NCBI GenBank assembly: GCA_002747395.1
Contig: PDPE01000033.1
Location: 36,566-100,565, forward strand
Direction: 5' to 3'
From: Pseudomonadota bacterium
Lineage (GTDB): Bacteria; Pseudomonadota; Gammaproteobacteria; Pseudomonadales; Oleiphilaceae
Length of the DNA stretch: 64,000 nt
The notes below the pieces were generated by a model that saw nothing but the letters and a program-made list of their open reading frames with translations, was not told the origin of the DNA and did no database searches. Of this stretch, positions 1-64,000 are shown one piece after another. The stretch's first letter is position 1; the number at the start of each line of letters is the position of its first letter. The position numbers and the translations under genes are program-made.

Positions 1-725
1 GTCAGTTCATACCCGTCAATTCCTGGCATTTCGATGTCGCTGACCAGAAGGTGAATCGGAGAGCCGGCACGGGCTTCCTGCTTTATGAGGTCAAGAGCCT
101 GATCTCCAGTGGTCGAAATTTTGTATGGAATGTTCATTTTGTCCAATACATCCGAAAGCTGTGCTCGCGCAACGAGAGAGTCGTCGACCAGTAATATATT
201 GAGCGGTTTAAGCTTTTCCCTCTGAACGTCGGTGATGCTGACCCGGGTGGCGATTTCACTATCCGGAAATACCAGTGAAATAATAAGCTCGACATCCAAT
301 AGTTGCACCAGTTGATCATCCACACGGGTAACACCGGTCAAAAACGCTTTTGAGCCAAGGTTTTTTGCGGGGGGGATGATGTCCTTCCATTTGCATTCGG
401 ATATTCGGTCAATCTGGCGCACCATAAAGCCGATGGTTTTTCTCTGGCAGTCGGTAATAATGATAAAGCTTTTCGGGATTTCTTCCCGAGTCAATGGTGG
501 ATAGCCTACGGCGGCGGCCATATCAATGACGGGAATGGTTGTTCCCCGTATACTTGCCGCACCGAGTACGAAGTGATGGGAGCCAGGAAGCACGGTTAAT
601 GGTGTATAGGAGACGATCTCCCGGACTTTTAACGTGCCAATGGCAAATAATTGTTTGGGAGTCAGGTGAAACAATAAAATACCCTGGGACTGGTTCGCTT
701 TGCTTTTCATTACCTTGCCTGTCAT
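1..725 (-). CDS. cheV: CheV-type chemotaxis coupling protein (CheW-like domain + receiver domain), truncated by window edge
   Basis: Reverse-strand translation from ATG at 725: MTGKVMKSKANQSQGILLFHLTPKQLFAIGTLKVREIVSYTPLTVLPGSHHFVLGAASIRGTTIPVIDMAAAVGY...PLNILLVDDSLVARAQLSDVLDK...LLVSDIEMPGIDGYEL; CheW fold followed by response-regulator DD/D motifs. Absent from the ORF track because it is open at the edge. Confidence 0.88.
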   Translation of the reverse strand, partial: MTGKVMKSKANQSQGILLFHLTPKQLFAIGTLKVREIVSYTPLTVLPGSHHFVLGAASIRGTTIPVIDMAAAVGYPPLTREEIPKSFIIITDCQRKTIGFMVRQIDRISECKWKDIIPPAKNLGSKAFLTGVTRVDDQLVQLLDVELIISLVFPDSEIATRVSITDVQREKLKPLNILLVDDSLVARAQLSDVLDKMNIPYKISTTGDQALDLIKQEARAGSPIHLLVSDIEMPGIDGYEL

Positions 726-835
726 TACAGTGGCTTCCAAACGATGTTGATCTGGCTGATATGGTTAACGGGCGTACCCGGTCGATCAAGCCGACATGCC
801 CTGATCTGTGATCAATTGCTGCCAGCTTTCCCGTT

Positions 836-1498
836 TCAAAGTAATTGTTTCTGTAGCCATTTTGATATCTCTTCGATCTGCTCCAGGCAAACCTGATGTT
901 GCATGGGATAAGAAAAATACTCTGCCTGGTATCCCATCGAAAGCAATGTTTCATAGCCTTTCCGGCCAAGTGATTCGGGTACAACCGGGTCGTAAGAGCC
1001 ATGATAGACCTGAACGGGTATATGTTGGTTGACCGGATCGGGCGCAATGCTTTGTGCAGTGGCAAAATAGGTAGATAGCCCCAGCAAGCCTCCCAGTTTT
1101 TCAGGGTAGGTCAGCGCGGCATGGTAGCCGACTGCGCCACCCTGGGAAAAGCCAACGACAATGATTCTCTCGCTCCTGATGCCTCTTTCCCGTTCCCTTT
1201 TGATCAATGCCTGAACTTTTTGCGCGGATTCGATTAACTGTTTTTCATCAATTTTTTTATCAATGCTCATTGACAGTATATCGTACCAGGCGGGCATAAT
1301 AACACCGCCATTGATGGTGACCGGAATGGCAGGGGCGTGAGGCAGAACAAATCGAATGGCAGCGTGCTCAGGCAGTTTTAATTCGGGAACAATTGGCTCA
1401 AAGTCATGGCCGTCTGCACCCAGGCCATGAAGCCAGATAACCGAAGCATCTGCTGTCACTTTGGGTTCGATTTCAATACAGGGTAGAATTGTTGTCAT
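836..1498 (-). CDS. alpha/beta hydrolase, phospholipase/carboxylesterase family
   Basis: VIWLHGLGADGHDF, GFSQGGAVGYHAAL (GxSxGG nucleophile), YDPVVP and MQHQV motifs of the carboxylesterase 2 family. Confidence 0.88.
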   Translation of the reverse strand: MTTILPCIEIEPKVTADASVIWLHGLGADGHDFEPIVPELKLPEHAAIRFVLPHAPAIPVTINGGVIMPAWYDILSMSIDKKIDEKQLIESAQKVQALIKRERERGIRSERIIVVGFSQGGAVGYHAALTYPEKLGGLLGLSTYFATAQSIAPDPVNQHIPVQVYHGSYDPVVPESLGRKGYETLLSMGYQAEYFSYPMQHQVCLEQIEEISKWLQKQLL

Positions 1499-1663
1499 GG
1501 GATAACACGCCTTTCGTTTGAATGCAAAACCGTATTTTAACTGATATTGTCGGTGACTGGTAATTGGCCAACACCTGAAATCATCCGCTCAGGCATAAAT
1601 CCCTGCATCCGGGCATGTATTCACCATCAATGGTCATTTTTGCTCAATGGTAATTGATAGCAG

Positions 1664-1714
1664 ACAGTAGTTCACAATAAACAGTAGTTCACAATAAACA
1701 GTAATTCTCAATCA
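1664..1714. repeat. 17-bp tandem repeat x3 upstream of the quinone oxidoreductase gene
   Basis: ACAGTAGTTCACAATAA / ACAGTAGTTCACAATAA / ACAGTAATTCTCAATCA. Confidence 0.9.
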
Positions 1715-1739
1715 ATGATAGATAAAGAGGGTAGTATGT

Positions 1740-2720
1740 ATGAAGGCAATGATATGTAAAGAGCCGGGTGGTCCCGAGAAGCTGCAATTGGGCGAATTGC
1801 CTCAGCCGAAAATGCTCCCCGGACATGTTCGCATCAAAGTAATTGCCTGTGGAATCAACTTTCCCGATACCTTGATTATTGAAGGCAAATACCAGGCAAA
1901 GCCGGAGTTACCCTTTGCTCCCGGCGCGGAGGTGTCCGGGGTGGTGCTTGAGGTGGGAAAAGGCATTAACCATCTGGCGCCAGGAGATCGTGTGCTGGCT
2001 ATGGCTCAACATGGAGGTCTGGCCGAAGAGATGGTGGCGCCCGCTCCTGCGGTAATAAAAATTCCGGACGCCATGCCTTTTGAAGTGGCGGCGGGTTTTA
2101 TTCTGACTTATGGTACCTCCTATCATGCGCTCAAACAGCGGGCACAGTTAAAGCAGGGCGAAACCCTGTTGGTACTGGGAGCAGCAGGCGGTGTGGGTCT
2201 GGCCGCTGTCGAGTTGGGCAAGTCGATGGGAGCCAGGGTCATCGCAGCGGCAAGTTCTGAAGAAAAACTGGCCATCGCCAGAGAGCATGGTGCAGATGAG
2301 TGCATCAACTATACAGAAAGCAACTTGAAAGAAGCAGTGAAAGCCATCGCCAAAAAAGGGGTGGATGTGGTTTATGACCCTGTTGGTGGCGATCTGTTTG
2401 ATGCGGCCAATCGCTGTATGGGCTGGAACGGGCGCTACCTGGTGATCGGTTTTGCCAGTGGCAGAATCCCCGAGTTGTCAGCTAACCTGCCCTTACTTAA
2501 AGGCTATAGTTTGATGGGGGTATTCTGGGGCAATTTTGTGATGCGGCAAATGAAGGAAAGCATGCAGAACAACCAGGAATTACTCGAACTGTACCAGTCC
2601 GGGGCATTGAAGCCTCTTATCTCTGAAGTGTTTCCACTGGCAGAAACCGCAAAGGCAATGGGGCGTCTGACTTCCAGGCAAGTAAAAGGCAAGGTGGTGG
2701 TCAAGGTATCAGAGCAGTAA
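1740..2720 (+). CDS. NADPH:quinone oxidoreductase / zinc-type alcohol dehydrogenase-like MDR protein
   Basis: MKAMICKEPGGPEKLQLGELP...GVVLEVGKGINHLAPGDRVLA...LVLGAAGGVGLAAVELGKSMGARVIAAASSEEKL. Confidence 0.9.
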   Translation: MKAMICKEPGGPEKLQLGELPQPKMLPGHVRIKVIACGINFPDTLIIEGKYQAKPELPFAPGAEVSGVVLEVGKGINHLAPGDRVLAMAQHGGLAEEMVAPAPAVIKIPDAMPFEVAAGFILTYGTSYHALKQRAQLKQGETLLVLGAAGGVGLAAVELGKSMGARVIAAASSEEKLAIAREHGADECINYTESNLKEAVKAIAKKGVDVVYDPVGGDLFDAANRCMGWNGRYLVIGFASGRIPELSANLPLLKGYSLMGVFWGNFVMRQMKESMQNNQELLELYQSGALKPLISEVFPLAETAKAMGRLTSRQVKGKVVVKVSEQ

Positions 2721-3293
2721 CGCCCTCGCCTGATTTTCCTGCTGCAGGCTGATCATTTTTTCGAAGGGTTTGAGCATTGGCTGAAAATTGTTTTGGGGTT
2801 CCAGAATGGCCAATGCTTCTGCGGCGCTTTCAATCGTTGAAAGCCCATTGGTTACCGATGTTTTCCTGATGGTATAGTTTGATTTGCGGTCACCGCCCAG
2901 ACTCAATCTTGGAAGCCGCTGGAGTTCCGGGTGACTATGGAGGATTTTTTTTGATTTTCTCCAGGTGGCATCAATGATAATCAATTGTTGAAAACCCGGT
3001 GCCGATTGCAAGTCCGGGTCTGGTTGGGGTGGCAGCCAGGGCAGGGAAGGATAGAGCAGGATTGACGGTGCGGAGAGTATTTTGCCGAGGGCAGGCTGTG
3101 ACAGGGTTTCCGCTATCACAAGTTCGCTGTTACTCAGGCACAGGTGAGTCATGCGCCCGGTATTGAAGGGGTGCTTCTCCTCCTGAGGATGCTGTATGAT
3201 GACCACCTTGATGGTATTGGCAAGCTGAACCAGTGCGCTGCAATAACAAACACGGAGAGGTCTTTTACAGTTTGTGCAATAATGTCGCGACAT
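2709..3293 (-). CDS. DTW domain-containing protein (tRNA-uridine aminocarboxypropyltransferase family)
   Basis: YCTNCKRPLRVCYCS zinc-type Cys motif, VVIIQHPQEEKHPFNTGRM, LIIIDATWRKSKKI (DATW variant of DTW). Confidence 0.87.
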   Translation of the reverse strand: MSRHYCTNCKRPLRVCYCSALVQLANTIKVVIIQHPQEEKHPFNTGRMTHLCLSNSELVIAETLSQPALGKILSAPSILLYPSLPWLPPQPDPDLQSAPGFQQLIIIDATWRKSKKILHSHPELQRLPRLSLGGDRKSNYTIRKTSVTNGLSTIESAAEALAILEPQNNFQPMLKPFEKMISLQQENQARALLL

Positions 3294-3737
3294 AATATCA
3301 AATCCGAATCATCCTGGTCAGTACATTGGCTGTCTGATCTGGAAATACCACTGGCCAACAAATTCTACCGGAGTCATGGCTTCCGTGGCAAAGCCAGGCG
3401 CAATGAAGACTGTGCGGTAGTCAGAGATGCCAACCAATCTGTGATCGCCTGTGGCTGCCTGAGAAACCATGGAAGCTTCAGGTTGCTGGCAGGTGTTGCC
3501 GTTGCGGAGACCAACCAACGTCAGGGAGTTGCCCGTTTGCTGGTCAGGCGAATGTCCGAGCGTTTTGATTCTCAAACCTATACCTTTCCTTATGACCATT
3601 TGATGGCATTTTATCAGTCGCTCGGGTTTGCTGTGGTTCACCCGGAAGGGCAAATAACGCCATTGACTGATTTGTATCAGTCATATCGCAAGCAGGGAAG
3701 GTCAATACTGATGATGCAGTACCTGCCCGACAGTTAA
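3282..3737 (+). CDS. GNAT family N-acetyltransferase
   Basis: LAGVAVAETNQRQGVARLLVRRM (acetyl-CoA loop) and FYQSLGF; ATG at 3282 chosen because the longer ORF lies inside the DTW gene. Confidence 0.78.
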   Translation: MSRHNIKSESSWSVHWLSDLEIPLANKFYRSHGFRGKARRNEDCAVVRDANQSVIACGCLRNHGSFRLLAGVAVAETNQRQGVARLLVRRMSERFDSQTYTFPYDHLMAFYQSLGFAVVHPEGQITPLTDLYQSYRKQGRSILMMQYLPDS

Positions 3738-3765
3738 TGAACAGGTTTTATACAAGGAGAATACA

Positions 3766-4011
3766 TTGAGCAAAAAGAACAAGGTACAGTTTACCTCACT
3801 ATCCGAATGGACGGCGGAGTACAATCGGGTGAGGTTCCATTGGGTTATCGTTGTAACCATATTCTGGGTGACGACAGGAATTACCGCCGGGCTTTTTATT
3901 ATTCAGGGCGGAGTCTACCTGAATGAATTGCTGTTTATTGCCGCCATATTTATGGTTCTGGGTGTTTATTTGAAAACCAGGGTGCTGATGCTCGAGCGAA
4001 ACAAGCCCTGA
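3766..4011 (+). CDS. small hypothetical membrane protein (two predicted TM segments)
   Basis: TTG start after AAGGAGA; VIVVTIFWVTTGITAGLFII and LLFIAAIFMVLGVYL hydrophobic stretches. Confidence 0.55.
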   Translation: MSKKNKVQFTSLSEWTAEYNRVRFHWVIVVTIFWVTTGITAGLFIIQGGVYLNELLFIAAIFMVLGVYLKTRVLMLERNKP

Positions 4012-4258
4012 CGTTCCGGTTTGACCGGTGCCCAGGCTGGCCTTGCCTTGTCAGGGCATATAGCTTTCCTCAACTTTATAGACGCCCATTTCATTGGAAG
4101 TGGGAAGTGGACAGAAACATAAGAACAAGATGGAGGTGACACCTGTATTTTGGCAGGAGCTGACCCGCTAAGGCCAATGTCGGGCAGGGTAATAAAATGA
4201 TGCCCGGGTTTGAACGGTTTCATTGCACAGGTTTTTTTATTCGGTTACTGGTGGATGT

Positions 4259-4302
4259 GCTAGAGTAAAAAATAAACACAGCTAGAGTAAAAAAACAAAT
4301 AC
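4259..4302. repeat. 22-bp imperfect tandem repeat x2 upstream of the MCP gene
   Basis: GCTAGAGTAAAAAATAAACACA / GCTAGAGTAAAAAAACAAATAC. Confidence 0.8.
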
Positions 4303-4334
4303 ATTTCGACTTGCGTGTGTAAACAGGAGCCTGC

Positions 4335-6368
4335 ATGTTTAACAATAATAATTGGTCGTTAGTGCGTCTGTTGAGCCTTGGTGCTTTTGGTCTGATTGTT
4401 CTGGTACTGTCCCTGGTATTGTTCGTAACCGGCTATAAAATCAGCGACATTATGTTGCGCCAGATGGCTGACGATCAGCAGCATCTGGTGGAAGTGGCAG
4501 CGGCACAGTTGAACGTTATTCACAGTTCTTTCGATAAAAGAACCAAACGACTCGCCGAGACATTTTCCAGCCTCTACCCGGGCACTTTTGAGTTTGATCG
4601 CAGTGAGAAGATGCAGATCGGTAATTACCGGGCGCCGCTGGTTTTTCATCGTGGGGAATTGGTGAATTTAAATTTTGATCCGGTCGATCGTGTTGCCAGT
4701 TTTACCGGCGGAAATGCCACAGTATTCATTCGCTATCAGGATGATTTTTTGCGGGTGACGACCTCACTGAAAAATCCGGAAGGTGACAGAGCCGTGGGTA
4801 CTTTGCTGGGAAAATCCCACCCGGGTTACCGCATGCTTATGGATGGTGAGGTCTATATTGGTGAGGCAAGCCTGTTTGGTACGAGTTACATGACCCGTTA
4901 CACACCGGTGAAAGGTGACTCCGGAGAAGTCGATGCCATCCTTTATGTCGGCCTGCCTGTTTCTGACTTAATCAGTGAATTGGGCGAGGGTTTTTTGTCT
5001 CAGCGTATTGGCAAAACCGGTTATCTTGGCCTTGTCAATCTGGATGATCCCTGGGCACCGGAAAAGCTGATTGTTCATCCAACCGGCCATGGAAAGTCAT
5101 TTCGTGACGTTTATGGTGCCAGTCTGAAAGGGAAAATGGATCAAATTTTTTCCGATAGCTCCGGGGTAGTCGAATTTGTCGAAGCGGCAACCGGACGTGA
5201 AGCCAGTTTGCGCTTCCAGCGAACCGGAGAGGGCAAGTGGTTGCTTTATGCGGTGAGTTATCGTGATGAAACAACCGGCCCGGTTCACAATCTGCTGTGG
5301 GTTGTGGTGTCGATTTGTCTGGTTGCTGCAGTCTTGCTTGTGTTGACGCTTGGACTTTTGCTCAGAAAGGGGCTGCTCCCCATCAAGGCTATGCGTGATG
5401 TACTGCACAAGACGGGGCAGGGTGATCTGACGTACCGATTTCCTCGTAAACATGTCGATAAGAGTAATAACGAGCTGTTCTAGCTGGAAGCAAGCCTGAA
5501 TGACATGCTCGACAAGTTTGGCGATGCAATTGGAAGTGTGCGCAATGTTGGCGAAAAAATCACCCATAGTTCGGCCGGTATTGCCCGGTTAAGCGGTGAT
5601 ATGCAGCGCCTTTCCCGCTCCAGCCATGACGAAGCCGAGCAGGTTTCGGTAGCCATTCGTCAAATGGCCATTGCGATTGAAGAAGTGTCTGCAAGTGCTT
5701 CTGCTGTTGCGCAGGATGCGAATATCACCTCCGAATTGTCCGAGTCCGGCAAAGGGGTGATGTTATCAGTTGTCTCCAGGGTGGAAAGTTTGCAGCAGGA
5801 ATTTCAGCAAGCGGTTGCTGTGGTAGAGCAGTTGCGTAATGACAGCGAAGCGATTGGCAAGGTCGTGGATGTCATTTCTTCTGTTGCAGAGCAAACCAAC
5901 CTGTTGGCACTGAATGCTGCCATCGAGGCTGCACGCGCCGGTGAACAGGGGCGCGGCTTTGCTGTGGTTGCCGACGAAGTCAGGACGCTGGCGCAGCGCA
6001 CTCAGGAATCTACACAGGAGATTCAGCAGGTGGTTGCGACTTTACAGGAAAATGCCGTTAAAGCGTCCGGGCGTATGCAGGACGGCGTGGTGCAGATTGG
6101 TGATTGTGTTAAGGAAGTGGAACGGGGCGGAGATGTATTGACCCGGATTCGTGCTGCGGCTGAAGAGGTCAGCAGTCAAATGGATTCGGTAGCCAGTGCT
6201 ACGGAAGAACAAAGTGCTGCGGTAACCCAGATCAGCAGTAGCAGTGAAACAGTCCGGGTCGCCGCAGAAAAAACTGCACAATGTGCCGAGGAAAATGCAG
6301 CCGAGGGAGAGCAGCTCTCCTGTCGGGCTTTGGAACTGCGTAATCAGGTAGAGAGGTTTACGGTTTGA
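4335..6368 (+). pseudogene. methyl-accepting chemotaxis protein (Cache-type sensor, HAMP, MCP signalling domain) interrupted by an in-frame TAG at 5481-5483
   Basis: ORF 4335-5483 (TM, Cache-like region, TM, start of HAMP) and ORF 5505-6368 ([20 protein letters not shown] signalling hairpin) are in the same frame, separated only by TAG in ..[17 protein letters not shown]... Confidence 0.85.
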
Positions 6369-6464
6369 TGGCCCTTGCCGACTCGTTCTGCTGATCGTTA
6401 CCAATCTGAAAGCGGGTTTGCCGGTGTTGCCTGGCGCCCCCGTCAACGAGGCAGCGGTGATTCT

Positions 6465-7100
6465 TCAGGTCTCTCTGGGCGGAACGTATTCACACAGATC
6501 CTCTATGATACAGGCGCCGCATTTGGGTTTGCGAGCAACGCAGGTATAGCGTCCATGCAGGATTAACCAGTGATGAGCATCTTTCAGATAAGGTTTGGGG
6601 ATAACCCTGAGCAGGCGCTTTTCAACTTCATTCACATTTTTACCCGGTGCGATTCTGGTTCGGTTGGAGACCCTGAAAATATGTGTATCGACCGCCATGG
6701 TAAGGTGGCCAAAGGCAGTGTTCAGCACTACATTGGCGGTTTTTCTGCCCACTCCGGGCAAGGCTTCAAGCGCTTCTCTTGACTCGGGTACCTGTGAATC
6801 ATGCCGCTCGATCAGCATCTTGCAGGTTTTAATAATGTTTTCGGCCTTACTGTTAAACAGGCCGATGGTTTTGATATAGTCTTTTAGACCATCGACTCCG
6901 AGTGCAAGTATTGCCTCGGGTGTATTGGCTACCGGAAACAGTATATTCGTGGCTTTGTTCACGCCCTTATCGGTTGCCTGTGCACTCAGTATCACCGCAA
7001 TTAACAACTCAAACGGCGTACTGTAATTGAGTTCTGTCTTCGGTTCGGGTTCAGCCGCCTTGAATCGTTCAAATATTTGGGTTCGAATTTCCCTGTTCAT
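6465..7100 (-). CDS. nth: endonuclease III
   Basis: LIAVILSAQATDKGVNKAT, HhH LPGVGRKTANVVLNTAFG, VDTHIFRVSNR, C-terminal 4Fe-4S Cys cluster CVARKPKCGACIIEDLC. Confidence 0.96.
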   Translation of the reverse strand: MNREIRTQIFERFKAAEPEPKTELNYSTPFELLIAVILSAQATDKGVNKATNILFPVANTPEAILALGVDGLKDYIKTIGLFNSKAENIIKTCKMLIERHDSQVPESREALEALPGVGRKTANVVLNTAFGHLTMAVDTHIFRVSNRTRIAPGKNVNEVEKRLLRVIPKPYLKDAHHWLILHGRYTCVARKPKCGACIIEDLCEYVPPRET

Positions 7101-7135
7101 TGTTTTCGCCGATTTGTCCGGTTGGCCTGATGATT

Positions 7136-7975
7136 TCAGATTTTACCTGTGACCCGTACCCGTTTGCTACCTTTGCCCGACTCTGAGGGTGTATGTGCGT
7201 TTTTCCTTGCCGTTTCAATCCGGGTGTCGATGATGTTTTTCAAGGCGATGATGATACCCATGCCGAAAAAAGCACCCGGAGGTAATACCAGGAAAAGAAA
7301 AGGCGGGTAATCATCAAAAACTGTGATTGTCCATGTTCTGGCTGTTTCTCCAAAAACAAGGTGCATGTCTGAAAACAGCGTGCCCTGGCCAAGTACCTCC
7401 CTGAATGCACCAAGAGCCAGTAAGACAGAAAGAAACCCGACCCCCATCATCAATCCATCAAGTACGGAAGGGAGTACCGGATTTTTTGCAGCAAAGGCAT
7501 CGGCCCGCCCCAAAATGGCACAGTTGGTGACGATAAGTGGAATGAAAATACCCAGAATTTCATATAGCTCCCAGGCGAAAGCCTGCATCAGCAGTTCGGC
7601 GCAGGTCACCAGCGAGGCGATAATCATAACAAAAGCGGGCAGCCGAACTGTTGCCGGAACATGATTGCGAATGCTGGATACTACAAGATTGGAACCGGTG
7701 AGCACCAGGGTCGTCGCCAATCCCAGACCGAGGGCGTTAACTGTTGTTCCTGTGACTGCGAGGAGAGGGCATAACCCCAGCAATTGCACCAGCGCCGGGT
7801 TATTATGCCAAAGCCCGTTTGCGACTATCTCGCGGTAGTTTATCTCGCGACAGTTTACCTGACGATAGTTTATCTCATCGGGGCCAGCGCCGCTTTCAGT
7901 TTGCCCCGGGCTGTCCGCAATTTCTGGCAAGCCAGGTTCGGTGACGGCTTCACTGTTCACTGTGATTATCTCCAT
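7136..7975 (-). CDS. rsxE: electron transport complex subunit RsxE/RnfE with repeat-expanded N-terminus
   Basis: [22 protein letters not shown]...[13 protein letters not shown]; preceded by an atypical ~45-aa extension. Confidence 0.93.
7825..7884. repeat. 15-bp degenerate tandem repeat x4 inside the rsxE 5' end
   Basis: CTATCTCGCGGTAGT / TTATCTCGCGACAGT / TTACCTGACGATAGT / TTATCTCATCGGGGC; encodes [17 protein letters not shown] on the minus strand. Confidence 0.8.
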
Positions 7976-8606
7976 GTTTGCCTCCGCCAGTACCCTTGAG
8001 CAAATAATCGCGATTCCGGTTAAAATAATCCAGTGTATTATACACAGCCTTGATAACGGCTCTCGAGGTGATGGTTGCCCCGGTCAACTGGTCGAATTCC
8101 CCTCCCGCCTTGATTACTCGCCAGCCTTCAGGTGCCGGGTTGCCAAGGGATTTACCTGTAAACTGTTGAATCCAGTCTGATTTGCGAAGCTCGATCTTGT
8201 CACCAAGACCGGGCGTTTCCCGGTGCGCCAGCACCCTGACTCCGGCTATTGTTCCCGCGCTGTCAATTCCGCTGATCAAGCGGATTTCTCCACCGTAACC
8301 CTGAGGTGCAGTGGCAGGAATGAGCACGCCGTTGATCCGGCCTTGCTTGCGCGAAACAAAAGCCTTTTGGGACTGTTTGCCCAGTACAGCGCTGTCTGGC
8401 AGGTTTACCCTGTCGTCCAGAAATTCATTGTCGTGATAGTGGTTCGGAAAAATATCCCTGAGGGCTCTGGACTCTGCAATCTTTCTTTGCTGCTCAATGC
8501 GGTCAAAAGTCAGTAAATAGGTCGCGGTGATCAACGCGGTAGTCACTATCGAGAAAGTGGCAAGCCCGATCACACTTTTGGTTATGGCCTGGCGGATTTC
8601 ACTCAT
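7950..8606 (-). CDS. rsxG: electron transport complex subunit RsxG/RnfG
   Basis: [37 protein letters not shown] and [15 protein letters not shown] (flavinylation motif TGATIT). Confidence 0.94.
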
Positions 8607-9652
8607 TGGCTTTTGCCTGCGATGCCCGAATCGGGTTTTTGATGACCATAGGTTCTGGGCCGGGTGTAATAATCAATAAAGGGTGCGGCAAAGTTCATCA
8701 GCAGCACAGAAAAAGCGACAGCATCAGGGTAGTTGCCATAGACCCGGATAAAATAAACGAGCACGCCGGCACAAAAACCGTAGATCAGTTTGCCCCGGTG
8801 GCTGGCCGGGCCGCTGACCGGATCGGTAATAATAAAAAAGGCTCCCGACATGGTTGCCCCGGCAAAAAGATGCAGGGAAACCGGCGTGGTGACATCACTG
8901 TCCCATCCGATGGTCAGGCCGAGTACGGTAATGCCTGCCAGCATGCCGACCGGGGCATGCCATGTAATGATTTTTCTGCTTATCAGGTAAAGACCACCGG
9001 CCAGGAAAGCAAGATTCACCCATTGCCACCCTGCGGCAATCTGGTTGCCGAAAACAGGGAGCTGGAATACGGCATCGGATGTTTTATCAATAATTTCGTG
9101 TTTGTACGTGTCCAACGGCGTGGCCATGGTGAAAGCATCGATGCTTTCTACTGAAAACGGACTGAAAAGAAGGCCGACTGTAGTAAGAAAATCCGGAGTA
9201 TTAGCCAGGCCAGACGGGCTGGCCCAGGTGGTGGTCATGGCAACAGGAAATGAGACAAGAACCAGTGCATAGCCAACCATGGCAGGGTTAAAGGGGTTGT
9301 GGCCCAGCCCGCCATAAATCTGTTTGGCAAAGATGATAGCAAACGCCGTGGCGGTCAGCGTTGTCCACCAGGGAGCGAACGGCGGCAGGGCCAGGCCCAG
9401 TAACACACCGGTCAACAAGGCGCTGCAGTCAGACAGACAGGGCATAACCGGGCGCTTGCGAAGTGCAAGTACCGCCGCTTCCGCTGTCACCGCGACCAAC
9501 CCGCACCAGATTACATTGATCAGGTTTCCCCAGCCGAAAAAGCTGCACAGAACCACAAGGCCGGGCAGAGTGGCCAGTATGACCTGAATCATCACTTTTT
9601 GCGTGTGATTCTGGTCGTGAACATGAGGCGAAGAGATAGGGGTAACCGGCAT
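8603..9652 (-). CDS. rsxD: electron transport complex subunit RsxD/RnfD
   Basis: [29 protein letters not shown] and [19 protein letters not shown]. Confidence 0.94.
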
Positions 9653-9681
9653 ACTGTCAGCTGATGGGGGCTCTCTGTCGA

Positions 9682-9918
9682 TTATATTTTTACGTAAAAA
9701 TGGTTTTTGCGTCGCCTGTCTACGCCAGCGCGTGATTCAATCATCGGGCCTCGACTCTGCTTGAGGGAGCGTCTGTCCGAGCGTCTGCGTTCCTGACCGT
9801 CCCATTGTGTTTGCCGGAGTGAGTGGTTTTTACGCTTTTTGGTAAATATCCTGGTATGGCGGCCAGGGTTGTTATCAACCGCATTTGCGGCGGGTATTGC
9901 CGGGGCATCTTCAGTCAT
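9682..9918 (-). CDS. small basic hypothetical protein
   Basis: Same-strand ORF just upstream of rsxD with Arg-rich motifs ([20 protein letters not shown]); no other support. Confidence 0.4.
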
Positions 9919-10170
9919 ATTGTCTTCCTGCCTGTTCCTGTAAATTAGCCGGTAATGTATAAATCAGCTGCGCATCCGGTGCGCGTGCTACCTACCTTTT
10001 ATAGCGGCAAATGCAAGAAAGTATTTAGCGCCACCAACCAGAATAAACTGAAAATGATGTGGCCAGGTGGTAGTGTAAATCAAAATGAAAAAGGGGTGAA
10101 ACAGAAAGTTGATCTGGCCGGGTAAAAGTATATAGAATGGCCGTCTAACCCGATTTCGAAGGAGTGACGT

Positions 10171-10890
10171 GTGCAAAAGAGTGATAAATCAGGTGCATTT
10201 GTGCTGGGCGTTTTTATTTTTTTGGGGTTGTCCTTGCTGGGTTACTTGCTGGGTGATGCGGCAATCAAATTCAGGCAATACGAGAGGAGTGTCGTTGTAA
10301 AGGGGCTGTCCGAGCGAGAATACAATGCAGACATTGTTATATGGCCGATAGAGTTTACAGCCGCAGCCAATGATCTTGAGAAACTCTATGATACGATTGA
10401 AACCAGTACATCGAAAATCAGGGCATTTCTTGTTGAAAGAGGCATAGAGCCCGGGGAAATCAGCTACTCCTCGCCATCTGTGACCGACAAGCTGGCACGC
10501 AAATATGGCGGTGATGAAAATGCCGGGTTCCGGTATACGGCTTTTCAGACCGTTACCGTCTATTCGCAACACATCGAGGCTGTTCGTGCTGTCATGGGCA
10601 AGCTTTCAGATTTGGGTAAACAGGGTATTGTATTTACCGGCAGCAATTACCAGTCGCAAACAGAGTATACCTTTACCCGGTTAAACGAAGTGAAGCCGGA
10701 AATGATCGAAGAAGCCACGAGAAAAGCAAGGGAAGTGGCCGAAAAGTTTGCTTCGGATTCCCAAAGTAAACTGGGGAAAATCAAAAGAGCTTCCCAGGGG
10801 CGATTCAGTATCAGCAGCCGGGATCAAAACAATCCACACATCAAGAAGGTTCGAGTGGTAACAACGGTCGAGTATTACCTGTCTGACTGA
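10171..10890 (+). CDS. SIMPL domain-containing protein
   Basis: GTG start after GGAGTG; N-terminal TM; VVVKGLSEREYNADIVIWPIEFTAAANDL typical of SIMPL/DUF541 proteins. Confidence 0.8.
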   Translation: MQKSDKSGAFVLGVFIFLGLSLLGYLLGDAAIKFRQYERSVVVKGLSEREYNADIVIWPIEFTAAANDLEKLYDTIETSTSKIRAFLVERGIEPGEISYSSPSVTDKLARKYGGDENAGFRYTAFQTVTVYSQHIEAVRAVMGKLSDLGKQGIVFTGSNYQSQTEYTFTRLNEVKPEMIEEATRKAREVAEKFASDSQSKLGKIKRASQGRFSISSRDQNNPHIKKVRVVTTVEYYLSD

Positions 10891-10972
10891 TGGTGAAGAC
10901 GGTGAAAACAGGGTGATTTTCCCCGTCTGGCAGTTCGTCTTTGCAATACGCGCCCCATCTATTTGATCCGAC

Positions 10973-12850
10973 TCAGTCGGGGTTCACCCCGACTTTTCTG
11001 GCAGCCTCCTGCGCTTCGTTGAGCGCCACCCTTGCTGCCTCCACCCTGGCTTTATTTTTGTCAATCGCTCTCTGTATTTTTTCTTTGGCGGCGATATCGT
11101 CCGGTTTGATCTGTTCGGCAGCGGCTACCATTTTTCCGAGTTTGGTTTCTGCTTTTGTCAGGCTGGATTTCATTTTTTTCAGATTTTGTTCGGCGATAAT
11201 TGCTTCCTGATTCGGGGGTTGGTGGAGGTGGTTATCAGGATTGGTTTCGCGCTGTTCCAGAGTGGGTTTTTTTATTCGAGGTGTAGCCCGGGCGGCTGAC
11301 GGGCTGTGGTTATTTGTGCCTCCCTGTATGGCTGATTTGACCATAGAAGGCGAGGGCGCGGTGTTTCCTTCGTTGTTTTGGTTCGCTTGCGCCTTGCGTT
11401 TGGCAGCTTGTGCTTTTGCTGCGGCTTCTGCGCGTGCCTTGCGTTTTGCTTCCTTTTCAGCAGCCTCTCTTGCCATACGCTCTTTGCGAAATTCGAAACG
11501 CAGGCGGGCCCTGTCTGATTTGGCTTTTTCCATCTTCTGTTGTCGAATTTCGCCCTTGGCGAAGCGGTAGTACTGCACCAGAGGAATCTGGCTTGGGCAT
11601 ACATAAGAACAGGCACCGCACTCGATGCAGTCTTGCAGGTTGAACAGTTCAGCCTTTTCCAGCTCCCTGTTTTTTGAAAACAGGAATAACTGCTGGGGCA
11701 GCAACCCCATCGGGCAGGCTTCAACACAGTAGCCGCATCGGATACAAGCCTGTTCCCGAGTGGCTTGTGGCAATTCCTGCGCACTGGCAGCGATAATGCA
11801 ATTGGTGGTTTTTGTGACAGGTATTGCCATATCGTTGACGGTAACCCCCATCATGGGGCCGCCAATAATCACACGTCGGGTTTCCGGCTCCCGGTAGCCG
11901 GCTTCATCAAGCAGATCACCGATTCGGGTACCAATCATGGTCTGGTAGTTGCGGGCTTCCGAGACGCCTCGACCTGTGACCGTGACCACCCTGGATACCA
12001 GGGGTTTATCCAGTACAACAGCATCATACACGGCGGCGGCTGTGCCTGCATTTTGGCAAAGCACGCCAATATCGGCGGGCAGTTTGCCACTGGGAACCTC
12101 AAGGCCGGTCAGAATTTTGATCAGCTGTTTTTCGCCACCGGAAGGGTATTTGGTCGGTATCACGGCAATTTCGATCTGGCTGCCTTTCGCCGCTTCTCGT
12201 AACGCTGCAATAGCTTCCGGTTTGTTGTCCTCGATGCCAATAACACATTCTGCAGGGTCTGACAGAAAAGCCATAATTTCCATCCCTGCCAGTACCCGGC
12301 TTGCCTGTTCCCGAAGCAGCATGTCATCTGCGGTAATACAGGGCTCGCATTCAGCGGCATTAATAATCAGTGTTTGTATTTTTGTACGCGCGGCAGAGTG
12401 GAGTTTAATTTCAGTCGGAAACCCGGCTCCGCCCATCCCCACGATGCCCTTGTCACGAATAATCTCCCTGATTTGTTCGGGAGTCATGGACCGGTAATCG
12501 CGCTCTGCAGCCAGCTCTATCCAGGTATCTTCACCATCGGGTTCGATAACGATACATAACCCGGCCATGCCTGAAGGGTGGCCGGTCAGATGGTCTGTTA
12601 TGGCACTGATGGTACCGGAGGTAGGGGCGTGCACAGGAACGCTGACGGAAGCGGCTGCTTCGGCAATTTTCTGGCCTTTTAGCACGGTTTGTCCGATATC
12701 GACAATTGGTTTGGCCGGTTTGCCACTATGCTGGGAGACAGGCACAATCAGTACGGATGGAATTTGCGCCTGTCTGATTGGCTTGCCGGTAGATTGAGCC
12801 TTGTTTTCGGGGGGGTGAATTCCTCCCGGAAAATCATGGAGTTGTCGCAT
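10973..12850 (-). CDS. rsxC: electron transport complex subunit RsxC/RnfC
   Basis: GMGGAGFPTEIKL, NAAECEPCITADD, CIRCGYCVEACPMGLLPQQL and CIECGACSYVCPSQIPL (two 4Fe-4S clusters), Ala/Lys-rich C-terminal extension. Confidence 0.95.
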   Translation of the reverse strand: MRQLHDFPGGIHPPENKAQSTGKPIRQAQIPSVLIVPVSQHSGKPAKPIVDIGQTVLKGQKIAEAAASVSVPVHAPTSGTISAITDHLTGHPSGMAGLCIVIEPDGEDTWIELAAERDYRSMTPEQIREIIRDKGIVGMGGAGFPTEIKLHSAARTKIQTLIINAAECEPCITADDMLLREQASRVLAGMEIMAFLSDPAECVIGIEDNKPEAIAALREAAKGSQIEIAVIPTKYPSGGEKQLIKILTGLEVPSGKLPADIGVLCQNAGTAAAVYDAVVLDKPLVSRVVTVTGRGVSEARNYQTMIGTRIGDLLDEAGYREPETRRVIIGGPMMGVTVNDMAIPVTKTTNCIIAASAQELPQATREQACIRCGYCVEACPMGLLPQQLFLFSKNRELEKAELFNLQDCIECGACSYVCPSQIPLVQYYRFAKGEIRQQKMEKAKSDRARLRFEFRKERMAREAAEKEAKRKARAEAAAKAQAAKRKAQANQNNEGNTAPSPSMVKSAIQGGTNNHSPSAARATPRIKKPTLEQRETNPDNHLHQPPNQEAIIAEQNLKKMKSSLTKAETKLGKMVAAAEQIKPDDIAAKEKIQRAIDKNKARVEAARVALNEAQEAARKVGVNPD

Positions 12851-13482
12851 CAGGCTGCATCCTCGGTTGAATCATTGGCGGGCTGTTTGTCAGTGGCAAT
12901 AATTCGGGTTGAGGTATTGATTTGAGGGGAGCTGTCAGTCTGGACAGAAGTGTCCGGTAGTGGCCAGATCCAGTCGTTGATGCTTTTTTTGACTGGCACC
13001 ATGTCAATACAGTCAACCGGGCAGGGGGCAACACATAAATCGCAGCCGGTACATTCATCGGCTATTACCGTATGCATCTGTTTGGCCGCACCTAAAATGG
13101 CATCAACCGGGCAGGCCTGAATGCATTTGGTGCAGCCAATGCACTCGTCCTCCCGGATTACGGCGACATGAGGTTCTTTTTCTTCCCCATGTTCCTCATC
13201 GAGGGGGACAGGTTCCACATCCAGCAGGGCGGCAAGGGCATCGATAGTGGCCTGGCCGCCGGGCGGGCAACGATTGATCGCTTCACCTGCCGCAATGGCC
13301 TCGGCGTAGGGCCGACACCCCGGATGACCACATTGGCCGCACTGGGTCTGGGGAAGCAGGCTGTCTATTTGATCAACAACGGGGTTACCTTCCACCCGAA
13401 ACCGGACGGAGGCAAAGCCGAGAAGCAGGCCAAAGCAAACTGCGAGCAATAAAAGTGCGCCTATGGACAGGAGTATGCTCAT
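12850..13482 (-). CDS. rsxB: electron transport complex subunit RsxB/RnfB
   Basis: Start at [36 protein letters not shown] and ferredoxin clusters [16 protein letters not shown] / [16 protein letters not shown]. Confidence 0.95.
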
Positions 13483-13493
13483 TCGTGCCCCCG

Positions 13494-14075
13494 TTATATA
13501 TCCACCAGGCCGGCAAAACCGAGGAATGCCAGAGACATCAGGCCGGCAGTAATCATACTGATAGCGGAACCCCTGAAAGGAGCGGGCACATCCGCGAAGG
13601 CAATGCGCTCCCGCATGGCAGAAAACAGGATCAAAACAAGAGAAAAACCGACGGCAGCTCCAAAGCCATACATAATCGACTCGACAAAGCCGTTTTGTTT
13701 TTTGATATTGAGCAGCGCAACACCGAGCACCGCGCAGTTGGTGGTAATCAAGGGCAGAAAAATCCCCAGTACCCGGTACAAAAGCGGGCTGACTTTTTTT
13801 ACCACCATTTCGGTAAACTGCACCACCACCGCAATGACCAAGATAAAAGTGATGGTTTGCAGGTATTCCAACCCCAGAGGTTCCAGTAAATATCGGAATG
13901 ACAGATAACTGCAAACGGAGGACAGGGTTAATACGAACGTTGTGGCCAGCGACATACCCATGGCCGTTTCCAGTTTCCCGGACACACCCATAAACGGGCA
14001 CAGACCGAGAAACTGAACCAGAACAAAATTGTTGACCAGTATGGTACTGACCAGAATTAGCAAGTATTCTGACAT
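13494..14075 (-). CDS. rsxA: electron transport complex subunit RsxA/RnfA
   Basis: [41 protein letters not shown]. Confidence 0.96.
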
Positions 14076-14143
14076 CGCTTTGCCACTTATCGTTTCCTGA
14101 CCGTCTGTCGCCTCGCTACCTGTCGGCTGTCCGGAGGTGTTTT

Positions 14144-16201
14144 TTACATGATACGCATGCCGGGCCGGGCACCTTCATCCGGTTGAATGATCCAGATATC
14201 GGAACCGCCGGGGCCTGCGGCAAGCACCATGCCTTCAGACATACCGAACTTCATCTTTCTCGGTTTCAGGTTGGCCACCATAACCGTCAATTTGCCTTCC
14301 AGTTGTTCAGGCTGGTAAGCGGATTTGATACCGGCAAATACGTTTCTGGTTTCCGAACCGAGATCCAGGGTCAGTCGCAGCAATTTGTCAGCGCCCTCCA
14401 CATGCTCGGCTTTCAGGATTTTGGCTACGCGCAAATCGACTTTGGCAAAATCATCAAACTCAATTTGTTCGCCAATGGCATCGTCATCTTTCCTTGCCGC
14501 TTTCCCGGCAGGTTTCCTTGCTTTGGAGGCGGTTTCAGGTTCTTTGGAGTCATTCACCATTGCGTCAATCTCCTTCATATCAACCCGGGTAATCATTGGT
14601 TTGAATTTATTGATGCGATGTCCCTGTAAACCTGGCCCTTGTAAAAGGGTAGCACGGTCTTCCCAATTCAGGGTGATATTCAAAAACGCTTCTGCCTTTT
14701 TGGCGGTCGCAGGGATAACGGGAGCCAGGTACACCATCAATTGACGGAATATGTTAATCGCATTTGTGCATATCTCATGTAATTCCTGCTCCCGGCCTTC
14801 CTGTTTTGCCACAACCCAGGGTTCTTTTTCGTTGATATACTGGTTCGCCTGATCGGCCAGTTCCATAATGCGACGAATCGCCTTGCCGAAATCACGATTT
14901 TCGTAAAAATCGGCAATTTCATCCCCGGCCCGCACGTAGTCTGCCAGCAGTGTCGCACTGTTGTCATTGATGTCGGCCAAAATACCGTCAAATCGTTTGG
15001 TGATAAAATTGGCGCAACGGCTTGCAATATTAACTACTTTACCCACCAGATCGGAATTCACCCGTTGGGCAAAGTCGTGCAGGTTAAGATCGAGATCGTC
15101 CACATGGCTGGTCAGCCTGGCGGCGAAATAGTAGCGCAAAAACTCGGGGTTCAGGTGATCCAGGTAGGTGCGAGCCATTATAAAGGTACCACGAGACTTG
15201 GACATTTTACGCCCGTCCACGGTAAGGAAACCATGCGCCCAAACGGCTGAAGGTGTCCTGAATCCGGAGCAGGACAGCATGCTTGGCCAGAACAGGGCGT
15301 GGAAATTGATAATGTCCTTCCCGATAAAGTGGTAAAGCTCGGTTTCTGCACCGGCTTGCCAGTAGTCATCAAAGTTCAGGTCATTATCCTGGTCGCAAAG
15401 GTTTTTGAAGCTGGCCATGTAGCCGATGGGAGCATCCAGCCAGACGTAAAAAAACTTGCCGGGTTCGCCCGGAATTTCAAAACCGAAGTAGGGGGCATCG
15501 CGGCTGATATCCCATTCCTGCAAACCGTTTTCCAGCCACTCGGCCAGCTTGTTGGCAATCTGGGGCTGCAGCGTACCGCTGCGTGTCCAGGTTTTCAAAA
15601 AATCGGTAAACTCGGGTAGCCTGAAAAAGAAGTGTTCTGACTCTTTGTTGATTGGGGTCGCGCCGGAAATCGTTGATTTCGGGTTAATCAGCTCGGCGGG
15701 GGTGTAGGTCGCGGAGCAGGATTCACAGTTATCACCGTACTGGTCTTCTGCCTTGCATTTCGGGCAGGTACCCTTGATAAACCGGTCGGCAAGGAAGAGT
15801 TTTTTCTCCGGGTCGTAGGCCTGCCTGATACTTCTTCGGGATATTTTGTTATCCTCGACGCAACGTTGATAAATCAGCTCGGAAAATTCACGGTTTTCCT
15901 CGGAATGTGTCGAATAGTAGTTGTCGAATTCGATCAGAAAATCTGCAAAATCCTTTTGATGCTCGGCATTCACGCGATCGATCAGTTGCTCTGGGGTAAT
16001 GCCTTCTTTCTCGGCTCGAAGCATAATTGCCGTACCGTGTGCATCATCGGCACAGACATAGGTACACTGGTTGCCTCTCAGTTTTTGAAAGCGCACCCAG
16101 ATATCGGTCTGAATATATTCAAGGAGATGGCCAAGATGAATCGGGCCATTTGCATAGGGCAGGGCACTGGTAACGAGAATTTTTCTAGAATTGCCTGACA
16201 T
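14144..16201 (-). CDS. metG: methionine--tRNA ligase
   Basis: [13 protein letters not shown] (HIGH), [10 protein letters not shown] (KMSKS), zinc knuckle [18 protein letters not shown]-terminal Trbp-like domain [27 protein letters not shown]. Confidence 0.97.
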
Positions 16202-16360
16202 GAGTGTCGTTCCAAATTGATTGGTTGTTTTTACGGTTGCATCAAAACTGACATATGATACCGTCGATAGTCAGAATTTTCACCATTGGGTGAGGTTATC
16301 TTTGTGGACAAGTGTTTTCGTACTCGGCGCGAGATAGCAAGTGCGAGTGAAAACAACCAG

Positions 16361-16425
16361 GAGCGAGCTGACAAAAACTATGAGTGAGCTAACAAAAAAC
16401 TATGAGTGAGTTAACAAAAGGCGAT
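16361..16425. repeat. 21/22-bp imperfect tandem repeat x3 spanning the mrp start codon
   Basis: GAGCGAGCTGACAAAAACTAT / GAGTGAGCTAACAAAAAACTAT / GAGTGAGTTAACAAAAGGCGAT. Confidence 0.85.
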
Positions 16426-17496
16426 GTAGAGCAGGTCATTGCGGGTTTTACCGACCCTTATTTACAGAAGAACCTGGTAGAACTGAACTGGGTATCCGAT
16501 ATCAGTATTGATCAGGGGGTGGTGACGGTGACACTTGTTTACCCCTATCCGAACAAGGGATTGCACGGTGCGTTGAGGCAAATGTTAAGCCTGTCGGTGG
16601 AAGACCTGGATGGCGTGACCGAGTGCACGGTTGAAATACACAATCGGATTGTTGCGCGAAAAACCGCCAACAACATTGCAGCCCTGCCTCAGGTGAAAAA
16701 CGTGATTGCTGTTGCATCAGGCAAAGGCGGGGTTGGCAAGTCCACAGTAGCGGTCAATCTGGCGCTGGCACTGGCCGAAGAAGGCGCAAAAACGGGTATC
16801 CTCGATGCGGATATTTATGGCCCGAGTATCGGTATGATGCTTGGAATAAAAGAAGGTACTCGCCCCGGGGTGCTGGATGAGAAATATTTTATTCCGGTAC
16901 CGGCGCATGGTTTGCAGACCATGACTATGGCTTACCTGGTGACAGAAGAAACCCCCATGATTTGGCGTGGCCCGATGGCCAGCGGCGCATTGCAGCAATT
17001 GTTGACCCAGACACACTGGCAGGAGCTGGATTACCTGATTGTCGATATGCCGCCCGGTACCGGGGATATTCAGCTCACTCTGGCCCAGAAAGCCCCCGTT
17101 ACCGGGGCGGTGATTGTAACAACCCCCCAGGACATTGCCTTGCTGGATTGCAAAAAAGGCATCGAAATGTTCAGAAAGGTGAACATTCCTGTGTTGGGCA
17201 TAGTTGAAAACATGAGCCTGTACTGCTGCCCTGATTGCGGCCACCAGGAACCTGTGTTCGGTGAAGGGGGAGGCCAGCGCATCGCAGAGCAGTATCAGAC
17301 CGGTCTGGTCGGCCAGTTGCCCCTGAATCGTACCATAAGAGAACAGACGGACTCCGGGAGCCCGACCGTAATCAATGCTCCGGACTCTGAAATCGCACTG
17401 AAATATCGGGATATGGCCCGGAAAGTGGCGGCTGAACTGGTGATAAAAGCGGGGGAGGACGAATTGGCGGCTCCCGATATTATTGCCCGAAGCTGA
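16402..17496 (+). CDS. apbC: iron-sulfur cluster carrier protein Mrp/ApbC
   Basis: VIAVASGKGGVGKSTVAVNLALALAEEGAKTGILDADIYGPS, YLIVDMPPGTGDIQLTLAQ, CCPDCGH; metG-apbC-dcd synteny. Confidence 0.95.
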   Translation: MSELTKGDVEQVIAGFTDPYLQKNLVELNWVSDISIDQGVVTVTLVYPYPNKGLHGALRQMLSLSVEDLDGVTECTVEIHNRIVARKTANNIAALPQVKNVIAVASGKGGVGKSTVAVNLALALAEEGAKTGILDADIYGPSIGMMLGIKEGTRPGVLDEKYFIPVPAHGLQTMTMAYLVTEETPMIWRGPMASGALQQLLTQTHWQELDYLIVDMPPGTGDIQLTLAQKAPVTGAVIVTTPQDIALLDCKKGIEMFRKVNIPVLGIVENMSLYCCPDCGHQEPVFGEGGGQRIAEQYQTGLVGQLPLNRTIREQTDSGSPTVINAPDSEIALKYRDMARKVAAELVIKAGEDELAAPDIIARS

Positions 17497-17589
17497 GCCG
17501 TCAGTTTCTTCGGGAAGTTGAATAGGGTATGATTCACCTCAAAAATACAATGCGAATCAATGGATTGAATAATCAGGGAAAATAGCGAT

Positions 17590-18156
17590 ATGTCGATAAA
17601 ATCGGATAAATGGATTCGAAGCATGGCGGATCAGCATGGCATGATCGAGCCATTCGAGCCTGGTCAGGTACGTCAGGCTGGTGGAGAAAAAATCATATCG
17701 TACGGAACATCAAGTTACGGCTACGATGTCCGGTGCAGCCGCGAGTTCAAAATCTTCACCAATGTACACTCTGCCACGGTAGACCCGAAACACTTTGATG
17801 AAACCAGTTTTGTCGATGTCGCAAGTGATGTTTGTATTATTCCGCCCAACTCCTTCGCTTTGGCAAGAACGGTGGAATACTTCAGAATACCCCGTAATGT
17901 GCTGACCATTTGCCTGGGTAAATCCACTTATGCGCGATGTGGCATTATCGTCAACGTCACTCCGCTTGAGCCTGAATGGGAAGGGCATGTGACCCTGGAG
18001 TTTTCCAATACGACTACATTGCCAGCCAAAATCTATGCCAATGAGGGTGTGGCTCAAATGCTGTTTTTCGAATCTGACGAGCAGTGTGAAGTCAGCTACA
18101 AGGACAGGGGCGGAAAGTATCAGGGGCAAACGGGTGTGACCCTGCCTCAGGCCTGA
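17590..18156 (+). CDS. dcd: dCTP deaminase
   Basis: [28 protein letters not shown]...[23 protein letters not shown]. Confidence 0.96.
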
Positions 18157-18178
18157 TTTACTACCAGAAAAGGAAAAT

Positions 18179-18856
18179 ATGTCGGATTCTCAGGAAGGTG
18201 TCATCAAGTATCAGCTGGATTTCAGGCAGGAAAAATTGCCCGAAACGATCAGGTTGGATCAACTGGAGCTTTGCCGGTCGAAATTGATCCGGCTCGGCAT
18301 GTTGGGGCAGGATGATGCCCGATACGAAGGTTACGGCTTCGGCAATATATCGGCGAGATACACTTCGGTTATTGATCCTGCCAACCCTCTGCCTGCCAAC
18401 CGGTTACCCGGCTCGCCGGATGCCTTTCTTATCACCGGAAGTCAAACCGGCCATCTTGACAGCCTGAGTTGCGATGAGTATGTGCTGGTGGAGCACTTTG
18501 ACGAGAACGCAAACTCGCTTCGAGCTTGCGGCATGGTGAAACCCTCCTCCGAGAGCCTGTCTCACGGGGTAGTGTATCGCACTAAAGCGGAGGTTAACGC
18601 AGTGATTCACGTGCATGACCCCGAGCTTTGGAGCAATGCAGAAGCGCTTCAATTCCCGGTTATCCCCTCGAATATTCCCTATGGTACAGTTGAAATGGCA
18701 AAAGCCATTGCCGGGTTGCTTTTGACTCTGTATTCAAACCGGAATGCCGGGGTATTTGTCATGGCCGGGCATGAAGACGGTGTCATCGCATTCGGGCCGG
18801 ATGTGCCTGCGGCGATGGCTTTGCTGGCAGATAAAAAACAGATAAAAAATAACTGA
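18179..18856 (+). CDS. class II aldolase/adducin family protein
   Basis: RYEGYGFGNISARY, FLITGSQTGHLDSL, KPSSESLSHGVVYRTKAEVNAVIHVHDPELW. Confidence 0.8.
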   Translation: MSDSQEGVIKYQLDFRQEKLPETIRLDQLELCRSKLIRLGMLGQDDARYEGYGFGNISARYTSVIDPANPLPANRLPGSPDAFLITGSQTGHLDSLSCDEYVLVEHFDENANSLRACGMVKPSSESLSHGVVYRTKAEVNAVIHVHDPELWSNAEALQFPVIPSNIPYGTVEMAKAIAGLLLTLYSNRNAGVFVMAGHEDGVIAFGPDVPAAMALLADKKQIKNN

Positions 18857-18962
18857 AAACCGGAATAAAAGTGCTGATCGGGCTGGCTATACACTAAAAT
18901 TGACCGATCCATCCCGACCGGCAATTCAAACCCGTTATTTGCAAATACGAACAGCTTTTTTT

Positions 18963-18998
18963 AACGAAAGAGAAATTTATAACGAAAGAGAAATCACT
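18963..18998. repeat. 18-bp tandem repeat x2 abutting the DUF416 gene start, duplicating an SD-like GAAAGAG
   Basis: AACGAAAGAGAAATTTAT / AACGAAAGAGAAATCACT followed directly by TTG. Confidence 0.8.
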
Positions 18999-19598
18999 TT
19001 GAACTACAAGCAGCTCCAATCAAATCTGCCCCGGCTAAAGGGGTGGCGTGAAACCCTGTTCACCTTATCACTCGCTCATCGTGCGTTTCCCAATTTTGCC
19101 TTGTTTGCCGAAGTGGCGGGTGAAGGCAACGGCCATGAAATGCATGAGGTCATCGCACAATGCTGGCATTTGCTGGAGACAGATGAGAGAACCCGGGAGC
19201 ATACTGACGGCCTGGTCAGGCGACTGGAAAAACTGGCCGTCGATGCAGATCAGTATGAGGTGTACGGAGTGTACCCGGCTGTTAAATGTTATGAGCTGGT
19301 TGAACAGGTTCTCTATTCGTGGATCAACCCCGAGAACCGTCGTGCTCTCGATGCGGCACGGCTCAGTCTTGAGACGGTAACCGAGTTTGTTGAATACTCG
19401 GCGGATACCGATATTTCCGATAATGAGCTTGTTTCACTGTTTAACCACCACCCGCTCGTCAAACAGGAGCAGGATTTTCAAATTGAATGCTTCAGGCAGG
19501 TGAAAATGGAACGATTCCCCTCGGAACAATTCCTGCGAAGAATGCGCAAATTCGCGGAGAATGAAGGGGTAAGCAATATCGGGATTTGTCTCGATTGA
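18999..19598 (+). CDS. DUF416 (YjaG-like) family protein
   Basis: YKQLQSNLPRLKGWRETLFTLSLAHRAFPNFALF...; TTG start assigned next to the duplicated SD. Confidence 0.75.
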   Translation: MNYKQLQSNLPRLKGWRETLFTLSLAHRAFPNFALFAEVAGEGNGHEMHEVIAQCWHLLETDERTREHTDGLVRRLEKLAVDADQYEVYGVYPAVKCYELVEQVLYSWINPENRRALDAARLSLETVTEFVEYSADTDISDNELVSLFNHHPLVKQEQDFQIECFRQVKMERFPSEQFLRRMRKFAENEGVSNIGICLD

Positions 19599-19728
19599 GC
19601 CAATTCATATTCATGGAAGCATAAAAGCATATAAGTCGGTATTAAAAGCATAAAATTCGATAGTAGCTATTCAGCCTCCTGGCGTGAGTAGATACTGCCG
19701 ATAAATCTTTGTCATTCAGGAGTACTCG

Positions 19729-20988
19729 TTGAAACTATCCAGATTCGGTGAAAAGTTCACCTCTCACGCCGGTATTACATCTTTGATGGACGACCTGGGC
19801 AATGCGCTCGCCGGAAGCGACGATATGATTATGATGGGAGGAGGAAATCCGGGTTCAATTCCCGAGGTAGAAGCGGTGATTCAGGCCAGAATGAAAGAAA
19901 TGGCCGAAGATGTTCAGCTTTCCCGGAGAGTGGCGGGAATATATGATCCGCCGCAGGGAGAACTTGAGTTTATCGACAACCTGAAAAATTACCTGAATGC
20001 CAGGTATGACTGGGGGTTAACCAGCAAGAACATTGCTTTGACCAATGGCAGCCAGTCCGCCTTTTTTATTTTGTTCAATATGCTCGCGGGGGAACACCGG
20101 GATGGCTCTGCCAGACGTATTATGTTTCCGCTTGCCCCGGAATATATCGGTTATGCCGACTCCGGGTTAACGGATGATTTTTTTGTCACAAACAAACCCT
20201 CAATCGAGTTAATTGGCGACAACCTGTTCAAGTATCATGTGGACTTTGATTCTCTTGAGATTGATGACAATGTCGCTGCCCTTTGCGTATCCCGGCCCAC
20301 CAACCCGACGGGAAACGTTTTGACGGATGATGAAATCACCCGGCTGGACAATCTGGCAAAGAAACAGGGTATCCCCCTGATTATTGACGGTGCCTATGGC
20401 ACGCCATTTCCCCAACTGATTTTTTCCTCTGCCCGACCGATCTGGAACGACAATATCATTTTGTGTCTGAGTTTATCCAAGCTCGGGTTACCATCTGCCC
20501 GAACCGGTATTGTTATTGCCAATGAGCGCATCATACGGGCTGTTTCCTCGATCAACGCCATTATTAACCTTGCAACGGGCAGTTTCGGTGCCATGCTCGC
20601 CTCGGAACTGGTTCGTTCCGGTGACATTGACCGCCTGTGTCTCGATCACGTCAGGCCGTTTTATCAAAACAGGGCACAAAGGGCGGTGACACAGTTATCC
20701 GAACAGTTGAAAGGCTATTCATTCCGAATCCACAAACCGGAAGGAGCCATGTTTTTATGGTTGTGGCTGGAAGGCTTGCCCATCACCAGCAGACAGTTGT
20801 ACGAACGACTGAAAAAGCGGGGAGTGCTGGTCGTATCCGGCGATTACTTCTTCCCCGGTTTGTCCGATCCCGAGTGGATTCATCAGCATGAATGCTTGCG
20901 CATCACCTATTCCCAGGATGAAGAAATGGTCAGCAGAGGGTTGGCGATTATCGCAGATGAAGTGAAAAAAGTGTTTGATGCCAACTAA
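19729..20988 (+). CDS. avtA: valine--pyruvate transaminase (aspartate aminotransferase fold)
   Basis: MKLSRFGEKFTSHAGITSLMDDLGNALA...MMGGGNPGSIPEV..., PTNPTGNVLT, SLSKLGLPSARTGIV (PLP-lysine). Confidence 0.88.
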   Translation: MKLSRFGEKFTSHAGITSLMDDLGNALAGSDDMIMMGGGNPGSIPEVEAVIQARMKEMAEDVQLSRRVAGIYDPPQGELEFIDNLKNYLNARYDWGLTSKNIALTNGSQSAFFILFNMLAGEHRDGSARRIMFPLAPEYIGYADSGLTDDFFVTNKPSIELIGDNLFKYHVDFDSLEIDDNVAALCVSRPTNPTGNVLTDDEITRLDNLAKKQGIPLIIDGAYGTPFPQLIFSSARPIWNDNIILCLSLSKLGLPSARTGIVIANERIIRAVSSINAIINLATGSFGAMLASELVRSGDIDRLCLDHVRPFYQNRAQRAVTQLSEQLKGYSFRIHKPEGAMFLWLWLEGLPITSRQLYERLKKRGVLVVSGDYFFPGLSDPEWIHQHECLRITYSQDEEMVSRGLAIIADEVKKVFDAN

Positions 20989-21162
20989 TTTTGATGTCAA
21001 TAAACAGGAACTGACTATTTTGCTTCAAAAATCGGTTAATTTTTTGTGTTGTTTTCGATAAAAGGCATGACTTTTTATGCCTGTGTTTTGCCGAGATACA
21101 CCCTGCCAGGATTCAGGTAAACCGTTTTTGATCGAGAATAATTGCAACACAGCCTATATGAT

Positions 21163-21177
21163 TGATAATAATTATCA
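21163..21177. promoter_or_regulatory. Fur box (7-1-7 inverted repeat TGATAAT-A-ATTATCA)
   Basis: Perfect match to both half-sites of the Fur 7-1-7 model, in the leader region of the ABC exporter pair. Confidence 0.85.
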
Positions 21178-21253
21178 TTGGCGTTATATTCGGCTATCTT
21201 GTATTGTTGCAAGTGTCTAAAACTGTCTGGTTGCAGTTGAGCAGTTACTCTGC

Positions 21254-21287
21254 GTACCGTTTCCTTAGACGTACAGTTTCTTTAAAA
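21254..21287. repeat. 17-bp imperfect tandem repeat x2 upstream of the ABC exporter
   Basis: GTACCGTTTCCTTAGAC / GTACAGTTTCTTTAAAA. Confidence 0.55.
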
Positions 21288-21308
21288 GGATAAAAGTAGC
21301 GAGCGGCG

Positions 21309-23138
21309 ATGAGCAAGGAAATGAAACCGTCTATTATTACCCGCCTGAAACCCTATATGGGAGAGAAGCGCTATCTTTTTCCCTTGTCTTTTGTGTTGTC
21401 GGCTTGTTCTGCTGTGTTGGGGCTTCTGCCTTTTGTGTTTATCTGGCTGATTACTCGCGCTTTCTTTTCAGATGCTCCTGTCATTTCTGTCGCTTCGGGT
21501 GTTTCAGATACTTTGACCGAGCCTGCCATTCCTGAAAATGTGTCTCTGTATGCCTGGCTAACCCTGGGTTCGGCTTTTCTGGCCATGCTGTTGTACTTTT
21601 TCGCCTTGCTGGCTTCTCATCTGGCCGCTTTTCGCGTTGAAGTCGGCATGCGCAAGGTGGCGATGCATAAAATCATTTCTATGCCCCAGGGTTTCTTCGG
21701 TCACTATCAGACAGGTAAAATTCGTAAAGTCATCGATGACAATGCCAGTCAGACCCACGCATTTTTAGCGCATCAGCTGCCTGATCTGGCCTCGACGGTG
21801 ATTGCACCACTGGTATTGTTACTGCTAATCGTAGCCGTTGACTGGCGTATGGGCCTGGTTACTCTGGTACCGGTTGCGCTCGGCATTGGTTCCATGTCGT
21901 TTATGATGACCAAAGAAGGGGAAAGGTTTCGCAATTTGTACATGGATGCGTTGGAGGAAATGAGCAGCGAAGCCGTAGAGTATGTACGGGGCATACCTGT
22001 TGTAAAAACCTTTGGTCAGAGTGTTTATGCTTTCAAGCGTTTTGTTGGCAGTATCACTCGTTACAGAGAAATGGTGATTACCTTTACCCTGATGTGGTCA
22101 AAACCCATGTCATTCTATACCGCAATCATGCAATCGACGGCTTTCTTTCTGGTTCCCTTTTCGGTTCTGTTTATCAGCTACGGTGAAAATCCGGCGCTGA
22201 TTCTGAGCAGCTTTGTTTTCTACCTGTTGATATCACCGGGGTTTACCTTGTTGTTTATGCGCAGCATGTATTTTCAGAATTATGCTGATATGACCAGGCA
22301 GGTACTCGACCGTTTTGATAATCTGCTGGATTACCCGCAAATGGTATTTTTGCAGGACGGACAAAAACCTGACTCTTACGATATTGAATTTAAAGACGTG
22401 ATATTTGCCTACGAAGGTGCGCAGAAAAATGCGGTTGACGGTATCAGTTTTACCGTCAGGCAAGGAGAAACCGTCGCGCTTGTTGGTGCCTCGGGGAGCG
22501 GCAAAACAACTATTGCGAGATTGGCGGTGCGCTTTCGGGACGTACAATCAGGAGCCATTCTTATCGGCGGTATAAATATTCAGCAGCTAAGCCAGAAAGA
22601 CCTGATGGACAGTATCGCATTGGTATTTCAAAACACCCGACTTTTCAACAAATCCCTGCGGGACAATATAGTCTATGGAAAACCCGAAGCCAGTGAGGAG
22701 GAGATTCAACGTGCTATCGACTTGTCACAAAGTCGAGACATTATTGATCATCTTCCCATGGGGCTGGATACAGTGATTGGTAAACAGGGCGCCTGGCTTT
22801 CAGGTGGTGAACAGCAACGAATTGCCCTGGCCCGGGCAATTCTGAAAGATTCCCCCATTGTGATTCTGGATGAAGCTACGGCTTTTGCCGACCCTGAAAA
22901 CGAGCACTCCATTCAACTTGCCCTGCGAGAATTAAGAAAAGATAAAACCGGCCTGATGATTGCTCATCGTATGACAACGGTTCAACATGCAGACAAAATT
23001 CTGGTAATAGATGCCGGAAAAATCGTCGAACAGGGAACCCATGACGAGCTACTGGCAAAGGAGGGGGCTTATACACAAATGTGGCAAGAGTATCAACAAT
23101 CGATACGTTGGAAAATCCGGAAGGCAGAAAGGTTTTAG
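21309..23138 (+). CDS. ABC transporter, fused permease/ATPase (YbtP/IrtA-like; probable iron/siderophore-related)
   Basis: N-terminal TM region, Walker A GASGSGKTT, LSGGEQQRIALARAIL, VILDEATAFADPENE; Fur box upstream. Confidence 0.85.
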   Translation: MSKEMKPSIITRLKPYMGEKRYLFPLSFVLSACSAVLGLLPFVFIWLITRAFFSDAPVISVASGVSDTLTEPAIPENVSLYAWLTLGSAFLAMLLYFFALLASHLAAFRVEVGMRKVAMHKIISMPQGFFGHYQTGKIRKVIDDNASQTHAFLAHQLPDLASTVIAPLVLLLLIVAVDWRMGLVTLVPVALGIGSMSFMMTKEGERFRNLYMDALEEMSSEAVEYVRGIPVVKTFGQSVYAFKRFVGSITRYREMVITFTLMWSKPMSFYTAIMQSTAFFLVPFSVLFISYGENPALILSSFVFYLLISPGFTLLFMRSMYFQNYADMTRQVLDRFDNLLDYPQMVFLQDGQKPDSYDIEFKDVIFAYEGAQKNAVDGISFTVRQGETVALVGASGSGKTTIARLAVRFRDVQSGAILIGGINIQQLSQKDLMDSIALVFQNTRLFNKSLRDNIVYGKPEASEEEIQRAIDLSQSRDIIDHLPMGLDTVIGKQGAWLSGGEQQRIALARAILKDSPIVILDEATAFADPENEHSIQLALRELRKDKTGLMIAHRMTTVQHADKILVIDAGKIVEQGTHDELLAKEGAYTQMWQEYQQSIRWKIRKAERF

Positions 23139-23160
23139 ACAGAAAGGGGAACTTTCCGTT

Positions 23161-24945
23161 ATGGTTGGCTATTTTCAGCAGAAATTTGCTTTGAGTGAAA
23201 CAGGGGCGAAAGACTTGTGCACAGCAATTTTCTCGCACACGTTGTTAAACATCAGTTTTATGTTGCCCGTGATGTTGGCATTTGCTTTTTTGGATGATTA
23301 TGTCAGATATTTGCAAGCCGGAGAGGCAGTAACGAGATCAACCTGGTTTTATTTGATTTTTGCCCTGTGCGCTTTTATGGCAATGCTGGTGATCGCCTAC
23401 ATTGATTATGGCAACACCTATACAAAGATATATAGCGAAAGTGCCAGCAGGCGGATCAGGCTTGCCGAAACACTAAAAGCGCTCCCCATGGCATTTTTTG
23501 GCAAAAAAGATATCGCTGATCTGAGTGCTACTATTATGGAAGACGCTACCCGAATCGAAGAGATTTTTTCTCACGCAGTTCCGCAGCTTTTTGCTTCGAT
23601 TATTAGTATGTTGGTAATGACCTTGCTTATGTTTATCTATAACTGGCAAATGAGCCTCGCTCTGTTCTGGGTGGTTCCCGTCGGTTTTGCAGTGTTTGCC
23701 CTGTCCAAAAAAAGCATGGATAGAGGTCATGAAATGGTCTACTGCGAAAAGCGTCGTGTTACCGAAAAAATCCAGGAAGGTCTGGAAATGGTTCAGGAAA
23801 TAAAGTGCTGCCATCAGGAGTCCGCTTACCTTCAAGAGCTTGATGATCAACTGGACAAATACGAAAAACGACTGATCAGCTCGGAGCTGGTTGGCGGGAC
23901 ACTGGTCAATTTATCACACTTTATGTTGAAGCTGGGGTTGCCCAGCGTTATTTTTGTTGGTGCCTTTTTGTTGGCGGAAGGCAGTATTAGCCTGTTCACC
24001 TATCTTGTCTTTTTGATTGTCGTTGGACGCATTTACGATCCTTTGATAGACACAGTGAATCACCTTGCTGCTTTGCTCTACCTGGATGTGCGGATAAAGC
24101 GCATGAAGGATATGGATAGCATGCCGAGGCAAACGGGGAGAACGGATTTTCATCCCGAAGGATATGATATTGAGTTCAAGGATGTCAGCTTCTCCTATCA
24201 ACAAGGCCAGTCCGTAGTAAATCATGTGAGCTTTGTTGCCAAACAGGGTGATGTTACCGCATTGATTGGCCCCTCAGGCAGTGGCAAAACAACCACCGCC
24301 AGACTGGCAGCACGTTTTTGGGATATCGATAGCGGTATCATCATGCTGGGAGGTGAAAATATTGCGTACATAAACCCGGAAACCCTGTTGCGCTGTTTTT
24401 CCATTGTCTTTCAGGATGTGACTCTGTTTAATGCCAGCGTCATGGAGAATATTCGCCTGGGACGTAAAGATGCGACGGATGATGAGGTCAGGCAAGCCGC
24501 ATGCCTGGCCCAATGTGGGGACTTCATCGGCAGGCTGACGGATGGTTACAACACGGTTATAGGTGAGAACGGAGAAAGACTGTCTGGTGGTGAGCGTCAA
24601 CGCATCTCCATCGCCCGGGCCCTGCTGAAAAATGCACCTGTTATTCTACTTGATGAAGCGACTGCCAGCCTGGACGCCCACAACGAGAGTAAAATCCAAC
24701 AGGCGATCAGCGAATTGATTAAAGATAAAACGGTACTGATTATTGCTCATCGAATGCGTACCGTGGTCGCTGCCGATCAGATCATTGCCATGCAGGCTGG
24801 CAGAATTGTAGAAAGTGGCAGCCCCGAAAAGCTCGGAAAAAGCGATGGCATGTTTGCCAGCATGTTGAAAAATCAGGCCGCGCCTGGCCAGGCAGTGAAG
24901 TGGCCGGATTGTTTTTTTCAGCCTTCTTTAAACGTGATCAAATGA
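23161..24945 (+). CDS. ABC transporter, fused permease/ATPase (YbtQ/IrtB-like partner)
   Basis: Walker A GPSGSGKTTTARLA, LSGGERQRISIARALL, LLDEATASLDAHNE; internal ATG 23161 preferred over the longer ORF that overlaps the upstream gene. Confidence 0.85.
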   Translation: MVGYFQQKFALSETGAKDLCTAIFSHTLLNISFMLPVMLAFAFLDDYVRYLQAGEAVTRSTWFYLIFALCAFMAMLVIAYIDYGNTYTKIYSESASRRIRLAETLKALPMAFFGKKDIADLSATIMEDATRIEEIFSHAVPQLFASIISMLVMTLLMFIYNWQMSLALFWVVPVGFAVFALSKKSMDRGHEMVYCEKRRVTEKIQEGLEMVQEIKCCHQESAYLQELDDQLDKYEKRLISSELVGGTLVNLSHFMLKLGLPSVIFVGAFLLAEGSISLFTYLVFLIVVGRIYDPLIDTVNHLAALLYLDVRIKRMKDMDSMPRQTGRTDFHPEGYDIEFKDVSFSYQQGQSVVNHVSFVAKQGDVTALIGPSGSGKTTTARLAARFWDIDSGIIMLGGENIAYINPETLLRCFSIVFQDVTLFNASVMENIRLGRKDATDDEVRQAACLAQCGDFIGRLTDGYNTVIGENGERLSGGERQRISIARALLKNAPVILLDEATASLDAHNESKIQQAISELIKDKTVLIIAHRMRTVVAADQIIAMQAGRIVESGSPEKLGKSDGMFASMLKNQAAPGQAVKWPDCFFQPSLNVIK

Positions 24946-25955
24946 TCGGACGCGAGTCTGATCGCGATTGTGTCGCCAATACGAAAGTCCAGGTGTGAAT
25001 GCAGTGAGCTTTCAACAATTTGCCCGCTGGGCAGTTGCAGCTCATACACTGTCGCTATACCTGCGAAGGTTTTCTGCGTTATTTTCGCCTTACAGGTGGA
25101 TTCCGGTGAAAAAGTGATGTCATCAGGTCGAATCAGTACCATCACATTTGTGCCAACAGGCCATTCATCTGGTTGATCTCCCCTGATATTTCCCAGCTCG
25201 CAACGAATCATGCCCTTGTCCAACAATGTTCCCGAAATAAAACTTCCCTGACCGATAAATTTGCCGATAAATGGCGTTTTCGGTTTGTGATACAGGTTAT
25301 ATGGGGTGTCCCATTGTGTGATGATCTTGTTTTCGATAACCCCGACATAGTCGCTTACCGCAAAGGCTTCCTGCTGGTCATGTGTGACCAGAATGCCGCT
25401 TGTTTTCACCTCTTTCAGTATATTCCTGACTTCTATGTTGAGCTTTCTCCGAAGCTCCGTATCCAGATTGGAAAAGGGTTCGTCGAGTAAAACCAGCGCG
25501 GGCTCCGGTGCCAGTGCTCTGGCAAGAGCCACTCTCTGTTGTTGGCCACCGGATAGTTCATGCGGGTACTTGTCTTTGAACGGGTTCAGATGCACCAGAT
25601 CCAACAAGCGGCCAATCCTTTGTTTTCTGCTGTGTTTGTCCAGCCTGTGCAGCCCGAATCCGATGTTTTCACTGACGGTAAGGTGAGGGAACAGCGCATA
25701 GTCCTGAAATACCATGCCAATGTTTCTTTTTTCGGGAACCACCATCTGTTCTGGTGAGGAAATCTGCTGCGAATTCAGGCTGATACTGCCTTCGGATATT
25801 TCCTGGAACCCGGCTATCGCCCTGAGTACGGTCGATTTTCCGCACCCGCTGGGGCCAAGTAAACAGCCAATATCACCATGAGACAAGGATATGTTGAAAT
25901 TCCGGATCACTATTTCCCGGCCGTATTGACAGGTGATATTGTTGACGGTAAGCAC
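24918..25955 (-). CDS. ABC transporter ATP-binding protein, FbpC/PotA-like (Fe3+-type importer ATPase)
   Basis: LLGPSGCGKSTVLRAIAGFQEI, LSGGQQQRVALARALAPEPALVLLDEPFSNLD, TOBE-like C-terminus with RPDDITFSPES; tail-to-tail overlap with 23161-24945. Confidence 0.85.
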   Translation of the reverse strand: MLTVNNITCQYGREIVIRNFNISLSHGDIGCLLGPSGCGKSTVLRAIAGFQEISEGSISLNSQQISSPEQMVVPEKRNIGMVFQDYALFPHLTVSENIGFGLHRLDKHSRKQRIGRLLDLVHLNPFKDKYPHELSGGQQQRVALARALAPEPALVLLDEPFSNLDTELRRKLNIEVRNILKEVKTSGILVTHDQQEAFAVSDYVGVIENKIITQWDTPYNLYHKPKTPFIGKFIGQGSFISGTLLDKGMIRCELGNIRGDQPDEWPVGTNVMVLIRPDDITFSPESTCKAKITQKTFAGIATVYELQLPSGQIVESSLHSHLDFRIGDTIAIRLASDHLITFKEG

Positions 25956-26041
25956 TATATTTTCCGCAAAGTGATAATGGTTGTAATAACAGGTATGTTA
26001 AACGGGTGATAGCAGGTGAAGAAGCGGTGCCGCCGACAGGA

Positions 26042-26061
26042 GCACTGTCGTTAAACAGTGC
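26042..26061. terminator. hairpin downstream of argF, possible transcript end
   Basis: GCACTGT-cgttaa-ACAGTGC perfect 7-bp stem; no clear T-run. Confidence 0.35.
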
Positions 26062-26087
26062 CTTACCGGTGTGTCCTTGCCGAGTAT

Positions 26088-26996
26088 CTACTGCTTGTTC
26101 ATCAAAAATTCAACCAGCGCTTTTTGGGCGTGAAGCCGGTTTTCAGCTTCCTGCCATACAGCCGAAGCAGGATGATCCATTATCCCGGCACTGACTTCTT
26201 CGCCACGGTGAGCAGGCAAACAGTGCATAAACAGGGCGTCATCGTTAGCCTTGCTCATCAGCTGCGCGTTGACCTGGAAGCCTTTGAAAACAGCCAGCCT
26301 TTTATCAGACTCGTCTTCCTGCCCCATGGATGCCCAGACATCAGTAGCAACCAGGCTGGCTCCGGCGACGGCCTCTTCCGGGGATCGCAGTATTTTTACA
26401 CAATCCTGGTGAGGTGCCACTATGGCCTGTTTGGGTTCATACCCTTCCGGGCAGGCAATGGTCAAGTTGAAGTCAAACTGTGCGGCAGCATTGATAAAGG
26501 AGTGGCACATATTATTGCCATCGCCTATCCAGGCTACGGTTTTCCCCTTGATGCTTCCCCTGAGTTCGTAGTAGGTTTGCATGTCTGCCAGGAGTTGGCA
26601 GGGATGGTAATCGTCAGTGAGTGCGTTGATGACCGGAACGGAAGAATACTCGGCGAATTTTTCAACGATTGAATGCTCGAAAGTTCGAATCATAATGATA
26701 TCGACCATACTGGACAATACGCGAGCACTGTCTTCTATTGGTTCTCCTCGTCCCAGTTGCGTGTCCCTTGACGAAAGAAAAAGCGCGTGTCCACCGAATT
26801 GAGCCATGCCGGATTCAAAGGAAACCCGTGTCCGGGTGGATGATTTTTCGAAAATCATACCCATCACACGGTTCTTCAGGGGTTCGTAAATGGCACCTTC
26901 CCTGTGCATTTTTTTCAGCTCGATTGCTCTGAAGACAATTTGCTCAAGTTCTGGAGGTGTCAAGTCTTTCAATGTCAAAAAATGTCTGACTTTCAT
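26088..26996 (-). CDS. argF: ornithine carbamoyltransferase
   Basis: [66 protein letters not shown]. Confidence 0.96.
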
Positions 26997-27020
26997 TTCT
27001 GCTTTGCTCTGAAATAAACA

Positions 27021-27053
27021 ACTACGGGCGGAAGTTGTGCTCCCGCCCGTAGT
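27021..27053 (-). promoter_or_regulatory. strong hairpin in the argF 5' leader (candidate attenuator/terminator)
   Basis: Minus-strand ACTACGGGCGGGAG-CACAA-CTTCCGCCCGTAGT (14-bp stem with one G-U) followed by TGTTTATTTC. Confidence 0.5.
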
Positions 27054-27329
27054 GGTTTGTCTAAAGGTAAAAGTGACTGACGTGGACTTTTCCGGTCATC
27101 ACCTGCGTACATTCTGATTCATCTGGAAATGGATGATACCAGAAAACCTGCTTCCTGGTCAGTCAGATTTAACGGAGTAATCGGTATATGACGAGCGGGT
27201 CGAGGCAATTCTGATGAAATAACGACCAAAATTGTTCAACCGGCTTAAAATGGGTACAATACGCGCCAGCGCGCAGAAGAGCTCTGCCTCGCCAACTCAT
27301 GCGCTTACATACAAACGGAAGGAACATCC

Positions 27330-27662
27330 ATGGATATTATAGAAACCATCAAAGAACAGCTTTCAGGTAACGATATTATTTTGTATATGAAAGGTACCCC
27401 TCAAGCTCCCCAGTGCGGATTTTCTGCACGCTCGGTGCAGTCCCTGATGGCGTGTGGTGAGCGTTTCGCCTACGTCAATATTCTCGAAAACCCGGAGATA
27501 AGGGAACAGTTGAAAGTGTATTCCAACTGGCCAACTTTCCCTCAGCTATATATAAAAGGCGAGCTGATTGGCGGTTGTGACATTATTACTGAAATGTTTG
27601 AAAGTGGAGAGTTGCAGAAGCTGGTCAAGGAGTGTGCAGCAGACGCAGGACAGGCTGAGTAA
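27330..27662 (+). CDS. grxD: monothiol glutaredoxin, Grx4 family
   Basis: ILYMKGTPQAPQCGFSARSVQ, WPTFPQLYIKGELIGGCDIITEM. Confidence 0.94.
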   Translation: MDIIETIKEQLSGNDIILYMKGTPQAPQCGFSARSVQSLMACGERFAYVNILENPEIREQLKVYSNWPTFPQLYIKGELIGGCDIITEMFESGELQKLVKECAADAGQAE

Positions 27663-27732
27663 GTATACTTGCTGCCCCTTGCTGCGATTGTTTTTCACCC
27701 GACTGTATTTCGCTTGATCGCCTTCCACCCGA

Positions 27733-28617
27733 TTAGCCTTCAGGCCGCGGTAAATATCGGATATCAAGTTCATAGGTGAAGTCGTTTTTAGCGTGGTCAG
27801 GGGGAGGGCTGGGGAAAGGGCTGGCCGAATATGCGGATCTGAGTGTCGCCGCATCCAGTGCCTCAAGCCCGCTTGAAGATATAATCCTTGCGTTTTCCAG
27901 CGTCCCGTTACTCTGCAGCCTTATCCCCAGACCGATGTTTCTTTCCCGCTTTATCCGGCTCAGTTTGAATATTTTATCATTGTAGTTTTTTGATTCTGCC
28001 ATGTGACGGATAAGCCTGATTTCATAGCTGGTCATCGGTTTTTTCTTGCGAGTGCTTACCTGGGCGACCTTTGCAGGAGCGACCTCTTTTTGATCAAACA
28101 GACCGCTCAGATCCAGATAGCTCTCGTTGCTCGGCAAAAGCAAGGGGGCTGCAGGTATGGTGTCGAAATGATGTTTTGCCAGAACAGGATCTGGCGGTGT
28201 GACCGGTTTTCTGTCAGGAGACTGCTTCGGCGTGTGCTTCGGTGCATAGGTGTCCGCCAGTGGTTTCGATTCTGTCGTGTAGTCCTCGATAGTGTCTTGT
28301 TTCAGGCCGGGTGCAACCTGATGCCGACTTTGCTCGATCGTGTTGATTTTGTTGGTATCAGTTGAAGCAGGTTCAATGGCTTTTTCAGCTTCTTTCTTGC
28401 TGTTATGGTTTACGGGACGGGACGGGGTGCTCTCGGGTTGACTGATATCTGGCGTGGATAATCTGACATAAATGGTGTTAACAACGCCCGGCTCAGGGAG
28501 ATCGACCAGCCTGATGACAACCAGAATGAGAATGGTATGAACAAGAAGAGCCAATGACGCTGACAGGGAGATGCGAAGATAAATGGTCTTTTCTTGAATA
28601 TCAAAGCTGTCAGGCAC
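27733..28617 (-). CDS. TonB-family energy transducer (N-terminal TM, Pro-rich linker, C-terminal TonB domain)
   Basis: LVHTILILVVIRLV TM; C-terminal ERNIGLGIRLQSNGTLENARIISSSGLEALDAATLRSAYSASPFPSPPP. Confidence 0.8.
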   Translation of the reverse strand: MPDSFDIQEKTIYLRISLSASLALLVHTILILVVIRLVDLPEPGVVNTIYVRLSTPDISQPESTPSRPVNHNSKKEAEKAIEPASTDTNKINTIEQSRHQVAPGLKQDTIEDYTTESKPLADTYAPKHTPKQSPDRKPVTPPDPVLAKHHFDTIPAAPLLLPSNESYLDLSGLFDQKEVAPAKVAQVSTRKKKPMTSYEIRLIRHMAESKNYNDKIFKLSRIKRERNIGLGIRLQSNGTLENARIISSSGLEALDAATLRSAYSASPFPSPPPDHAKNDFTYELDIRYLPRPEG

Positions 28618-30847
28618 GTTTATCCGACATTTTTCTCAGGTTGCCAATGACCGCATTGAGTGCTCTGTCCACCATCAAGCCTTGTTGCAGTATTGCAACT
28701 TTTTTCTCTTTCAAGTCATTTGCCAGTTCCTTTCTGGTTTTCTCAAGCACCTTCAGGCCCAGTCGGTTGACGAAAATATAACAGTCTGCACTTTCAATGA
28801 TTGTGGAGAGCTTGCAGCGAAACTTGCTCCCGTTCACAAGAGAAAATTCTATCCAGTCGCCTACTGACAATTTGAGCACTTTCTCATCTTCGGGAGAGAG
28901 TACATCAGTCTGTGACGACTGGTGGTTGTCAGCGGCCTGATTTTCAATTTTCCGTGTGTTGTCACCAGGTGCAGCATGATCCCGTTTGATCGGAGTCGGG
29001 TTTTTATAGGCGTTGGTCAATGCGTTTTTTAACTCTTCAATCTTCTGGTTCAGGTTGGCAGAGTTGTAACTTATTTCAGTTAATCCCGTTTTGAGCTTTT
29101 TCAGAAGTAGCGGAACGATTCTGCACCACCTTTCACGCTCTGCCGAGTCAGTGTGTGGCTCCAGGCACCACACCAGGGTTTCCGCAACATGAACTGACTC
29201 TTTCCAGCGGTTTTCGGATTCATCCTTGAGGTAGGCAATGAACATGACCCGACTCCAGCCATTTTGCAGGATTTCCGATGCAGCCGGTGGAATGTCAGTG
29301 CCATGCAGCAGCGCCTTTAAAACCCGTTTGACCGCAGTTTGGGCGCGTTGAGATTTGATTCTGCCAATTTCTGCTTCTTTCGTGCGGGCTTCTATAATGG
29401 CAGAGCGCTTGAGTTCTCTTTCAATAAAGTGTTGAAATTCGTCATACAGCTCCTGAAACAGGCCGATATCTCCATCAAATTCGTCAATTATGCGTCGAAC
29501 GATATTTTGAATCTGGGTAAAGAGCTGGTCTTTTTTCAGTGCGCTTTCTTCGTTCCAGCCTATGCCTGCCTTGGCCAGCGCATTTAACAGTTTTCGTGCC
29601 GGATGTGTCGCTTTACTAAAGAATGTTTGATCCTTTAAAACGACTTTCAGAATGGGGATTTGCAACCGGCTGATAAGTACCTGAATGGGTGCAGACAGAT
29701 TGTAATCATCCAGAATAAACTCGAAAAGCATAGAAACAAGGTTTATCAGATCCTCATCATTTTCAGCAATCGATTTGGACGAAGTGCCACTGCGTGAGGC
29801 TTGCTGACTGATCGCTTTTTTTACATCGAGTATCTCCGCCTTTCCCGAGTCAAGCCGGGATGATACGAATGTGCTCTGGAGGTTGGACAGTGTGTCAAAC
29901 AGTTCGTCCTGTTTGTATGTCGGTGAAACCAGGTTCCGGTGCAAGGTTTCGTCTGTCGTCATACTACTGCGCAGCTTCGACAGCAATGACTTCATCTCAT
30001 TGAGAATATCCTGTTCTCCGGTATCTGCTCCGGTCGGGGCTATTACTGTTTCTTCCTTGTCCGTTGAAGTTGCGGCCGCACCTTGTGTGCCTGGCTCTTT
30101 GCTGTCAGTGCCGGACTTGAACTTGAGCGCTGGCAAAATCCCCCGGGATAGTAATTCAGCGTTAAGTGTTTCCACGATCGAGGCGTAGTTTTCACATAGT
30201 GCCTTATTGAAATGTTTCAGCACCATCAACCGGTTATCTTGCTCAAGGTCGAGATAAGAGCATGCCTTGGCGATAAGGTTGGCAATTTTTTCGGGCTCAA
30301 TCGGGTTGGCGGGGTTCGATGGTGTCGAATTGGACAGCAGAGTAGAGTAGCGAGTCTGAAACTGAAGTATCTCACCAAGGTGGTTTACCCGGAGGGAGTT
30401 GATGGTGCTTTCAATAAGAACCTGGGTTTCCAGTTCCTCGTCCTCTACCAGACTTAAAACGTCCACGCTGAAATTCCGGCTCTGGTTGAACTGGACATCC
30501 AGGAAGGGGTTTAGAAACAGCTTGTTGATCGAGCCGTCTATAAATTGTTCGAATTTTTTTCGTTTTAACCGCAGCTCCCGCATGGCATCGAACAGTTCGC
30601 TCTGCTCGGTGTTACTGCGTGCAGTATTTGCCATGTCGAACAGATGGTCGTCAATTTCGTCAAACGCACCATCGAAAACCTCTGCCAGTTTCTGACACGC
30701 AAGATTGGCCAGATATGCGGGAAATTGATTATAGCAATCACGAAAAGCAGGTTCGTAGTCTGGTTTTGCTTGAACTTTTTCGGTTTCACGGTTCGGTGCG
30801 CGGTCCGAGATTTTATCCCGAACAATATGATTTAACCAGTCTGTCAT
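28610..30847 (-). CDS. DUF1631 domain-containing protein
   Basis: YNQFPAYLANLACQKLAEVFDGAFDEIDDHLFDMANTARSN...; C-terminal PilZ-like region LSVGDWIEFSLVNGSKFRCKLSTI. Confidence 0.78.
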   Translation of the reverse strand: MTDWLNHIVRDKISDRAPNRETEKVQAKPDYEPAFRDCYNQFPAYLANLACQKLAEVFDGAFDEIDDHLFDMANTARSNTEQSELFDAMRELRLKRKKFEQFIDGSINKLFLNPFLDVQFNQSRNFSVDVLSLVEDEELETQVLIESTINSLRVNHLGEILQFQTRYSTLLSNSTPSNPANPIEPEKIANLIAKACSYLDLEQDNRLMVLKHFNKALCENYASIVETLNAELLSRGILPALKFKSGTDSKEPGTQGAAATSTDKEETVIAPTGADTGEQDILNEMKSLLSKLRSSMTTDETLHRNLVSPTYKQDELFDTLSNLQSTFVSSRLDSGKAEILDVKKAISQQASRSGTSSKSIAENDEDLINLVSMLFEFILDDYNLSAPIQVLISRLQIPILKVVLKDQTFFSKATHPARKLLNALAKAGIGWNEESALKKDQLFTQIQNIVRRIIDEFDGDIGLFQELYDEFQHFIERELKRSAIIEARTKEAEIGRIKSQRAQTAVKRVLKALLHGTDIPPAASEILQNGWSRVMFIAYLKDESENRWKESVHVAETLVWCLEPHTDSAERERWCRIVPLLLKKLKTGLTEISYNSANLNQKIEELKNALTNAYKNPTPIKRDHAAPGDNTRKIENQAADNHQSSQTDVLSPEDEKVLKLSVGDWIEFSLVNGSKFRCKLSTIIESADCYIFVNRLGLKVLEKTRKELANDLKEKKVAILQQGLMVDRALNAVIGNLRKMSDKRA

Positions 30848-31109
30848 CTGTAGCTCCCACAGAGTACCTCAACCGACTTCCTGACCGAGTGATTCAGATT
30901 GCTATTCTTATTATGTGCAGTCAATTTCTTTGCTTGAAACACGTACCTGGCAATCAGTATACATTGGGTTGAGAGCTAACACAAAAAAGAATGGTACTTT
31001 CTCCCTTATATGTGAATTTCTTCATGTGAAGGCCTTTTAACACCGTGTTATTCGGGGTGAGCTGCCGACACGGCCTGTTTTCAGCAGTTTTGGCCAGATA
31101 AAAGGGGGG

Positions 31110-31910
31110 TCAACCGGGTTGAAGTATCAGTTCGATCACAGCCTTGCTGCCGAAGTAGCCGATCATTAGTAAAACGCTACCGGTAAGTGTCCATCTGCTG
31201 GCTGTTGCGCCGCGCCAGCCCGAGATTTTGTGCCCTATGATCAATGTCGTAAACACGACGAGGGATATGAGTGAAAAAACGGTTTTGTGCACCAGTTTTT
31301 GAGCAAAAAGGTCTTCGACAAAGACAAATCCGATAATGATTGCGATAGTTAACAAGGCAGCGCCGGAGTAAAGCATTTCAAAAAGGATCGATTCCATCGT
31401 TTGTAATGGCGGGAGATTTTTGACCAGCAAGCTGTTGTAATTGGTTCGCAGCGATTTGTTTTGTAAGTAGAGCAGGCAGGCCTGGACGGCTGCAAGGGTG
31501 AATATGCTGTAGGCTGTTATCGAAAACAGAATGTGTACGATGAGTCCGCCCTGGCTGGTTGTTGCATGCCAGTCGCCGGTATTGAAAACGAGCAGGGCAA
31601 TGAGTGATAAAACCGCAATGGGGCAGGTCACCAGTAACCAGCTGGATAGGGGCTTTTTGATGTTTGCGATGGTTGAGATAACTACCATGAGCCAGGATAT
31701 TGTCGACAATGATTTGAAAAAATTGAAATCGATGCCTTCTGCCCGAACAACCAGATGAAAGTTCAATGCTCCATGGCAGAGGATTGCCAGAATACCGAGC
31801 AGAAATACGAGAAAAGGTCGTGGCGTAATTCGATTTTGAAACAGCAGATAATGGTAGGTGGTACCTGACAGGTAGAAAAAAACAGCTGACAGGGCGAGTG
31901 TGATTGTCAT
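31110..31910 (-). CDS. CcsA/HemX-like inner-membrane cytochrome c assembly protein (YpjD-type)
   Basis: Multiple TM segments; LIVHILFSITAYSIFTLAAVQACLLYLQN; located next to ffh as commonly seen. Internal ATG at 31910 preferred. Confidence 0.72.
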   Translation of the reverse strand: MTITLALSAVFFYLSGTTYHYLLFQNRITPRPFLVFLLGILAILCHGALNFHLVVRAEGIDFNFFKSLSTISWLMVVISTIANIKKPLSSWLLVTCPIAVLSLIALLVFNTGDWHATTSQGGLIVHILFSITAYSIFTLAAVQACLLYLQNKSLRTNYNSLLVKNLPPLQTMESILFEMLYSGAALLTIAIIIGFVFVEDLFAQKLVHKTVFSLISLVVFTTLIIGHKISGWRGATASRWTLTGSVLLMIGYFGSKAVIELILQPG

Positions 31911-32052
31911 AGTGTGGCGTACGGGTTGACTCTGTATGGTGTGTTGAATGACTCTGCCATAGGGTAGCATGGTTGCGGCATGATTTAATACAGGTTTGTG
32001 GGCAAATGGTCAGACGAAAGCCGGTGATTGTCATCGAGGGTCAAATTCTGCA

Positions 32053-32084
32053 GGTATTGGTTTATCCGGGTATTGGTTTATAAT
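32053..32084 (+). promoter_or_regulatory. 16-bp tandem repeat x2 containing the likely ffh promoter (-10 TATAAT at 32079-32084)
   Basis: GGTATTGGTTTATCCG / GGTATTGGTTTATAAT; TTGGTT and TATAAT separated by 16 bp. Confidence 0.6.
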
Positions 32085-32229
32085 GCTGCGATACCTTCGC
32101 GTGTCAGAAAAGAATGGGCAGGCGTGTCGGGCTGCCAGGTGGTTGTTAACGGTGCCGAAACGTTGTTATCCGGTGCAACAGGCGCGTTGTCAACAGTGAT
32201 TGTTAAAGTGTGGGATGAGATAAAGAGAT

Positions 32230-33609
32230 ATGTTTGAAAATTTGACCGACAGATTGTCAGAGAGCCTTAACAAGATAACAGGCCAGGCAAGGCTGACTGA
32301 AGATAATATCAGGGAAACCCTGCGCGAAGTTCGCATGGCGCTTCTGGAAGCGGATGTCGCTCTGCCGGTTGTAAAGGACTTTATTGAACAGGTCAAGCAA
32401 AAGGCGGTAGGGCAAGATGTACAGAGAAGCCTTACCCCGGGTCAGGAGTTTGTCAAGGTCGTTAACGCCGAGCTGACAGCGGTAATGGGGAGCGCCTGTG
32501 AAGATTTGTCGCTGAATGCTCAGCCGCCTGCTGTCATTTTGATGGCCGGATTGCAGGGTGCAGGTAAAACTACGACTGTGGCAAAGTTGGCCCGATTTCT
32601 CAAAGAACGAAAAAAGAAAAAAGTCATGGTGGTGAGTGCCGACGTCTACCGTCCTGCGGCCATTCAGCAGTTGAAAACACTGGCTGACAGTGTCGGTGTC
32701 GAGTTTTTCGACAGTTCGGCCGGGCAGGCGCCTGTTACCATCGTGGAACATGCCAGGACGGCAGCCAAAAAAGCTTTTTTTGATGTTCTGATCGTCGATA
32801 CGGCCGGGCGCCTGCATATTGATGACCAGATGATGTCCGAGATCAAGGAGCTCCATCGTTCTGTCGAGCCGGTTGAAACGCTCTTTGTGGTGGATGCAAT
32901 GACCGGTCAGGATGCGGCCAATACAGCCAGGGCATTTAATGATGCCCTGCCACTGACCGGTGTTGTTTTGACCAAAACAGATGGTGACGCGCGAGGTGGT
33001 GCGGCGCTGTCTGTCAGGGCAATTACGGGTAAGCCTGTCAAGTTCCTTGGAGTGGGGGAAAAGACAGAAGCGTTGGAACCCTTTTATCCTGACCGGCTCG
33101 CCTCCCGGATTCTGGGTATGGGTGATGTACTTTCTCTGATAGAGGAAGCCGAAAGGAAGCTCGATAAACAGAAAGCAGAGAAACTGACCCGGAAAATAAA
33201 GAAAGGCAAGAGCTTTGATCTGGATGACTTCAGAGATCAGTTGCTGCAAATGAAAAAGATGGGTGGTATGGCCGGTCTGCTGGACAAGTTGCCGGGCATG
33301 GGACAAATGTCTCAGATGGCGCAGCAGCAGGTGAATGATACTATGCTGAGTCAGATGGAGGCTATTATCTGTTCGATGACTGTTCAGGAGCGTTGCTATC
33401 CCGATGTGATCAATAACTCCCGCAAGCGTCGCATTGCTGCCGGTTCAGGTACCCGGATTCAGGATGTAAACCGATTGTTGAAGCAGCACAGACAAATGCA
33501 GAAAATGATGAAGAAATTCACCAAAAAGGGCGGTATGGCCAATATGATGCGAGGTATGAAGGGTATGATGCCACCTGGCGGCGGGTTTCCTCCAATGGGG
33601 CGGATGTAG
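32230..33609 (+). CDS. ffh: signal recognition particle protein Ffh
   Basis: MFENLTDRLSESLNKITGQARLTEDNIRETLREVR, GLQGAGKTTTVAKLA, DTAGRLHID, Met-rich M domain. Confidence 0.97.
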   Translation: MFENLTDRLSESLNKITGQARLTEDNIRETLREVRMALLEADVALPVVKDFIEQVKQKAVGQDVQRSLTPGQEFVKVVNAELTAVMGSACEDLSLNAQPPAVILMAGLQGAGKTTTVAKLARFLKERKKKKVMVVSADVYRPAAIQQLKTLADSVGVEFFDSSAGQAPVTIVEHARTAAKKAFFDVLIVDTAGRLHIDDQMMSEIKELHRSVEPVETLFVVDAMTGQDAANTARAFNDALPLTGVVLTKTDGDARGGAALSVRAITGKPVKFLGVGEKTEALEPFYPDRLASRILGMGDVLSLIEEAERKLDKQKAEKLTRKIKKGKSFDLDDFRDQLLQMKKMGGMAGLLDKLPGMGQMSQMAQQQVNDTMLSQMEAIICSMTVQERCYPDVINNSRKRRIAAGSGTRIQDVNRLLKQHRQMQKMMKKFTKKGGMANMMRGMKGMMPPGGGFPPMGRM

Positions 33610-33769
33610 GCTCAAAGATGTCGGTTTGGGTTTCAGGGTGCCGTGCAGAGCATTAAATTCATAATAATTTGCAGAAAGAGGTTTTCAATATGGTTGTTTT
33701 CCCCTACAATGTGCGCCCTTTCGAGCACCGACATTTTTCTAACATTTTAAAAAACAGGAAGTAAGCGAA

Positions 33770-34006
33770 ATGGTAACAATTCGTTTGGCACGAGGCGGTT
33801 CCAAGAAACGTCCTTTTTATCACTTGACAGTTGCTGACAGCCGATGCTCACGCGATGGTCGCTTTATCGAGCGTGTAGGCTTTTTTAACCCGATAGCACG
33901 AGGTGGAGAAGAGCGTTTGCGTATTGATCGTGATCGCGTCGATTTCTGGATAGGTCGTGGTGCCCAGCCAAGTGATCGTGTAAAGAGTTTGCTGAAGAGC
34001 GCCTGA
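33770..34006 (+). CDS. rpsP: 30S ribosomal protein S16
   Basis: [41 protein letters not shown]. Confidence 0.98.
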
Positions 34007-34120
34007 CAAGGCCTCTGCCAGTCTGTTGATTGTTGGTGATTTGTTGGCCGTTGGCTGGTAGTATCAGGGAGCATTTGGTATCAAGGTGTTTCTATCGTTA
34101 CCGGTTTGGAGTAAACAAGC

Positions 34121-34687
34121 TTGAAGCCTGATCAAATACCTGAAGAGACGGAGCGAAAAAAAAACACCGACTCCCTGACAACTTTGGGTAAAGTGACCTC
34201 CCCTTACGGTATTAAAGGTTGGCTCAGGATATATTCCTATACTGATCCGATAGATAATATTTTGAACTACCCGAAATGGGTTTTGGTTCAAGATGGAAAG
34301 TCGGCAGTTTTCGACCTGGAGCAGGGTAAGGTTCACGGCAAGGGTATTGTTGTCAAATTCTCCGGATGTTCTGACAGAACCGAAGCTGAAAAACTGTGCG
34401 GAAGCAAGGTCTGTGTCTCGGCAAGCTCTCTCCCTGCATTATCAGAAAATGATTATTACTGGCATCAGTTGGAAGGCTTGAATGTTTATCATTCGGAGAC
34501 CGGTGCGTTGGTCGGGAAGGTATCCTATATGATAGAAACCGGCGCCAATGATGTGGTTGTGGTGAGGTCAACGGCCGGCAGTATTGACAGCAGGGAACGA
34601 TTGATCCCTTATCTGCCTGATCAGGTGATTAAAACAGTCGATCTTGGCAAACAGCGAATGGTCGTTGATTGGGATCTGGATTTTTAG
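34121..34687 (+). CDS. rimM: ribosome maturation factor RimM
   Basis: LGKVTSPYGIKGWLRIYSYTDP...YYWHQLEGLNVYH; TTG start; rpsP-rimM-trmD-rplS operon. Confidence 0.95.
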   Translation: MKPDQIPEETERKKNTDSLTTLGKVTSPYGIKGWLRIYSYTDPIDNILNYPKWVLVQDGKSAVFDLEQGKVHGKGIVVKFSGCSDRTEAEKLCGSKVCVSASSLPALSENDYYWHQLEGLNVYHSETGALVGKVSYMIETGANDVVVVRSTAGSIDSRERLIPYLPDQVIKTVDLGKQRMVVDWDLDF

Positions 34688-34744
34688 GTTGGCCCCGGCG
34701 AGTCGCAATGTCCGGTGCGGCATCGTTCGGAAGAGGTGTCTTCA

Positions 34745-35539
34745 GTGTGGGTTGGTGTTGTTACTCTTTTCCCGGAAATGTTTCAGGCAATTTCCGAGTA
34801 TGGCGTAACCGGCAGAGCTGTTCGTGAAAAAAAACTGGAAGTTGGATTTTGGAATCCCAGGGATTTCACTGAAGACAGGCACCGAACGGTTGATGATCGC
34901 TGTTACGGCGGTGGCCCGGGAATGATTATGAAGGTTGAGCCGCTGCGAAGAGCCATTGCTGCGGCCCGATTGAAGGCCGGAGAAAGCGGTTTTGATCCAA
35001 AGGTTATTTATTTGTCTCCCCAGGGCGACAAATTGAATCAACCGAAAATAGATAACCTTGCAGCCCGCGATTCCATGATTCTGGTTGCGGGAAGGTATGA
35101 AGGGGTTGATGAACGCCTGATTGAGCTGGAAGTCGATGAGGAAATTTCACTCGGAGATTTCGTGCTTACGGGTGGAGAGCTGGCGGCAATGGTCGTGATA
35201 GATGCTGTTTCACGATTTATACCCGGCGTGCTCGGGCACAGGGAGTCTGCCGCTGAAGACTCTTTTTTTAATGGGCTGCTGGACTGCCCTCACTACACGA
35301 GACCAGAGAATTATGAGGGCCTGAAAGTACCGGAGGTGCTGCTTGGCGGTAACCGTGAGGAAATCAGGCTTTGGAGGTTGGAGCAGTCGCTGGGTCGAAC
35401 TTGGCTGAGAAGGCCGGATTTGCTGGACGAAATCAGTCTCACAAAGGAGCAGAAGAGGTTGCTGGAGAGAGTTCAGCGTGAATGTTCTCCATTCAGCCTC
35501 GATTTGAACGAGTCTGCGGTTGATGCAAACAAGAAGTGA
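34745..35539 (+). CDS. trmD: tRNA (guanosine(37)-N1)-methyltransferase
   Basis: [85 protein letters not shown]. Confidence 0.96.
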
Positions 35540-35592
35540 TGTATGGAGCAAGCGGTGAGGTATGGAGCAAGGAGTGAAGTATAGAGCTTCGA
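35536..35592. repeat. 19-bp imperfect tandem repeat x3 overlapping the trmD stop codon
   Basis: GTGATGTATGGAGCAAGCG / GTGAGGTATGGAGCAAGGA / GTGAAGTATAGAGCTTCGA. Confidence 0.85.
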
Positions 35593-35704
35593 GCCAGCCG
35601 TCCGCTTTCTTTATTTGTTGGTCAGGCCGCGTGCCTGGTAATGATTGGTATAGGGTTTTAATTAGGCAGGTCGGGTGACCGATTTCGGTGTTTAGGAGCA
35701 ATCG

Positions 35705-36061
35705 ATGAGTAACAAGAACACAATTATCAGCACATTGGAAGCTGAGCAAATGAACAAAGACATCGCCGAGTTTGCACCCGGTGATACCGTTGTTGTACAG
35801 GTAAAGGTGAGGGAAGGCGATCGGGAGCGTTTGCAGGCTTTCGAAGGCGTTGTGATAGCCAAGAGAAATCGTGGTTTGAACTCTTCATTTACCGTGCGTA
35901 AAATTTCCTACGGCGTAGGAGTAGAGCGTACATTTCAGACTTATAGTCCTATTGTTGACAACGTAAAGGTCAAGCGCAGAGGTGATGTGCGTCAGGCCAA
36001 GTTATATTACTTGCGTGAGTTGAGCGGTAAGGCAGCTCGTATTAAAGAGAAGCTGAAGTAA
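35705..36061 (+). CDS. rplS: 50S ribosomal protein L19
   Basis: [55 protein letters not shown]. Confidence 0.97.
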
Positions 36062-36106
36062 GTAACGTCATATTTTATCCGGCGGTCTTCCATGAAACGC
36101 CGGCAA

Positions 36107-36139
36107 GCAAAAAAGGCAGCATTTGGCTGCCTTTTTTGC
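36107..36139 (+). terminator. rho-independent terminator after rplS
   Basis: GCAAAAAAGGCAGC-atttg-GCTGCCTTTTTTGC perfect 14-bp stem with T-tract. Confidence 0.9.
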
Positions 36140-36323
36140 TTTTTACTATTGTAATCTCCTGCGCTTTGAAAAGAGCATTTGCTTTGTTTTTTGGATTAAA
36201 TTTGTGAGAGAAAACGAGGTGTGGCTCGTTTTCAGCTTGCATTTGAACCGGCTATTGTGGAAGATTGTCGCTTTCGTGTAGCCTGGTGTGGCGCAAAGTT
36301 TATTTAAATGTTGAGGTAGTGTT

Positions 36324-37058
36324 GTGCTTAGATTATTCCTATCTGTCCTGTTTCTCGGCATGTCCGGGCTCGCTCAGTCTGAAGTGCCTGTGGATAAAAC
36401 CACGCTGATAAAACAAAAACTCTCTTCCGTCGTTCGCGGGTTGCAGATAAAGTCTGTTGCAGATTCAGCATTGCCCGGTATTTTCGAGGTTGCGTCTGAT
36501 AGTGATCAGGTGCTTTACATTACAGAAGATGCTCGTCATTTTTTTGCGGGCGATCTGTATCGACTATCTGCCGACGGGCTGGAGAACCTGACAGAAAAGC
36601 GTCGGGAAAAGGCAAGGGCAGAGCTGCTAAAAACAGTTCCCGATTCTGAAAAGGTAATTTTTGCCCCCAAAAATGCGAAAGACGTGAAAGCAAAGATCAC
36701 TGTGTTTACGGATATCGACTGCTTCTATTGCCGAAAACTGCACAATGAAGTCCCTCTTTTAAACGAGTATGGAATCCAGGTTGATTATCTGGCCTATCCT
36801 CGTGCAGGTATTGGAAGCAAGTCTTACGACAAGGTCGTTTCTACCTGGTGTGCGAAAGACAGGAATACGACCATGACGCTGGCTAAACAGGGCAAGGAAG
36901 TGCCTGATTTGAAATGTGACAACCCGGTTGATGCCCAGTTTGAACTCGGGCATCGAATGGGCGTAACGGGAACCCCGGCCATTTTCCTGGAATCCGGCCA
37001 GGTGATAAGGGGTTACATGCCTGCTGATAAAATGGCCAGGAGCCTGGGTCTGCTCTGA
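36324..37058 (+). CDS. dsbC: thiol:disulfide interchange protein DsbC
   Basis: Signal peptide; ITVFTDIDCFYCRKLHNEV (CxxC) and GVTGTPAIFLESGQVIRGYMPADKM. Confidence 0.93.
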   Translation: MLRLFLSVLFLGMSGLAQSEVPVDKTTLIKQKLSSVVRGLQIKSVADSALPGIFEVASDSDQVLYITEDARHFFAGDLYRLSADGLENLTEKRREKARAELLKTVPDSEKVIFAPKNAKDVKAKITVFTDIDCFYCRKLHNEVPLLNEYGIQVDYLAYPRAGIGSKSYDKVVSTWCAKDRNTTMTLAKQGKEVPDLKCDNPVDAQFELGHRMGVTGTPAIFLESGQVIRGYMPADKMARSLGLL

Positions 37059-37146
37059 TATTTTTTTAATTCTGATTTCAGCAAATTCGATCAGGCGTCA
37101 TTTTACCCGTTAGAATGGCGCTTTTGCCCGGTTCCGCAATGTCACA

Positions 37147-37220
37147 ATGTATTGCACATTAATGTATTGTACATCGTGGTATTGCACATCATTTCGTTCA
37201 CTCCAATTTCGTTTACTCCA
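37147..37220. repeat. two adjacent degenerate tandem repeats (about 15-18 bp x3, then 15 bp x2)
   Basis: ATGTATTGCACATTA / ATGTATTGTACATCGTGG / TATTGCACATC, then ATTTCGTTCACTCCA / ATTTCGTTTACTCCA. Confidence 0.75.
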
Positions 37221-37458
37221 GCTTGAAGCGGGTTTTCTGCAAAAACCGCCATTACCTCGAAACCTTGGGGACAACCATACCATCCGCCTGCCCGAAAGCA
37301 TCTGCCAACTCACTCAATTAAAAGAGCTTTACCTATACCGCAGTCATCTCACCAGCTTGCCCGAAAACTTTTATCAATTACCTGAAAAATTTGTTTCTCC
37401 TGCGGTTGAACAGGTGAAGCAGAATGTCAGGCAACAAGAGAAATTAAAAGCTGAATGA
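37147..37458 (+). pseudogene. probable leucine-rich-repeat protein remnant fused to repeat-derived sequence
   Basis: ORF contains LPESICQLTQLKELYLYRSHLTSLPENFYQLPE (about 1.5 LRRs) preceded by MYCTLMYCTSWYCTS from the tandem repeat; no full LRR domain. Confidence 0.5.
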
Positions 37459-37648
37459 TTGGAATCTGTTGTCCAATGTGTCGAGCCTGAGTGTTTTTCC
37501 TGGCCAAATAGTTATAATATGCCGGTTGGCAGAGAATATTGGAATGAGCATACAGCTTCAGGTACTCCAGACAGCAAGCATTATAAGCAGATAGTCTATC
37601 TGGTTTATGGTTATCCGAGATCAACGACAAGTCAGAGAGAGGTAAAAG

Positions 37649-38950
37649 TTGAAACCTGTAAGAGTTGGAATTTGTGGATTGGGAACAGTTGCAAGCGGCA
37701 CTGTCAATGTGTTGAAAGGAAATTCAGCCCGTATTAACAGCAGGGCAGGCAGAGAGGTCAAAATCGTACAGGTCGGCTCTCGTCGCAAGCGTGACAACTG
37801 TGATTTGACAGGTATCAATTTCACCACCGATGTTTTTGAAGTGGCGACAAACCCTGAGGTGGATGTGCTCGTCGAGTTGATGGGTGGCTATGATGTGGCC
37901 AGAGAGGTTGTGCTCAAGGCATTGGAAAGCGGCAAGCATGTTGTTACTGCGAATAAGGCTCTGATCGCCGTGCATGGCAACGAGTTATTCGAAGTCGCCC
38001 GGAACAATAATGTAAAGATAGCATTTGAAGCGGGCGTGGCAGGTGGAATACCTGTGTTGAAAGCCCTGAAAGAAGGTTTGGCTGCAAACCGGATTAACTG
38101 GCTTGCAGGTATTATTAACGGTACAGGTAACTTTATCCTGACCGAAATGAGAGAAAAGAGCCGTGATTTTGAAGACGTATTGAAGGAGGCGCAAGAGCTG
38201 GGTTACGCCGAGGCCGACCCCACCTTCGATGTCGAGGGAATTGACGCCGCCCACAAGCTCACGATCCTTGCCTCTGTCGCATTTGGTGTTCCGCTGCAAT
38301 TCGACTCTGCCTTTACCCAGGGAATCAGTGAAGTTTCCACCATAGATGTTGAGCATGCCGAAGAATTCGGTTATCGGATCAAACACCTGGGTATCGCCCG
38401 AAAACATACGAATGGTATTGAGTTGCGTGTACACCCTACGCTGGTACCGGAGCAAACCATGATCGCCAAGGTAGATGGCGTGATGAATGCGGTTGTGATT
38501 GATGGAGATGCTGTCGGGCAGACGTTGTACTACGGTGCGGGGGCCGGCTCGGAGGCAACTGCGTCGGCGGTGATCGCCGATATTGTCGACATTGCCAGAA
38601 GTTTCGACGATGAAAGCGGCAATACTGTCTCCCCCCTGGGTTTTCGTTCGGAAGATATTGAACCCTGTCGCGTACTGTCGATGGACGAGCTGGTTTCAGC
38701 CTATTACCTGCGTATTCGCGCAAAAGACAACCCGGGAGTCCTGGCCAGGGTGGCTTCTCTGCTAAGTGAAAGAGGTATCAATATCGAGTCGGTGATGCAA
38801 AGAGAATCGGAGCTTGACGATGGAATGATTCCCATGATGATGCTGACTCACCAGGTGAAAGAAAAGAACCTGAAAGAAGCGATAACCGCGATTGAGGCAC
38901 TGGATGATGTTGATGGCAAGGTCGTGATGCTCAGGGTTGAGCATTTTTAA
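37649..38950 (+). CDS. hom: homoserine dehydrogenase
   Basis: VGICGLGTVASGTVNVLKGN, VVTANKALIA, GIINGTGNFILTEM, C-terminal ACT domain. TTG start. Confidence 0.97.
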   Translation: MKPVRVGICGLGTVASGTVNVLKGNSARINSRAGREVKIVQVGSRRKRDNCDLTGINFTTDVFEVATNPEVDVLVELMGGYDVAREVVLKALESGKHVVTANKALIAVHGNELFEVARNNNVKIAFEAGVAGGIPVLKALKEGLAANRINWLAGIINGTGNFILTEMREKSRDFEDVLKEAQELGYAEADPTFDVEGIDAAHKLTILASVAFGVPLQFDSAFTQGISEVSTIDVEHAEEFGYRIKHLGIARKHTNGIELRVHPTLVPEQTMIAKVDGVMNAVVIDGDAVGQTLYYGAGAGSEATASAVIADIVDIARSFDDESGNTVSPLGFRSEDIEPCRVLSMDELVSAYYLRIRAKDNPGVLARVASLLSERGINIESVMQRESELDDGMIPMMMLTHQVKEKNLKEAITAIEALDDVDGKVVMLRVEHF

Positions 38951-39092
38951 GACTGTTTGAATTATGCGTAACAGTGCTTTCATTCCGATTGTAATTGCTT
39001 GCCCGCATGGTACAGGTTGCCGCGTCTAAACGGCTCATGCAGGTGTGGGCAGACACTTCTAATTAACAGTTAATGATACTCAGGTAAAAACA

Positions 39093-40496
39093 GTGAAATA
39101 TATAAGCACCCGTGGCAAAGCGGAAGCATTGAAGTTTGAAGATGTCCTTTTGACCGGCCTTGCCTCCGATGGCGGGCTCTACGTGCCAGAGTCCCTGCCC
39201 CGGTTTACCCTGGAGCAAATCGAATCCTTTCGGGGCCTTTCCTATGCCGAACTTGCCCTTGAGGTCATGTACCCCTTTGTGGAAGAATCGATTCCCCGGG
39301 ATCTGTTCAAAACCATGCTGGAAGAAACCTATTCCGGTGAGTTTTCTCATACCGCGGTCGCGCCTCTGACCCAGTTAGACACCAATGAGTGGGTGATGGA
39401 ACTGTTCCGTGGCCCCACCCTGGCGTTCAAGGATTTTGCATTGCAATTACTGGGTCGATTGCTCGATTATGTATTGGAAAAGCGAAAGCAGCATGTGGTG
39501 ATTCTTGGTGCCACCTCGGGTGATACCGGGTCAGCGGCGATAGAAGGCTGCAAGCGCTGCAAGAATGTAGATATTTTTATTCTTCATCCTCACAATCGGG
39601 TGTCTGATGTGCAGCGTAAACAGATGACAACGGTTATTGGAGACAATATTCACAACCTTGCTGTAGAAGGCAACTTCGACGACTGTCAGCGCATGGTGAA
39701 AGCCAGTTTCAATGACCAGTCCTTCCTTGAAGGAAAGCGTTCACTGGTTGCTGTCAATTCCATTAACTGGGCAAGAATCATGGCTCAGATCGTTTACTAC
39801 TTCCATGCTTCACTGGCGCTGGGTGGGCCGTCTCGCAGTGTGTCCTTTTCTGTGCCGACAGGAAACTTTGGTGATATTTTCGCGGGTTATCTGGCCCGAA
39901 ATATGGGTTTGCCGATTAATCAACTGGTTATTGCGACCAATCGAAACGACATACTGCATCGGTTTATCAGCAAGAACCAGTATAGTGTGGAAGGTATTTT
40001 CCATACGTTGTCACCCAGTATGGATATTGCGGTGTCCAGTAATTTTGAAAGACTCCTGTTTGATCTGTTTGGCAGAGATGGTCAATTGCTCAGTGAGCGA
40101 ATGGAGCGCCTGCATAGCGAAGGGGGAGACTCGATAGAAGAGCATCGCTGGAATCTTGCAAAAACGCTTTTTGACAGCTATTCGGTCGATGATGAAATGA
40201 CCTGTAACACCATTAGGGAGATTTTTGATGAAACCGAAGAACTGCTCGATCCTCACACTGCTATCGGTGTGAAAGCGGCCAGGGTGTGCCGCAGGGATAG
40301 CAGGGTGCCCATGATAACTTTGGGTACCGCTCACCCCGCCAAATTCCCGGAGGCAATTCAGAAAGCAGGGGTCGGAGTGAAACCGGATCTGCCGCACCAC
40401 CTGGCAGGCCTGTTTGACAGGGAAGAGCGTTTCAGTGTTGTTGCCAACGATATTTCGGAAGTCCACCAATACATCAAGGACAACATCAGACCCTGA
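39093..40496 (+). CDS. thrC: threonine synthase
   Basis: MKYISTRGKAEALKFEDVLLTGLASDGGLYVPE, GPTLAFKDFALQ, GATSGDTGSAAIEG. GTG start. Confidence 0.97.
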   Translation: MKYISTRGKAEALKFEDVLLTGLASDGGLYVPESLPRFTLEQIESFRGLSYAELALEVMYPFVEESIPRDLFKTMLEETYSGEFSHTAVAPLTQLDTNEWVMELFRGPTLAFKDFALQLLGRLLDYVLEKRKQHVVILGATSGDTGSAAIEGCKRCKNVDIFILHPHNRVSDVQRKQMTTVIGDNIHNLAVEGNFDDCQRMVKASFNDQSFLEGKRSLVAVNSINWARIMAQIVYYFHASLALGGPSRSVSFSVPTGNFGDIFAGYLARNMGLPINQLVIATNRNDILHRFISKNQYSVEGIFHTLSPSMDIAVSSNFERLLFDLFGRDGQLLSERMERLHSEGGDSIEEHRWNLAKTLFDSYSVDDEMTCNTIREIFDETEELLDPHTAIGVKAARVCRRDSRVPMITLGTAHPAKFPEAIQKAGVGVKPDLPHHLAGLFDREERFSVVANDISEVHQYIKDNIRP

Positions 40497-40524
40497 CTTC
40501 CGTTTTCTCTTCCGATGTCTTTTT

Positions 40525-40552
40525 AAAAAGGGTGTTACAACCCTTTTTTTTT
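40525..40552 (+). terminator. rho-independent terminator after thrC
   Basis: AAAAAGGGT-gttaca-ACCCTTTTTTTTT. Confidence 0.8.
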
Positions 40553-40574
40553 CAGAGTGTTTTTTTCAGAGTGT
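40547..40574. repeat. 14-bp tandem repeat x2 between thrC and recJ
   Basis: TTTTTTCAGAGTGT / TTTTTTCAGAGTGT. Confidence 0.7.
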
Positions 40575-40637
40575 TTATTCTTTTATTCTTCCCTTTGTTG
40601 TTATCGACAACATGCAATCAGCCGGTTTCCTGCCCCT

Positions 40638-42413
40638 ATGAATTACCGAACAAAAAAAATTATTCGAAGAGAACTTCCTGATGATGCAGACAGGATTGCC
40701 GACGGCCTTCCGGATCATATTCCCCTGCTTATTCGACAGCTATTTATCAAAAGAGGTGTTTATGATGCCCGGGCGCTTGATCTTTCCCTGTCCGGATTGG
40801 CAACGCCTGATGACTTTATGGGAATGGAAAAAGCGACGGCCCTTCTGGTTGAAATGATTGAAAATGATGGCAGAGTCGTTGTAGCTGGTGACTACGATGC
40901 CGATGGCGCAACCAGTACGGCACTGGCAGTGTCGGCACTGCGTTCGATGGGGTTGCGTCATGTGGAATACCTGGTGCCTGATCGCTTTGACTTTGGTTAC
41001 GGATTATCCCCCAAACTGGTCGAGTTGGCGGCGCGCAGTAATCCCGATTTAATCCTCACCGTGGATAGCGGTATTTCCTGCGTGCAGGGGGTGAGCAAGG
41101 CAAAGCAATCAGGTATCCGGGTTTTGGTGACGGATCACCACCTGCCCGGTGCTGTTTTGCCAGAGGCGGACGCTATCGTCAACCCGAATCAGCACGGCTG
41201 CCGCTTTATCAGCAAAAATGCTGCGGGTGTGGGTGTCATATTCTATGTAATGTGTGCGCTGAGAAGTGCGCTCAGGGAAAAAGGCTGGTTTGCATCCAGA
41301 GGCATTTCCGCTCCCAATATGGCTGAACTTCTTGATCTGGTGGCCCTCGGCACGGTCTCCGATGTTGTCAGGCTCGATTACAATAATCGCATTCTGGTCA
41401 ATCGCGGACTCGAACGCATACGAGCAGGTAAGGCCAGGCCCGGTATTTTGATGTTATTGAAACTGGCGGGAAAGGATTATCGGAGAGTGGTTGCCAGCGA
41501 TCTGGGGTTTTCTGTCGGCCCGAGACTGAATGCCGCGGGGCGGCTCGACGATATTACCGTGGGTGTCGAGTGTCTGCTCACTGATGACTGGGGGCAGGCA
41601 GAAACCCTGGCCAATGTGCTGAACAGCTTTAATGATGACCGAAAGCAGATTGAGCAGGATATGTTAATGCTGGCCAATTCGGCCATAGAAGAACTGGAGG
41701 CATCACATTCGGTGCCCTGGGGCGTTACCTTGTTCAACACCGGGTTCCACCAGGGGGTAACCGGGCTGGTCGCCTCCAGGGTAAAGGAAAGAATGAATCA
41801 TCCGGTGGTTGTCTTTGCAGAGGCGGAAGAGCAGGGGCAACTGAAAGGGTCATGCCGGTCAATTTCCGGCCTGCATATTCGTGATGCGCTGGAAAGGGTG
41901 GCCACATTGAAACCGGGGGTGATACTGAAGTTTGGCGGTCATGCCATGGCCGCCGGCCTAACCATAGATCAGCCATATTTATCCGAGTTTTCCCGCTGTT
42001 TTGATCAGGTGGTGAGAACGATGATTCAGGAGGTGGATTTGCAGCCGGTCATTCTGACCGATGGAAGTTTGAGTGCAGATCAATTCTCACTGGAACTTGC
42101 CGAGCAGATCAGGCAGGTGGCTCCCTGGGGGCAGGGGTTTCCCGAGCCGGTTTTTGATGGCCTGTTTTGCGTGGATAGTTCCCGGGTAGTTGGAGTGCGC
42201 CACCTCAAGCTGACCTTGCGGCCGGTGATTGACTCTGACTTGCCTGACCGGGGAATGTCCGATTTGCCGGTGGTGGATGCCATTCAGTTTGGCAGTCCCT
42301 GGGTCGGGCAGGATATGCCAAAGAAAATACGGGCTGCATTCAAACTGGATGTGAACCATTTTCGCGGCAAATCTTCACTACAGTTGCTTGTAGACTATCT
42401 GGAGCCTTGCTGA
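40638..42413 (+). CDS. recJ: single-stranded-DNA-specific exonuclease RecJ
   Basis: VVVAGDYDADGATSTALAVSALRSMG, VDSGISC, VLVTDHHLPG, GFSVGPRLNAAGRLDD. Confidence 0.96.
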   Translation: MNYRTKKIIRRELPDDADRIADGLPDHIPLLIRQLFIKRGVYDARALDLSLSGLATPDDFMGMEKATALLVEMIENDGRVVVAGDYDADGATSTALAVSALRSMGLRHVEYLVPDRFDFGYGLSPKLVELAARSNPDLILTVDSGISCVQGVSKAKQSGIRVLVTDHHLPGAVLPEADAIVNPNQHGCRFISKNAAGVGVIFYVMCALRSALREKGWFASRGISAPNMAELLDLVALGTVSDVVRLDYNNRILVNRGLERIRAGKARPGILMLLKLAGKDYRRVVASDLGFSVGPRLNAAGRLDDITVGVECLLTDDWGQAETLANVLNSFNDDRKQIEQDMLMLANSAIEELEASHSVPWGVTLFNTGFHQGVTGLVASRVKERMNHPVVVFAEAEEQGQLKGSCRSISGLHIRDALERVATLKPGVILKFGGHAMAAGLTIDQPYLSEFSRCFDQVVRTMIQEVDLQPVILTDGSLSADQFSLELAEQIRQVAPWGQGFPEPVFDGLFCVDSSRVVGVRHLKLTLRPVIDSDLPDRGMSDLPVVDAIQFGSPWVGQDMPKKIRAAFKLDVNHFRGKSSLQLLVDYLEPC

Positions 42414-42437
42414 AATATCCGATAGAATACCTCCCCC

Positions 42438-42469
42438 TTATTCTATTTCTGATTTATTCTATTTCTAAT
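42438..42469. repeat. 16-bp tandem repeat x2 upstream of prfB
   Basis: TTATTCTATTTCTGAT / TTATTCTATTTCTAAT. Confidence 0.75.
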
Positions 42470-42500
42470 CTGTTTTTTCCAAATAATGCGAGACACCACT

Positions 42501-43599
42501 ATGCTTGAAGTCAACCCGATTGTACAAACCATCAAGGACTTTCGTCTTCGTACCGAAACCCTCCGGGGGTATCTTTGACTTTGATACCAGAAAAGAGCGC
42601 CTGGTAGAAGTCGAACGTGAACTGGAAGACCCGAAAATATGGGATTCACCTGAAAGAGCCCAGGCGCTGGGCAAAGAGCGTGTTTTGCTTGAATCCGTGG
42701 TATCCACCATTGAAACCCTGCTGACAGGCCTGGGTGATGCCGAAGAGTTACTCGACATGGCGGTGGAAGAGCAGGATGCAGACCTGGTCAGTGAAGTGGA
42801 ATCTGAACTGCAAACCATGTCAAAACAACTGGCTGATCTTGAATTCAAACGTATGTTCTCGGGCGAAATGGATGCCAACAATGCCTATCTGGATATTCAG
42901 TCCGGGTCCGGCGGCACGGAAGCCCAGGACTGGGCAAACATGATGCTCAGAATGTACCTGCGCTGGGGTGAACACAAAGGTTTCAAGACAGAGTTGGTTG
43001 AAGTGTCAGCGGGTGATGTTGCCGGGATAAAAAGCGCAACGGTTCAATTTACCGGTGATTACGCCTTTGGCTGGCTGAGAACCGAGACGGGTGTTCATCG
43101 ACTGGTGAGAAAGTCTCCCTTTGATTCCGGTAATCGTCGTCACACCTCCTTTGCCTCCGTGTTTGTTTCTCCTGAAATTGATGACAGTGTTGAAATACAC
43201 ATCAACCCCGCCGATTTGCGTATCGACACCTACCGATCCAGTGGTGCAGGGGGGCAGCATGTAAATACCACAGATTCAGCGGTGCGCATTACCCATGAAC
43301 CGAGTGGCATTGTGGTGTCCTGTCAGAATCAGCGGTCTCAGCACCAGAACAAGGACAAGGCGATGCAGCAGTTGAGAGCCAGACTGTACGAGCAGGAAAT
43401 GCTGAAACGCTCGGCTGCCGCCCAGGCTATGGAAGATACCAAGTCTGATATTGGCTGGGGTAGCCAGATACGGTCTTATGTACTGGATGACTCTCGAATC
43501 AAGGATCTGCGTACCAATATTGAAACACGCAATACCACCGCCGTACTGGACGGTGATTTGGACAAATTTATTGAAGCAAGTTTGAAGCAAGGGCTATAG
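42501..43599 (+). CDS. prfB: peptide chain release factor 2, expressed by programmed +1 frameshift
   Basis: Zero frame [28 protein letters not shown]; slip site GGGGGTATCTTTGAC, then +1 frame [22 protein letters not shown]...; [14 protein letters not shown] and SPF ([16 protein letters not shown]). Confidence 0.97.
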
Positions 43600-43604
43600 A
43601 CCGA

Positions 43605-45155
43605 ATGAGTGATCAAAACCAGGTTCAGCAAGACGAAAACAAGTTGGTTGCGGAGCGCCGCGCAAAGTTGAATGAATTACGTGAAGGGTGCAAGGCCAAT
43701 GGTTACCCCAACCGGTTTCAGCGGCAGCACTTGTCTGGCGAGCTGCAATCCAGGCTGGGTGACAGGGAAAAGGAAGAACTGGCCGAATTGCATGAAGTCG
43801 TCTCTGTTGCCGGGCGGGTCATGCGTCGTGGGGGGCCCTTTGTCGGTATTCAGGATGTGTCCGGCTCGATTCAGTTTTACGTGGGGAAGAAATTGCAAAA
43901 GGAAATTCCTGCATGGAATTTACTTGATCTGGGCGACATCGTCGGGGTGAAAGGTTGTATTCACAAATCGGGCAAGGGTGATCTGTATGTCAATGTGGAA
44001 AGTGCTGATGATCTGATTATCCTGACCAAGTCATTGCGCCCGTTGCCAGAAAAATTTCATGGTCTGGCTGACCAGGAAACCCGATATCGACAACGCTATA
44101 TTGATCTGATCATCAATAAAAGCACCCGAGACCTTTTTCTGGTTCGTTCCAAAATTATTGAAGGTATCAGAAAGTACCTGAGTGACCGGGGCTTTATTGA
44201 AGTGGAAACTCCGATGCTTCAGGTGATTCCCGGCGGTGCAACGGCCAAACCCTTTATTACCCGGCACAACGCCATGGATATGGAAATGTTTTTGCGTATC
44301 GCGCCCGAGCTGTATCTCAAGCGACTGGTGGTTGGCGGCTTTGAGCGGGTATTTGAAATCAACCGGAACTTCCGTAATGAGGGGTTATCTACCCGGCATA
44401 ATCCGGAATTTACCATGATCGAGTTTTATCAGGCCTATGCCGACTACCATGATTTGATGGATACAACTGAAGACATGCTGCGCAGCGTGGCACTGGATGT
44501 ACTGGGTACGACCGCTATTGCGTATACCAGTCGGGATGCAGAGGGCAATATTCTTGAACAGGGGATCTATGATTTCAGTCAGCCTTTCCAGCGTCTCACC
44601 ATGGCGGAAGCCGTATTGAAATACAATCCACAGTTTGATGCAGATGTGATCAATAACCCGCAAAATCATCTTGAACAATTGCGCAGTTATGCAAAAGCGG
44701 TTGGTGTAAAAGAGCCGGAGAACCCCAATGTATGGGGAGCGGGTAAATACCTGTGCGAGATATTCGAACAGACTGCGGAGCATGAGCTGCAACAGCCGAC
44801 CTTTATTACTGCCTACCCCTGGGAGGTGTCGCCACTGGCCCGCCGGAATGACGAGAATCCGTTCGTCACTGACCGGTTTGAGTTTTTTGTCGGTGGTCGG
44901 GAATTGGCCAATGGCTTTTCCGAGCTGAATGATGCCGAAGACCAGGCGGAACGATTCCGCAAGCAGGTTGCCGAAAAAGATGCAGGTGATGATGAAGCGA
45001 TGCACTATGATGAAGACTATATTGTCGCCCTGGAATATGGTTTGCCGCCAACAGCGGGTGAGGGTATTGGTATTGATCGTCTTGTGATGCTGTTCACTGA
45101 CTCCCCGACGATTAAGGATGTGATACTGTTTCCGCATATGAAGCCGCGAGACTGA
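43605..45155 (+). CDS. lysS: lysine--tRNA ligase (class II)
   Basis: [80 protein letters not shown]. Confidence 0.97.
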
Positions 45156-45159
45156 ACCG

Positions 45160-45858
45160 GTGAGTACCGATAAAAAGGGACGGTTGCATGACTCCTGGAT
45201 GGAAGTGATCGGCGGAGAGTTTGACAAGGACTATATGAAAACCCTGCGCAGTTTTCTGGCCGCCGAGAAAAAGCGGGGCAAGGCAATCTACCCGCCAGGC
45301 CCCTGTATTTTCAGTGCATTTAATCACACGCCCTTTGACATGGTGAAAGTGGTCATACTCGGCCAGGATCCTTACCACGGACCGAACCAGGCGCACGGAC
45401 TCTGCTTCTCGGTAATGCCCGGGGTCAGGGTGCCGCCATCCCTGGTCAATATATTTAAAGAGCTTCAGTCCGATCTGGGCATTCCGGTTCCGTCGAGTGG
45501 CTGTCTGACATCATGGAGTGAGCAGGGCGTTCTGTTACTGAATGCCGTGCTGACTGTTGAGCACGGGAAAGCCAATTCCCATTCGGGAAAAGGCTGGGAA
45601 AGGTTTACCGATCAGGCAATTGCCCGGTTGAATGAGCGTCGGGATGGCCTGGTTTTCTTGCTCTGGGGAAGTTACGCCCAGAAAAAGGGGCAATTGATTG
45701 ATCGTAACCGCCACCTGGTTCTGACTGCACCACATCCTTCGCCCTTATCGGCTCATCGGGGCTTTTTCGGTTGTCGCCATTTTTCAAAGGCGAACCACTA
45801 TCTTCAGTCAAGGAACGTAGAGCCTGTAAACTGGGCTCTACCAGGTGATAAGAGGTGA
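45160..45858 (+). CDS. ung: uracil-DNA glycosylase
   Basis: [61 protein letters not shown]. Confidence 0.96.
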
Positions 45859-45919
45859 TCACAAGTGACGAAAACTGCGCCCCCGAAGACGGGTGGTTAC
45901 GCAGAACGGCCCGGACTGG

Positions 45920-46756
45920 CTAGCTGTTCAGCAAAGCGGTGGCCGCCTCCATTTGTTCAGACAGGTCTTCCGCTTCACTCATATCAATTTCAGGGTCGAG
46001 CCCCAGTCTTGAAAATGCGGAAAACCGGCTCCAGTCCAGTTGTGCGGTCGGGTGATTGGTTCCGGCATTGCTCTGTAAATTGGCCACCATAACGATATCG
46101 GCATAATCGGCTGTGGCCACTTTTCTTTCAAAATCCAGATAATCAACCGGAATACTTCGTAACTCCGCAGGAAAATCCCATTTTTGTAAAATTCTGGCTC
46201 CTATCTGGGGGTGAATGGCATCAATAATATTGTCCAGAATGACGCTATTGATACGAATCCCTTTATCCTCTACAAACCTGAGGATGGGGAGAACTCCGAT
46301 CTGGTGAACGAGCCCCGCCAGCGTTGCCTGATCCGGTTTCAGATTGGTATAGTTTGCACAAAGCACATGGCATATCCCCGCTATTTCGGTACTTTGCTGC
46401 CAGACTTCCCGCATTTTTCTGTCGATCATTTCTGTCGTTGCCTGAAACATTTGCTCCATCGCAAGACCGGTAGCCAGATTACTCGTGTATGACATGCCAA
46501 GCCGATTCACTGCCATGTTAAGTGCGGTTATTTCCCTGTTTCCCCGAAGCAGAGGGCTGTTGCAAACTCGGATGATACGTGCTGTGAGCGCGGCATCATT
46601 GCTGATGACATCAACAATCTGCCCGATAGAGGAGTCGGGGTCTTCTGCAATTTCTCTCACTTGCAATGCGACCTCGGGCAACGTGGGCAGTACGAGAGAG
46701 TCATTCTCGATCGCTTTCAGGATTGCGGCTTTGATTTTGTCTGCAATATCTGACAT
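45920..46756 (-). CDS. HDOD domain-containing protein
   Basis: LPTLPEVALQVREIAEDPDSSIGQIVDVISNDAALTARIIRVCNSPLLRGNREITALNMAVNRLGM. Confidence 0.9.
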   Translation of the reverse strand: MSDIADKIKAAILKAIENDSLVLPTLPEVALQVREIAEDPDSSIGQIVDVISNDAALTARIIRVCNSPLLRGNREITALNMAVNRLGMSYTSNLATGLAMEQMFQATTEMIDRKMREVWQQSTEIAGICHVLCANYTNLKPDQATLAGLVHQIGVLPILRFVEDKGIRINSVILDNIIDAIHPQIGARILQKWDFPAELRSIPVDYLDFERKVATADYADIVMVANLQSNAGTNHPTAQLDWSRFSAFSRLGLDPEIDMSEAEDLSEQMEAATALLNS

Positions 46757-47072
46757 AAAATGGGCACTCTGGATAAATGGAACGACCGGTTTTTCGGTGG
46801 TGTTGAATGAATGACCTGCCCGAAAAACAGAAAAATCTATATCTAAATAAGGTATAGCAGAAATGCCAAAAATTGCTCTGGTTACTTATCCAAAAGGTAT
46901 TTGTGATGAAGAGTCATCACTATGCAAGGAAAGCTCTGAAACTATTCTGGAAATCAAATCCGGCATTTGTCGAGTAGATTAAATAATTTCCTGAAACTGA
47001 CAGAAACTTTCAAATGTCTCGGCTAAATGAGTTTTTTCATACTATTCTGGGAGTTGGCGAACAGACTGTTCC

Positions 47073-47471
47073 ATGACTGGCGAAAAAGATTTACAGACGA
47101 TACTCAGATTTATATCCCCTTGTCTGATAAATGGAGAATATGTGTTTTGCACTCTCCCGGGTGCTCGATACGGGGATTACTCTGAACTCAACCCGATAGT
47201 TGCAATCGCTGAATCAGAGGGGCTTACATTGATTATCCCCAGGTCTGAAGCAGATGAAAGAGGCATTGGTTATGAAACAGTGTTCAAAGGCATCACTTTA
47301 AATGTTCACTCAAGTCTTGATGCCGTCGGGCTGACGGCTGCATTTTCAGATAAACTTGCGGAAAAGGGAATAAGTGCAAATGTTGTTGCAGGTTATTACC
47401 ATGATCATATCTTTGTTCAAGGTGAACTTGCAGAGCACGCCATTGAAGCGCTCAACGAACTTGCTCGCTAA
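47073..47471 (+). CDS. ACT domain-containing protein (small two-ACT-like, DUF2241 type)
   Basis: GEKDLQTILRFISPCLINGEYVFCTLP...ITLNVHSSLDAVGLTAAFSDKLAEKGISANVVAGYYHDHIFVQGELAEHAIEAL. Confidence 0.8.
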   Translation: MTGEKDLQTILRFISPCLINGEYVFCTLPGARYGDYSELNPIVAIAESEGLTLIIPRSEADERGIGYETVFKGITLNVHSSLDAVGLTAAFSDKLAEKGISANVVAGYYHDHIFVQGELAEHAIEALNELAR

Positions 47472-47524
47472 CAACAGAAAAACCATCCGGCAGGAATAAT
47501 AATCCGCAAGCCGGCTGGCTTTAC

Positions 47525-47782
47525 TTGATCACGCCAACCGTTGCCTACACCGAAATCGACCCCTTACGGAAATCAGACCGGGATAAAATTTCGTTAATCA
47601 AGACAGGTTTACCCGAATTGTCTTTTCCATTTGGAAAACGTGCTCGGCGCCGGTTGGTTTTGCTGGCAAAACACGTCTTGGGTAAGACCGCTTTTATTGA
47701 AGTGATCAAAGATGGCCTGCCAGTCCTGTTCGCTGCGGTGGATATTGCGTTTTTTTCATGGGTTCTCCTGAGGTTTGTTTAA
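47525..47782 (+). CDS. hypothetical short ORF of uncertain reality
   Basis: Open frame with C-terminal hydrophobic segment (LFAAVDIAFFSWVLLRFV); no recognised family. Confidence 0.25.
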   Translation: MITPTVAYTEIDPLRKSDRDKISLIKTGLPELSFPFGKRARRRLVLLAKHVLGKTAFIEVIKDGLPVLFAAVDIAFFSWVLLRFV

Positions 47783-48029
47783 GTCAGGGGAGCTTTACTC
47801 TTGTGGAAGCGGGGGTTAAATTATGTCCTGGTTTGAACGGTTACATTGAAATTTTATGAGATAGAGTCTGAACCCAGTGCTTCGGTCACCAATAACGGGG
47901 TGTAACAAGTACCTAATAAATGGTTATCCGGGGCAGGGCATTGGGGTGATTCAAGGAACGGAAAGTGAATTAGTGTGTTGCCAGTATTGGGATTGCTACT
48001 GCTGGCCTTAATTGCAAAAGGGAGTAGTT

Positions 48030-51000
48030 GTGATTCGATTAAGTTATAGTTTTATTGCCTTCGTTGCCTTTTGGTTGTTGTCTTTTGGCACATCCGCAAC
48101 CGAGTCGTTGTGTGCGGAAGTGAAAATCGAAATTTCCCAGGAGTTAACTTTGGAGCGTCAGGCGTTTGAAGCAATCATGCGAATTACCAATACGCTTGAT
48201 ACCTTTTCCCTCAATAATCTCCAGATCACTATCCACTTCAAGGATGCCAATGGGTTACCGGTTGTGGCCAGTTCAGATCCGAATCATTCAAGTGCGTTGT
48301 TTTTTATCCGATTAGATGGCTCCGCCGGAGTTAGTACATTATCGGAAGGCGAAAATGGCGAAATAACCGATGGCAGTATTGCACCCGCTGAAGTAGGGGA
48401 AATCCGTTGGTTAATTATCCCGGCGCAAGGGGCAGGAGGATCTGATTTAAGCGGGCAGCTTTATTTTGTGGGCGCTGAACTCGATCTAACGTATGGCGGT
48501 CAGCCAAGAACCTTCCAGGTTGCTAATGACACTATCGTTGTTAAACCTCAACCCAAACTTATTCTGGATTATTTCTTAACCCATGAGGTGAATGGTGATA
48601 ACCCGTTTACTTCAGTAATTGAACAGGTCGAACCATATTCGTTAGGCGTGCGTGTCGCCAACCACGGCAGTGGTACGGCACACAAAGTGAAAATCGATTC
48701 CGCACAGCCTGAAATTGTTGAAAACGAAAAAAATCTTCTGGTCGATTTTAGTATTGTGGGTAGTTTCGTTGATGATCAGCCAGCAACCAAAACCCTATTG
48801 CTTGATTTTGGCGATATTGAAGGCAACCGAAATCGAACTGGGCGCTGGATCATGGAAACCTCATTAACGGGAAGATTTGTAGATATCAACGCAAGGGTCA
48901 GTCATGCCGATGAATTAGGTGGCGCGCTTACTTCATTAATCGATGTAGTGAATACCCATCTCCTGGTTAGGGATGTGAGAGTCGATTTGGCTGGGCGTGA
49001 CAATAATCTGGACTTTTTAGCGCATGACGGGGTCAACAATTATAAAGTCTACGAATCAGACAACTTATTGACTGGCGCCCCTGGTTGTGAAGACTGCTCT
49101 GCAGTGACCAAACTGGATGGGGCACTGGGTTCAGAAACACGGGTAGGCAATGAAGCTCGCCGAATGCTGTCGCTCACACCGGTTTCTGGCTTGAGTTATA
49201 TTCAAGTGCCTGATCCCTATGTGGGCGAAAAAGCACTGACCAAGGTGATTCGCGCGGATGGAAAAGTGATCCCGGCCAGTAACTTCTGGTTAAGCAAATC
49301 GATCAAGGATGACAAGATCCATTTTGATTACTTTGTTAATGTCTTTGATAGTCATCCTCAGGTCTCCTATACGCTCGTATTTGGAGATAACTCGGTTGAG
49401 AATCAAGCGCCCGTTATTCAATTTATACAGGATAAAACAGCGGCAGAAGGTGGACAGGTTGGCTTTCTTGTGCAGGCATCGGATCCGAATAATACCATCC
49501 CTGTGCTTTCCATTACCAATCCGCCAACCGGCTCGACGTTTACTTCAGCTAATGATGGAACAGCCACTTTTCACTGGTTCCCGCAGATTGGCCAGGCAGG
49601 TAATTATTTGCTCTCGTTTGAAGCAACGGACGGTCAGTTAAAGTCAACACGAAATGTCAAACTGACGGTAAATCCAGATAATGACAGTGACGGCGATGGT
49701 ATGGAAGACGCCTGGGAGCTAGAACATTTTGGTAATCTGACCCGCGATGGTACCGGAGATTTTGATAATGACGGGATCTCTGATTTGCTTGAATACCTCA
49801 ACGGAAGCAATCCGCTTGTGGCAGAAGCAGCACCAGGTACTCCGGAAATAGTCTCTCCTGGTTATGATGATGACGTGCCAGCACCGTTACCCACATTTGT
49901 TTTGACAAACGCCCAACACAGTGGCGACATGTATGTCTCCTATACGATTGAGCTGTTCCAGGATGCGGGTTATTCGATTATGGTTGGTCGTGTTGAGGCT
50001 ATCCCAGAGGGAGAGGCAACGACAACGATTCCGCTTAGACCAGAACACCTGGTGAGCGGAGGAACCCTAATTGATAACCAGCTCTATTACTGGCGAGCTC
50101 AGGCACTGAGCCAGCACGCAACCAGCGATTGGGTCAACAGCCGATTTCGTCTCAATACTGCAAACCAGTCACCTGAAACTCCTCTCATTTTATCACCTGT
50201 GGAAGGCGCTTTTGTTGGGTCCCCCCATCCGGTACTCTCGGTTAAAAACAGTATTGACCCCGATGGCGATGCGCTCACCTATGGATTCACCGTTTTTCTC
50301 GCTTCGGACACGAACCTGGAAAACCCAGTGGCTGAAGTAATGGGACTACCTGAAGGGAGCAATGGTACGACAAGTTGGTCGGTACCTGCTGAACTGGTAT
50401 CCCAGGAGATGTACCTATGGATCGCTCACGTAGCCGATGAGCATGGTGCTGTGGCCGATAGCGATCCGGCCAGCTTTAAAGTGGCTCGTCTGAATGAGTC
50501 GCCAACGACGCCGACTCTGCGTTTACCTGCCAATCGTGCCATCGTTGACAGTGCGAATGTGGAGTTGGTGATCGAGAATGCGACCGATCCCGAAGGGGCG
50601 ATGCTGAGCTATTTCTTTGAAATCGATGAAACGGATGCTTTCAATTCGCCTTCGCTCATGTCATCTGAGGCCATTGTACAATCTGACTCCCGCACCCGGT
50701 GGCCTATGACCGGGTTGCAGGATGGTACTCAGTATTTCTGGCGGGTTCAGGCGAGTGATGGTCAGAATACCAGTTCATGGGCTTATAGTCAGTTCCAGGT
50801 CAGTTTAGATACCAGTTTACCCGTCCCCACGCTTAATAATCCAGCCCATAACACCTGGGTGGAAGTGACAAGGCCAACCTTGTCTGCGCATCCATTGAGT
50901 TCCGGACAAGTCGATTTGCAGTACGTGTTTGCGGTCTACACCGATGAAAGTGGTGTTGAACTTGTTGTGCAAAGTGCTGGAGTTGAAAAAGATGACATGG

Positions 51001-51614
51001 TTTCATGGACGTTGGATCGTGACTTAATCGAGGGCCAAACCTACTGGTGGCGGGTGAAAGTGTTAGGGGTGAATGATCAAGCCAGCGCCTGGAGTGCACT
51101 GCAGGCCTTTACGGTCAAACTGGACAATGAAAACGATGCCCCAGTATTCACGTTTGTTGAGCCAACTGAAGATATGACCCGCTTTGGTGGTCCTTTGCTG
51201 CTGAAATGGACTGACAGCGATCCCGACAGTTCAGCCAGTATTCGGTTGATTGCCAACACCACCCTCATTGCCGAGGGACTCTCTGAAGATGGCGACGGAG
51301 AGCAGGATCAATTCGAATGGGATCTGGATGGGTTGCCCGACGGAGAGTATGTGATTAAAGCGATTATCCGGGATGAAATGTCAACCATCACCGTGACGGG
51401 AATTACATTGACCAAAAACTCACCTCAAGTCTGTGATTTGAATGATGATGGATTGATTGATCGAGTGGACATCAATGCCATCCTGTCACGCAGGAATACG
51501 CTGGCCATCGGAGAAAATGATCCGGCTGATGCCAATGGAGACGGTGTGGTGACGGTAGTCGATGGTGGTTTGTGCGTGAATCAATGTACCTTGTTGAATT
51601 GTGCGTCTCAGTAA
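48030..51614 (+). CDS. large secreted modular protein: Ig/cadherin-like and Fn3-like modules, TSP3-like Ca-binding segment, C-terminal dockerin type I-like module
   Basis: Signal peptide (LSYSFIAFVAFWLLSFGTSATES); DNDSDGDGMEDAWELEHFGNLTRDGTGDFDNDGISDLLEYLNGSNP; repeated 'SP..GA...P.LSV.N..DPDGD.L.Y.F' modules; C-terminus CDLNDDGLIDRVDINAILSRRNTLAIGENDPADANGDGVVTVVDGGLCVNQCTLLNCASQ. Confidence 0.82.
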   Translation: MIRLSYSFIAFVAFWLLSFGTSATESLCAEVKIEISQELTLERQAFEAIMRITNTLDTFSLNNLQITIHFKDANGLPVVASSDPNHSSALFFIRLDGSAGVSTLSEGENGEITDGSIAPAEVGEIRWLIIPAQGAGGSDLSGQLYFVGAELDLTYGGQPRTFQVANDTIVVKPQPKLILDYFLTHEVNGDNPFTSVIEQVEPYSLGVRVANHGSGTAHKVKIDSAQPEIVENEKNLLVDFSIVGSFVDDQPATKTLLLDFGDIEGNRNRTGRWIMETSLTGRFVDINARVSHADELGGALTSLIDVVNTHLLVRDVRVDLAGRDNNLDFLAHDGVNNYKVYESDNLLTGAPGCEDCSAVTKLDGALGSETRVGNEARRMLSLTPVSGLSYIQVPDPYVGEKALTKVIRADGKVIPASNFWLSKSIKDDKIHFDYFVNVFDSHPQVSYTLVFGDNSVENQAPVIQFIQDKTAAEGGQVGFLVQASDPNNTIPVLSITNPPTGSTFTSANDGTATFHWFPQIGQAGNYLLSFEATDGQLKSTRNVKLTVNPDNDSDGDGMEDAWELEHFGNLTRDGTGDFDNDGISDLLEYLNGSNPLVAEAAPGTPEIVSPGYDDDVPAPLPTFVLTNAQHSGDMYVSYTIELFQDAGYSIMVGRVEAIPEGEATTTIPLRPEHLVSGGTLIDNQLYYWRAQALSQHATSDWVNSRFRLNTANQSPETPLILSPVEGAFVGSPHPVLSVKNSIDPDGDALTYGFTVFLASDTNLENPVAEVMGLPEGSNGTTSWSVPAELVSQEMYLWIAHVADEHGAVADSDPASFKVARLNESPTTPTLRLPANRAIVDSANVELVIENATDPEGAMLSYFFEIDETDAFNSPSLMSSEAIVQSDSRTRWPMTGLQDGTQYFWRVQASDGQNTSSWAYSQFQVSLDTSLPVPTLNNPAHNTWVEVTRPTLSAHPLSSGQVDLQYVFAVYTDESGVELVVQSAGVEKDDMVSWTLDRDLIEGQTYWWRVKVLGVNDQASAWSALQAFTVKLDNENDAPVFTFVEPTEDMTRFGGPLLLKWTDSDPDSSASIRLIANTTLIAEGLSEDGDGEQDQFEWDLDGLPDGEYVIKAIIRDEMSTITVTGITLTKNSPQVCDLNDDGLIDRVDINAILSRRNTLAIGENDPADANGDGVVTVVDGGLCVNQCTLLNCASQ

Positions 51615-51715
51615 CAGATGGAACAGGTTAAGGGGGGCTGGCGATAGCTACATCACCAGTCTCGCTGCCAGATTGTAATTATTATTGGAAGCAGTAAAAA
51701 ACGGAGAAATTGAGC

Positions 51716-52321
51716 ATGGTTAAAAAAAATTTTTATCGCTGTTTAAGAATAGGGTTACTCAGTCTCGTCGCCTTGTTCTCATTAAACAGTATGGCAGGGT
51801 TTATTGAAACCAGGCCTCACGAGGACACGGTAAGCTTGGGGAGTCAAGCAACGGTGGATGTTTATTTTTCAGACGCGAGTAGTTTGGTCAGAAGTTTCGA
51901 TTTTCTGGTTAGTTTTGATTCCGACATTCTGTCAATTGCTTCTGTTACATTCGGGGATCAGTTTGGCGGGGCGTTGGATGTCTTTCGGGATGTATCTTTT
52001 GGGGCGGATTTTGTGAATGTTAGCGAAATGTCCTTTCTTTCCGATTTGGCATCAGTACAGACTACACTGGATATATTTTTGGCATCTATCACCTTTGATG
52101 CTATGAGTCTGGGAATTTCTGCATTGAGCCTCGCCGGACAGGATTACAATAGTGGGAATATTTTGTTTGATGAGTTAGGTTCTGCTATTGGATTGGATAT
52201 TGTGAAAACAGGTTTCATCAATGTGATTAGCGCCAGCGTGCCGGAAGCACCGATGACTGGATTATTGGCTATCGCTTTGTGTGCGTTTATGACCCAGCGC
52301 AAAAAACGCACTGAATCGTGA
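51716..52321 (+). CDS. cohesin-like domain protein with PEP-CTERM-type C-terminal sorting signal
   Basis: Signal peptide; DTVSLGSQATVDVYFSDASSLVRSFDFLVSFDSDILSIASVTFGDQFGG...LDIFLASITFDAMSLGISALSLAGQ; C-terminus SVPEAPMTGLLAIALCAFMTQRKKRTES (VPEx - TM - basic). Confidence 0.75.
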   Translation: MVKKNFYRCLRIGLLSLVALFSLNSMAGFIETRPHEDTVSLGSQATVDVYFSDASSLVRSFDFLVSFDSDILSIASVTFGDQFGGALDVFRDVSFGADFVNVSEMSFLSDLASVQTTLDIFLASITFDAMSLGISALSLAGQDYNSGNILFDELGSAIGLDIVKTGFINVISASVPEAPMTGLLAIALCAFMTQRKKRTES

Positions 52322-52333
52322 GAGCAGGTTGAT

Positions 52334-53221
52334 ATGACGGGACGAAACAAGAGTCTGTTCAACCTTGGCTGTCTAACGGATGGGGGGTTATGGCTAGTGC
52401 CTATGCTGATGGCCAGTCTTGTTTCCTTTTCCAGCCATGCTGAGCGTGAAGCAGAGTCCACGAGCTGCATGGCGGAACAAACCTATAGAGCCAGTGTAAA
52501 AGAAGTGGTCACTCAGGTACCCGTCGAAACAGATTATTCGTGTCTTGTATCACCGGAAAGCGTCGATTCATCGGGCCGAAAAATCGTGGATACACGAATC
52601 GCACAAGAGTTCCAGCGTGCCTATATTCCTGGTTCAATCAATCTTTCGCCGCACTTTCTCCTCAATGATGGCAAATGGAAGTCACAACCGGTGTTGATCG
52701 TCAATAAAGGAGCGTTAATCAAGGAAAACGCTGCTTTGTGTTTCCAGCTGCATCAGAAGGGATTTAAGGATGCGAAGATTCTGGAAGGGGGGTTGAGCGC
52801 CTGGAATTTGAGTGGACGCCCGTTAGTGGGTTTACCCGATGACATTCATGCGCTATCTCGTATGACGAAAAGGGAGTTTGCGGCGGTGGTGCTGGCGGGT
52901 ACATCCATTATTGTCGTGGGTAATAGCGCTTACGAGCAGGTCCGCGCTCTGTTTCCTTATTACGTGTCGGTGATCAGTGTAATGGATGGTTCGTCACTTG
53001 CAGAGAGCTTGACTCAGGCATTTGATATTCAAGCCTCGTTGCGGCATTCCGTTGTCGTGTTGGAGGCAACATTAAAGGAAACTCCCGGAAGTGGTTATCA
53101 GAATCTGTTCACCTATCGGGCCACATTTTCGGAAATTGTGAATGATTTTCGATCAACGCGACTGACTCAATACAAGCGCACACAGGTACCGGATCGGTAT
53201 CGTTGTAAGGGGCGTAAGTAA
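52334..53221 (+). CDS. exported rhodanese-fold protein, catalytic Cys apparently missing
   Basis: N-terminal hydrophobic/signal region; VDTRIAQEFQRAYIPGSINLSPHFLL...PVLIVNKGALIKENAALCFQLHQKGFKDAKILEGGLSAWNLSGRPL. Confidence 0.75.
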   Translation: MTGRNKSLFNLGCLTDGGLWLVPMLMASLVSFSSHAEREAESTSCMAEQTYRASVKEVVTQVPVETDYSCLVSPESVDSSGRKIVDTRIAQEFQRAYIPGSINLSPHFLLNDGKWKSQPVLIVNKGALIKENAALCFQLHQKGFKDAKILEGGLSAWNLSGRPLVGLPDDIHALSRMTKREFAAVVLAGTSIIVVGNSAYEQVRALFPYYVSVISVMDGSSLAESLTQAFDIQASLRHSVVVLEATLKETPGSGYQNLFTYRATFSEIVNDFRSTRLTQYKRTQVPDRYRCKGRK

Positions 53222-53222
53222 A

Positions 53223-54116
53223 ATGAAATGTTTGATTGGCCAGAGAATCAGGCCCATCGCCATTGTAGTCTTATTGTTAGCTCTCGTAGGGGTGGTTTAT
53301 TGGGTAGTTATCTACCTGAATCAAACAGAGACCAGGCAAAATAGTACGACTGTTTCCCAAAAACATCTTCGTTACCAGTTTGAGTTACATAATCGGGGAG
53401 AAGCAGTGGCCGATCAGGTAGATATCACCTTATTCATACCTGATGACAGCCTCCCCTTTCAACGCCGTATCGGTACGAAGGCGGGGAATCTGGCTCAATT
53501 ATCATCAGGTGAATACACTGAGGATGGATTCCGACTTCGACTGAAACGAATTGCGCCATATGCCCGCAAGTCAATTATTCTCGATGCCCAGGTAGAAATT
53601 ACTTCAGGCATGCATATCGTGGAGCCGGGTCAATGGCTTGCTGCGCAACGCTATATTGAAGCCGACCACCCATTGGTGAGACGGGTCGCTCAACAGTTTT
53701 CCTCACTATCAAAACACCTGCAACCCAAAGCGGTCTATAGTTGGGTTGTGGAGAATATTCAGTCATTGAATTATATCCGGGAATCCCGTGGTGCCGTATG
53801 GGTGTTGGAGAATCGAAAAGGAGATTGTACTGAATTCAGTTATTTGTATGTTGCATTGTTGCGGCACTTAGGGATACCGGCAATGCCGGTGGGTGGGTTT
53901 ATCGCAAGGCAGCCAAGCACGGTGCTGGGTGGCGCCGATTACCACAATTGGGCTTACTTCCACCAAGATGGGGAGTGGAAGCTTGCGGATCCGCAGAATG
54001 GCGTGTTTGATCAGTCAGCAGAGAACTATGTGGTGTTTCGGGTGATTAGAGACCCAGAGGATGAGAGAGCGAAATTTTTCACTTCTCACCCGGACGTTCT
54101 GGTCTTTATGCGGTGA
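53223..54116 (+). CDS. membrane-anchored transglutaminase-like superfamily protein
   Basis: N-terminal TM (AIVVLLLALVGVVYWVVIYL); VLENRKGDCTEFSYLYVALLRHLGIPAMPVGGF (Cys), GGADYHNWAYFHQDGEWKLADPQNG (His, Asp). Confidence 0.86.
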   Translation: MKCLIGQRIRPIAIVVLLLALVGVVYWVVIYLNQTETRQNSTTVSQKHLRYQFELHNRGEAVADQVDITLFIPDDSLPFQRRIGTKAGNLAQLSSGEYTEDGFRLRLKRIAPYARKSIILDAQVEITSGMHIVEPGQWLAAQRYIEADHPLVRRVAQQFSSLSKHLQPKAVYSWVVENIQSLNYIRESRGAVWVLENRKGDCTEFSYLYVALLRHLGIPAMPVGGFIARQPSTVLGGADYHNWAYFHQDGEWKLADPQNGVFDQSAENYVVFRVIRDPEDERAKFFTSHPDVLVFMR

Positions 54117-54196
54117 GCAACAAAAGGGGTTGGATAAAAGGGCGGCACGTTTCGTTGTGCGATAGACCTGGATAATTTGGTTTAAAAGGGAAAAAG

Positions 54197-57100
54197 ATGA
54201 AAGCACTGCTTAAAGCTGTAATGTTGGTATGGGTTTTTTCGTTTACTCTATTTGGTGAGAATGTATACGCCAGCCTGGAATTGGTCAAATTTGGGGATCA
54301 AAGCTACCGAGACGCCGTAATGGCAGATTCGCCCATAGCCTACTGGCGAATGGATGAGTTCCAGGGGGCATCTGTTGGAATAGATGAAACCGGGAACGGT
54401 CACGACCTCAGTTACCCTCTTTCGGTAAGTGCAGATTCTTCGGTTTTGATAGAAGGTCGGTCTCGAAAACTGTCTGCGCATCCAATTAGAGCGGCAGACG
54501 ATAGTGCCTGGGATCTTCAGCAGTTCACGCTGGAAACATGGTTTAAATCGAAAAAAACTGATTCGGACGCAGCATTTCTTATTGCCCATTCCGCCAGCGG
54601 GAGTCCATATAATTGGGGTTTATACGAATCAACATCAGGTAGGTATAGTCTTTATGTCAGAATCAATGGAACTGTGCAGGTGATTGGTTTTGAAAGAGAG
54701 CTAGCCCCGGTTAATCAATGGCATCATCTTGTTGGCACCTATGACGGCGTGACACTTAAACTGTATTTGAACGGTCGTCAAGTTGTCGAAAGGCAGATTT
54801 CGGGTACTGTTTCGCAAAACGCCGGTACTATTGATCTCGGTGAGTGGTCTGGTGGCCGGTTTGATGGCAGCATTGATGAAGTAGCAATATACAACTACGC
54901 CCTCAGTAGTCAGCAGATTAGTGATCATTTTGCCAATGCCACGCTGTACAGATCCGATTTTACCGAGAAGCAAAGAAATGATATTGACCTTTATGATTTA
55001 ACAGTTCTGAGGGGTGGGCCTGTCAGCTATTGGTCACTTGATGATAATGTCACTGCCGTTGATCTGGTTTCGCACTATTCCGGGAGTATTGACAACGCTC
55101 CTTCGAAAGCTGAAGGAATAATGGGAATTGAAAATAAAGCACTTAATTTTGAGAAGTCTGCCAACCAGCATGTGGTGGTACCTAACCAATCTTTGGCTCA
55201 TAAATTAGATCAGTACTCAATTGAGGCATGGGTAAAAGCAGATGAATTTGGGCCTTATCGGGCAATTTTTTCGAAAATTCCGACTGATGATTTGGGGGTG
55301 GCGTTACGATTCTCGGGTGATGGCCAACACTTTCAATTTTATCAAAAAGGGCAAAGTGGTTCCGAGTTTATGTTAGTGGATTCCGATGTCTTTCAATTAG
55401 GGAAGTGGTATCACATTGTTGCTACATTTAGTGCAGGTCAGGCGAAGCTATTCGTCAATGGTGAAGTCAAGGCGGAAGGGCAATTTACGTTAACCCCGGT
55501 TACGCCAGAACTTCCTATTCTTATAGGCCAACATTATTACAGCACCAATCATTCACATCTAAATTTCGATGGCACAATCGACAATGTGGCATTTTATGAT
55601 CGGGTTCTAACGTCTCAGGAAGCTACGACTCATTATCAAGCTGGTCAATCGAGACTGGCAGAAATATTTGTCGAGGCGTCTTCGATGGATGAAGCTGCGA
55701 TCAATGCAAAGGGCGTTGTCGTATTCGGTGTTGATGGACAAAGCTCTTTATTTAAACTGACAGGATTAAGAGAAAACTTCGCTAAACTCTTCGCCACAGA
55801 CAACACAGCCAGTGTTCCGACCAGCCTTTTAGATGTTCTACAGAACTATTTTAGTGAGCCTACAAACATATACACGCATGGCACTCCTTTATATATTTCA
55901 TATGCTGTTGGTAGTGATTGGCATGCTGGCGGTGGTCCAACCGGTTTTATTGAAACAACCGAACTAACTAATTTCTCCCTGTATACCTACTATGACAACT
56001 TTTATTGGTATGGAGGCTATTACGGGCCGAATTGGATCAAAGACGCTTCAAATAATGTCTATATATTCGACAATAAAACCGGTAACCGGGTTGGAAATTC
56101 GGATATTCATCAAAGTGTGTATGTGAGCGAAACGAAAAAAGTCGATTTTTATATGAACTATGGTGGAATTCATGTTGTTGCGGTTACTTCAATACCGACA
56201 GCTCAACACGTGACCGGTGGAGAATATCGCGCTAATGCAATGTTTGAGATTCCAGGTACCTCTCAGCCAGTAACGACTCCTGTTGTGTGGAGTGAAACAA
56301 AAAAGGGAAGTGGCATTAGCGTTTCTTCTGAAGGTTTAACGGTGTCTAAAGCATCGGGATCCTGGCAAACCGCGCTTGCCTCATCCGCGGCATACACGGG
56401 GAATGTGGCCTGGGAAGTCGCTATTACTGAGGGGAATATTCATTATATTGGCTGGATATCAGATGATGCTAATCTCGAAAGAGCTGTCCATTGGGCGAAT
56501 GGTGCCACTCAGGTTGCAGGTTGGAGATCAACCGGGCAGATAAGTACTCAGTTTAATGAAATACAATCTGGTGCCGTATACTCGGTCGGCGATATTTTGG
56601 GATTTGTCTATCGAGCAGAAGCAGGGGTGCTGGAGTTTTGGCTTAATGGTCAAAAACGCCATACTGCAAGTGGTTTTTCAGGAGCCTTGTATCCTGCCTG
56701 GAGTGCAGAAGGTGCTGCTTCGGCCATTGGCAGATTTTCTTCGGTTCAGTATAACTATGGGTCTGATGTGGTTCTGTTATCTGACCAGGAGGATCAGGAT
56801 GCCCCTGTCGAGATAGATGCTGATCCGGATAATGACGGGTTGTCCAGTCAATTTGAAATCGCTATTGGAACGGATCCAGATCAACCGGATACGTTGACCA
56901 GCAGTGATACTTTTGTTTTCGTGCATACCGAGTTGGAAAGTATTGGGGATATCGTCGCATTTGATAATAAGTATTACTTTCTTGCACGAAAAGAGGGCGA
57001 TAGCTATCTCCATCAAAGATTACAATTTGCCGATACGTTTTTCGATACGATTAATGAGGTATCTGCAGTCGCCAGCCGAATCAGAGCGACAACTTTGTAT

Positions 57101-60100
57101 GCTGATGATAGTTGGGTTTATTTCAACCATGGAAATGGACTCGTGAGGTATGATGGTAGCGTTGGTGTAGAAACATTCGATACAGATGGCAGTTATGTGA
57201 GCAAAGATATTACCAGTATCGACAATACGCTGATTTATGGGCGTTCTTACGGAAGTGGACAAGGTAATTTTTGGTATATTTTCAATCGGGATTTGCCACT
57301 AACAAGTGGTCATCAATTTGTACGGGATTACTGGGTACGTAATGTTTACTGGGGTAGGGGGCAGGCGGCGGTCAGATTTAAAGGTATAACGTATTTTTTT
57401 GGCACATTGGCACACAGTCCTAATGGAAAACCCGCTGTCTATTCAACCGCCAAAACCGACTTATACTCCATTAACTCAAAAACTGATTTACAGTTAGTGG
57501 ATACGGGTATTGATAATTTGATGGCATCTAACTCACATACTGCTTTTATGGCCAGTAATGATGCTGCTGTAGTCGTTGTCGTTTCAAATACAGGGAACTA
57601 CAGCATTAGTCGTGACAATACAAATTGGGTTACGAGATCAATTGATAACTATCAATTTGTTACTAAACGAATGGTAACTGATGGCATATTCTTTTATGCG
57701 ATGGTGCAGCATACTTCACATGGCACTTTCCACATCGTCCGAATCCTGGCTAATGGAGAATACCAGGTTAAATGGGATTTAGCCGGTGCAACTGACTTTG
57801 TAGATGGTTCTTATCAGGTCTTATGGCACCAATTGAACATGATTGACAATCATTTGGTTGTGGTTGGTACGCGAACTCTTGATGATGATGTATCTGAAGG
57901 TATCGTTCAAGCTATTCCAGTTTTACGTGAAAGTACGAGTGTATCGTTGACGTTGGACACTGAAGGCAGTGGTTCATCGATTCTTCTCGATTGGAGTAGC
58001 CATGACAGTTTGGCGGACGGAATTACCGGGTATAACGTCTATATTCAGTCAACAGATTTTGCTTCGATAGAAGGATTAACTCCTGTTGCGACGGTTTCTG
58101 GTAAACGGCATTATCTGGCTGAGAATTTACCCAAATCACAGGCAAGCTATTTTGCCGTGGTACCGGTAGACGACGAAGGGACTCTGTATACCGACGTCAC
58201 TGCGCTATCTGCTATTCCGGTTGACACACTTGCTCCAGAAGAAGTTTCGAATTTAGCGGTAATGGAGTCCAACGAAACTTCGATTCATCTGCGTTGGAGT
58301 GCGTCTATTGATAGTGCTAAAGACCTTCAGGGATATCGAATTTCAATTATTCAAGAGGATAATAGCCATACACGCGAAGAGACCCTGCTGAAATCAGATC
58401 TGGATCCTGATTTGGAGTTCATTGAGTATCATGTATCCGGTCTGAATATGGGTGTGGCGTACCAGGTCAAAGTCGCTGTATTTGATGAGAGTGATAACTA
58501 CTCAGAAGGTATGCAGATTCCAGCGCTCACTTGGCTTGCCAATCCACAAAACGTAAACGTAGAAGCATTAGATAAAAAACTGGTGGTGTCCTGGGAGTCC
58601 GCACAGCCTTCAAATTTGGTCTCTCACTACAATGTTTACGCTGAATCCACCCCGGGCGTGGTTTACCAAATAGCCGTAACAGTAGTTAATACAGCAGGAG
58701 CAGAGAATACTGCTGTAGCAAGTTCTGCAGGTATGCCAATTGGCGATACTTTCGGCCCGACTATTACCAGTATTTTGTGGAAGGATGGCATTGATACGAT
58801 AGATATTACCAGTGGAGGTATCGTTAAACGCGAGGGGCAACTGGAAGTTCAAGCGACAGACCCATCCGGGATTAATCGTGTCGTTTTCGAGAAGAATGCC
58901 GCCCCCTGGGGAGTCGACTTGTCAGGTTCGCCGCATTTTGAGCAGCCCTGGCATTTGGTTGACGACGCAGATGGCGATTATACCATCAAGATTACTGTTT
59001 TCGATAATCATAACAACGCCACCAGTCATACATTGACCCTGGATGTCGCCTTGCTTCCTCCCTCGCAGCCGTCAATCACTCTGCCCGCCAGCGGATTGGC
59101 AACTAATCAAGAGGCGGTGACGGTGACGGGTACCGCCGAGCCGGAAACCATCATTCAGCTGCAACGAAATGGCGTTTCGATAGGTTCGGAATTCGTGGTC
59201 TCAAGTGGCGGAACGTTTACAAATGTCGTTACATTAGTTGACGGAATGAATGAACTCACCGCCATGGCCCGTTTCGAGAATCGATTTGCTTTTAGCCAGG
59301 CAAGTGCACCCGTTTCTATTACTTTTGATTCATCCATTCCAGCCACACCTGAGAATTTAGTCACCACGGCCAGGGCATTGGGTAAAGTGACCCTGTCCTG
59401 GTTTGAAGCCGATGACGATACTGTCCTGGGTTATCATGTTTATCGTTCAAATGATCCATTTGTGTCTGTGTCGGAACCAGGTGTTGCCAGGCTTACTTCT
59501 TCCCCACTGGGCACTCCCAATTATCAGGATGTACCCATTGAAGATGGCACTTATTATTACGCCGTGACCAGTGTCAACGGGGTCGATACCGAAAGTACCC
59601 TGAGTACTGTCAGCAAAGTGGATGCCGATAGCCAGGGGCCTCAAGCTCTGACGATTGAATACCAGCCACAGGGTTCGTTTGATTCTGTCACCGGCCGTTA
59701 TGGCGCAGGTCGACTAGGGGTCACTATCACCTTTAATGAACCATTGCGTAACACACCCTTTTTCGCATTATCCACCTCCGGCGGTTTGCCCTTAACCGCC
59801 TCGCTGGTGAAAGACTTTTCAGACCCATTGGTTTACAAGGGGGAAATCGAAATTACCCCCACCACTTCGTCTGGCGTCGCGGTAGCCGTGCTATCTGCCT
59901 TTGATTCGGTTGGCAATCGGGGAACGGATGTAATCTCTGGCGAAGAGATCCTCATTGATACTCAGGCGCCGAAGGTTACGCAACTGACGGTAAACCCGAA
60001 TGCCCCTATACAAAATGTATTGAGTCCGGAAACGGATGTAGAGGTTGAAATTACCTTGGCGGAGGAAGTCAAAGCCGGCACACAGCCCACCTTGATCCCC

Positions 60101-63100
60101 GTTCTTTTAGAAAACGGGATATCCGCGCCAATTGTTGGCCTTGAAGCTGGCATTGCCTTAACCCGGGAGGCCGGGGCAGGGCAGCCGCGTTATACTGGGC
60201 AGTTCACTTTGCCACCAAATGCGGGCGTTGATGCGGGTGGTTTGCCTAATGCTGAATTATTGAGTTTTACCTTTGAGGCTTTTGATGATTTGGATAATCG
60301 TGCAACTCATATTCAGGGGAATACGTCCTTTCAAGTCTATCAGGGCGATTTACCTCCGTTGGATGCACCCACAGGCCTGACGGCGCAGGCCTTGCCAGGG
60401 GGGCAGGTGAGTCTGAATTGGCAAGCGGTTCCTGAAGCCGCCGGTTACCTGTTACATCGCCAGGCACCGGGTGAAACCGAACTGACTGAATGGGTTCAAT
60501 TTGACAGTGGTGTAACGACAGCTTTTCTCGATGGTGAGCCGGTACCCCTGGACGATGGAGATTATCACTATGCCATTGCCTCATTACGTTCTGCCAATGG
60601 CCAAAATGCTGTCAGCGCCTACAGTCCGGTTATTATCGTACCGGCCGATGGCCTGGCACCTGCACCGCCAGACAATCTCATTGCGGAACTCAATGGCGCA
60701 GGTGTGGTATTACGTTGGCAAGCGCCTGTCGCAGAGCCGCAAAATGAGCTGCTGCGTTACAAGGTGTATCGACTCGATTTACCTCAAGGAACAGAGGTGA
60801 TCGATCTAAGTGGCGTAGAGGCACTTCAGGAGAATATTCCAGAAGTGATTGCTCTGGATAGTACCCCTTCCACAACCGATCATCTGTATGTTGTCACCGC
60901 TGTTGATTCAGCGGGCAACGAATCCGCGCCGTCCAACAGTCAGTATATCAATGTGGATCTGCTCCCCGTAAAGGATCTGCATATCGATATGACTGTCGGT
61001 CAAGCGCCAGAGATTCAGTGGGGCCATTCCAGCCCAGGTATTGCCGGATTCGAGCTGGCAACGGGGCCGGATGGCAACCTTATACCTTTGATGAATGTTG
61101 ATGGCGGTGTATTCAGCTACGTTGATTCCACCTACCCGGGTAATGCAACCGTGGCTGTTGAGCGGCGTTATACTGTGATAGCGAAAGACAATCAGGGTAT
61201 GGCCAGTCTACCCCATAGCCTGGTGCTGCCAGCAGTAAGTGTTGCGCTGTCTCCGATGAATGCGACGCCCCCGATTCAAAAGGGGATCATGAATCGTGTG
61301 CTCTTTCGGGTAGGGAACAGTGGTGCCACGCTTATAAACCAGGCACGACTGCTGGTTGGCATACAGGTCGATGGTCAAACACGCTTGCACCCCTCCGCCC
61401 CGTTTTCTGTTCAGCCAGGTGGCTTTGCTGATGTCAATGTCGTAGTCGGGGGCTATAACTCACTGGATGCCATTGTTAATTTAAATGTTTCGCTCCTCTG
61501 GCAGCCTAATGTTGGTGAGCAGGTGACGATCCAGCAACCGATCGGCATTGAAGTCGGGCAATCCGGACTCGTCGCGCGATTGGAGCCAGAGGCCTTGATA
61601 CGGGGAGGCCTGGGTAAGGCGCGGCTGATCCTGGAGAACATCAGCGATGTCGAAACAGAGATCCTGCTTGCCGTTAATAATGGCAAGGCCGATTCACCCG
61701 ATGTTCGCTTTGTGCTCGAAGATATGGATGGCAATCGACTGAGCACCACTGCAGTCAGACAGGTGAGCGGCCAGGTCATCAGTGTCAGCGATGGTTCAGT
61801 TGTCGCACGAATTCCGGCGGGAGAAACCTATCTGTCTGATGTGTTTGACATGCAGGTGCCCGCTTCGGCTCCTGACGATGTGGTTCTGAAACTGGAAATC
61901 GATCAGTTCCATTATCAGGTAGGACGGCGCAATCATGTGGTGATTATTGGTACCACGGCAAGCCAGGCCGTCAACCTGGTGGAAACGCCGTATTATGGTC
62001 GCCTGGACAGCATTACGCCAACTCGGATCTACGCCGGTGATCCTGTGACATTCCAAGGTGTTGCGCTGGATCGTGAAACCGATGTCGCCTTAATTGGGGT
62101 GCCGTTGAATTTGGTTTTGACATCACAAGGATTTGAACGTAGCTATCCGGTTATTACCCGCCCGGATGGAACTTTCAGTTTCAACTGGGTGCCGACCTTG
62201 GCAGAGTCGGGAGAGTACCAGGTGTCTGTGATTCATCCGCAACGTCTTGATCGACCGGATCATGGTCATTTTGTCGTAGAAGGCGTGACGGTGAGTCCCA
62301 CTCAACTTGAGGTATCAATACCGCGTAACTTTACTCAGGATATTGATTTGAAAGTGACTACAGGGGTGGGCACGACGTTGCAGAATGTTCACCTCAAGCT
62401 GGTCAAAGCTGAAAATGCCAGTGGCCAGGACGTGCCTCTGCCAGAAGGTGTGAGCTGGAATGACTATACCATTGCGCAGGTGGCCTCCGGGGTAACCGGG
62501 TATCTGAAGTTGCAGATTAATGGTAACAATCTGGCACCGGAACGAGGCTATCTGACCTTTGATGTCGTGGCTGATAATCTTGGCCAGACATTGGCGACTA
62601 TCCGAGCCGAGTACTTCTTTGCCGAAGCCTTACCGGTTCCTAAAGTGAGCCCGAGTTTCATCACCACGGGCACCAGGCGGGGCGGCAATCAGAGTGAGGT
62701 ATTTACCTTACGTAACGAAGGGTTGGCGCCCATCAGCAATGCCCACCTGACATTGGTCAATGAAGATGACACGGCTGCACCGGACTGGATTCGGCTGGCG
62801 GGCACCTCGATTCTGGGCGATATTGGAGTGAACGAATCCAGGGATATTCACGTGTTGGTCACTCCGGATACTGGCGCATCGAATGGGGACTACCGCTTCA
62901 AAGTGATGATTCAGGGTGACAATATTCCTGCGCAACCGTATTACGTGGCTGTGGCCGTTACCGATGCAACTACAGGCAGTGTGGTATTCCACACCCGTGA
63001 CATCTACACCGCCACGCTGGATGAGCAGGGTAACCCGATTCCCGGATTGGGGCAGGTGAGTCTCAAACTGCAAAACGAAGAAGTACTCAGCGCTGTCTTT

Positions 63101-63916
63101 GAGGTTCAGAGTGATCAAAATGGCGATGCCGTACTGGATAACATCCCCACCGGTTCGTACTTTTTCCGGGCCAGCGCCTTTGATCACGAAACCGTCACTG
63201 GACGCTTACTTGTCAAACCGGGAACGACTACCTATGAAGGCGTATTCCTGATGAATAAACTGGTCACCGTTGAGTTTTCAGTGAGGGAAATTACGCTGCA
63301 AGACCGCTACGAGATCGTACTCGAATCTACGTTTGAAACCAATGTTCTCGCACCGGTAATTATTTACGAACCTGCGGCGGTGAATCTGCCGTTGATGGAG
63401 AAAGGACAGGTGTTTTACGGCGAGCTGACGCTCACCAATTATGGGCTATTGCAGGCTGATACCGTTACGACACAGTACCCCAAAGGGGATGAATTCACCC
63501 GTTTCGAATTTTTAGCGGATACCCCGGAGACCTTGGGTCCCGGAGAATTTGTAGTGATTCCCTACCGGGTGATTGCGTTGCAAAACTTTGATCCCGGTCT
63601 GGATGGTAATGCTACCGGTGGTGGTTGCGTCAATCTGCAATACCAGGTGAAAACAGACTGTACAGCTGTGTGCTTGGGTGGTGATACCACGACCACCTCC
63701 AGTAGTTCCACGTTCAGCGTCAAAGGCGGCAGTTCCTGTGGTGGATCAGGCGGCGGCTTTGGCGGCGGGTATGGATTTTACGGTGGATTTGGCGGGTCAG
63801 GTGGCGGTGTGTCCCTGATACCGAAAGGCCCGGATACGTTAGAGGATAACGAAGAATGCGAAACTTATGGCTGTGACAGCGCGAGCTGCGCCTGCCCGGA
63901 AGGGAGCGCAGACTAA
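54197..63916 (+). CDS. giant (3239 aa) secreted multidomain protein: two LamG-like domains, SPRY-like domain, TSP3-like segment, multiple Fn3, carboxypeptidase-regulatory-like domain, Gly/Cys-rich C-terminus
   Basis: Signal peptide; PIAYWRMDEF...FTLETWFKS...WHHLVGTYDGVTLKLYLNGRQV...FDGSIDEVAIYNYALSSQQI and a second LamG (YSIEAWVKADE...WYHIVATFSAGQAKLFVNGE...FDGTIDNVAFYDRVLTSQEA); AYTGNVAWEVAITEGNIHYIGWISDDANLE..VGDILGFVYRAEAGVLEFWLNGQ; Fn3 repeats; tail CGGSGGGFGGGYGFYGGFGGSGGGVS...CETYGCDSASCACPEGSAD. Confidence 0.85.
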   Translation: MKALLKAVMLVWVFSFTLFGENVYASLELVKFGDQSYRDAVMADSPIAYWRMDEFQGASVGIDETGNGHDLSYPLSVSADSSVLIEGRSRKLSAHPIRAADDSAWDLQQFTLETWFKSKKTDSDAAFLIAHSASGSPYNWGLYESTSGRYSLYVRINGTVQVIGFERELAPVNQWHHLVGTYDGVTLKLYLNGRQVVERQISGTVSQNAGTIDLGEWSGGRFDGSIDEVAIYNYALSSQQISDHFANATLYRSDFTEKQRNDIDLYDLTVLRGGPVSYWSLDDNVTAVDLVSHYSGSIDNAPSKAEGIMGIENKALNFEKSANQHVVVPNQSLAHKLDQYSIEAWVKADEFGPYRAIFSKIPTDDLGVALRFSGDGQHFQFYQKGQSGSEFMLVDSDVFQLGKWYHIVATFSAGQAKLFVNGEVKAEGQFTLTPVTPELPILIGQHYYSTNHSHLNFDGTIDNVAFYDRVLTSQEATTHYQAGQSRLAEIFVEASSMDEAAINAKGVVVFGVDGQSSLFKLTGLRENFAKLFATDNTASVPTSLLDVLQNYFSEPTNIYTHGTPLYISYAVGSDWHAGGGPTGFIETTELTNFSLYTYYDNFYWYGGYYGPNWIKDASNNVYIFDNKTGNRVGNSDIHQSVYVSETKKVDFYMNYGGIHVVAVTSIPTAQHVTGGEYRANAMFEIPGTSQPVTTPVVWSETKKGSGISVSSEGLTVSKASGSWQTALASSAAYTGNVAWEVAITEGNIHYIGWISDDANLERAVHWANGATQVAGWRSTGQISTQFNEIQSGAVYSVGDILGFVYRAEAGVLEFWLNGQKRHTASGFSGALYPAWSAEGAASAIGRFSSVQYNYGSDVVLLSDQEDQDAPVEIDADPDNDGLSSQFEIAIGTDPDQPDTLTSSDTFVFVHTELESIGDIVAFDNKYYFLARKEGDSYLHQRLQFADTFFDTINEVSAVASRIRATTLYADDSWVYFNHGNGLVRYDGSVGVETFDTDGSYVSKDITSIDNTLIYGRSYGSGQGNFWYIFNRDLPLTSGHQFVRDYWVRNVYWGRGQAAVRFKGITYFFGTLAHSPNGKPAVYSTAKTDLYSINSKTDLQLVDTGIDNLMASNSHTAFMASNDAAVVVVVSNTGNYSISRDNTNWVTRSIDNYQFVTKRMVTDGIFFYAMVQHTSHGTFHIVRILANGEYQVKWDLAGATDFVDGSYQVLWHQLNMIDNHLVVVGTRTLDDDVSEGIVQAIPVLRESTSVSLTLDTEGSGSSILLDWSSHDSLADGITGYNVYIQSTDFASIEGLTPVATVSGKRHYLAENLPKSQASYFAVVPVDDEGTLYTDVTALSAIPVDTLAPEEVSNLAVMESNETSIHLRWSASIDSAKDLQGYRISIIQEDNSHTREETLLKSDLDPDLEFIEYHVSGLNMGVAYQVKVAVFDESDNYSEGMQIPALTWLANPQNVNVEALDKKLVVSWESAQPSNLVSHYNVYAESTPGVVYQIAVTVVNTAGAENTAVASSAGMPIGDTFGPTITSILWKDGIDTIDITSGGIVKREGQLEVQATDPSGINRVVFEKNAAPWGVDLSGSPHFEQPWHLVDDADGDYTIKITVFDNHNNATSHTLTLDVALLPPSQPSITLPASGLATNQEAVTVTGTAEPETIIQLQRNGVSIGSEFVVSSGGTFTNVVTLVDGMNELTAMARFENRFAFSQASAPVSITFDSSIPATPENLVTTARALGKVTLSWFEADDDTVLGYHVYRSNDPFVSVSEPGVARLTSSPLGTPNYQDVPIEDGTYYYAVTSVNGVDTESTLSTVSKVDADSQGPQALTIEYQPQGSFDSVTGRYGAGRLGVTITFNEPLRNTPFFALSTSGGLPLTASLVKDFSDPLVYKGEIEITPTTSSGVAVAVLSAFDSVGNRGTDVISGEEILIDTQAPKVTQLTVNPNAPIQNVLSPETDVEVEITLAEEVKAGTQPTLIPVLLENGISAPIVGLEAGIALTREAGAGQPRYTGQFTLPPNAGVDAGGLPNAELLSFTFEAFDDLDNRATHIQGNTSFQVYQGDLPPLDAPTGLTAQALPGGQVSLNWQAVPEAAGYLLHRQAPGETELTEWVQFDSGVTTAFLDGEPVPLDDGDYHYAIASLRSANGQNAVSAYSPVIIVPADGLAPAPPDNLIAELNGAGVVLRWQAPVAEPQNELLRYKVYRLDLPQGTEVIDLSGVEALQENIPEVIALDSTPSTTDHLYVVTAVDSAGNESAPSNSQYINVDLLPVKDLHIDMTVGQAPEIQWGHSSPGIAGFELATGPDGNLIPLMNVDGGVFSYVDSTYPGNATVAVERRYTVIAKDNQGMASLPHSLVLPAVSVALSPMNATPPIQKGIMNRVLFRVGNSGATLINQARLLVGIQVDGQTRLHPSAPFSVQPGGFADVNVVVGGYNSLDAIVNLNVSLLWQPNVGEQVTIQQPIGIEVGQSGLVARLEPEALIRGGLGKARLILENISDVETEILLAVNNGKADSPDVRFVLEDMDGNRLSTTAVRQVSGQVISVSDGSVVARIPAGETYLSDVFDMQVPASAPDDVVLKLEIDQFHYQVGRRNHVVIIGTTASQAVNLVETPYYGRLDSITPTRIYAGDPVTFQGVALDRETDVALIGVPLNLVLTSQGFERSYPVITRPDGTFSFNWVPTLAESGEYQVSVIHPQRLDRPDHGHFVVEGVTVSPTQLEVSIPRNFTQDIDLKVTTGVGTTLQNVHLKLVKAENASGQDVPLPEGVSWNDYTIAQVASGVTGYLKLQINGNNLAPERGYLTFDVVADNLGQTLATIRAEYFFAEALPVPKVSPSFITTGTRRGGNQSEVFTLRNEGLAPISNAHLTLVNEDDTAAPDWIRLAGTSILGDIGVNESRDIHVLVTPDTGASNGDYRFKVMIQGDNIPAQPYYVAVAVTDATTGSVVFHTRDIYTATLDEQGNPIPGLGQVSLKLQNEEVLSAVFEVQSDQNGDAVLDNIPTGSYFFRASAFDHETVTGRLLVKPGTTTYEGVFLMNKLVTVEFSVREITLQDRYEIVLESTFETNVLAPVIIYEPAAVNLPLMEKGQVFYGELTLTNYGLLQADTVTTQYPKGDEFTRFEFLADTPETLGPGEFVVIPYRVIALQNFDPGLDGNATGGGCVNLQYQVKTDCTAVCLGGDTTTTSSSSTFSVKGGSSCGGSGGGFGGGYGFYGGFGGSGGGVSLIPKGPDTLEDNEECETYGCDSASCACPEGSAD

Positions 63917-64000
63917 ATGACTGATAGTGTAACGACACCCCTTGACAAAGGTAACCCAACAGGAGCACCTGCCATGATAATCCCTCCCGCCTTGCGCTCT
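63917..64000 (+). CDS. start of the next gene in the same operon, truncated by window edge
   Basis: ATG immediately follows the TAA of the giant gene (TAAATG); 28 open codons MTDSVTTPLDKGNPTGAPAMIIPPALRS. Confidence 0.55.
   Translation, partial: MTDSVTTPLDKGNPTGAPAMIIPPALRS

Follow-up and report, generated by a model that had tools for sequence, protein, structure and literature searches.

A gammaproteobacterial locus with a cohesin-dockerin gene pair as a putative member of a recurrent Rhs-associated gene cluster

Introduction

Among the described systems closest to the locus presented here are the Rhs/YD-repeat polymorphic toxins of the Sec/type II secretion (T2SS) type. According to the available part of the text of Zhang et al. 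(2012, PMC3482391), T2SS-type toxins carry adhesive domains such as laminin-G at their N-termini and inactive transglutaminase domains occur fused inside Rhs toxins; rhodanese, cohesin and dockerin are not mentioned in that part. With the toxins as portrayed there, the relatives of our locus share Rhs repeats, the Rhs core, HNH/HINT tips and a secreted N-terminus, whereas the transglutaminase-fold (TG) protein of the cluster is encoded apart from the toxin, resides in the membrane and has an intact triad, and a giant protein and a so-called C-x-VKIEI module are additional.

Three further systems allow a comparison. Like type II secretion and MSHA-like pseudopilus systems, the related clusters of Burkholderiales hold GspE/GspF-like proteins, a secretin and pseudopilins in one run, but their secretin bears a C-terminal cohesin and does not reach the GspD, PilQ and MshL cut-offs, and our locus lacks such genes. 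Tc toxins (TcB/TcC) and T6SS Rhs effectors resemble the Rhs proteins of the related loci in their Rhs-repeat shell-type architecture with variable C-termini; the scanned relatives differ in having signal-peptide-like N-termini and no SpvB/TcdB-type or PAAR domain. To our knowledge, a default Sec/T2SS route is the only one proposed so far for secreted Rhs toxins that belong neither to the T6SS nor to the Tc systems. Cellulosomes consist of a scaffoldin with several cohesins and of dockerin-bearing glycoside hydrolases. As in cellulosomal and non-cellulosomal cohesin-dockerin pairs, a cohesin fold, a two-loop calcium dockerin and adjacent genes are present in our locus, yet the cohesin is single with a PEP-CTERM-like tail and is paired with a surface protein instead of an enzyme.

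Within the open-licence literature we found no description of a cluster of rhodanese, transglutaminase and Rhs genes or of one combining cohesin, dockerin and PEP-CTERM, both results being weak evidence of absence. The cluster is apparently widespread and undescribed. We consider it fairly likely that our locus belongs to a recurrent cluster that exports an Rhs (YD-repeat) protein and displays it on the cell surface, with the cohesin-dockerin pair as its lineage-specific anchor.

Gene organization of the locus

The window, i.e., the whole stretch of 64,000 nucleotides analysed here, comes from a bacterium of the same family as Marinobacter oulmenensis and ends at base 64000 with the last base of its contig (100,565 bases). 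It contains a run of five + strand genes encoding a dockerin protein, a cohesin, a rhodanese-fold protein, a TG-fold protein and a giant of 3239 aa, followed by the beginning of a sixth gene:

48030..51614, + strand, secreted 1194-aa protein with conserved N-terminal module, Ig/Fn3 repeats and C-terminal dockerin
48114..49307, + strand, conserved C-x-VKIEI module of about 400 aa, 47-55% identical in 11 other loci
51435..51611, + strand, dockerin with two intact calcium loops and a Cys-containing tail (CVNQCTLLNCASQ)
51716..52321 (ORF from 51710), + strand, signal peptide, cohesin (51797-52252) and PEP-CTERM-like tail
52334..53221, + strand, secreted rhodanese-fold protein without catalytic cysteine (Rhodanese, 1.2e-9)
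53223..54116, + strand, membrane-anchored TG-fold protein with intact Cys202/His241/Asp256 (Transglut_core, 7.6e-17)
54197..63916, + strand, 3239-aa giant with two LamG, SPRY, Fn3, Ig-like and carboxypeptidase-regulatory-like domains and a Gly/Cys-rich tail
63917..64000, + strand, gene six, truncated after 28 codons where the contig stops; Rhs/YD-repeat protein predicted by position only

The first-pass annotation had described five consecutive + strand genes with short gaps. The ORFs (48012/48030-51614, 51710/51716-52321, 52334-53221, 53223-54116 and 54197-63916) lie where it had placed them, separated by 95, 12, 1 and 80 bp; for the dockerin protein an alternative upstream TTG start at 48012 is possible. 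Its sixth gene, said to start on the stop of the giant, could also be located: an ATG at 63917 directly follows that stop codon, and 84 bases can be read before the contig stops, which leaves the remainder of the gene unreadable. Scans of the window for promoters and terminators gave fewer sites than shuffled sequences, so that operon structure is deduced from gene spacing only. Neither Rfam families nor tRNAs were found in the window, and a PADLOC run gave no match. Window positions 21309-24945 hold two neighbouring genes of the ABC exporter type (PF00664 and PF00005).

The cohesin-dockerin pair

The dockerin proposed for the C-terminus of the 48030-51614 product was retained despite a weak Pfam score (E 0.5, below the cut-off), as both calcium loops (DLNDDGLIDRVD and DANGDGVVTVVD) are intact; its C-terminal position is a feature of type I dockerins. 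For the product of the following gene (51716-52321), the Pfam cohesin model reached 23.6 bits (cut-off 24.1), and 24.3 bits with its frame. The first 37 PDB matches of the structure model (pLDDT 72.5) were all cohesins (best match 5lxv, E 1.6e-7) and a profile search against PDB sequences found cohesins at up to 4.3e-11, both pointing to the cohesin fold that had been suspected initially. As to the PEP-CTERM signal also ascribed to this protein, its tail (VPEAPMTGLLAIALCAFMTQRKKRTES) is PEP-CTERM-like and the recommended search of the genome revealed one exosortase (7.2e-69), but the tail has no Pfam match, the PEP-CTERM model matching the paralogous cohesin of a second pair instead.

This second pair (L004, G000:C1, 8901-17084, - strand) comprises a CARDB/Ig/PKD protein of 2487 aa with a dockerin at its end and, after it, a PEP-CTERM cohesin of 203 aa; the larger protein also contains a weak matrixin-like stretch. 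Two cohesin genes and two dockerin genes are all that the genome encodes, and each dockerin gene sits directly upstream of a cohesin gene, in agreement with the adjacent pair first reported for the locus. The probability of this double adjacency by chance is about 2e-7, an indicative figure only, calculated for a genome of about 3,100 genes in random order. A survey of the order (392 genomes) gave cohesin matches in just five genomes, those in G195 (flagellin-like frame) and G189 (wrong frame) being false. The four real cohesin genes, two in the window's genome and one each in G013 and G070, without exception adjoin a gene with a two-loop dockerin (4/4). By genomics, the cohesin-dockerin pairing is well supported. 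The dockerin of G070 (L116, 6736-10056, + strand) is the C-terminus of a multicopper oxidase-like protein, with the cohesin gene directly after it; the pairing is therefore not bound to one protein type. Another genome, G071, holds a relative with a dockerin, and a cohesin was not detectable there.

Cohesin and dockerin modules are also the only features that would speak for a cellulosome-like, carbohydrate-degrading scaffold. A single cohesin, a single dockerin protein and five genes without a carbohydrate-active enzyme domain (Pfam), together with the genome-wide counts, agree with the original remark that the locus is no cellulosome; the gene content refutes this explanation, whose probability we regard as negligible. 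The cluster also suggests a role of cohesin-dockerin pairs in surface attachment, beyond carbohydrate degradation.

The C-x-VKIEI module, a highly conserved region of about 400 aa in the N-terminal part of the dockerin protein, has no family model in Pfam and no sequence match in the PDB. Its AF2 model consists of tandem beta sandwiches (pLDDT 81); the fold search was not used to assign a function, as its matches were all to multi-domain Ig-like proteins and had low TM values of about 0.2. Most proteins with this module end without a dockerin, their C-termini being RTX and discoidin-like or unassigned tails, and the cohesin-dockerin clasp is hence an ending that this lineage has on an otherwise conserved protein. 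We infer that the C-x-VKIEI-module protein is located on the outer surface and that its C-terminus is interchangeable.

Rhodanese-fold protein, transglutaminase-fold protein and giant

Pfam agrees with the fold assignments made earlier for the three remaining proteins, namely rhodanese, transglutaminase and LamG/Fn3, the giant matching LamG_3 at 2.9e-51 (two copies) in addition to SPRY and fn3. In the alignment of full-length TG members, the triad Cys202, His241 and Asp256 is invariant (20/20), and the protein is probably an active thiol enzyme. The active-site Cys of the rhodanese is missing from all 20 aligned members, which suggests that the rhodanese-fold protein is probably a non-catalytic partner. 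A tandem pair of TG-family genes was observed in L142 (10268-12631), the second of which matches more weakly (3e-15), perhaps as a divergent copy.

A fimbrial identity of the giant was considered and rejected. The NCBIfam matches to TafC (62 of 410 bits) and PamR (42.7 of 300) are far below the cut-off and rest on the LamG and Fn3 repeats, and the giant was accordingly not assigned as fimbrial.

Distribution of the gene cluster

Four of the five proteins have relatives whose genes repeatedly cluster together, namely in Gammaproteobacteria, Burkholderiales, Desulfobacterota and Elusimicrobia. The conserved-neighbourhood comparison thus bore out the expected co-occurrence, and since the gene set recurs across phyla, more than a chance arrangement is indicated. 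A search with the rhodanese yielded orthologue-like matches in G149 and G036 and a weaker one in G071, each adjoined by a TG gene; longer stretches from this search contain rhodanese, TG, giant and then an Rhs-repeat gene. Scanning named genomes with the TG alignment resulted in 35 loci. True relatives account for about twenty of them; these belong to Motiliproteus, Marinobacter, Microbulbifer, Polaromonas, Aquabacterium, Methylococcaceae, several Desulfobacterota, Elusimicrobia and Synergistaceae. Rhodanese and TG genes are adjacent in nearly all related loci, including those of Desulfobacterota, Elusimicrobia and Synergistaceae.

A search with the C-x-VKIEI module alone as query served as an independent test. 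The module was found in nine of 369 genomes of the class. Among the seven others with the module in full, 6/7 have a same-strand TG gene (E<1e-60) at a distance of up to 15 kb, and 4/7 have an Rhs gene no more than 10 kb away. These genomic comparisons show the rhodanese-fold and TG-fold genes as near-constant neighbours that cluster with genes for the giant, the C-x-VKIEI-module protein and Rhs proteins. Judged from the sequences, the conserved core is composed of rhodanese, transglutaminase, giant and the N-terminal module of the dockerin protein, while conservation is lowest for cohesin and dockerin, which are specific to the lineage.

Association with Rhs proteins

Rhs repeats were present in all 20 genomes picked by TG or rhodanese alone, compared with two of 14 control genomes. 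In every relative with readable downstream DNA (10/10), the giant precedes an Rhs gene or is fused to it. The Rhs gene comes next after the giant in six of these loci (Marinobacter L040, G036 L042, Motiliproteus L119, Polaromonas L126, G643 L140 and G480 L148); the module protein lies between the two in G071 L044 (with two additional small genes) and G707 L143; and giant and Rhs are fused in one frame in L049 (2741-12586) and L128 (3287-19099, 5270 aa). Based on this order, gene six is predicted to encode an Rhs/YD-repeat protein.

The locus was originally taken for a free-standing surface system, in which five proteins form an extracellular cohesin-dockerin assembly without an Rhs partner in this lineage. 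The gene set and the pairing on which that model was built still hold; its independence probably does not, given that the locus is most likely one version of a recurrent cluster with Rhs proteins and links to T2SS-like genes. The Rhs link was missed at first because the contig ends 84 bases into gene six. It is consistent with an assembly lacking Rhs that the cohesin-dockerin pairing is clear and that no Rhs repeats were found in the draft genome of the window (92.8% complete). However, the other four proteins occur together with Rhs elsewhere, each readable relative of the giant precedes or is fused to Rhs, and in several relatives, too, the contig stops within an Rhs gene or shortly after it, which would explain the end point of the window if gene six encodes an Rhs protein. 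We therefore hold the assembly without Rhs to be improbable and prefer the Rhs-associated cluster.

The Rhs proteins of the related loci allow a closer look at their putative function. Motiliproteus coralliicola L119 harbors two Rhs genes (1370-5560 and 14325-18497), whose products are identical over about 1,250 residues and then differ. An HNH nuclease forms the C-terminal tip in some relatives and HINT in others, and some tips contain no recognizable toxin domain. In the position where an immunity gene would be expected, one Rhs gene is directly followed by a gene for a DUF3969 protein, and small unassigned genes lie downstream elsewhere. Variable tips on an identical core, HNH/HINT tips and a downstream DUF3969 protein are usual for polymorphic toxins. 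The scanned Rhs proteins have signal-peptide-like N-termini, and no PAAR or SpvB/TcdB-type domains were among their Pfam matches. The clustered Rhs protein is probably a contact-dependent antibacterial toxin. Alternatively, giant, module protein and Rhs partner could together form a structural adhesion or biofilm fibre, in which the Rhs proteins are not toxins. LamG, Fn3, discoidin, RTX and Ig-like domains throughout the cluster, the weak matches of the giant to the fimbrial/pilus families and the tips that lack a toxin domain are compatible with a fibre, but the variation of the tips after an identical core, the HNH and HINT tips and the DUF3969 protein argue against it, and we rate it as unlikely.

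Proposed mode of action and secretion genes

For the Rhs-associated cluster the following sequence of events is conceivable. All cluster products would cross the inner membrane by Sec. The giant may represent the N-terminal, surface-adhesive half of an Rhs particle, since giant and Rhs are fused in some species. In the periplasm, the membrane-anchored TG-fold enzyme and the dead rhodanese-fold protein could process, cross-link or chaperone the giant, and a type II-secretion-like secretin would export the giant/Rhs particle. The dockerin end of the C-x-VKIEI-module protein would then clasp, in a calcium-dependent manner, the product of the neighbouring gene, a cohesin sorted by the exosortase. 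Whether these parts amount to an undescribed delivery of giant Rhs toxins, with a split particle, maturation by TG and dead rhodanese, a cohesin-bearing secretin in some lineages and an interchangeable anchor (cohesin-dockerin in our locus), is a tentative proposal to which we give somewhat less than an even chance. The cluster provides candidate dedicated partners for secreted Rhs toxins in several phyla, and the export route of Rhs can be tested by gene deletion in the cultured Motiliproteus coralliicola, Marinobacter oulmenensis and Microbulbifer agarilyticus.

Among the genes flanking our locus no dedicated secretion genes were found, which speaks against this reading, as do the draft genome without Rhs repeats, the many module proteins that have no dockerin and the dockerin of G071 without a detectable cohesin. 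T2SS-like genes are located within the cluster in the Polaromonas and Aquabacterium loci. In Polaromonas (L126/L127) a single run comprises giant, Rhs, module protein, pseudopilin, GspF, GspE, secretin, pseudopilins, rhodanese and TG. The secretin of this run carries a C-terminal cohesin domain and scores under the curated cut-offs of GspD, PilQ and MshL. No two-loop dockerin was found in the clusters with a cohesin-bearing secretin; docking at the secretin is for this reason not claimed. The Marinobacter locus contains GspC-like and GspD-like genes ahead of rhodanese, TG, giant and Rhs. Further secretins of the Burkholderiales type with C-terminal cohesin were observed in L052 (5116-7557), L064 (4922-7357), G254, G260 and G261, where T2SS-like runs lie beside rhodanese and TG genes.
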